Below, piece by piece: positions 1-32,770 of a DNA stretch of 32,770 bases. Positions within the stretch are counted from its first letter, which is position 1; every line of letters starts with the position of its first letter. Source of the DNA: an uncultured bacterium (GTDB lineage Bacteria > Cyanobacteriota > Vampirovibrionia > Gastranaerophilales > Gastranaerophilaceae); NCBI GenBank assembly GCA_949293185.1, contig CASFCQ010000018.1:1-32770 (forward strand). Reading direction: 5' to 3'. The position numbers and the translations under genes were made by a program. The notes beneath the pieces were generated by a model. It saw only the letters and a program-made list of their open reading frames with translations, made no database searches and had not been told where the DNA came from.

Positions 1-84
1 TAGGTGTTTTATAACACTTTTTACGCCTATTTTTACAATTTGTTACAAAACAATGGTTTTAAAATCGTTCATTAGTACGATTTT
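1..84 (+). terminator. Two weak hairpins at the window edge, possible terminators
   Basis: Positions 4-8 (GTGTT) pair with 13-17 (AACAC) and are followed by five T, which looks like a small plus-strand Rho-independent terminator for a gene lying off the left edge. A second hairpin pairs 61-68 (AAAATCGT) with 77-84 (ACGATTTT). No ORF is visible in 1-229, so what they terminate cannot be seen. Both stems are short and AT-rich. Confidence 0.35.
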
Positions 85-137
85 TAAAGATGTTCGGGCG
101 TTTTTTATTTATTTATTTGTTTCTCACATAAATATGT

Positions 138-170
138 AAAAGACCCGTGAAATTAATCACGGGTCTTTTT
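138..170 (-). terminator. Rho-independent terminator downstream of ppdK
   Basis: A near-perfect hairpin pairs AAAAGACCCGTGA (138-150) with TCACGGGTCTTTT (157-169). It lies about 60 nt past the ppdK stop codon. T-runs occur on both sides, so it could work in both directions. Confidence 0.8.
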
Positions 171-229
171 ATTTTAGGTTATAGACCGTTCAGCTCTTTA
201 AGAAATATATGATTTCCGCGTCAGCCTTA

Positions 230-2908
230 CTATTTACAACCAAGTGTACCTTCTTCTTCCTTGCTGTGTTTGAATTCAATTACAGCTTGAGCTGCGGCAA
301 GTCTTGCCTGCGGAACTCTGAAAGGAGAGCAGGATACATAGTTCAAACCGATTCTGTGGCAGAATTTAACAGAAGCGGGGTCGCCGCCGTGTTCGCCGCA
401 GATACCGCGTTTGAGGTGCGGTTTTACTGACAATGCTTTATCAAGAGCAATTTTCATTAACTGTCCTACACCTTCCTGATCTAATGTCTGGAACGGGTTA
501 GCAGGAAGGATTTTGTTATCTACATATTTTTGTAAGAATTTACCTTCCGCATCATCTCTTGAATAACCGAATGTCATCTGTGTAAGGTCGTTTGTACCGA
601 ATGAGAAGAACTCTGCGTATTCTGCAATCTGATCAGCTGTCAAAGCTGCACGCGGGATTTCTATCATTGTACCAATCATATAATCTACGCCGACGCCTTT
701 TTCAGCCATAACTTCTTTTGCAACACGTTCACAAACTGCTTTTGCTTCTTTAAGTTCGTTTACGTGACCTACAAGAGGAATCATAACTTCGGGTTTTACA
801 TCCAGCCCTTCTTTTTTCAGGTCGCAGGCTGCGTAGAAAATAGCTTTTACCTGCATTTCATTAATTTCAGGGAATGTAAGACCCAGACGGCAGCCTCTCA
901 AGCCCATCATCGGGTTGGATTCCGACATGTTTTCCACGAGGTGGAGCATTTCTTCATCTTTTTTGTAATCCTGATTCAATGCTTTTTTAGTAGCAACTGT
1001 CGCAATCAATTCTTCTTTAGAAGGCAAGAATTCGTGAAGCGGCGGGTCTAAAAGACGGATAGTCATAGGTTTGTCGCCGAGAGCCTTAAACATTTCATAG
1101 AAGTCTTTGTACTGCATAGGAAGCAGGTGTTCAAGAGCTTCTTTTCTTTGTTCGGTGTTTTCAGCGATAATCATTTTTTGAACCCAAGGGAGTCTTTCAG
1201 GATCCATGAACATGTGTTCTGTTCTGCAAAGACCAACACCTTCTGCGCCCATTTCCAATGCTTTTGCAACATCGGCAGGAGTATCTGCGTTAGCGCGTAC
1301 GCTCAAGAGTTTAACATCGTTAACCCATTCAAAGAGTTTTTTGAAGTTGTCATCTAATGTAGGCGGAACAAGATGTACAGCGCCTTCGAATACTTCGCCC
1401 GTACCGCCGTCTAATGAGATGATGTCGTTTTCGTGGTAAACTTTACCGCTTCCGTCAGTTAAAGTTCCGTTTTTAAGGTCGATTTTCAAATCTTCGCAGC
1501 CTGCAACGCATGGTTTGCCCATACCTTTTGCAACTACTGCTGCGTGAGATGTCATACCGCCTCTTAATGTAAGAACACCTTGAGAAGCAATCATACCGTG
1601 GATATCGTCAGGGCAGGTTTCAAGACGAACAAGGATAACTTTTTCGCCTGCTTTGCCTCTTTCTGCTGCTTCTTCGGTATCGAATACGATTTTACCAACG
1701 GCAGCACCCGGAGAAGCTGCAAGCCCCTGAGCAATTTTGTGAGCTTCTTTTTTAGCGGCAGGGTCAAAATCGGGCAAGAGAACCTGATACAACTGGTTCG
1801 GGTCAACAAGTTCGATTGCTCTTTCCTTATCGATGATACCTTCTTCAGCCATTTCAACGGCAATTCTTACGGAAGCTTTAGCGGTTCTTTTACCGTTTCT
1901 TGTCTGCAAGATATAGAGTTTGCCTCTTTCAATTGTAAATTCCATATCCTGAACATCTCTGTAGCCTTCTTCCAATTTTTTAGCAATATCAACGTATTGT
2001 TTGTACTGTTCGGGCATTTCTTTTTCAAGGTCTGCAATCGGATGAGGTGTTCTGATACCTGCTACAACGTCTTCGCCCTGAGCGTTTGTCAGGTATTCGC
2101 CGTAGAATTTGTTTTCACCTGTAGACGGGTTTCTTGTGAAGGATACACCTGTTGCACAGTCATCACCCATGTTGCCGAATACCATTGTTTGAACGTTTAC
2201 GGCAGTACCGTAGTTGTGGTCAATTTTGTAATGGTTTCTGTAAGCAACCGCACGGGGGATGTTCCATGAGCGGAATACCGCTTCAATAGCTTCTTCCAAC
2301 TGTACATAAGGATCTTGAGGGAATTCTTTTCCTGTTTCTGCTTTAATCAAAGCTTTGTAAGGTTCGATTAAAGATTTCCAATCTTCTGCTGTAAGGTCTA
2401 CGTCTTGTTTGTAGCCTTTTTCAGCTTTGATTTTATCTATGTATTCTTCAAACTTCATTCTTTCAATGTCCCAAGCAACAGAGCCGAACATTGTTAAAAA
2501 ACGACGGTAAGAATCGTAGCAGAATCTGGGGTTGTTGGTGAGTTTAATCATACCTTCGACTGTCTGATCGTTCATACCGAGGTTAAGAATAGTTTCCATC
2601 ATACCGGGCATAGAAAGTCTTGCACCGGAACGTACCGAAACGAGCAGCGGGTTTTCTGGGTCGCCGAATTTTTTGCCTGCTTTTTCTTCAACTTTTCTCA
2701 AAGCTGCTTTTACTTCATCCATAACGCCTGCAGGCATTCTATTGCCGTGGTTTATATAATCCATACAAGTTTCTGTAGTAATTGTTAAACCGGGAGGAAC
2801 TGGAAGTCCCAAATTAGTCATTTCAGCCAGGTTTGCACCTTTACCGCCCAGAAGATCACGCATCTGTGCGTTACCCTCTTCAAATAACCATACTCGTTTT
2901 GCTGTCAT
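230..2908 (-). CDS. ppdK: Pyruvate, phosphate dikinase
   Basis: This cytoplasmic enzyme interconverts pyruvate + ATP + Pi with phosphoenolpyruvate + AMP + PPi, linking glycolysis and gluconeogenesis. In fermenters it often runs in the ATP-yielding direction. At 892 aa it is the full family length. The N-terminal ATP-grasp domain opens with the GGKGANLAEM motif (about 21-30). The swivelling phosphohistidine domain carries GGMTSHAAVVAKG with the catalytic His near 455. The C-terminal PEP/pyruvate TIM barrel holds RTEHMF and GICGEHGGDP with the catalytic Cys near 837. The start is ATG at 2908, preceded by GGAG six bases upstream. It stands alone, with its own promoter and terminator. Identification is very secure. 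Confidence 0.98.
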   Translation of the reverse strand: MTAKRVWLFEEGNAQMRDLLGGKGANLAEMTNLGLPVPPGLTITTETCMDYINHGNRMPAGVMDEVKAALRKVEEKAGKKFGDPENPLLVSVRSGARLSMPGMMETILNLGMNDQTVEGMIKLTNNPRFCYDSYRRFLTMFGSVAWDIERMKFEEYIDKIKAEKGYKQDVDLTAEDWKSLIEPYKALIKAETGKEFPQDPYVQLEEAIEAVFRSWNIPRAVAYRNHYKIDHNYGTAVNVQTMVFGNMGDDCATGVSFTRNPSTGENKFYGEYLTNAQGEDVVAGIRTPHPIADLEKEMPEQYKQYVDIAKKLEEGYRDVQDMEFTIERGKLYILQTRNGKRTAKASVRIAVEMAEEGIIDKERAIELVDPNQLYQVLLPDFDPAAKKEAHKIAQGLAASPGAAVGKIVFDTEEAAERGKAGEKVILVRLETCPDDIHGMIASQGVLTLRGGMTSHAAVVAKGMGKPCVAGCEDLKIDLKNGTLTDGSGKVYHENDIISLDGGTGEVFEGAVHLVPPTLDDNFKKLFEWVNDVKLLSVRANADTPADVAKALEMGAEGVGLCRTEHMFMDPERLPWVQKMIIAENTEQRKEALEHLLPMQYKDFYEMFKALGDKPMTIRLLDPPLHEFLPSKEELIATVATKKALNQDYKKDEEMLHLVENMSESNPMMGLRGCRLGLTFPEINEMQVKAIFYAACDLKKEGLDVKPEVMIPLVGHVNELKEAKAVCERVAKEVMAEKGVGVDYMIGTMIEIPRAALTADQIAEYAEFFSFGTNDLTQMTFGYSRDDAEGKFLQKYVDNKILPANPFQTLDQEGVGQLMKIALDKALSVKPHLKRGICGEHGGDPASVKFCHRIGLNYVSCSPFRVPQARLAAAQAVIEFKHSKEEEGTLGCK

Positions 2909-2933
2909 AATTGTGTCTCCTTTTAATAAACTG

Positions 2934-2961
2934 AGTATATCGTGTTTTTTATATATGTCAT
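2934..2961 (-). promoter_or_regulatory. Probable ppdK promoter
   Basis: On the minus strand, ATGACA (2961-2956) and TATACT (2939-2934) are separated by 16 bases; each differs from the sigma-70 consensus at one position. The predicted start near 2927 gives a leader of only about 20 nt that still contains the GGAG ribosome site. A second, weaker candidate with an extended -10 (TGCTAGTCT) lies farther upstream. Confidence 0.6.
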
Positions 2962-3089
2962 GAAACCATTATTCTTACACAGTTCTAGACTAGCATATTT
3001 TTTAAGAATACACAAACGATTTTTGTATAAAAACTGCACCTTTGAAATGAGCTTATTAATTTACAAATTTTGCTGTAAAATACCAAAAG

Positions 3090-3154
3090 GGTAACCTCCC
3101 GTTTACCACCCCCGACACAGACTTGTTAAGGGAATGAGACGGAAAGGTGGTGAA
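3090..3154 (+). promoter_or_regulatory. Leader that could sequester the ribosome site of the 24-aa ORF
   Basis: TTTACCACC (3102-3110) can pair over nine bases with GGTGGTGAA (3146-3154), which covers the ribosome-binding site of the small ORF at 3158. The same upstream segment can pair instead in a local hairpin, GGTAA (3090-3094) with TTACC (3103-3107). The two pairings exclude each other, as in a translational on/off switch. The pairing is seen by eye; regulation is inference. Confidence 0.35.
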
Positions 3155-3157
3155 AAA

Positions 3158-3232
3158 ATGCAATTTAGCGTAACTGAAAAAGCGCTACTGCTTATCTTAT
3201 TGATAATAATAGCGCTCGCTTTTGCAAAATAG
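3158..3232 (+). CDS. Probable 24-residue hydrophobic membrane peptide
   Basis: ATG at 3158 follows the strong ribosome site AAAGGTGG with about seven bases of spacing. The ORF encodes 24 residues: a short polar start (MQFSVTEK), a run of Leu, Ile and Ala long enough to cross a membrane (about 9-22), and a final Lys. A 14-bp hairpin begins ten bases after the stop. It sits on the plus strand between two minus-strand genes, so it is not a leader peptide of either. I do not recognise a family. Single-helix peptides with this layout include type I toxins and small regulators of membrane complexes, but nothing here decides between them. The ORF is too short to prove coding by itself; the ribosome site and downstream hairpin are the support. 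Confidence 0.5.
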   Translation: MQFSVTEKALLLILLIIIALAFAK

Positions 3233-3241
3233 GGAGTTAAG

Positions 3242-3278
3242 AAGAGCTTTAAGAGAGTGAAGCCTCTTAAGGCTCTTT
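3242..3278 (+). terminator. Hairpin after the small ORF and downstream of the OppD-type gene
   Basis: A 14-bp stem pairs 3242-3255 with 3264-3277 (one G-U pair) around an 8-base loop. The T-run after it is poor on either strand. It lies ten bases past the small ORF stop and about 60 bases past the stop of the minus-strand ATPase gene, so it may serve either transcript. Confidence 0.5.
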
Positions 3279-3336
3279 CCCTATAAATTTATTATAAATC
3301 GTTTTTGTTTTTTTTCAAGATTCATGCTAAAACACC

Positions 3337-4287
3337 TTAATCATACAAATGACACGCAACCATAGAAGCCCCAACAGGCTTTAAACACGGGTCTTTTTGT
3401 GTGCAAACTTCCATACAATCCTTGCATCTCGGGTGAAACGGGCAGCCTGAAATATCATCGGTAATTGAAGGCGGATGACCTTCTATAGTCTGCACTGTAT
3501 CTGTATTTATATCAAGAATGACATTTAACAAAGCTTTTGTATAAGGGTGTTTTGGTGCATTAAAAAGCTGCTTGTCAGAAGCATATTCAACAATACGCCC
3601 CGCATACATTACGGCAATCTTATCAGCATTTTGCGCGACTATTCCTAGGTCATGGGTAATCAAAATTATGGAAATATTGTATTTTTCTTTAATTTCTCTC
3701 AAAATTTCCATAATCTGGGCCTGTACCGTCACATCCAGTGCTGTCGTAGGCTCATCGGCTATAATAATTTCAGCGTTGCAGGCAAGCGCCATTGCAATGA
3801 TAACACGCTGTTTCATCCCGCCGGAAAACTCATGTGGATACGCTTTCATTTTTTCTTTTGCGTCGGGAATCTTTACACGCTCGAGCGCTTTTATTGCTAC
3901 TTCAACAGCCTCTTTACCCTTAAGCCCCTGATGGAGTTCTATAACTTCCAAAAGCTGATTGCCTATAGTGTATAGCGGATTCAGCGAAGTCATCGGGTCT
4001 TGGGGGATAAGTGCTATCTTTTTGCCCCTGATTTTTTGCATTTGTTTCCCGCTGAAACTAAGAAGATTTTCTCCGTTATAAATAATCTCTCCGCTTTTTA
4101 TCTCAGCAGAAGGCGGCAGAAGCTGCAGGATTGACATAGTGGAAACGGTTTTTCCGCAGCCTGATTCTCCTACAATAGCAAGAGTCTCCCCTTTTTCAAG
4201 AGAAAAATTGACATCATATATAGCCTGTCTGAAGCCGTCAGAGAGATTAAAGCCTATATTTAGATTTTTGACTTCTAATATTTTCAC
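3337..4287 (-). CDS. Oligopeptide/dipeptide ABC transporter ATP-binding protein (OppD/DppD type)
   Basis: This ATPase subunit powers uptake of peptides or related solutes (nickel is an alternative for the family). The 316 aa contain a Walker A motif GESGCGKT (40-47), Q-loop IPQDPMTSLNP, signature SGGMKQR (155-161), Walker B IIIADEP (about 174-180), and a C-terminal oligopeptide-transporter domain with CPFHPRC near 282, a region rich in cysteines. The start is GTG, sharing a GTGA overlap with the dapF stop, so the two genes are probably translationally coupled. No permease, substrate-binding protein or OppF partner is adjacent, so the substrate cannot be inferred. Family assignment is secure; a specific symbol would be a guess. 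Confidence 0.93.
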   Translation of the reverse strand: MKILEVKNLNIGFNLSDGFRQAIYDVNFSLEKGETLAIVGESGCGKTVSTMSILQLLPPSAEIKSGEIIYNGENLLSFSGKQMQKIRGKKIALIPQDPMTSLNPLYTIGNQLLEVIELHQGLKGKEAVEVAIKALERVKIPDAKEKMKAYPHEFSGGMKQRVIIAMALACNAEIIIADEPTTALDVTVQAQIMEILREIKEKYNISIILITHDLGIVAQNADKIAVMYAGRIVEYASDKQLFNAPKHPYTKALLNVILDINTDTVQTIEGHPPSITDDISGCPFHPRCKDCMEVCTQKDPCLKPVGASMVACHLYD

Positions 4288-5141
4288 TGAATATTTATAG
4301 TTCCTTCAAAAACGTACTGAGCTTCACCCGTCATAAATACATCAAAATCAGCATTTTTTGAATTACCCGCCCATTCAATAGTCAGGACACCGCCGGGCAG
4401 GTTGACGTTAACTTTGCTGTCGCACAGGTCGTTTAATATCGAAGCAACAACACTTGCGCAAGCTCCCGTGCCGCAGGCAAGAGTAATGCCGCAGCCTCTT
4501 TCCCATACGGCAACATCAATTTCATTTCTGCTTTTAACTTTAACAAATTCTACGTTGGTTTTTTCGGGGAAAAGGTTGTCATGTTCAATAGCGTCACCGT
4601 ATTTTTTAGCAAGTTCGTGTATGTTTTCGTCTTCTTTAACAAAGATAACACAATGCGGATTGCCCATGCTAACTGCATTTACCACGAACTTTTTCACGCC
4701 GTCCCACAGAGGATAATTTAAATTTTTGCTGCCTTTAAACGGAATTTTTTCAGGTTCAAGTATGGGTTTACCCATGTTAACTTTTACTCTCATATCCTCA
4801 AGAACTTCGGGAACAATTTTGCCTGCACCTGTATGAACAGTGAATTGTCTTTTGTTAACGATTTTTTTATCGTAGCAAAAACGCGCAAAACATCTCATAC
4901 CGTTTCCGCACATCTGCGCTGTTGAACCATCTGCCTGATAGAACAGCCACTCTAAATCAGAATAAGTTTTAGGGTCTTCAACAGGAACAAAAATTCCGTC
5001 AGCACCTATGCCAAAGTGTCTGTCACAAAGTTGAACGGCAATCTGAGGAAATTTATCTTTTATTTTTTTATATTCGTTATACTCCATTAAAATAAAATCA
5101 TTGCCCGCACCGTGCATTTTTGTAAATTTTACCTGAGTCAT
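4284..5141 (-). CDS. dapF: Diaminopimelate epimerase
   Basis: It converts LL- to meso-diaminopimelate, the last step before decarboxylation to lysine and the source of the meso-DAP used in peptidoglycan. The 285 aa begin MTQVKFTKMHGAGNDF, the family's N-terminal signature. The two catalytic cysteines are visible: Cys78 in QMCGNGMRC and Cys223 in LACGTGACAS. ATG at 5141 is preceded by GGGGA about nine bases upstream. It is the promoter-proximal gene of a two-gene unit with the ABC ATPase, which starts inside its stop codon. Confidence 0.97.
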   Translation of the reverse strand: MTQVKFTKMHGAGNDFILMEYNEYKKIKDKFPQIAVQLCDRHFGIGADGIFVPVEDPKTYSDLEWLFYQADGSTAQMCGNGMRCFARFCYDKKIVNKRQFTVHTGAGKIVPEVLEDMRVKVNMGKPILEPEKIPFKGSKNLNYPLWDGVKKFVVNAVSMGNPHCVIFVKEDENIHELAKKYGDAIEHDNLFPEKTNVEFVKVKSRNEIDVAVWERGCGITLACGTGACASVVASILNDLCDSKVNVNLPGGVLTIEWAGNSKNADFDVFMTGEAQYVFEGTINIQ

Positions 5142-5171
5142 AAGTGTTTCCCCGTTTTAGTGTACTGTCGC

Positions 5172-5180
5172 ATTATAGCA
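5172..5180 (-). promoter_or_regulatory. dapF extended -10 promoter element
   Basis: The minus strand reads TGCTATAAT here, a consensus -10 with the TG extension, which compensates for the lack of a clear -35. The expected start near 5165 gives a leader of about 24 nt. The element lies just downstream of an orphan terminator, so dapF appears insulated from upstream transcription. Confidence 0.6.
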
Positions 5181-5186
5181 TATTTC

Positions 5187-5221
5187 AACAAAATAAAAAG
5201 CCTTTGACGGTTATCAAAGGC
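5187..5221 (-). terminator. Orphan Rho-independent terminator on the minus strand
   Basis: The minus strand reads GCCTTTGA, a 6-base loop, TCAAAGGC (5221-5200), then TTTTTATTTT. This is a textbook terminator, but no recognised minus-strand gene lies upstream of it before gltX at 5784. It implies an unannotated minus-strand transcript within 5222-5783. Confidence 0.8.
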
Positions 5222-5783
5222 GATGATTCGGTTAGTAATTTTGGTAGTTAGGTTATAGAATTTATGGAGTTAGTTAAAAAGATTTTTACACTTATAAAAA
5301 TTTTGAAATAATACTTACACACTTTTGAGATTTTAAATTTCTCTGCTTTTACAAGAACCCTCAAAGTTGAAAATTTACTGTTTTAAACAAATTGTTTACA
5401 AAAATTCATAATTAAGTAAAATAACCCGCCGGATTGCAGCTGCATCAAGCCATAGTTGAGCCAGAATCATGTCAGATAAGACCAAAATTTTCAAATATAA
5501 TTTTTAATCTAGTGTCGTCTTCCCGTCCATTAAGGCTTGACATTTAGTCAACCCTTAACGGAGTCCTTGCTTCGAGCTTTCGAAGCGAAAAAGACTCACC
5601 TTTTCAATGTGTCCTCAAAAAATTCGTTCACGTCACTCCCCTCTCTCAAAACCAGCCACTGGCTGCTTTTGTTCGGCAGAGTCTTATCACGAATTTTTCT
5701 TAAACAATTTAATTTCATTCTTTTTCCCATTTTATTGTTTGATGTAAAATTAACTTAAAAGATATAAAGAAACGGAGAAAGAT
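5222..5783. other. Gene-poor region with hairpins and short ORF
   Basis: No standard gene is recognised between dapF and gltX. Visible structures are an inverted repeat at 5530-5558 (TTAAGG / CCTTAA enclosing TTGAC / GTCAA), a 7-bp hairpin at 5569-5586 (GCTTCGA / TCGAAGC) flanked by GAGTC (5561-5565) and GACTC (5592-5596), and several GTTAG repeats at 5230-5275. The sequence TAAGGCTTGAC (5531-5541) recurs at 11794-11804 in the thyX downstream region. It may be a degenerate mobile or repeat element, or the body of a non-coding RNA ending at the 5187-5221 terminator. Confidence 0.5.
5596..5730 (-). CDS. Possible 44-residue ORF of unknown function
   Basis: ATG at 5730 opens 44 codons ending in TGA. 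The product begins MGKRMKLN and ends with a charged, protein-like stretch (SSQWLVLREG, then SDVNEFFEDTLKR). The stop lies at the edge of the hairpin at 5561-5596, and the orphan terminator lies about 375 nt farther on. There is no convincing ribosome site, and no family is recognised. It may be a small gene, a gene remnant, or part of a repeat. Confidence 0.3.
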   Translation of the reverse strand: MGKRMKLNCLRKIRDKTLPNKSSQWLVLREGSDVNEFFEDTLKR

Positions 5784-7241
5784 ATGGAATCTAATAACGA
5801 AGTAAGAGTAAGAATAGCTCCTTCACCAAGCGGAAATCTTCATATAGGTACAGCCAGAACAGCATTGTTCAACTACCTTTTTGCTAAAAAAAATCATGGC
5901 AAATACGTTTTAAGAATAGAAGATACAGACCTTGAGCGTTCTTCTCAGGCCTATATTGACAATATTTATGACAGCTTAAAAGCATTGGGCTTGAACTGGG
6001 ATGAAGGTCCTGATGTTGGCGGTCCGTACGGTCCTTACCAGCAGTCCGAAAGATTCGATATTTACCCTAAATATGCTAAAAAGCTTATGGATATGGGCTA
6101 TGCTTACGAATGCTTCTGCACGCAGGAAGAACTGGATGCGGAAAAAGAAGAATCCATCAAAAATAAAAAACCGCACAAATATTCCGGAAAATGCAGACAC
6201 TTAAGCGAAGAAGAAAAAGAAAAATTAAGAGCGCAAGGCCGCAAACCCTCTATCAGATTCCACGTTCCTGAAGGTGAAACATCTTATGATGATATGGTTA
6301 AAGGTCATCTGCATTTTGACAACTCTTTAATCGGCGACTTTGTAATCATGAAATCAAACGGAACACCTACTTATAACTTTGCTGTTGTAATCGACGATAT
6401 GGAAATGAAAATCTCACACATTATCAGAGGTGAAGACCACATTTCTAACACTGCAAAACAAATCATGATTTACAACGCACTAGGCGCAGAAGTTCCGAAA
6501 TTCGGACACCTCGGTATGATTCTTGCTCCGGACAGAAGCAAATTGTCCAAAAGACACGGTGCAACTGCAGTTTCGGAATTCGTTGAAAAAGGCTATTTAA
6601 CAGAAGCTCTGGTTAACTTTGTTGCACTTCTGGGCTGGTCGCCTTCTGACGGACATGAAATAAAAACTCTTGATGAAATTGCGGCTGATTTCAGAATCAG
6701 CGAAGTTTCTTCATCCAACTCAATTTTTGAATACGACAAATTGAACTGGATGAACGGTCAGTACATAAAAAAAATGGATTTGGCAAAATTAACACAGCTT
6801 GTTAAGCCTTATCTTTCCTGCTATGACCTGAGCGAATACACTGAAAAACAACTCGAAAGAATCGTTGAAGTAACAAGAGAACCTATTACAATACTTTCCG
6901 AACTTACAAACGATACAAAATATTTCTTCGGCAAAGATGTTGAAATAGAACCCGATGTTCAGGAAAAAATCTTAAACGGAGAAGTTGCTAAAAAAGTGCT
7001 CCCGTATGTTATCGAAAACGAACTCGATAAATGGGATTTTGACGATGAAGAAAAACTTCACGAGCAGCTTGCTGATTTAAGAACATACTTTAAAGAACAG
7101 CACGGCATTAAACCTAAAGAAACCATGTGGGCAATAAGAGCCGCTGTTACAGGCAGAACACACGGTGCTGATATGGTTGCAACGCTGATTCTCCTCGGTA
7201 AAGACAGAGTAGTTCACAGAATTAAAGCTGCAGTTAAGTAA
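5784..7241 (+). CDS. gltX: Glutamate--tRNA ligase
   Basis: A class I aminoacyl-tRNA synthetase that charges tRNA(Glu) with glutamate; in lineages lacking GlnRS it also mischarges tRNA(Gln) for the amidotransferase route, and the sequence does not settle which applies. It has 485 aa. The HIGH motif appears as HIGT (20-23) and KMSKS as KLSKR (253-257). An insertion with CFC (110-112) and YSGKC (133-137) matches the zinc-binding pattern of bacterial GluRS. ATG at 5784 follows GGAG by seven bases. Its stop overlaps the bioG start by one base (TAATG), making it the first gene of a four-gene run. Confidence 0.97.
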   Translation: MESNNEVRVRIAPSPSGNLHIGTARTALFNYLFAKKNHGKYVLRIEDTDLERSSQAYIDNIYDSLKALGLNWDEGPDVGGPYGPYQQSERFDIYPKYAKKLMDMGYAYECFCTQEELDAEKEESIKNKKPHKYSGKCRHLSEEEKEKLRAQGRKPSIRFHVPEGETSYDDMVKGHLHFDNSLIGDFVIMKSNGTPTYNFAVVIDDMEMKISHIIRGEDHISNTAKQIMIYNALGAEVPKFGHLGMILAPDRSKLSKRHGATAVSEFVEKGYLTEALVNFVALLGWSPSDGHEIKTLDEIAADFRISEVSSSNSIFEYDKLNWMNGQYIKKMDLAKLTQLVKPYLSCYDLSEYTEKQLERIVEVTREPITILSELTNDTKYFFGKDVEIEPDVQEKILNGEVAKKVLPYVIENELDKWDFDDEEKLHEQLADLRTYFKEQHGIKPKETMWAIRAAVTGRTHGADMVATLILLGKDRVVHRIKAAVK

Positions 7242-7897
7242 TGAAGATTCATTTACAAAACAACAACAGCGATAATTTGATTTTATTCTTTTGCGGATGG
7301 GGAATGGATGAAAATCCTTTCTCCGTCTTAAAAAGCAACTGTGATGTTTTGTATGTTTATGACTACACAACACCTGATTTTCCGGAGTTTGATTTTTCAA
7401 AATATAAAAGCATAAAACTTTTATCATTTTCATACGGAGTTTACGCAGGTGCAATAGCCAAACTCCCCGATAATCTGAAATTGGATGAAAGAGTTGCACT
7501 CAACGGAACGCTTATCCCTGTTGACGACAAATACGGCGTGCCGGTCAGACAGTTTGAACTTACGGAAAAAATGGACTCTCAAACCGTTGTCAAATTCCGA
7601 CAGAGACTTTTTGGCGGAGAAAAAGCACAGGAACATTTTGATATTTTTGAAAATCATCTTCCCAAAAGGAGTGCTCAAAGCTGCACAGAAGAGTTGCTCG
7701 GGATGAAAAAATATGTGCCTCAAATTCCAACACCTCAAAAAACTTTTGACAAAATTTATGTTGCAAAACACGACCGCTGTGTACCGACACGCAATCAGCT
7801 TAATTTCTGGCAAAAAGCAGGCATTAATAATATAATATGGCTTGAAACAGGTCATTTCCCGTTTTATAACTACGAAAAACTCGAAGATTTATTATGA
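7241..7897 (+). CDS. bioG: Pimeloyl-[ACP] methyl ester esterase, BioG type
   Basis: It removes the methyl group from pimeloyl-ACP methyl ester once chain elongation is complete, releasing pimeloyl-ACP for biotin ring assembly; BioG is one of the non-homologous replacements for E. coli BioH. The 218 aa have the family opening LILFFCGWGMDENPF (13-27), a nucleophile-elbow-like SFSYG with Ser64, Asp178 in KHDRC and His205 in GHFPF, a plausible alpha/beta-hydrolase triad. The start overlaps the gltX stop and the end overlaps bioC by four bases (ATGA). The neighbouring bioC provides the methyl group that this enzyme removes, which supports the call. Confidence 0.88.
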   Translation: MKIHLQNNNSDNLILFFCGWGMDENPFSVLKSNCDVLYVYDYTTPDFPEFDFSKYKSIKLLSFSYGVYAGAIAKLPDNLKLDERVALNGTLIPVDDKYGVPVRQFELTEKMDSQTVVKFRQRLFGGEKAQEHFDIFENHLPKRSAQSCTEELLGMKKYVPQIPTPQKTFDKIYVAKHDRCVPTRNQLNFWQKAGINNIIWLETGHFPFYNYEKLEDLL

Positions 7898-8640
7898 TTA
7901 ACAAAAATCTTGTAAAATTCAGATTTCAAAAAAGTATACATACTTATGACGACTCTGCCGTAATACAAAAAGAGATGGCGCATTCTCTTATTGATAAAAT
8001 TTTAACTAATTGCGGAAATTCTTTTGATAAAATATTTGAATTTGGTGCAGGCACTGGGTTTTTGTCAAAGAATATTTTGAACAAAATTACGTTTAAAGAG
8101 TATTATGCAAATGATATTATAGAAGAATCCGAGTTTTGCATAAAAAATATTATAAACAACGTAAATTTTGTTGCCGGTGATATAGAAAAAATTGACCTGA
8201 ATAACAGTTTTGATTTAGTTGTTGCAAATGCCGTTATGCAGTGGATAACAGATATTGATGAGCTCTTGTGTAAAATCCGTAATAATATAACGGAGGATGG
8301 ATATTTTGCGTTTACAACATTCGGTGAACAAAATTATAAAGAAATAAAAGAAACAACCGGAGTAGGACTAAACTATTTAAAATCAGAAACTTTAAAAGAA
8401 AAGTGCGAACGCGATTTTGAAATTCTTTGCTTTGAAGAAAATATGCAGACCCTGTATTTTAATACCCCTTTAGATGTATTAAAACATATAAAATATTCCG
8501 GTACAAACGCTCTTAAGTCTTTACACTGGAGCGTTACAAAGCTAAAAGAATTTGATAACTATTACAGAGAAAATTTCGGAATAAACAACAAAGTAACATT
8601 GACATACAATCCTGTTTATATGATTTTAAAAGCTAAGTAA
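7894..8640 (+). CDS. bioC: Malonyl-[ACP] O-methyltransferase
   Basis: It uses S-adenosylmethionine to methylate the free carboxyl of malonyl-ACP so that fatty-acid synthase will elongate it, the first dedicated step of the BioC-BioH/BioG biotin route. In 248 aa one sees the BioC N-terminal pattern FQKSIHTYD, the SAM-binding FEFGAGTGFLS (about 48-58), the ANAVMQWI motif, TTFGEQNYKEI, and the C-terminal HIKYSGTNAL that separates BioC from general methyltransferases. It overlaps bioG by ATGA. The later genes (bioF, bioA, bioD, bioB) are not in the window. Confidence 0.92.
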   Translation: MINKNLVKFRFQKSIHTYDDSAVIQKEMAHSLIDKILTNCGNSFDKIFEFGAGTGFLSKNILNKITFKEYYANDIIEESEFCIKNIINNVNFVAGDIEKIDLNNSFDLVVANAVMQWITDIDELLCKIRNNITEDGYFAFTTFGEQNYKEIKETTGVGLNYLKSETLKEKCERDFEILCFEENMQTLYFNTPLDVLKHIKYSGTNALKSLHWSVTKLKEFDNYYRENFGINNKVTLTYNPVYMILKAK

Positions 8641-8666
8641 TTAAATAAGAAAAAAATTGAAAATTT

Positions 8667-9983
8667 ATGGAAGTATTGTTAAACCCTGTTATTGTGTCGG
8701 TAGTAGTATTGTGTGTACTTTGCGTTTGCAGAATAAATGTTTTACTCGCAATCATTTTTTCCGCAATTGCGGCAGGTATCTGCGCACATATGAGTTTATC
8801 CGAGGTTATGCACGTTTTTATATCCGGCATGGGCGATAACTCGGAAACTGCATTAAGCTACATTTTACTCGGTGCTTTTGCAGCAGCTATGACCCATACG
8901 GGGCTTGCTCCCATACTTGCTAAAAAAATAGCCAATGTAATATGCGGCAGGGCATTTTTATTGATTTTAATTATTACGGTTATGGCAATACTGTCGCAAA
9001 ACCTTATACCCGTTCATATTGCGTTTATACCAATATTGATTCCTCCATTGCTGCATGTTATGAACAAACTCAAAATCGACAGAAGAGCGGTTGCCTGCGC
9101 GCTTGCATTCGGTTTAAAAGCACCGTATATTACAATTCCTGCCGGTTTTGGTTTGATATTTCAGGGACTTATTGCGGATAATTTAACCCAAAACGGTATG
9201 AATGTTGCCGTAAGCGATGTATGGAAAGCAAACTGGTTTTTGGGTCTGGCAATGGTTTGCGGACTTTTATATGCCCTGTTTGTTTCTTACAAAAAACCCA
9301 GAGAATACAAAGATGTGGAAATTGCTGCTGATTCCGTTATGAGCGAAAACGCAGATGAGTTAAAATTTAACAAAAATCACTATCTGACTTTGCTGGCTGC
9401 TTTTGCAACTCTGGGAGTACAGCTTTGGACAAATTCACTGCCGTTAGGCGCGCTTGTCGGTTTGTCCGTAATATTTGGCACAGGCGCTATTGACCACAAA
9501 AAAATGGACAAGCTTATGAATGAAGGCATAGGGCTAATGGGATATGTGGCTTTTGTAATGCTTGTTGCAGCAGGGTTTTCCATGGTATTAAAACAAACCG
9601 GAGGCGTAGAAACACTTGTACACAGTGCAGCCGCAATAATGGGCGGAAGCAAAATGCTGGCATCAACCATAATGCTGGCTATAGGGCTGTTTATTACAAT
9701 GGGAATAGGTACATCATTCGGTACAATCCCTATTCTGGCTGTATTATTTGTTCCTATTTGTGCCAAAATGGGCTTTAGTATTCCTGCAACAATTATAATT
9801 ATGTCGGCTGCCGCTGCTCTGGGCGATGCAGGCTCTCCGGCTTCCGACACTACACTCGGACCTACAGCCGGCTTGAATGCAGACGGACAGCACAACCATA
9901 TTTTAGACACCTGTATTCCTACATTTGTACACTACAATGTACCGCTGATTATCTTTGCGGTACTTGCAGTGTTTATATTCTAA
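8667..9983 (+). CDS. Na+/H+ antiporter family membrane protein (NhaC-related)
   Basis: A 438-aa inner-membrane protein with roughly ten to twelve hydrophobic segments. The layout matches the family in which an N-terminal antiporter domain (GDNSETALSYILLGAFAAA, about 55-73) precedes a C-terminal Na+/H+ antiporter domain with the Gly/Ala/Ser-rich stretch AAALGDAGSPASDTTLGPTAG. Members are annotated as sodium/proton antiporters, but some relatives are suspected amino-acid carriers, so the substrate is open. It begins 26 bases after bioC on the same strand without an obvious ribosome site and probably shares its transcript. It converges with the next gene, 17 bases apart, with no clear terminator between. 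Confidence 0.85.
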   Translation: MEVLLNPVIVSVVVLCVLCVCRINVLLAIIFSAIAAGICAHMSLSEVMHVFISGMGDNSETALSYILLGAFAAAMTHTGLAPILAKKIANVICGRAFLLILIITVMAILSQNLIPVHIAFIPILIPPLLHVMNKLKIDRRAVACALAFGLKAPYITIPAGFGLIFQGLIADNLTQNGMNVAVSDVWKANWFLGLAMVCGLLYALFVSYKKPREYKDVEIAADSVMSENADELKFNKNHYLTLLAAFATLGVQLWTNSLPLGALVGLSVIFGTGAIDHKKMDKLMNEGIGLMGYVAFVMLVAAGFSMVLKQTGGVETLVHSAAAIMGGSKMLASTIMLAIGLFITMGIGTSFGTIPILAVLFVPICAKMGFSIPATIIIMSAAAALGDAGSPASDTTLGPTAGLNADGQHNHILDTCIPTFVHYNVPLIIFAVLAVFIF

Positions 9984-10000
9984 TGGATGCAAAATGTTTT

Positions 10001-10768
10001 TTACCAGATGTATGGTGAATATTCTATAACGCTTGCTTCTTCCGGAATTCCGTCAACGTCATATGTTCGTGCAAATTTTTGTACTTCTTTTTCACCATCG
10101 GAATATTGAAAACTTTTATCTGTATGGCTTGCTTTTGCCTGAAGATTTTTGTCAAACAAAACGTATGTATCTTCTACAGCTCTTTCACCATTTTTGTCAT
10201 ATATAAACTGATAGTGGGCAATGTATTCGCCATCATTATTTTTTGACGGTTTTATTGCAATTCTTTCCATTGGTTCATGACAATCTTTTTTGATTATATT
10301 AGCAGATGCGCTTACAAGTTCGTGTGTCTTTTTATCATATTTTAAATTATAGTGAACACCGTCATTGTCATATGCAATCAGGCTGAATTTTTCATTTGAG
10401 CTTGCATCAAAATTATCAGGCTTGATTGTTTTATTGTGTAATGCCTTTGCAAAATCCATTTCATCGCCGAAGAAACCTATTTTTTTATCTTTTGTATTGC
10501 AAAAGAATTTGTCTAAAACTTTCTTATCATTGTTTTCTTTTGCCTGTACATCAAAAAGATTTGTAATGCTGGCTGTATTGTCAAAATCTGTATAATCTTC
10601 TTTTAAAAGTCCAAAGTTATCACAAATACTTTCATCATTTTTGCCGCTAAAAGACACCGTATCTTTTGCCGGCGCTTTTGTTTCAACAGGATTTGTAACT
10701 GTAGTATTTGATGATGCAGCATGTACAAAAGCTCTTGGAGAAATTGTAGAAACATTAAAAATTTTCAT
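10001..10768 (-). CDS. Hypothetical protein with 'DTVSFSGK' N-terminal motif
   Basis: A 255-aa protein without a recognised domain. The N-terminus (MKIFNVSTISPRAF) is followed by a low-complexity Thr/Ala/Val linker and the motif KDTVSFSGK (about 37-45). I associate this motif from memory with many otherwise unrelated Gastranaerophilales proteins. The remaining 200 residues are polar and rich in Lys, Asp and Tyr, with beta-like stretches (HYQFIYDKNGERAVEDTYVLF) and no membrane segment. I chose ATG at 10768 rather than the upstream GTG at 10774, because GGAG lies five bases before this ATG and the GTG would abut it. Function is unknown; a surface or secreted role is only a guess. Confidence 0.8.
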   Translation of the reverse strand: MKIFNVSTISPRAFVHAASSNTTVTNPVETKAPAKDTVSFSGKNDESICDNFGLLKEDYTDFDNTASITNLFDVQAKENNDKKVLDKFFCNTKDKKIGFFGDEMDFAKALHNKTIKPDNFDASSNEKFSLIAYDNDGVHYNLKYDKKTHELVSASANIIKKDCHEPMERIAIKPSKNNDGEYIAHYQFIYDKNGERAVEDTYVLFDKNLQAKASHTDKSFQYSDGEKEVQKFARTYDVDGIPEEASVIEYSPYIW

Positions 10769-10807
10769 AAACACTCCTTTCTTTTTAGATACAGTATTCT
10801 ATGCATG

Positions 10808-10835
10808 ATTGTATACCATTTTAAAAATATTACAA
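10808..10835 (-). promoter_or_regulatory. Promoter of the DTVSFSGK hypothetical gene
   Basis: On the minus strand, TTGTAA (10835-10830) and TACAAT (10813-10808) are separated by 16 bases. Transcription would begin about 30-35 bases before the ATG, leaving room for the AAAGGAG ribosome site. Confidence 0.55.
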
Positions 10836-10888
10836 GCATAATAATAAAGAAATTAAAAAATATTAAGATTTTTCATATAGTAATAATT

Positions 10889-10917
10889 TTGTACAAAAAC
10901 TTTGCAGATGATATGAT
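10889..10917 (+). promoter_or_regulatory. thyX promoter
   Basis: TTGTAC (10889-10894) and TATGAT (10912-10917) are separated by the optimal 17 bases. The predicted start near 10924 gives a leader of about 23 nt containing the AGGGGG ribosome site. It is divergent from the preceding hypothetical gene. Confidence 0.6.
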
Positions 10918-10946
10918 TGTATAAAGAGATTTAGGTAGGGGGAATT

Positions 10947-11651
10947 ATGGAAAAAAATAAGCCTGTTGTAAAACTGATTTCTAAACCGCAAAATATGCTG
11001 AGAACAATTTATACAGCTTGCAGAACCTGCTATAGTGCGGATTCGCCTGTAAATATTTATGACAACGCGGTCGATGAAGAAAAAATGCTAAAACTTATAG
11101 AAAAAGTTATATCATCCGGACATTATTCCACTATTGAACATATTCAGGTAAGTTTTGCAATATCAAATGTTTCAAGAGCTTGTACACATCAGTTTGTGCG
11201 TCACAGACATGTTTCCTTCTCTCAAAAATCCCAGCGTTATGTAAAAGAAAAAGGGCAGTTTGACTATATTACACCTCCGACTGTTGAAAAAAATACCGAA
11301 CTTTTGAAAAAATATGAAGATTTTATGTCTAAAATTGCGGATTTTTATACCGAAATGACAGAAGCAGGCATTCCTGCTGAAGATGCCCGTTTTGTCCTGC
11401 CTAATGCAGCAGCCAGTTCAATAGTTGCATCGTTAAATTTAAGGGAACTTATACATATAGCTAACATAAGACTCTGCACACGCGCCCAGTATGAAATCAG
11501 AGTTATGGTAAAAATGATGTGCGAAGAACTTTTAAAAGAAGAACCGTGGCTTGCACCGTATTTAGTACCTAAATGCGAAAGACTGGGCTATTGCGACGAA
11601 GACAAATGCTGCGGAAGAAAAATTAAAAAAGAAGACCTTTTAAAAGCGTAA
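10947..11651 (+). CDS. thyX: FAD-dependent thymidylate synthase
   Basis: It methylates dUMP to dTMP using methylene-tetrahydrofolate, FAD and NADPH, replacing ThyA; this provides DNA thymine. The 234 aa include the ThyX signature RHRHVSFSQKSQRY (about 84-97), which binds FAD and substrate, and the later helix NLRELIHIANIRLCTRAQYEIR containing conserved active-site residues. ATG follows AGGGGG by seven bases. The C-terminus is Cys- and Lys-rich (CDEDKCCGRKIKKED). The stop codon lies within a repeat that recurs about 133 bases downstream. Confidence 0.97.
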   Translation: MEKNKPVVKLISKPQNMLRTIYTACRTCYSADSPVNIYDNAVDEEKMLKLIEKVISSGHYSTIEHIQVSFAISNVSRACTHQFVRHRHVSFSQKSQRYVKEKGQFDYITPPTVEKNTELLKKYEDFMSKIADFYTEMTEAGIPAEDARFVLPNAAASSIVASLNLRELIHIANIRLCTRAQYEIRVMVKMMCEELLKEEPWLAPYLVPKCERLGYCDEDKCCGRKIKKEDLLKA

Positions 11652-11806
11652 GCGGTAGTGAAGGCTTGACGGGCTTTCAGAAGTGAAAGACCAAAAAGCC
11701 GAACAATCAAATGCCGCCGTTGTGAAGTTAACACAGTTAACGAAACGAACGAATCTTTGATTCGACAGGCGGAAAAAAGCGTAAGCAGTGTGCTAAGGCT
11801 TGACGG
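11642..11806 (+). repeat. Structured repeat, copy A, with flanking direct repeats
   Basis: A core of 59 nt (11714-11772) opens CCGCCGTTGTGA and ends ACAGGCGG. The ends pair (CCGCC/GGCGG) and enclose two hairpins, GTTAAC-ACA-GTTAAC (11727-11741) and CGAATC-TTT-GATTCG (11750-11764). It is flanked by a direct repeat of about 31 bases: 11642-11672, which contains the thyX stop, and 11775-11806. A related 58-nt core lies after groES (18839-18896, minus strand). Between the first repeat and the core is another hairpin (CTTTCA-GAAG-TGAAAG). Confidence 0.75.
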
Positions 11807-11834
11807 AATCTGAATTTTAGGACTGTATATGTTA

Positions 11835-11927
11835 CATAATTCGGCGATAGAAATTGTAACCTTTTAACTCTTAATATACACGGCTTACAAAGTAAGCCGT
11901 GTATATTAAGGCTGCCGCCACATTATG
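11835..11927. repeat. Perfect 19-bp inverted repeat within a longer imperfect one
   Basis: Positions 11870-11888 and 11892-11910 are perfect inverted copies around an AAA loop. Outside them, CATAATTCGGCGATAG (11835-11850) pairs imperfectly with 11912-11927. Neither strand has a T-run after the stem, so a simple Rho-independent terminator is not the obvious reading, although the stem would block polymerase read-through from thyX. The remaining 11928-12130 holds no recognised gene; it is the upstream region of the 85-aa ORF. Confidence 0.75.
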
Positions 11928-12130
11928 CAATAAATACAATGGGTCATCACCTTTTAAAAACTGCATTCAGCCAATAAAAACGATGCAGCCTATTCTGGTT
12001 GATGTGTAACGCACAAAACATTACTAAATACAAACATGATTAAATTTTGTAAACTTTGTTAACAAAATAGCAATTTATAGTATCCGCATGTTTTTATTTA
12101 AATATAGAGTTTATGAAATAAAGGAATATC

Positions 12131-12388
12131 ATGGCAGGACTTGAATTTAATCCGAATATAAACTTCTTTCAACAACCGGTACAACGCGTAGGTGTTGTAG
12201 GCGGTCAAGGGACACAGGGTGTCGGCGGTGTTGAAAAAGCCGGCGGTACATATGGTACATCCGGAGGTTCTGCAGTCGACAGAGAACTTGCAGATATGAG
12301 AAGATTCATCCCTGCATATAACGGCACAGGAGAACTCCAGCCTAAAAATGCCGAACCCGGTGCTAAATTACAAATGCTTTACGCATAA
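12131..12388 (+). CDS. Hypothetical small Gly/Gln-rich protein
   Basis: An 85-aa protein beginning MAGLEFNPNINFFQQP, followed by a Gly/Val/Gln-rich flexible middle (VVGGQGTQGVGG) and a more regular C-terminal part (SAVDRELADMRRFIPAYNG). No membrane segment, signal peptide or known domain is seen. AAGGA lies about six bases before the ATG, and a 12-bp terminator follows, so it is a clean single-gene unit. I do not recognise a function. Confidence 0.75.
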   Translation: MAGLEFNPNINFFQQPVQRVGVVGGQGTQGVGGVEKAGGTYGTSGGSAVDRELADMRRFIPAYNGTGELQPKNAEPGAKLQMLYA

Positions 12389-12406
12389 CAAATCAAGTTT
12401 TATAAC

Positions 12407-12435
12407 AAAGAGCTCTGAATAATCAGAGCTCTTTT
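12407..12435. terminator. Bidirectional Rho-independent terminator
   Basis: A perfect 12-bp stem (12407-12418 with 12423-12434, AAAGAGCTCTGA / TCAGAGCTCTTT) has a four-base loop and T-rich flanks. It ends the 85-aa gene; its right edge runs into the stop codon of the convergent XRE gene (12434-12436), so it probably serves both. Confidence 0.85.
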
Positions 12436-12724
12436 AGTTTGTTATTTTTTGTTTTCTTTCATAGTAGCTTTTTATTACCTGAGAAAAAAATAATAAATCA
12501 TCAGCATCTGCGATATTTAAATACTCATCGATATCAGCACGCATATACTTTTGAGGTTCAGTGTAACTGAAATTGAATAGCTCGCGCTCTGTAGTATTCA
12601 GTGCAAGAGCAATCTTTTCAAGTGTTTCTGCCGTCATAAAACGTTTTCCGCATTCAATATTGCTAAGATTAGGAGTATCCATATATCGCCTGTGAGAGGT
12701 AATTGCAGAATGTACTTGCAACAC
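12434..12724 (-). CDS. XRE-family helix-turn-helix protein, probably N-terminally truncated
   Basis: The segment NLSNIECGKRFMTAETLEKIALALNTTERELF (about 20-51) matches the recognition helix and following helices of an XRE/Cro-type DNA-binding domain. The first two helices expected before it (the usual R-x-x-R, SQEELA-like stretch) are not present in this frame or obvious in the others. The ORF opens with GTG at 12724 without a ribosome site; ATG at 12682 would leave even less of the domain. About 45 polar residues (ADIDEYLNIADADDLLFFSQ) follow. It may be a decayed regulator or an atypical short one. It diverges from thrB and lies close to the thrB promoter. Confidence 0.55.
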   Translation of the reverse strand: MLQVHSAITSHRRYMDTPNLSNIECGKRFMTAETLEKIALALNTTERELFNFSYTEPQKYMRADIDEYLNIADADDLLFFSQVIKSYYERKQKITN

Positions 12725-12768
12725 CTGATTAGATACAAGAGGTAAAAACTAATTGTTTATTTTGCTTA

Positions 12769-12777
12769 TGATATAAT
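12769..12777 (+). promoter_or_regulatory. thrB extended -10 promoter element
   Basis: TGATATAAT at 12769-12777 is a consensus -10 with the TG extension; no well-spaced -35 is visible (the nearest TTGTTT is only 13 bases away). The start would fall near 12784, just before the AAGGA ribosome site. Confidence 0.6.
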
Positions 12778-12802
12778 TTTTTTGGAAAAGGAAAAGTTTT
12801 AT

Positions 12803-13732
12803 ATGAAAGTTAGTGTAAAAGTACCTGCTACTACAGCAAATTTAGGTCCGGGGTTTGACTGTCTGGGCTTGGCTCTGCCAATATATAATACCGTCACGGT
12901 TGAAGAAACAATCATGCCCGGAACAGGCATTGAAATAAACATTATTGACGAGACACATGAGCAGGATATTATTTCTATACCTACGGATGAAAATAATATT
13001 GTCTATAAGGCAATTGAACTTTTGTATAATTCTATAGGACAAACGCCGAGCGAACTTAAAATTACAATCAAAACACATATTCCTATAGCAAGAGGACTGG
13101 GCAGCTCTGCGGCAGTAATCGTAGGCGGATTGATTGCAGCAAACGAACTTTTGGGCAGACCTGCAGACGAAGCAGCTTTGCTATCCATTGCAACCGAAAT
13201 CGAAAATCATCCGGATAATATTACACCGGCGGTTGTCGGAGGATTTGTAGTTGCATCAATTGAAGAAGACGGAAGTGTCATATACAGCAAAATGAACTGG
13301 CCTAAAGATTGGAACATTACTGTTTGTATTCCGGATTACGAACTGGCAACAGACATTGCACGCTCTGTTTTGCCGCCCGAAGTCCCGATGAAAGACGCAA
13401 TATTCAACCTGAAACATTCGGCAATGCTTGTGCAGGCTGTAAATACTCACGATGAAAAACTTATGAAAATTGCTCTGCATGACAAACTTCACCAGCAATA
13501 CAGAGAAAAACTTATACCAGGTTTGAAAGAAATTAACGAGGCTTTAAAACACGAAGAAAACGTTATGGGTGTTGTAATAAGCGGAGCAGGACCCTCCGTT
13601 CTTGTTATCTCTCACGGGAACAATCTTAATAAAATCAGAGAAACCGTTTCAAAAGTCTGGCTGGATTTGAATGTAAAATCCAAAATTCTTACCCTGCAGG
13701 TAGAAGAAAACGGCGCAGAAGTATTAAATTAA
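12803..13732 (+). CDS. thrB: Homoserine kinase
   Basis: It phosphorylates homoserine for threonine synthesis. From ATG at 12803 the protein has 309 aa and starts with the family's own opening, MKVSVKVPATTANLGPGFD. The GHMP-kinase ATP-binding motif PIARGLGSSAAVIVGG lies at about 94-109, and a C-terminal GAGPSVLVIS stretch closes the fold. An upstream in-frame TTG at 12782 is rejected because it lies before the ribosome site (AAGGA, 12788-12792). No thrA or thrC is adjacent. It is followed by atpD, which has its own promoter. Confidence 0.96.
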   Translation: MKVSVKVPATTANLGPGFDCLGLALPIYNTVTVEETIMPGTGIEINIIDETHEQDIISIPTDENNIVYKAIELLYNSIGQTPSELKITIKTHIPIARGLGSSAAVIVGGLIAANELLGRPADEAALLSIATEIENHPDNITPAVVGGFVVASIEEDGSVIYSKMNWPKDWNITVCIPDYELATDIARSVLPPEVPMKDAIFNLKHSAMLVQAVNTHDEKLMKIALHDKLHQQYREKLIPGLKEINEALKHEENVMGVVISGAGPSVLVISHGNNLNKIRETVSKVWLDLNVKSKILTLQVEENGAEVLN

Positions 13733-13805
13733 AAATCCGTTTACTAATTTATCAGGTTAATTCAAAAAAATTATCCGCCTTTTGAATCATTGAAAAATTT
13801 TTTAT

Positions 13806-13834
13806 TTGTATAATGATGATTAAAAAGGTATAAT
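13806..13834 (+). promoter_or_regulatory. atpD-atpC promoter
   Basis: TTGTAT (13806-13811) and TATAAT (13829-13834) are separated by exactly 17 bases, the best sigma-70-type promoter in the window. The start near 13841 gives a leader of about 25 nt. Confidence 0.75.
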
Positions 13835-13848
13835 AGATACATATTTAA

Positions 13849-15279
<1,431 letters not shown>

Positions 15280-15297
15280 CTAATACAGGCGACGTAA

Positions 15298-15316
15298 GAG
15301 TTTATGAAATAAACTC
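15298..15316 (+). other. Hairpin between atpD and atpC
   Basis: GAGTTTA (15298-15304) pairs perfectly with TAAACTC (15310-15316) around TGAAA, directly before the atpC ribosome site (CAGGAG). It could tune the beta to epsilon ratio through mRNA processing or stability. The left part belongs to a 17-nt sequence also found in front of the 85-aa ORF (12106-12122). Confidence 0.5.
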
Positions 15317-15330
15317 CACAGGAGCTATTT

Positions 15331-15735
15331 ATGTCTAAAAAAATTAACCTTAAAATAATAACCCATGAAAAAGAACTCTTTAACGAAGAGGTGGACGGAA
15401 TTTATTCCAGAAGCGTTGAGGGTGAGTTCGGTATCTTGCCTGACCACCAGCCGTTTATGAGTGCTTTGGATATAGGGGTAACAAGAGCTGATGTAAACGG
15501 CGAAATGGAATATTTTACAACCATGGGCGGTATTTTTCAGTTCAAAGACAATGAGGCTTTAATCCTTACCGATTTAGCGGAAAGAGGCAGCGACATTGAT
15601 GTTACAAGAGCCAAGTCCGCTAAAGAACGAGCAGAAGCAAGGCTCGGCTCTCATGAAGTGGAAATAGATAATGCACGTGCTCAAATCGCACTTGCAAAAG
15701 CAATGGCGAGATTAAAAGCCGCTTTGAAAAAATAA
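15331..15735 (+). CDS. atpC: ATP synthase F1 subunit epsilon
   Basis: The epsilon subunit forms part of the central stalk and inhibits ATP hydrolysis. The 134 aa show the N-terminal beta-sandwich (GEFGILPDHQPFMSAL, about 30-45; YFTTMGGIFQF) and a C-terminal helical hairpin rich in Ala and Arg (DVTRAKSAKERAEARLG, then AQIALAKAMARLKAA). ATG follows CAGGAG by six bases. It is the second and last gene of the unit, 51 bases after atpD, and is closed by a strong terminator. Confidence 0.96.
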   Translation: MSKKINLKIITHEKELFNEEVDGIYSRSVEGEFGILPDHQPFMSALDIGVTRADVNGEMEYFTTMGGIFQFKDNEALILTDLAERGSDIDVTRAKSAKERAEARLGSHEVEIDNARAQIALAKAMARLKAALKK

Positions 15736-15757
15736 TAAAAATTATACTTAAAAATAC

Positions 15758-15787
15758 AAATCAGGGCTAATTGCCCTGATTTTGTTT
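15758..15787 (+). terminator. Terminator of atpD-atpC
   Basis: AAATCAGGGC (15758-15767) pairs with GCCCTGATTT (15773-15782), ten perfect base pairs with a five-base loop, followed by a T-rich tail. Confidence 0.88.
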
Positions 15788-15798
15788 ATATAAAGAAA

Positions 15799-15828
15799 TT
15801 GCACAAAATCAAAAACACGTGTTATCAT
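15799..15828 (+). promoter_or_regulatory. Promoter placing the start at the YitT-family ATG
   Basis: TTGCAC (15799-15804) and TATCAT (15823-15828) are separated by 18 bases. The expected start, about seven bases past the -10, coincides with the ATG at 15835, and there is no ribosome site in between. This predicts a leaderless mRNA. Confidence 0.5.
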
Positions 15829-15834
15829 AAATTT

Positions 15835-16683
15835 ATGAAAAAAAATCTTATAAATCTGTTAGTAATGACTCTCGGGGCATTGATTGCCGCCTTTGCACTG
15901 GAATGCTTTTTAATTCCTAACAAAATTATTGACGGCGGTATTTTGGGTATCGCCATTATGACAAATTACAAAACCAACTTTGCTCTGGGCTGGTGCATTT
16001 TCCTTTTGAATTTGCCGTTTATTTTTCTCGCTTTAAAAAAAATGGGCAAATTATTTGTTGCATTCACTTTTTATGCGGTAACAATACTGTCACTCGGGGT
16101 ATCGTTTATACCGGTGTGGCTTTCGCACAGACATGTATCAGACCCGTTTTTGGCCTGCATCTTCGGGGGGTTAATACTCGGTGCAGGTGTCGGGCTTGTA
16201 TTGAGAAGCAATGCCTCTTTAGACGGAACAGAAATTTTATCCATTAATTTATCAAAAAAATGGGGCTTTTCCGTAGGCGAAATAATAATGTTTTTTAACC
16301 TATTCATCTTTACTGCAGCAGGTTTTGTTTACAGCGACTGGCGCAGTTCGATGTATTCTATGATATCTTATTTTATTGCATATCGTGTTATTGATATTGT
16401 GCTTGAAGGCTTAAACGAATCAAAATCCGTCAGAATCATTACGGAAAAACATACTGACATAGGCGATGCCATTATGGAAAACTTTGACGTCAGCGTAACT
16501 TATATAAAAGCACGCGGCGGATACTCCGGCGCGGAAAAGAAAATTATCTTTTGTGTAATAAACAGGATGGAAATAGCACGGCTTAAACAGCTTGTAAAAT
16601 CCGTTGATGAATCGGCATTTATTACAATCGAAAATGTACACGAAGTCGACGGCGGACGTGTAAAAAAACATGATTTATACTAA
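15835..16683 (+). CDS. YitT-family membrane protein (DUF161 + DUF2179)
   Basis: A 282-aa integral membrane protein with five or six hydrophobic segments in the first 190 residues, including the family-typical GGILGIAIM and SLDGTEILS. A soluble C-terminal DUF2179 domain follows (VTYIKARGGYSGAEKKIIFCVINRMEIARLK). The family is widespread and its transport role is not established. An in-frame TTG at 15799 is unlikely to be the start because it is the -35 element. No Shine-Dalgarno precedes ATG 15835. It converges with the XRE gene, whose stop lies only five bases away. Confidence 0.9.
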   Translation: MKKNLINLLVMTLGALIAAFALECFLIPNKIIDGGILGIAIMTNYKTNFALGWCIFLLNLPFIFLALKKMGKLFVAFTFYAVTILSLGVSFIPVWLSHRHVSDPFLACIFGGLILGAGVGLVLRSNASLDGTEILSINLSKKWGFSVGEIIMFFNLFIFTAAGFVYSDWRSSMYSMISYFIAYRVIDIVLEGLNESKSVRIITEKHTDIGDAIMENFDVSVTYIKARGGYSGAEKKIIFCVINRMEIARLKQLVKSVDESAFITIENVHEVDGGRVKKHDLY

Positions 16684-16688
16684 CAACT

Positions 16689-16937
16689 TTAATCCTGATG
16701 TGTATAATCAATCTTCAAATGCACAATAATTTGGTCAAGCGGCATCTCTAAACCTCTGGCGTATTTTATAAGTGTAGAAAATTTAGTATCTACAAGACCG
16801 TTTTCTATTCTGCTGACTGTTGCTGTAGTGAGATCATTTTCGTATGCAAATATATTAAGAGAAATTCCTTTATTCTCTCTCAAAGACTTTAGATAATTTC
16901 CTAATTTTTTTCTTATTACTTCTTCGTTAAGTTCCAT
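16689..16937 (-). CDS. XRE-family transcriptional regulator
   Basis: An 82-aa protein consisting of little more than one helix-turn-helix domain: LGNYLKSLRENKGISLNIFAYENDLTTATVSRIENG (about 12-47) contains the first two helices, the recognition helix and the IENG turn, followed by TLIKYARGLEMPLDQI. Targets are unknown. The minus strand has TATAAT (16951-16946) eight bases before the ATG and no ribosome site, so the mRNA is probably leaderless. It lies between yitT and groEL, both of which end towards it. Confidence 0.88.
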   Translation of the reverse strand: MELNEEVIRKKLGNYLKSLRENKGISLNIFAYENDLTTATVSRIENGLVDTKFSTLIKYARGLEMPLDQIIVHLKIDYTHQD

Positions 16938-17030
16938 ACATGCAAATTATATTTATTTAAAAATTTAACATATTACATATATGTAAACCTGAATGTATTT
17001 TCCGTTTCACTGCAATTTTTGGGCATTTTT

Positions 17031-17069
17031 ACAAAAAGACGGACCTGACATTTAAGCCGAGTCCGTCTT
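17031..17069 (-). terminator. groEL terminator
   Basis: On the minus strand AAGACGGAC (17069-17061) pairs with GTCCGTCTT (17044-17036) around a 16-base loop and is followed by a T-run. It lies about 30 bases after the groEL stop. Confidence 0.75.
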
Positions 17070-17097
17070 AGTAATGTTTAATTTTCAGGTTTAATGA

Positions 17098-18762
<1,665 letters not shown>

Positions 18763-18815
18763 TTATGTTTAAAACGGTTTCACTCTGCGGGTTTCAGTTT
18801 TCAGAACCCCTTCGA

Positions 18816-18924
18816 GTTTCACACACCTTATTCTTTTTCCGCCTGTGCAATCAAAGATGCTGCGTTCGATAAATTCCATTTATCTCACAACGGCGGTTGG
18901 GAACGGTTTCACACACCTTATTCT
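18816..18924 (-). repeat. Structured repeat, copy B, with 19-bp direct repeats
   Basis: Read on the minus strand, the 58-nt core (18896-18839) starts CCGCCGTTGTGA and ends ACAGGCGG as in copy A. Its two hairpins are GATAAAT-GGA-ATTTATC (18884-18868) and a GCATC/GATTGC stem with the same TTT loop (18860-18847). An identical 19-bp sequence flanks it at 18906-18924, which contains the groES stop, and at 18816-18834. It lies inside the groES-groEL mRNA. Confidence 0.75.
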
Positions 18925-19205
18925 AATACGCCTAGGACGTCTTTTACTGACATGATTTTGAAGATATCTTCGCCCATTTTTACGTCAGTACCTGCGTATT
19001 TAGCGAACAAAACTTTTTCGCCTACTTTAACTTCCATTTCTTCTTTTTTGCCGTCATCAAGAGTTTTACCCGGACCTACTGCAACAACTTCACCTTTTTG
19101 AGGTTTTTCTTTTGCGGAATCAGGAATAAAAATACCGCCTGAAGTTTGTTCTGTATCTTCGATAACTTTGATAACGATTTTGTCGCCTAACGGTCTTATT
19201 GACAT
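18918..19205 (-). CDS. groES: Co-chaperonin GroES (10 kDa)
   Basis: It forms the heptameric lid of the GroEL chamber. The 95 aa match the family from the opening MSIRPLGDKIVIKV, through the mobile loop EDTEQTSGGIFIPDSAKEKPQKG (16-38), to the C-terminal KVLFAKYAGTDVK. A perfect AAGGAGG ribosome site precedes ATG by five bases. I searched 19206-19310 for the CIRCE operator (TTAGCACTC/GAGTGCTAA) and found none, so HrcA control is not supported here. A candidate -10 TATAAT is present without a good -35. The last gene of the glycosyltransferase array lies 105 bases upstream on the same strand. Confidence 0.98.
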   Translation of the reverse strand: MSIRPLGDKIVIKVIEDTEQTSGGIFIPDSAKEKPQKGEVVAVGPGKTLDDGKKEEMEVKVGEKVLFAKYAGTDVKMGEDIFKIMSVKDVLGVLE

Positions 19206-19310
19206 AATGTCCTCCTTTTTAAAATATGTGTTTGATTATATTTCAACTAACTTACTATTCTTTTATATCATTTCATGCAAAGAATTTTTTAAATATTAAT
19301 GAAAAATTAA

Positions 19311-20834
19311 TTATTTGATATCTCCGAGATATTCATATATTCTGAACCCCTCCAATTTAACTATAGCCGGATGGCTTTCATAAAGAAGTTTGTAGTTTTT
19401 AAGTTCTGACACTTTTAATATATCTGCGTCGAAAAACGGCACAAGTGCATATATCTTTTTATTTTTAAAATATTCTTTATTCTCAATAACATATTTTGCA
19501 TATTTATCCCATCCGTCTTTATCCAGAATATAAAAAATCTTTTTATCCCATACAACATATTTAATATTGTATTCGTGCTGGGCAGAATATATTTCATTTG
19601 CACCTTTAAGGTAATAAACTACCCCCATAGCGTACGGATCATTGTCGGTAATAATAACAGAATTATTTTTATCTATATTTTTTACAATCCATTGAGCAGT
19701 TTCTTTTGCTCCGGAATAATCATATTTGATATCCATTACAGAATATTTTAATCCGTTTAAACATGTAAAAAGAAAAAACAGTGCAATAACAATATTAACT
19801 ATATTTTTAAATTTTTTTGAAATATTTTCCTGCTGCAAAATCAACCATAGAGAAAATATTAAAATTATGTGCGCACAAAAGATTCTTGTCACAAAAATCC
19901 AATGACTATAGTAGTAAATGTATATTACTATCTGGAATAATATACTTAAAAAAACAATTGTAAAAAACTTCTTACTTTTAATTAAAATCGCAGCCAAAAG
20001 ACCTATATACAAAAATACCGAAAGTATTATCAACGGCATATTTACTAAAGGAAACATTATTTGTTTGTTTTCGGGCCACTGATTATCTACTGCATTTATA
20101 AAAAACTGGCTTAATACCTTGATTGTATTTATTACAAAATTATCCGTATAATCAATTCTTATAACAACATTACTGGATGTAGTTCCATGCAGCTGTAATA
20201 CTACGGCAATCAACCCGATACACATTATCCCGAAGGCTGCTGCATATTTTTTTAAATCATTTTTACTAAGTTCTCTTCTTGCTTTAATTAAATATTTATA
20301 CAAAAAATCCAATGCCAGCAATCCGCAAAAAGCAAACATTATTACATGTGTATTGGCGAGCATAAACAACAGAGCCGCATACCAATACGGGTGCTTGTTT
20401 GATTTAGGGTACAAAAGCACAAGAGCGAAAACAAGCAGAGGAATTATGGAATAACTTCTCGCAATTACCGGAAAAAAGTACAAAAATCCCGAACTCGTTA
20501 CTATTGCAAATTTAGCAAATTTGTTAAACGGCGAATATTGCAAAAACAAAAATACGCTCGCTACCATACATATCCAGCAAAATATCTGCATAAACATTAT
20601 AGATATATTCATTTTTGCAAAAGGCATCATTAAGATATAGAAAAATGACGGATGTCCTTCATTCACCAGATGTTTAAAAAGGCTGAAATCAAATATTGAA
20701 AGATGTTTTGCAAGCTGCCAGACCTGAGCCTCATCCGCCCATGTTTCATGATGCAGTACAAGTATCAACGTAAACACCGCATATAATAAAGTACATATAA
20801 TGTTCGTTACGAGTTTTTTTGTGTTTGTTTCCAT
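19311..20834 (-). CDS. GT-C type membrane glycosyltransferase, paralog 1 (last in array)
   Basis: A 507-aa inner-membrane protein with about a dozen hydrophobic segments and a soluble C-terminal domain from about residue 385. Motifs shared by all seven paralogs: HHETWADEA (28-36) right after the first membrane segment, NEGHPSFFY (58-66), ARSYS (125-129) and NTHV (161-164). An acidic pair (here DE) in the first outside loop is the usual catalytic or metal-binding site of GT-C enzymes, which take sugars from polyprenyl-phosphate donors. The C-terminal part opens YDYSGAKETAQWI. Only this copy has HHET rather than HHEI/V. The sugar and acceptor are unknown. It starts two bases after the preceding gene's stop. 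Confidence 0.8.
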   Translation of the reverse strand: METNTKKLVTNIICTLLYAVFTLILVLHHETWADEAQVWQLAKHLSIFDFSLFKHLVNEGHPSFFYILMMPFAKMNISIMFMQIFCWICMVASVFLFLQYSPFNKFAKFAIVTSSGFLYFFPVIARSYSIIPLLVFALVLLYPKSNKHPYWYAALLFMLANTHVIMFAFCGLLALDFLYKYLIKARRELSKNDLKKYAAAFGIMCIGLIAVVLQLHGTTSSNVVIRIDYTDNFVINTIKVLSQFFINAVDNQWPENKQIMFPLVNMPLIILSVFLYIGLLAAILIKSKKFFTIVFLSILFQIVIYIYYYSHWIFVTRIFCAHIILIFSLWLILQQENISKKFKNIVNIVIALFFLFTCLNGLKYSVMDIKYDYSGAKETAQWIVKNIDKNNSVIITDNDPYAMGVVYYLKGANEIYSAQHEYNIKYVVWDKKIFYILDKDGWDKYAKYVIENKEYFKNKKIYALVPFFDADILKVSELKNYKLLYESHPAIVKLEGFRIYEYLGDIK

Positions 20835-20836
20835 AA

Positions 20837-22327
20837 TTAAATTTCATTCCCTATATATTTATAAATTTTAAAAGTTTCTCCGCCTTGAATCGATGGTTTT
20901 GATGTAAAAATTAATTTATATTTTTCTCTCATAAACTCATCATAATGATAAAAATATAACAAAGAAGAAGACAAAATATAAGCATGCCTGCATCCTTGTT
21001 TAAGCATTTCTTCTTCCAATAATTGAGAAATCACAAATGGAGAATAAAATCCGGTAATTTTCCACTCTATAAACTTCAATCTCTTGTTATAATATATACT
21101 GTAAAAATTATAATCCGGCAGGTAAACAATTAACCCCGCGCTGAATGCATCCACATCCGGTACAATCAACGCATCCTTCTCAATATTTTTTTTGATAAAT
21201 TCAGCTGTTTCAGCAGCCGAAGAATAATTGTATTTTATATCTTTATAAATTGACCTGATTCCGCAGAATGTTGTCATTATAAACAACAATATCATTGATG
21301 CAGCAGCAGCTTTATTCAATTTTTTCGACACATTTGTATCAATAAGACTTATCCAAAAACAGAAAATTAAAATTAAAAATGCACAGAACAATCTCGTCTG
21401 ATAAATTATTCCATAGCTAAAAATATAAATGAAAAACTGAAACCCGACAGATAACAAACAAATACAAAAATTCTTTTTGTTTATTAAGAATAAAATAATA
21501 AAAGATATTATAAAAAACAAAAACTCACAAGCCGCCGCAATAATTTCCGCCGGCTTAAATGACTGCAAGCTTTGCCAGTACTGCGTCTGTGAATAAACAT
21601 TAATCGAATTAAAGAAAAAACGAACAATAACGTTTTTAGTGTTATCAATTATGTTTTTTGTGTCGAACACAAGAGACTTGTTGGATTCTATTGAACCGGA
21701 TAATTGAAAAATCACTGCAGCCAGTCCGGCAATAAGTATTGCATAAGACACAGCATGAATTTTATCTGTATTTTTTTCTCTGATATTGTCATACAAAAAT
21801 ATTGCAGCAAGCAAAAAAGCAAACCCGTACATTATGACATGTGTATTAGCAACAAAAATAAGCAGCAAAACATACAACAGCGGGTATTGTTTTTGCTTTG
21901 GATAGAGTATTGCCAGCATAATAATCATCACCGGCAATATCGAATAACTTCTTGCTATAACAGGGAAAAAGTACAAAAAACCGGCGCTCATTATTATCGA
22001 TAATTTTGTAAGCTTATTAAACGGAGAATACTGCAAAAGTAAAAATACGCTTGCAGCCATACTAAACCAGCACAATAACTGCATTACCAAAACAGGCAAA
22101 CCGATTTTTGCAAAAGGCATCATTAATATATAAAAGAATGACGGATGCCCTTCATTCACCAGATGTTTGAATAAACTGAAATTAAATATTGAAAGATTCT
22201 TTGCTATAAGCCAGACATTTGCCTCATCTGCCCAAATTTCGTGGTGCAGCATAATTATTAAAGTAAAAATTGCGTATAATATTGTGCAAATGAGATTTAT
22301 TATCAGTTCTTTTTTATTTTTTTCCAT
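20837..22327 (-). CDS. GT-C type membrane glycosyltransferase, paralog 2
   Basis: A 496-aa multi-pass protein belonging, with paralogs 1, 3 and 4, to the FKHLVNEGHPSFFY subgroup. It has HHEIWADEANVW, ARSYSILP and NTHVIMYGF, and a C-terminal domain beginning YNYSSAAETAEFI. I start at ATG 22327 (MEKNKKELIINL), which aligns with the other paralogs and follows GAAGAGAA. An upstream ATG at 22372 would add 15 residues and overlap the DUF2142 gene. The residue after DEA is Asn where the others have Gln. Confidence 0.8.
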   Translation of the reverse strand: MEKNKKELIINLICTILYAIFTLIIMLHHEIWADEANVWLIAKNLSIFNFSLFKHLVNEGHPSFFYILMMPFAKIGLPVLVMQLLCWFSMAASVFLLLQYSPFNKLTKLSIIMSAGFLYFFPVIARSYSILPVMIIMLAILYPKQKQYPLLYVLLLIFVANTHVIMYGFAFLLAAIFLYDNIREKNTDKIHAVSYAILIAGLAAVIFQLSGSIESNKSLVFDTKNIIDNTKNVIVRFFFNSINVYSQTQYWQSLQSFKPAEIIAAACEFLFFIISFIILFLINKKNFCICLLSVGFQFFIYIFSYGIIYQTRLFCAFLILIFCFWISLIDTNVSKKLNKAAAASMILLFIMTTFCGIRSIYKDIKYNYSSAAETAEFIKKNIEKDALIVPDVDAFSAGLIVYLPDYNFYSIYYNKRLKFIEWKITGFYSPFVISQLLEEEMLKQGCRHAYILSSSLLYFYHYDEFMREKYKLIFTSKPSIQGGETFKIYKYIGNEI

Positions 22328-22352
22328 AATTTTCTCTTCAATCTTATAAAAT

Positions 22353-23714
22353 CTAGTAATATCTGAGTACAATCGTCAAAAGATTTTGAAACAGCAAAAT
22401 CTGTGATATCAAAAATAATCCTATCGGTATAACTTTGCTTTGCAGGTTAATTTTTTTTGTACTTAACAATAACAAAATCAAAGGAATAAAAGGTGTTAAA
22501 TATCTTCCCTGTATGCCTACAATATACGGTTTTGTCTGATATATAAGATAAACCGATGTCATTATCAAAAAGTAAGACAAAATAACTGCAGACAAAATAA
22601 GTAATTTATTTCTAAAATTGATATTACAAATCTTTTCTTTTGTCGTTGTATACAACATAGAACAAACAAGCCCGCACCACGCCAGATGCGCGTATTTTAA
22701 AGGTATCATGGCAAGAGTCACTCCGATACTTGAAATAACATTTTGATAAAGAAACTTTTTAAGAAATATCGAAGAAGCAAAAACTGTTTTCATATAAGCA
22801 AACGGAGAGGTAATAATTTCATTAATCAACAAAAATTTGTTTTTTAAACTATGCATCTGCTCATAGGTTAAATGTCCGGTCTGAGTAAAAATCGTTGAAA
22901 AAAACACTGATATCAGCAGCATATTTAGTGAAAAAATTGATATAAAATTTGCAAAATAACTTTTTGATGATTCAAATTTTTTGGAGGGAATTAAAAAATA
23001 TAAAAGAATTAACGGCAAATATGCAAACTTTAACATCCCGATAACCGTTATTATAGCACCCCATATAACAAGTTGTTTTTTACAAATACTATCGGGGCTA
23101 TAAGCCAGCATAAAAGTATAAGAAAGAAACAGCAATATAACACCCACAACCAGACTGTCTGTACTTATAGAAGCTGCTTGATATATATTTATCGGCAGCA
23201 ATGCAAAAAACAAAAACATCCATTTATGACAGGGAGTATTTTTTATTGCAAAATATGCAAGTGCCAGATAAACAAGTAACGAACAAAATCTTAAAATATA
23301 CATCATGCAAAGCGGTTTTACATTAAGAAACTTCATTACCCGCAAAACAAGAAAAGACGGAAAATAGGATAAAGGAGTGTAACTTGTCGGAGTATGTTTT
23401 AAAAAAGTTGTTGTTTCTTTAGCCAGAGGCATATTAAAAGATTGCACAGTTGCTTTATAAGGAATTTTTTCATTAGAAAATCTGTAAACATTATAAAACC
23501 TGTATAAAGAAGCCAGGCTGTATGGCAGCTCAAGTCCAGCCCAACCGTCTTTTACTTGATATCTGTATGTTCCCTGTGTATATCCCCACATTTTAAAAAG
23601 GTGTTCCGGTTCATCCGGGGCTTGAAACGGCGGATTTACGCATACAAATATCATTCCCCACAACAGACATAATATTAAAAATATATTTTCCGATTTAAAT
23701 ATTGCTTTTTTCAT
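22353..23714 (-). CDS. DUF2142 family membrane protein, possible glycosyltransferase
   Basis: A 453-aa multi-pass membrane protein, not a close relative of its neighbours. The opening PPFQAPDEPEHLFKMW (28-43) and the late loop VGIQGRYLTPFIPL are hallmarks of DUF2142. The acidic DEPEH following the first membrane segment is placed like the DEA motif of the adjacent paralogs, so a GT-C-like fold is plausible. Members often lie in polysaccharide and O-antigen loci. It sits between paralogs 2 and 3, about 20-25 bases from each, in the same transcript, and may use a different sugar or act in a different step. Confidence 0.82.
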   Translation of the reverse strand: MKKAIFKSENIFLILCLLWGMIFVCVNPPFQAPDEPEHLFKMWGYTQGTYRYQVKDGWAGLELPYSLASLYRFYNVYRFSNEKIPYKATVQSFNMPLAKETTTFLKHTPTSYTPLSYFPSFLVLRVMKFLNVKPLCMMYILRFCSLLVYLALAYFAIKNTPCHKWMFLFFALLPINIYQAASISTDSLVVGVILLFLSYTFMLAYSPDSICKKQLVIWGAIITVIGMLKFAYLPLILLYFLIPSKKFESSKSYFANFISIFSLNMLLISVFFSTIFTQTGHLTYEQMHSLKNKFLLINEIITSPFAYMKTVFASSIFLKKFLYQNVISSIGVTLAMIPLKYAHLAWCGLVCSMLYTTTKEKICNINFRNKLLILSAVILSYFLIMTSVYLIYQTKPYIVGIQGRYLTPFIPLILLLLSTKKINLQSKVIPIGLFLISQILLFQNLLTIVLRYY

Positions 23715-23735
23715 CTTTTATTTTACATTTCTATT

Positions 23736-25235
23736 CTATTTTAAAATTTTATATTCGTACAGTTTAAAAGCTTCACCTATTGCAAAACACGGCGGCGATA
23801 CATACAAAAGCCTGTATCGCTGCGGAAGAAGTAATTCAAAGTTATTTGTATTCATAAAATTTGATGCAAGAATATAAATTTTTTTATCTTCCAAATTATA
23901 TTTTCGGATATCACTGTCTAACATTTTAGTAAAAACAATATGTGCTGTTGCTTTATCCAGAAACTTTTCCTTATCCCAAATCATATATTTGATTTCATCA
24001 TGTTTATAAACGGAATAGAATTTGTAATCGGGAAGATAATAATATACCCCCAGTCCAAAAGCATCAGCGGAAGGAATAATTACGGAATCTTTGCTTATAT
24101 TATGTTTGATAAATTCAGCAGTATCTTTTGCGGAAGAATAGTTGTATTTAAAATCTTTTTCTATAAAAGCAGCACCGTTATATAATGTAAACAAGAAAAA
24201 TACGGATAAAATTATGCCGGCAAACTTTTTATGAACAACTTTGTTCTCTCTAAACGCAATCCAGTATCCGAATATTAAAATTAAAAAAGCCGAAAAAATT
24301 CTGGTCGGATAAATTAATGTAGAATATGCCAATACGTATATTCCCATCTGAAAAAGAATACTCAAAAAACAAAAAATCCCTGTCTTTTTATCGGAAAGAA
24401 AAAGTTCAATACACAAAATAATGAATAAAACAGCAAATAAAAACGAACAAACTGCATAAAAAACTATATGCGGGGGCGTAAACAGATTGTTAATCATAAA
24501 TGTATAAATATAACTCACCGCACCGCCGAAAAACTGCGAAACTACCACAAATAAAGTATCAAAAATATTTTTAACCTCTAATACAGCATCGCATTTTTCA
24601 CTGCCATAAAGTTGCAAAACTAACGCAACAAGCCCCATGATAATTATAAGTGCAGATACAATGTATTTTTTAGAAAAATTCTTTATATTTTGAAAATTTT
24701 CGCATATAAAATCAACCCCGAACAAAAATACAAACCCGAACATTATTACATGGGTATTTGCACACAAAGCTAACAGCACAGCATAAACCAAAGGATGTTT
24801 GGCTCTTTCTTTATAAATTAATGCAAGCAGAAAAATCAACAGCGGCAGTATTGAATAACTTCTGGCAATCACTGGGAAAAAATACAAAAAACCTCCGCTT
24901 GTTATTATAGATAATTTTGTAAACTTATTAAAAGGAGAATACTGCAGCAGCAAAAAGACACTTATTACGCTGCTCAGCCAGCACAACACCTGCATTACAA
25001 ATATTGACAAATTCATTTTTGCAAAAGGCATAATAAGCAAGTAAAAAAACGAAGGATGCCCGTCATCTACAAGATGTTTAAATAAACTAAAGTCAAACAC
25101 CGAAAGATTTTTTGCAACAAGCCACGCCTGCGCTTCGTCAGCCCAGATTTCATGATGCAAAACCATAATCAAAGTTAATATTGCATAAACAAAAGTCCAT
25201 ATTAAATTTATTATTATACTCTTTTTATTTGACAT
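23736..25235 (-). CDS. GT-C type membrane glycosyltransferase, paralog 3
   Basis: A 499-aa multi-pass protein with HHEIWADEAQAW, DDGHPSFFY (Asp instead of Glu before GHP), ARSYSILPLL and NTHVIMFGF. Its C-terminal domain begins YNYSSAKDTAEFI and includes a GVYYYLPDYKFYS stretch shared with paralogs 2 and 4. The start is uncertain: GAGGAG is only three bases before TTG 25247 and 15 before ATG 25235; I prefer the ATG because it aligns with the paralogs. A 64-bp segment (24934-24997) is almost identical to paralog 4, far above the rest of the pair. Confidence 0.8.
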   Translation of the reverse strand: MSNKKSIIINLIWTFVYAILTLIMVLHHEIWADEAQAWLVAKNLSVFDFSLFKHLVDDGHPSFFYLLIMPFAKMNLSIFVMQVLCWLSSVISVFLLLQYSPFNKFTKLSIITSGGFLYFFPVIARSYSILPLLIFLLALIYKERAKHPLVYAVLLALCANTHVIMFGFVFLFGVDFICENFQNIKNFSKKYIVSALIIIMGLVALVLQLYGSEKCDAVLEVKNIFDTLFVVVSQFFGGAVSYIYTFMINNLFTPPHIVFYAVCSFLFAVLFIILCIELFLSDKKTGIFCFLSILFQMGIYVLAYSTLIYPTRIFSAFLILIFGYWIAFRENKVVHKKFAGIILSVFFLFTLYNGAAFIEKDFKYNYSSAKDTAEFIKHNISKDSVIIPSADAFGLGVYYYLPDYKFYSVYKHDEIKYMIWDKEKFLDKATAHIVFTKMLDSDIRKYNLEDKKIYILASNFMNTNNFELLLPQRYRLLYVSPPCFAIGEAFKLYEYKILK

Positions 25236-25247
25236 ATATTTACTCAA

Positions 25248-26738
25248 CTACTCCTCAAACCTGTAAATTTTAAAGCTTTCACCAAGCGAAAGTGCTTTTG
25301 ATGACGAAAAAATCTGTTTATATTTATCAGGTAACTTTTGTTCAAAATGATGAAGATTCATAAAATCAGAAGATATAATATAAACATTTTTTAATTTATA
25401 TTTTTGAATATTATATTCTAAAATCTTTGTAAAATAATAATCTTCGTATACATCATTGTCTTCCTTTATCCATTTCATATACTTGATATAGTCGTGTCTT
25501 CTCACAGACCAGAATTTTCTGTCCGGCAGATAATAATAAATACCCAGTGCACAGCCGTCTTCTGTCGGTATCAAAACAGAATTTTGAGGGATATTTTCTT
25601 TAATAAACAAAGCCGTTTCCCCTGCGGAAGAATAATTTAACTTTATGTCTTTTAATACATAATTAAAACCGTTAAAACATGTCATAAAGAAAAATATTGC
25701 GAGCATTACATTAATACAACCCCGTAAAAAAATCTTAGGAACATCTTTATCGTCCTGCTGCAACACAATCCAGTAACAAAAAACCGTTATTATAAAAGCA
25801 CAAAATATACGCGACGGGTACATTAATGCGCTGTATGCAAAAATATAAATAAAAAATTGAAATAACACGCCAATCAAATTAAGAGCAAAAATCTTTTTAT
25901 TATAAAACCACAAGCCGCAGCATAAAATCAGATACAAACACAAAAATACCAGAACATACAAACCATATAACACCGGCGCAAAAGCTATTTTGTTAATACA
26001 AAAGAGTATAGAGTTATTAAAATCAACTGCATTGACAAAAAATTGCAAAGGAACAATTATTAAAGAATGCCCGATATTCTGCAGTGAAAAATTTATCATG
26101 CTGTTTGCGCCGTCTGTCCCCCACAGCTGCATAACTACAGCAGCAAGCCCTAAAACAACTATCAAAAAACTTAGAATATGTTTTTTAATATTTCTAAAAT
26201 TTTCAATAATAAAAAACATACCTAAAACTGCCGCAAACCCGAACATTATCACATGTGTGTTTGCGCATAACACAAGCAGCAACGCATAAACAAAAGGATG
26301 CTTATCCCTGTCTTTATACATCATAGCGAGCAAAAAAACAAGAAGCGGCAGTATAGAATAACTCCTCGCTATTACGGGAAAAAAATACAAAAAGCCCGCA
26401 CTTATTATTATTCCAAATTTTGTTATTTTGTTAAACGGAGAATACTGCAGCAGTAAAAAGACACTTATTACGCTGCTCAGCCAGCACAACACCTGCATTA
26501 TAAATATAGGCATATTCATTTTTGCAAAAGGCATAATAAGCAGGTAAAAAAATGACGGATGTCCTTCGTTAACAAGATGTTTGAACAAACTAAAATCAAA
26601 CACGCTCAAATTTCTTGTTATCTGCCAGACCTGTGCCTCATCAGCCCAGATTTCATGATGCAGAACAACAACAAATATTATTATTGCATATACAATTGTC
26701 AGGATTAAATTTAGTATTATATTCTTTTTATTTTCCAT
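25248..26738 (-). CDS. GT-C type membrane glycosyltransferase, paralog 4
   Basis: A 496-aa multi-pass protein with HHEIWADEAQVW, NEGHPSFFY, ARSYSILPLL and NTHVIMFGF; the C-terminal domain starts LNYSSAGETALFI and contains GIYYYLPDRKF. ATG 26738 (MENKKNIILN) aligns with the other copies and overlaps the end of paralog 5 by 11 bases; the alternative TTG at 26753 adds five residues. It is closest to paralog 3, its downstream neighbour, consistent with a local tandem duplication. Confidence 0.8.
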   Translation of the reverse strand: MENKKNIILNLILTIVYAIIIFVVVLHHEIWADEAQVWQITRNLSVFDFSLFKHLVNEGHPSFFYLLIMPFAKMNMPIFIMQVLCWLSSVISVFLLLQYSPFNKITKFGIIISAGFLYFFPVIARSYSILPLLVFLLAMMYKDRDKHPFVYALLLVLCANTHVIMFGFAAVLGMFFIIENFRNIKKHILSFLIVVLGLAAVVMQLWGTDGANSMINFSLQNIGHSLIIVPLQFFVNAVDFNNSILFCINKIAFAPVLYGLYVLVFLCLYLILCCGLWFYNKKIFALNLIGVLFQFFIYIFAYSALMYPSRIFCAFIITVFCYWIVLQQDDKDVPKIFLRGCINVMLAIFFFMTCFNGFNYVLKDIKLNYSSAGETALFIKENIPQNSVLIPTEDGCALGIYYYLPDRKFWSVRRHDYIKYMKWIKEDNDVYEDYYFTKILEYNIQKYKLKNVYIISSDFMNLHHFEQKLPDKYKQIFSSSKALSLGESFKIYRFEE

Positions 26739-28155
26739 TATTTTTTCTTTCAAATTTATAAATCCTAAAAATCTCGCTGTGCATTACTGTTTTCAAGTCC
26801 GATTCATACAGCGGTTTTATATTTTCATAAGAGAGATAAACAGCAGTAAGCACATAAACATCAGACACCTGTTTTAATATTTCGTCAACCGGTATCGGAT
26901 AATACGGACTCAAGACAGGTTTTTTCCAATCGTAATATGTAAAATAGCCGTTGTACGGAATATAAAAAATCTTTTGTCCGTTCTTTGGCAAATAAGACAG
27001 TATTGATGATGTAGAAATAGGAGAATTAGTCACTATGACCGCATTTTTATCAAGATTTTTTTGGATATACTGCGCAACATTTTTACTGTCAGAAAACGGA
27101 TGCTGTATATCGTTTTTTATGATTTCAAAAGCGTTTGGGAAAGTAAGCAAAAATGCGCTTGACAGCACAATATTAATAATTATTCTGTCAGTTTTATTCC
27201 GGCTGCCGTATAAAACAAACAGACAAAACAACGGCACAAACAAAAGCAAAAATGTTCTCTGCTGCATCATTCCCCAGATAAAAATAAACACCGATAAAAT
27301 ATACGCAAAATTAAACGCAAAAATAAAAAACAAACTTTTATTTTTTATAAAAAGATAAACCGTATTAAAAACAAAAAATGCCCCCAAAAACAAAGCATAA
27401 AACCAATTTTCAGCGCCGTATATATTTTTAACAATGTCAAAATACAAGCCTTTTAGCAAAACCGCATTATTTTTTATATCATAACCTTGTACAATAAAAT
27501 TCTCATTCTGACTGCCGTTCAAATACAAAACAACGGCTGTCAGAGAAAACAACATTAATAAAAACGGACAAATAAATTTTTTTTGCAGACTTCTGTCTTT
27601 TTCAAAAAAAATATTTTTAAAAAAGAAAACCCCCGCCAGCGCGGCACAAAACCCGAACGCTATAACATGCGTATGCGCCAAAAGAGCAACACAAATTGCA
27701 TACAAATACGGTCTGTCTTTTTGTTTTTCATACAACACCATACTCAATACAAAAAGTAAAATCATAAGCCCGTAACTTCTTGCCACAACAGGATACCAGT
27801 ACAAAAAAGCGGAACTTAAAATTATACAAAGATTAGTTATTTTATGAAAAGGGGATTTAAAAATAAAAACACCCGCAGCCATAATCATAAAAAACCAGTT
27901 TAGTATCTGCATTAAAAACACACTGAATTTTAATTTTGCAAAAGGGAATAAAAACATATACCACAACAGCGGATGCCCTTCCGTCCTGACATGCCGGATT
28001 ATCCCCATGATATCTAAATCCCGAACCACAAGCCAGGCCTGGGCTTCATCTGCCCAAATTTCGTGATGAAAAACAACAAAAAGTGTAATCACTGCATATA
28101 AAAATATACACAAAATATTCAGTACTAAAGATTTATTGATTTTTGTTTTTATCAT
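26728..28155 (-). CDS. GT-C type membrane glycosyltransferase, paralog 5
   Basis: A 475-aa multi-pass protein that links the two subgroups: it keeps HHEIWADEAQAW like paralogs 1-4 but has LVVRDL and TEGHPLLWY like paralogs 6-7. ARSYGL replaces ARSYS and AHTHV replaces NTHV. The C-terminal domain opens HPFSDSKNVAQYI, lacking the YxYS tyrosine pattern of the others, which may reflect different acceptor recognition. ATG at 28155 follows AGGA and overlaps the end of paralog 6 by 23 bases. Confidence 0.8.
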   Translation of the reverse strand: MIKTKINKSLVLNILCIFLYAVITLFVVFHHEIWADEAQAWLVVRDLDIMGIIRHVRTEGHPLLWYMFLFPFAKLKFSVFLMQILNWFFMIMAAGVFIFKSPFHKITNLCIILSSAFLYWYPVVARSYGLMILLFVLSMVLYEKQKDRPYLYAICVALLAHTHVIAFGFCAALAGVFFFKNIFFEKDRSLQKKFICPFLLMLFSLTAVVLYLNGSQNENFIVQGYDIKNNAVLLKGLYFDIVKNIYGAENWFYALFLGAFFVFNTVYLFIKNKSLFFIFAFNFAYILSVFIFIWGMMQQRTFLLLFVPLFCLFVLYGSRNKTDRIIINIVLSSAFLLTFPNAFEIIKNDIQHPFSDSKNVAQYIQKNLDKNAVIVTNSPISTSSILSYLPKNGQKIFYIPYNGYFTYYDWKKPVLSPYYPIPVDEILKQVSDVYVLTAVYLSYENIKPLYESDLKTVMHSEIFRIYKFERKNNGK

Positions 28156-29566
28156 TTTTCCTGATTCCGTTTAAATTATCCAAAATATAAAATCTTTCCG
28201 TCATCAAAAGAGTTGCGGGTTTTGATTTATACAGCACTTCTTCTTCTGGTACGGCAAGCGAACTGAAAAGATAATATATTTTTTTATTTTTGAATTTTTG
28301 CATATTTTTTTCCTGAATTTCAGGAGGCACAAACTCATCAGCTCTGGTATCGTAACCGTATGTATAAAAACCATCGGTCTGCGGATAATAAAATTTATAA
28401 CCCTTTGCATAAGCCGCAATACTGCTTGTAAAAATAGGTCTGTTAGTCACGATAATATCGTTGTTATCTATATTATTTTTTATAAATTCCGCTGTTGCTT
28501 TACTGCCGGAATAATCGTATTTTAAATCATTTTTTATTAACTGTATTCCAAGCGGTATGCTCAAACCAAAAAACAAAATAAGAACCAGATTATATACAAT
28601 TTTTTTTGCTAAATTCAACTCATTCTGTAAAAATACTACCCAAAAACAAAACAACAACACGGTCAAGCCCGCCCACACTTTTTCCGGTGCAGACATCCAG
28701 ATATAGTTATATATAACAAACTGGTAGGCAATATTTACCAAAAACGCCGCAAACAAACGTTTATTCTCAACAAAAATAATAACACCCGACCCAATCAGCA
28801 ATAAAGAAAGAAGTATCCCCCTGATATTACCCATTACACCAAAAAGATTAATCATATATGTTATAAATGTTTTTGTCCAAAAACCGTCCGCGAGCATAAT
28901 ATACTCAGATACACTCTCGTTTTTATGAGGGCAGGTAAAAATATACAAACTTAAAAACAATACCGGCAAAAATGTTATTAAAAAAGGAGCTATGTATTTT
29001 TTCAAATTATCCTTATTTTTAAATATATTGTCATAGAAAAACAACGCACCCATAACCGTACAAAAACTGCACATTAATACATGAGTCTGCGATAACAGCG
29101 CAAGAACTATTGCATAGTGATATGGCTTTTCCTTTTGCTGCGGATAAAAAATTGCCAGCAAAAAAATTAATAAAGGTATTAAAGAATAACTCCTTGAAAG
29201 CACCGGCAGCCAGTAAACAAAACCGGCACTAAAAAGTACACATACCTTGCTTAAAATATTAAAAGGTGATTTCCACAAAAATACTGCCGCAGCCGCTGTC
29301 ATAAACAACCAGCTCACTACCTGCATAGAAAGCACGGATAAACCGGTTTTTGCAAACGGAAAAACCATAAAATACCACAAAAGAGGATGCCCCTCTATCC
29401 TGACATGTTTAATAACTTCAATAATATTCAAATCTCTTACAACAAGCCAGACCTGTGCTTCATCACGCCACACTTCGTGGTGCAAAACAGTAAACAGCGT
29501 TACTGCCGCATATAAAATAATACAAATTATATTTAACAAATGAGTATAATATTTTTTATTTTCCAT
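28133..29566 (-). CDS. GT-C type membrane glycosyltransferase, paralog 6
   Basis: A 477-aa multi-pass protein with HHEVWRDEAQVW, where Arg replaces the Ala of paralogs 1-5 next to the acidic pair, then IEGHPLLWY, SRSYSLIP and QTHVLM. The C-terminal domain begins YDYSGSKATAEFI and ends in a short basic tail (KNDKNKNQ) encoded within the overlap with paralog 5. ATG at 29566 has only a distant AGGA upstream. Together with paralog 7 it forms the WRDE subgroup. Confidence 0.8.
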   Translation of the reverse strand: MENKKYYTHLLNIICIILYAAVTLFTVLHHEVWRDEAQVWLVVRDLNIIEVIKHVRIEGHPLLWYFMVFPFAKTGLSVLSMQVVSWLFMTAAAAVFLWKSPFNILSKVCVLFSAGFVYWLPVLSRSYSLIPLLIFLLAIFYPQQKEKPYHYAIVLALLSQTHVLMCSFCTVMGALFFYDNIFKNKDNLKKYIAPFLITFLPVLFLSLYIFTCPHKNESVSEYIMLADGFWTKTFITYMINLFGVMGNIRGILLSLLLIGSGVIIFVENKRLFAAFLVNIAYQFVIYNYIWMSAPEKVWAGLTVLLFCFWVVFLQNELNLAKKIVYNLVLILFFGLSIPLGIQLIKNDLKYDYSGSKATAEFIKNNIDNNDIIVTNRPIFTSSIAAYAKGYKFYYPQTDGFYTYGYDTRADEFVPPEIQEKNMQKFKNKKIYYLFSSLAVPEEEVLYKSKPATLLMTERFYILDNLNGIRKNDKNKNQ

Positions 29567-29589
29567 AATTAATTTTATTATCCTGCTGA

Positions 29590-30990
29590 TTATTCATCCT
29601 GTATTATAAAGAAAAATTCCGTCACTATAAGTGTATTTTTATCGGAAACAAAAATAATTTTTTTGTCAGTTTGCGGAAACCCCAGCGCACTGTAAAGATA
29701 ATAGATTTTTTTATCCTTTAACTTTTCCGGTTTGTTAAACGTAAACGGTTTGGACTCAATATATTTTTGAGCATAAGCATATGAATAATAATTGTCATAC
29801 AAAGGTGTATAAAATTTTCTTTCCGCAGGCAAATAAGCAATAGCCCCCGCACTGGTCAAATCATTTGTAGAAACCAGCACCGCATCTTTTTCAATATTAT
29901 TTTTTATAAACTCCGCAACTCTTTTACTGCCGGAATAATCATACAGGTAATCGTTTTTATACAGCATATAAGAAAGGTTAAAAGATAATCCGAATAATAA
30001 GATAACAAGTATGTTAATAAAAACTTTTTTCAATTTTGACAACCCGCTGTCTTGCAAAACAATCCAAAAACCAAAAAGCAAAACAATCAAAGACAAAACA
30101 GCTTTTTCGTTTGAAACCCCGCAGCCGCCGCAAATATATATTGCCAGCTGGTACAAAAATCCTGCAAATGTAATAAAAAATACTTTTTTATTCTCCCGAA
30201 AAACAACTGCCAAAGCGCACAAAATACTAACCGCAGCAATAAAAAGAACAAATTTATTGCTTAAATACATGTTTGTTAAAAACCAGTTGCACTGTTCCCA
30301 AATTTTTTCCGCACAAAAAAGATTCAAGGGCTGAACATTCACGCTGAGGTTTTTTAAAGGACTCGAAAAAACATAAACAACAATGGAAAGTAATGACAAC
30401 ACCGCCACGGCAAAAGATATTAAACAATCTTTTTTATTACCATTGTTTTTTATAATGTTTTCGTATCCGAAAACAGTCGCAGCTGCAGTACAAAAACCAA
30501 ACATTAATACATGCGTGTTAGCTAGCAAAATATTCAAAAAAGAATAAATATAAGGATGCTGCCTTTGTTTGTTATAAAAAACAGCCATCAAAAAAATAAA
30601 TAAAGGTATTATTGAATAATTTCTTGATAAAACAGTCAGAGAATACAAAAAACCGGCACTGAATAAAACACAAATTTTGCTCAATCTGCTAAACGGCGAA
30701 AACCATAAAAATACTCCTGCTGCTGCAGCCATAAAACAAAAACTTAAAAGCTGCATGGAAATAACAGGCAGCTTAAGTTTAGCCAAAGGCAACACCAGAA
30801 AATACCACAAAAGCGGATGTCCCTCGACTCTTACATGGTCAAAAATGCCAAATAAATTCAAATCTCTGACAACCAGCCATACCTGTCCCTCATCACGCCA
30901 TATTTCATGATGAAAAATCCCGATTAACCCTAATATAAGAAAAATAATAAATACGATTATATTAAATTTATTTTTTAAGATTGCCTTCAT
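29590..30990 (-). CDS. GT-C type membrane glycosyltransferase, paralog 7 (first in array)
   Basis: A 466-aa multi-pass protein and the promoter-proximal gene of the array. It has HHEIWRDEGQVW (Gly replaces Ala after the acidic pair), VEGHPLLWY, SRNYSI (Asn replaces Ser) and NTHVLMFGF, and a C-terminal domain from YDYSGSKRVAEFI. Its N-terminal segment is shorter than in the others. It is transcribed divergently from gtrA, with only 48 bases between the two start codons. Confidence 0.8.
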   Translation of the reverse strand: MKAILKNKFNIIVFIIFLILGLIGIFHHEIWRDEGQVWLVVRDLNLFGIFDHVRVEGHPLLWYFLVLPLAKLKLPVISMQLLSFCFMAAAAGVFLWFSPFSRLSKICVLFSAGFLYSLTVLSRNYSIIPLFIFLMAVFYNKQRQHPYIYSFLNILLANTHVLMFGFCTAAATVFGYENIIKNNGNKKDCLISFAVAVLSLLSIVVYVFSSPLKNLSVNVQPLNLFCAEKIWEQCNWFLTNMYLSNKFVLFIAAVSILCALAVVFRENKKVFFITFAGFLYQLAIYICGGCGVSNEKAVLSLIVLLFGFWIVLQDSGLSKLKKVFINILVILLFGLSFNLSYMLYKNDYLYDYSGSKRVAEFIKNNIEKDAVLVSTNDLTSAGAIAYLPAERKFYTPLYDNYYSYAYAQKYIESKPFTFNKPEKLKDKKIYYLYSALGFPQTDKKIIFVSDKNTLIVTEFFFIIQDE

Positions 30991-31020
30991 TTATTTAATA
31001 AAGTTTTTTCCATCTCTCTT

Positions 31021-31034
31021 TTATAATATTATAA
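31021..31034. promoter_or_regulatory. Palindromic -10 region shared by gtrA and the glycosyltransferase array
   Basis: TTATAATATTATAA is a perfect 14-bp palindrome that places TATAAT on the plus strand at 31022-31027 and on the minus strand at 31033-31028. The plus-strand start would fall about four bases before the gtrA ATG, and the minus-strand start about 30 bases before the paralog 7 ATG. Good -35 elements are not obvious on either side. Confidence 0.55.
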
Positions 31035-31038
31035 AATT

Positions 31039-31413
31039 ATGAAAACAAACTGGCTTTTTGTAAAATTTATACTTGTCGGAGTTTTGAATACAGCCTTTGG
31101 CTACTTTATTTTTGCACTGCTTTTGTTCTTGGGTTTGCATTATACGCTGGCTGTTATCCTATCGACCGTTGCAGGAGTGTTGTTTAACTTTAAAACAACA
31201 GGTATGCTTGTTTTTAAAAATAATAACAACAAACTTATATTTAAATTTGTTGCAGTTTATGCCATAACCTCTGCAGTTGGTATAATTATTTTACGCCTGG
31301 CAGAACTTGCTCACATAAATCTTTACATAGCAGGACTGTTTTCAACAGGCTTATGCGCAATAATATCATTTTTACTGAATAAGAATTGGGTGTTTAAATA
31401 TGAAAAAAATTAG
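31039..31413 (+). CDS. GtrA-like membrane protein
   Basis: A 124-aa protein with four hydrophobic segments. FVKFILVGVLNTAFGYFIFALLL at the start and FLLNKNWVFK at the end are the classic GtrA family pattern. In serotype-converting gtr clusters GtrA is thought to flip undecaprenyl-phosphate-linked glucose across the inner membrane; other relatives act in arabinan or teichoic-acid pathways. Its stop overlaps the following transferase by 14 bases, so the two proteins are probably made together. No ribosome site is present, and a -10 lies immediately upstream. Confidence 0.9.
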   Translation: MKTNWLFVKFILVGVLNTAFGYFIFALLLFLGLHYTLAVILSTVAGVLFNFKTTGMLVFKNNNNKLIFKFVAVYAITSAVGIIILRLAELAHINLYIAGLFSTGLCAIISFLLNKNWVFKYEKN

Positions 31414-32338
31414 CCTTGTTTCAAGCTGTTACAACGAAGAAGAAAACATAGACACTCTCTATGAAAGAGTAACAAAAGCCATTGAACCCTTTTGCAGCAA
31501 ATACGAGTTTGAATACATCCTGCTGGATAACGGCTCAACCGACAACACAGCACAAAAACTGAAAGACCTCGCTCAAAAAGACAACAGAATAAAAGTTATA
31601 TTAAATACCCGCAATTTCGGTCATATACGCTCCCCGTATTACGGAATGATACAGGCTGACGGAGATGCTGTTATTTACCTTGCCTCAGACCTGCAAGACC
31701 CGCCCGAACTCATAAAAGACTTTATAGAAAAATGGGAACAGGGCTACATGATAGTACTGGGCAAAAAAACAAAGAGCGAAGAATCAATACTGATGTTTTT
31801 AATCCGCAGCGCATATTATGAACTCATCTCAAGAATTGCCGACGACGACTCCGGACTTGTAAAAAACTGTACGGGCTTTGGCTTGTACGACCATAAAGTT
31901 ATAGAAATAATAAAAAGCTTGGACGACCCGTACCCTTATTTAAGAGGACTCATCTGTGATATAGGTTATGAAAAAGCATTTGTGGAATTTACCCAGCCGA
32001 CAAGAAAAAGAGGAATCACAAAAAACAACTTCTACACACTTTATGACAATGCAATGATTGGTATAGTAAAACACTCTAAAGTCCCGCTAAGGATTATGAC
32101 ATTTTTAGGCTTTGGTTTTTCATTCCTCAGCCTTTTGATTGCATTTTTATACTTTATTCTAAAACTCATTTTCTGGGAAGAATTTACCCTGGGTATGGCA
32201 CCGATTATTATCAGTATTTTCTTCTTTGCATCTGTACAACTATTTTGTCTCGGGGTTCTCGGAGAATATATCGGCGCAATTTATACCAGAGTAAATAAAA
32301 AACCCGTTGTCGTGGAAAAAGAAAGAATAAACTTTTGA
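31400..32338 (+). CDS. GtrB-type family 2 glycosyltransferase (undecaprenyl-phosphate sugar synthase)
   Basis: It probably transfers a sugar from a nucleotide donor to undecaprenyl phosphate on the cytoplasmic face. The 312 aa open with a GT2 fold (ISLVSSCYNEEENI, 4-17; DNGSTDNT, 43-50). The metal/donor motif SDLQDPPE has its Asp at 97 and 100, and two C-terminal membrane helices (about 228-260 and 268-296) enclose the family's LGVLGEYIGAIYTRV stretch. DNGSTD replaces the common DDGSTD. Its partner is gtrA, with a 14-base overlap, and the divergent GT-C array is the likely consumer of the lipid-linked sugar. The sugar cannot be read from the sequence. Confidence 0.9.
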   Translation: MKKISLVSSCYNEEENIDTLYERVTKAIEPFCSKYEFEYILLDNGSTDNTAQKLKDLAQKDNRIKVILNTRNFGHIRSPYYGMIQADGDAVIYLASDLQDPPELIKDFIEKWEQGYMIVLGKKTKSEESILMFLIRSAYYELISRIADDDSGLVKNCTGFGLYDHKVIEIIKSLDDPYPYLRGLICDIGYEKAFVEFTQPTRKRGITKNNFYTLYDNAMIGIVKHSKVPLRIMTFLGFGFSFLSLLIAFLYFILKLIFWEEFTLGMAPIIISIFFFASVQLFCLGVLGEYIGAIYTRVNKKPVVVEKERINF

Positions 32339-32354
32339 TTTTTCATATATTAAC

Positions 32355-32379
32355 TTTTGTAAAAATACAAAAATTTTTT
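32355..32379 (+). terminator. Weak terminator after gtrB-type gene
   Basis: TTTTGTA (32355-32361) pairs with TACAAAA (32366-32372), followed by ATTTTTT. The stem is AT-rich with one G-C pair, so termination may be inefficient. Confidence 0.4.
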
Positions 32380-32496
32380 CTAAAGTTTTTTCTTCTCTGA
32401 CCGAAATAAACAAAAGTAAGGATTAGTGTGCAAAATTTTAGCCTCTGTCTTTATTAATGTAACCCACGGGAAATATTTTTAAAAAGGGCAAGAATA

Positions 32497-32770
32497 ATGG
32501 ATAGAAAAAAAGTTTCAAAAAACAGTCAAAAATGCTTATATAACAATATTTTACCCCCCCCCCCGAAACTCTGTAATTCAGTAATATCAAGGGTTTTAGG
32601 AGGTTTTTGTTTTAATTTAAATACAAACCGCAGCGATGAATGCTGCAGAATGACACTGCTTCGCGGCGTGCAAACAGCCGCCTTGACCCTTGCACTGTCT
32701 TTCTTCATCGCAGCACCGGCAATGGCAGCAGATACACCGCCTGTACCAACCTTGGACAACCTCCACAATC
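32497..32770 (+). CDS. N-terminal part of an exported protein with an internal C11 tract (runs off the window)
   Basis: ATG at 32497 follows AAAAAGGG at about ten bases and opens a frame that stays open to the window end (91 codons). After a basic start (MDRKKVSKNSQK) and four prolines coded by an 11-C run (32554-32564), a signal-peptide-like stretch follows: LLRGVQTAALTLALSFFIAAP, with a good cleavage site AMA|AD near residue 79. The mature part begins DTPPVPTLDNLHN. An internal ATG at 32650 would start a standard signal peptide directly but has no ribosome site. The long segment before the hydrophobic helix resembles extended signal peptides of large surface proteins. Base composition from about 32630 is more GC-rich than the surroundings. 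The function of the mature protein is not visible. Confidence 0.65.
   Translation, partial: MDRKKVSKNSQKCLYNNILPPPPKLCNSVISRVLGGFCFNLNTNRSDECCRMTLLRGVQTAALTLALSFFIAAPAMAADTPPVPTLDNLHN
32554..32564 (+). repeat. Homopolymeric C11 tract inside a reading frame
   Basis: Eleven consecutive C in an AT-rich region. With 11 C the frame is open; with 12 it reaches TAA after four more codons, and with 10 it reaches TAA within about seven codons. Such tracts change length by slipped-strand mispairing and switch genes on and off. A length error from sequencing is also possible. Confidence 0.8.

Follow-up and report, generated by a model that had tools for sequence, protein, structure and literature searches.

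A divergent locus with eight predicted GT-C glycosyltransferase genes facing gtrA-gtrB in a Gastranaerophilales genome

The gtrABC O-antigen glucosylation clusters of Shigella, Salmonella, and P22-like phages carry gtrA and gtrB beside GT-C-type transferase genes and, as in the locus described here, their GtrB and GtrA proteins are similar, the transferases vary, and genes are exchanged (PMC3688519). Related systems are the multi-component transmembrane glycosylation systems of Firmicutes (CsbB/GtcA/YfhO; Listeria GttA; Lactococcus CsdAB/CD/EF with CflA; S. mutans SccN/SccM/SccP/SccQ), in which a single donor synthase or flippase can supply more than one GT-C (PMC8035078, PMC11754754). The enzymes of mycobacterial arabinan (EmbA-C, AftA-D) provide a precedent for several GT-Cs using one polyprenyl-phosphate sugar (PMC12041299).

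Organization of the locus

The window analyzed, that is, the whole stretch of 32,770 nucleotides, comes from a metagenome-assembled genome (MAG) of the Gastranaerophilales (Melainabacteria), from an uncultured gut relative of the cyanobacteria. Its minus strand is filled, from 19311 to 30990, by genes for seven mutually related membrane proteins (P1 to P7, here the HHE family) and one DUF2142 protein, with gtrA-gtrB opposite:

17098..19205, minus strand: groEL-groES, conserved flank downstream of the array, outside the system
19311..20834, minus strand: P1, predicted GT-C of the HHE family, 507 aa, groES-proximal; ortholog in most congeners, often adjoining groES
20837..22372, minus strand: P2, 511 aa as listed, likely ATG start at 22327; in the relative G013, its 5' part groups with P1
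22353..23714, minus strand: DUF2142 protein, 453 aa, GT-C fold by model; PF09913, E 1.4e-47
23736..25247, minus strand: P3, 503 aa; 5' part exchanged with P4
25248..26753, minus strand: P4, 501 aa as listed, likely ATG start at 26738; modelled, predicted GT-C fold
26728..28155, minus strand: P5, 475 aa, subfamily II
28133..29566, minus strand: P6, 477 aa, subfamily II
29590..30990, minus strand: P7, 466 aa, subfamily II, in the slot adjoining gtrA
30989..31015, minus strand: putative remnant ATGGAAAAAACTTTATTAAATAAATGA (MEKTLLNK*); its stop overlaps the P7 start codon
31021..31034, no strand: perfect palindrome TTATAATATTATAA in the 48-base divergent intergenic region
31039..31413, plus strand: gtrA, putative polyprenyl-phosphate-sugar flippase; PF04138, E 1.9e-16
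31400..32338, plus strand: gtrB (GT2), predicted polyprenyl-phosphate glycosyltransferase of the Sll0501/PgfS type; overlaps gtrA

The open reading frames, the family assignments, and the end-to-end alignment of the seven paralogs confirmed this arrangement, which had been proposed in a preliminary description. All seven paralog frames (466–511 aa) are open and without stops. The junctions within the array range from 26-base overlaps to 23-base gaps, and several overlaps are smaller than listed because some of the listed starts (TTG) are over-extended. This tight packing suggests that all eight genes may be carried by one transcript. The locus does not have the classical gtr layout of one gtrA, one gtrB, and one transferase in one operon, as eight predicted GT-C genes are divergent from the pair. 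No acceptor or sugar-nucleotide gene was recognized beside the array.

In several relatives, the slot next to gtrA that is held here by P7 contains a DUF2142 gene. The remnant ATGGAAAAAACTTTATTAAATAAATGA can be read as the first codons of a lost gtrA-proximal DUF2142 gene, since the DUF2142 genes of relatives (L120, L124, L128, and others) open with the same codons. In the divergent gap, TTATAATATTATAA has one match in the window and none in 100 shuffles, and the palindrome core TATAATATTATA sits in the same gap of seven congeners. The palindrome is a candidate for a symmetric −10 element that may serve both directions. A sigma-70 scan returned about equal numbers of sites in the sequence (84) and in shuffles (72), and was left out of the evidence.

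The paralogs, their predicted fold, and the donor enzymes

The seven paralogs share 30–57% pairwise identity, and E-values down to 2e-165 exclude chance similarity. They are the only copies of the family in their genome, every one lying inside the array. The HHExW(A/R)DE and GHP motifs are invariant in all seven, as first described, and HExWxDEA, directly after TM1, is near-invariant among 75 family members. Mean identity between paralogs is 0.52 in the N-terminal part, 0.27 in the middle, and 0.32 in the C-terminal part; the paralogs are thus most divergent in the middle and C-terminal parts, and their variation extends beyond the soluble C-terminal domain noted initially. At E 0.1, none of the seven had a Pfam match, and no NCBIfam match was meaningful; among the 75 relatives, the few matches were isolated and weak (EpsG, PMT_2, DUF6056). 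A sequence search for solved structures of the paralogs or of the DUF2142 protein yielded none that was credible.

The dN/dS ratios of all eight genes (0.05–0.17) indicate purifying selection and, together with the stop-free frames, led us to reject the possibility that the paralogs are pseudogenes; it is thus likely that they are functional, as had been supposed. Recent tandem duplication was also rejected as the source of the seven copies, since P1 to P7 each have their own ortholog in G013 and in older branches.

AlphaFold2 models were made for P4 and the DUF2142 protein, and the other six paralogs were assigned by homology. The top structural matches of the P4 model (pLDDT 94.2) were all GT-C enzymes, namely fungal Pmt4 (Z 16.0, 321 residues, rmsd 5.0), AftB (Z 15.9, 402 residues, rmsd 5.5), ArnT (Z 14.6, 399 residues, rmsd 5.4), and OST (Z about 14, 408–423 residues). 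Its acidic pair, D38/E39, comes right after helix 2–32, so that the predicted structure agrees with the proposal of a GT-C fold with an acidic pair just after the first transmembrane helix. The DUF2142 protein, which passed the curated cut-off of PF09913 (162.8 bits versus 30.1) and has an invariant acidic pair (D34/E35), gave a model with a pLDDT of 91.5 that best matched ALG12 (Z 17.4, 315 residues, rmsd 4.9), followed by Pmt4 (Z 14.6, 330 residues, rmsd 4.6) and ArnT (Z 14.0, 306 residues, rmsd 4.6), each listed match being a GT-C-fold protein. A profile comparison of DUF2142 with the paralogs by hhalign found no similarity (probability 1.5%), so a sequence link was rejected and the two families are linked by fold only. 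The DUF2142 product had been called an unrelated membrane protein, which holds for its sequence but, according to the model, not for its fold. Since P4 and DUF2142 are both predicted to have a GT-C fold, the locus would be an eight-GT-C array, and its linkage to gtrAB together with this fold points to a polyprenyl-phosphate-linked sugar as the probable donor.

These matches also bear on a possible O-glycosylation of surface or secreted proteins, of the kind carried out by PMT or the streptococcal Pgf system. The presence of Pmt4 (Z 16) among the top matches is consistent with such a role, as is the acidic DE pair, which resembles that of PMT. PgfS (NF047588) is also the best NCBIfam match of GtrB, although its 195.9 bits are far under the cut-off of 500. 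However, the PMT signature PF13231 was unmatched by any paralog of the window at E 0.1 and no glycoprotein substrate was found among the neighbors, and we consider protein O-glycosylation quite improbable.

The gtrA product, the sole GtrA of its genome, passed the curated cut-off of PF04138 (60.8 bits versus 26.1). The best solved relative of GtrB is Sll0501 of Synechocystis (E 1.2e-55, residues 4–305 aligned), with which its GT2 domain and C-terminal transmembrane region are collinear. The key residues of the Synechocystis enzyme are D94, D96, R122, D157, and R200 (PMC4728340), a set that is only partly retained here: D96 and R200 are kept, and D94, R122, and D157 are replaced by Ala, Lys, and Gly, respectively. 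A94 and G157 are conserved across the genus, and a Bacillota relative is also without both aspartates. A second candidate donor synthase, encoded at a separate site of the genome, is a soluble GT2 resembling polyprenyl-phosphate-sugar synthases (PpgS/AglJ-like; G000:C13:1510-2199), which has an ortholog of at least 81% identity in 21 of the 23 genus genomes; the remaining two (G008 and G009) encode a 47–48% identical homolog in an open frame that also contains a GtrA domain.

Variation of the array among relatives

Across 22 genomes of the same genus, the array varies, combining one to seven HHE paralogs with zero to four DUF2142 genes and usually lying between gtrB-gtrA and groES-groEL, in agreement with the idea of a high and variable copy number. 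It could be asked whether the GT-Cs act in succession outside the membrane to build one polysaccharide from lipid-linked monosaccharides, like Emb and Aft for mycobacterial arabinan. AftA-D and EmbA-C use decaprenyl-phosphoryl-arabinose to make a single polymer (PMC12041299), the P4 model has AftB among its best structural matches, and seven diverged, selected copies are compatible with distinct linkages. Nevertheless, such an assembly line seems unlikely, as a copy number ranging from one to seven between close species is hard to fit unless the polymer changes too.

HHE paralogs are present in all 23 genus genomes, and the array adjoins gtrB in 15 of them. Five genomes (MAG completeness 80–94%) contain neither GtrA nor GtrB and still retain two or three paralogs, which therefore cannot depend solely on the GtrAB pair. 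Array DUF2142 tracks GtrB better than the HHE paralogs do, being found in 18/18 genomes with a full-length GtrB and in 0/5 without, a co-occurrence that comes down to no more than three independent changes when mapped on the groEL tree. The initial proposal that one flippase/donor pair feeds all seven paralogs is weakened by the GtrAB-less genomes, by this tracking, and by the conserved second synthase.

The same observations would be explained by two systems in one locus, with GtrA-GtrB serving only the DUF2142 GT-C(s) and the HHE paralogs using another polyprenyl-phosphate sugar, for example from the PpgS/AglJ-like synthase. This explanation accounts for the different distributions of the two families and for the conservation of that synthase, but the distributions rest on the three changes noted above, and genes of both families are intermixed within a single array. 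Moreover, a distant Bacillota locus (L103) pairs an HHE gene (2236-3789) with a 45% identical gtrB homolog close by (4281-5207), and no relative of array DUF2142 was seen at this locus. We thus regard two separate systems as possible but rather doubtful.

An order-wide survey found the family in 120 of 383 genomes, with at most four candidates scored per genome, so that higher counts were invisible, and relatives also occur in Clostridia, Bacteroidetes, and Omnitrophota. One scan of viral contigs with one peptide pattern found no relative of the paralogs, a result with which past phage transfer remains compatible, and five array proteins had no match in PHROGs.

Over evolution, genes of the array are gained, lost, and exchanged between species, and gene conversion overwrites the 5' part encoding the catalytic loop while the 3' part stays distinct. 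In G013, P3 and P4 differ by one mismatch over 446 bases from the start codon, in a tract taken from a metagenome assembly, for part of which assembly error could account. In trees of the 5' DNA, the ortholog clades of P3 and P4 are rejected (p 1.5e-5 and 0.008, respectively), whereas the 3' part supports them (100/100); at the protein level, an AU test of N-terminal conversion gave no significant result (p 0.14 and 0.30). A sister relationship of G000 and G013 is rejected by groEL (p 2e-4), yet their P1 genes are sisters at 100/100, showing exchange between species. The suggestion that the paralogs form a reservoir of specificities is thus supported at the evolutionary scale by turnover, N-terminal conversion, and this exchange.

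A mostly silent recombination store, with one or two expressed copies allowing antigenic variation, would also involve 5' conversion between neighbors. However, all copies are full length and lie closely packed in a single orientation, strong purifying selection acts on them, and conversion homogenizes the 5' ends instead of swapping the variable part. A search for inverted repeats of at least 30 bases found none, which also led us to reject invertible or phase-variation elements. A silent store is therefore very improbable.

Proposed function and comparison with known systems

We favor, with moderate confidence, the view that this is an expanded multi-component transmembrane glycosylation locus, where polyprenyl-phosphate sugar is used by several GT-Cs to modify different acceptors; the array probably serves to build or vary a sugar coat on the cell surface. 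GtrB would load a sugar onto polyprenyl phosphate, GtrA would move the lipid-linked sugar across the cytoplasmic membrane to its outer face, and several of the array GT-Cs (seven HHE, one DUF2142) would pass polyprenyl-phosphate sugars to different surface-glycan positions or acceptors. Conversion confined to the 5' ends may keep alike the N-terminal part, comprising the first transmembrane helices and the catalytic loop and attributed to catalysis and donor binding, whereas the remainder, taken to hold acceptor specificity, would stay distinct. That transfer is directed to the periplasm and uses a lipid donor would follow from what the GT-C and Gtr families do, and we infer both the single shared donor and the identity of the acceptors.

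This glycosylation locus is favored by the tight packing and divergent arrangement around a −10-like palindromic gap kept in relatives, by the GT-C folds, the GtrA/GtrB families, the HExWxDEA conservation, and the selection on all eight genes, and by the proximity to gtrB within the genus and at L103. The 5' conversion and the species exchange also speak for it, as does the modularity of GT-Cs, in which TM1-7 are conserved and the C-terminal TMs are variable (PMC12653191). It is weakened by the GtrAB-less genomes, the DUF2142-GtrB tracking, a GtrB without D94 and D157, the failure to recognize an acceptor or sugar-nucleotide gene beside the array, the possible assembly error in the G013 tract, and the non-significant protein-level AU test. 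More tentatively, the locus might be a modular glycan-diversification locus, in which a two-family stock of GT-Cs, with a donor/catalytic N-terminal part homogenized by conversion and a divergent acceptor-specific rest, is traded between gut species and directs one lipid-linked sugar to changing surface acceptors.

The HHE proteins represent a GT-C family that is missing from Pfam and NCBIfam and is common in gut Gastranaerophilales, and the models place DUF2142 proteins beside it as GT-Cs. These natural recombinant sets, with a shared N-terminal part and a different rest, may serve to probe donor versus acceptor determinants, and the locus offers a starting point for studying an uncultured gut lineage whose surface chemistry is little known.

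The gtrABC clusters contain one transferase, whereas the array has eight, on the opposite strand and at a chromosomal site beside groESL. The Firmicutes systems have at most two or three GT-Cs, no tandem paralog array, and Gram-positive acceptors, unlike the array. The mycobacterial arabinan enzymes come from different families and have larger periplasmic domains, and, to our knowledge, no GtrB-type donor synthase adjoins a tandem array there. Synechocystis GtrB, the closest solved relative of the array-side GtrB, has the first DXD aspartate D94 and the putative catalytic acid D157 where Ala and Gly are found here. Finally, WpsI and WpsJ of lactococcal cell wall polysaccharide loci are also PF09913 membrane proteins of a surface polysaccharide locus (PMC12599335), but they are single genes for polymerization or transfer, whereas DUF2142 genes occur here in one to four copies among HHE GT-Cs.

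Layout and predicted fold of the array

The eight array ORFs are packed head to tail, with groES-groEL downstream on the same strand, and face the flippase/donor-synthase pair gtrA-gtrB, transcribed in the opposite direction:

19311-20834, minus strand: P1
20837-22372, minus strand: P2
22353-23714, minus strand: DUF2142 (Pfam PF09913 membrane protein)
23736-25247, minus strand: P3
25248-26753, minus strand: P4
26728-28155, minus strand: P5
28133-29566, minus strand: P6
29590-30990, minus strand: P7
31039-31413, plus strand: gtrA
31400-32338, plus strand: gtrB

The array is AT-rich (28-34% GC versus mostly about 40% for groESL and the other flanking genes). The genome holding it (2.2 Mb, 95 contigs) contains seven P-family members, every one in the array, and five DUF2142 genes in all, four of them outside the array (contigs C1, C9, C82, and C85). 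The closest GTDB-genome relatives are Candidatus Gastranaerophilales MAGs, gut Melainabacteria (P1: 91% identity in locus L039). Elsewhere in the window, two overlapping genes at 7241-8640 encode a BioG-family esterase and a methyltransferase, the latter perhaps a BioC-type partner in biotin synthesis.

The motifs H-H-E-x-W-A/R-D-E and G-H-P were present in all seven P proteins, and H33, E34, D38, E39, W43, and Y132 (P4 numbering) were invariant in 75 relatives. No Pfam model matched the seven proteins at E 0.1, no NCBIfam model matched them meaningfully, and a scan of the 75 relatives turned up weak, scattered hits only (EpsG, PMT_2, and DUF6056). The GT-C fold proposed in the preliminary description was borne out by the AlphaFold2 model of P4 (mean pLDDT 94.2), whose matches among known structures (Foldseek, VIA-align) were GT-C enzymes: Pmt4 (Z 16.0, 321 residues, rmsd 5.0), AftB (Z 15.9, 402 residues, rmsd 5.5), ALG12 (Z 14.7, 392 residues, rmsd 5.2), ArnT (Z 14.6, 399 residues, rmsd 5.4), and OST (Z about 14 across 408-423 residues, C-terminal soluble domain included).

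DUF2142 had been described as unrelated to its neighbors, and sequence comparison indeed found no similarity to the P family. However, its model (pLDDT 91.5) matched GT-C proteins only (ALG12: Z 17.4, 315 residues, rmsd 4.9), and its invariant DE pair occupies the position equivalent to the P-family DE. With DUF2142 also a GT-C by its model, the array is a row of eight predicted GT-Cs from two families, two modelled and six assigned by homology to the modelled P4. DUF2142 proteins of lactococcal polysaccharide loci have been discussed as GT-C-like polymerases or transferases (PMC12599335).

Array content and its changes across the genus

Among the 23 genomes of the genus, P-family copy number, for which a survey had been proposed, ranged from one to seven, on one contig each save for one fragment. 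The array adjoined gtrB in 15/23, gtrA in 11/23, and groES in 13/23 genomes (counts limited by contig ends), and its zero to four DUF2142 genes alternate with P genes, further copies lying elsewhere in the genomes. The least variable member is P1, which lies nearest groES; P2-P7 are variably gained or lost. Two subfamilies, P1-P4 and P5-P7, were distinguished. Since each window paralog has its own distinct ortholog in the congeneric genome G013, a recent burst was ruled out as their origin; the seven paralogs are old lineages maintained together. Premature stops were absent from every P copy across the genus, and dN/dS against G013 orthologs was 0.05-0.17 for all eight array genes, 0.035 for gtrB, and 0.026 for groEL (rough values, dS near 1); the paralogs are thus not pseudogenes in close relatives.

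In some genomes without gtrAB (loci L130, L136, and L138), the array's neighbor is an isopropylmalate/homocitrate-synthase-like gene and not groESL, indicating that the array has changed genomic site. The groEL tree rejected the window's own genome and G013 as sisters (p 2e-4); in the P1 tree they are sisters (100/100), and grouping of G013 with the congeneric G002 and G017 was rejected. Either the array or groEL has moved between species, and we favour the array because gene content is discordant.

In most relatives, 25-27 bases separate gtrA from a DUF2142 gene starting with ATGGAAAAAACTTTATT or nearly so. The window and G013 have a 48-base gtrA-P7 gap that still contains a DUF2142-type start, which we take as the trace of a gtrA-proximal DUF2142 gene since deleted or replaced. 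Two features were located there:

30989-31015: DUF2142 start remnant ATGGAAAAAACTTTATTAAATAAATGA, its stop overlapping the P7 start
31021-31034: TTATAATATTATAA, a perfect palindrome between the divergent gtrA and array, none expected in shuffles

The palindrome core is kept in seven relatives and would set a TATAAT box in both directions; it is a candidate shared two-way promoter with very short leaders.

The 5' parts of the P genes bear signs of gene conversion. In G013, P3 and P4 differ by one mismatch over 446 bases from the start codon, identity then dropping to 50-66%, and P1 and P2 are 91% identical over about 510 bases; in the congeneric G008, a 113-base 5' tract (96%) is common to members of the two subfamilies. 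Identity between window P3 and P4 is 86-89% near the catalytic loop, above the match of either to its ortholog there. DNA trees of the first gene part rejected an ortholog clade for P3 (p 1.5e-5) and P4 (p 0.008), with p 0.07 for P2, and those of the rest of the gene supported all three clades at 100/100; a protein-level test of 5' conversion was not significant. TM1 and the catalytic loop both fall within the converted stretch (about residues 1-150). The conserved module of GT-C enzymes is TM1-7, and their C-terminal TMs make up the variable module (PMC12653191). Converted P genes may have the donor and catalytic part in common and distinct acceptor parts.

Donor supply

GtrA is single in the genome, and GtrB is the sole full-length match, the others reaching only the first 100-120 residues or so. 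Its closest solved structure is Synechocystis Sll0501 (E 1.2e-55), in which residues shown to matter include D94, D96, R122, D157, and R200 (PMC4728340). GtrB keeps D96 and R200, with Ala, Lys, and Gly replacing D94, R122, and D157. As A94 and G157 are conserved in the genus, and a Bacillota homolog (45% identical) also misses both aspartates, we read the Ala/Gly changes as a subfamily trait rather than decay; D94 being the first DXD aspartate and D157 the putative catalytic acid, they suggest a different metal or acid chemistry. The genome also has an O-antigen-ligase-family gene (PF04932), and LPS, O-antigen, and perhaps an S-layer have been inferred for Melainabacteria (PMC3787301).

A second candidate polyprenyl-phosphate-sugar synthase (GT2, 230 aa; contig C13 1510-2199, equivalent to L140 1132-1824) is nearest AglJ and PpgS, scoring under both cut-offs. 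Its ortholog is at least 81% identical in 21/23 genus genomes; in the remaining two, a 47-48% homolog shares its open frame with a GtrA domain. G008, G009, and G010 all have such a combined frame, which looks like a natural fusion.

GT-C proteins of this type face the periplasm and take their sugar from polyprenyl phosphate. Here, eight GT-C-family proteins under selection lie beside a Gtr-type donor synthase and flippase, and one donor could be common to several positions or acceptors. The earlier proposal of one flippase/donor pair for seven transferases is weakened: exclusive coupling is opposed by five genus genomes that lack both GtrA and GtrB and keep two or three P genes. Array DUF2142 was found in all 18 genomes with full-length GtrB and in none of these five, which makes it a serious alternative that the P genes and DUF2142/GtrAB are separate systems, although this co-occurrence represents just three changes on the groEL tree, too few for a test.

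Comparison with known systems

Known gtr clusters have one transferase, as previously stated and confirmed from the literature (PMC3688519), whereas the window array has eight predicted GT-Cs. In the Bacillota locus L103 (1739-5207), an HHE-family GT-C accompanies a gtrB homolog, and a short ORF of type IV pilin-like appearance (GFSLVELV-type N-terminus) lies ahead of the HHE gene and of the gtrB homolog. In Listeria, Lactococcus, and S. mutans, two or three GT-Cs share one donor synthase or one flippase (PMC8035078, PMC11754754), and mycobacterial arabinan is built by several GT-Cs from a single donor (PMC12041299), resembling the sharing proposed here. The novelty lies in an unnamed GT-C family arrayed in tandem, with up to seven paralogs interspersed with DUF2142, and in the way the array changes.
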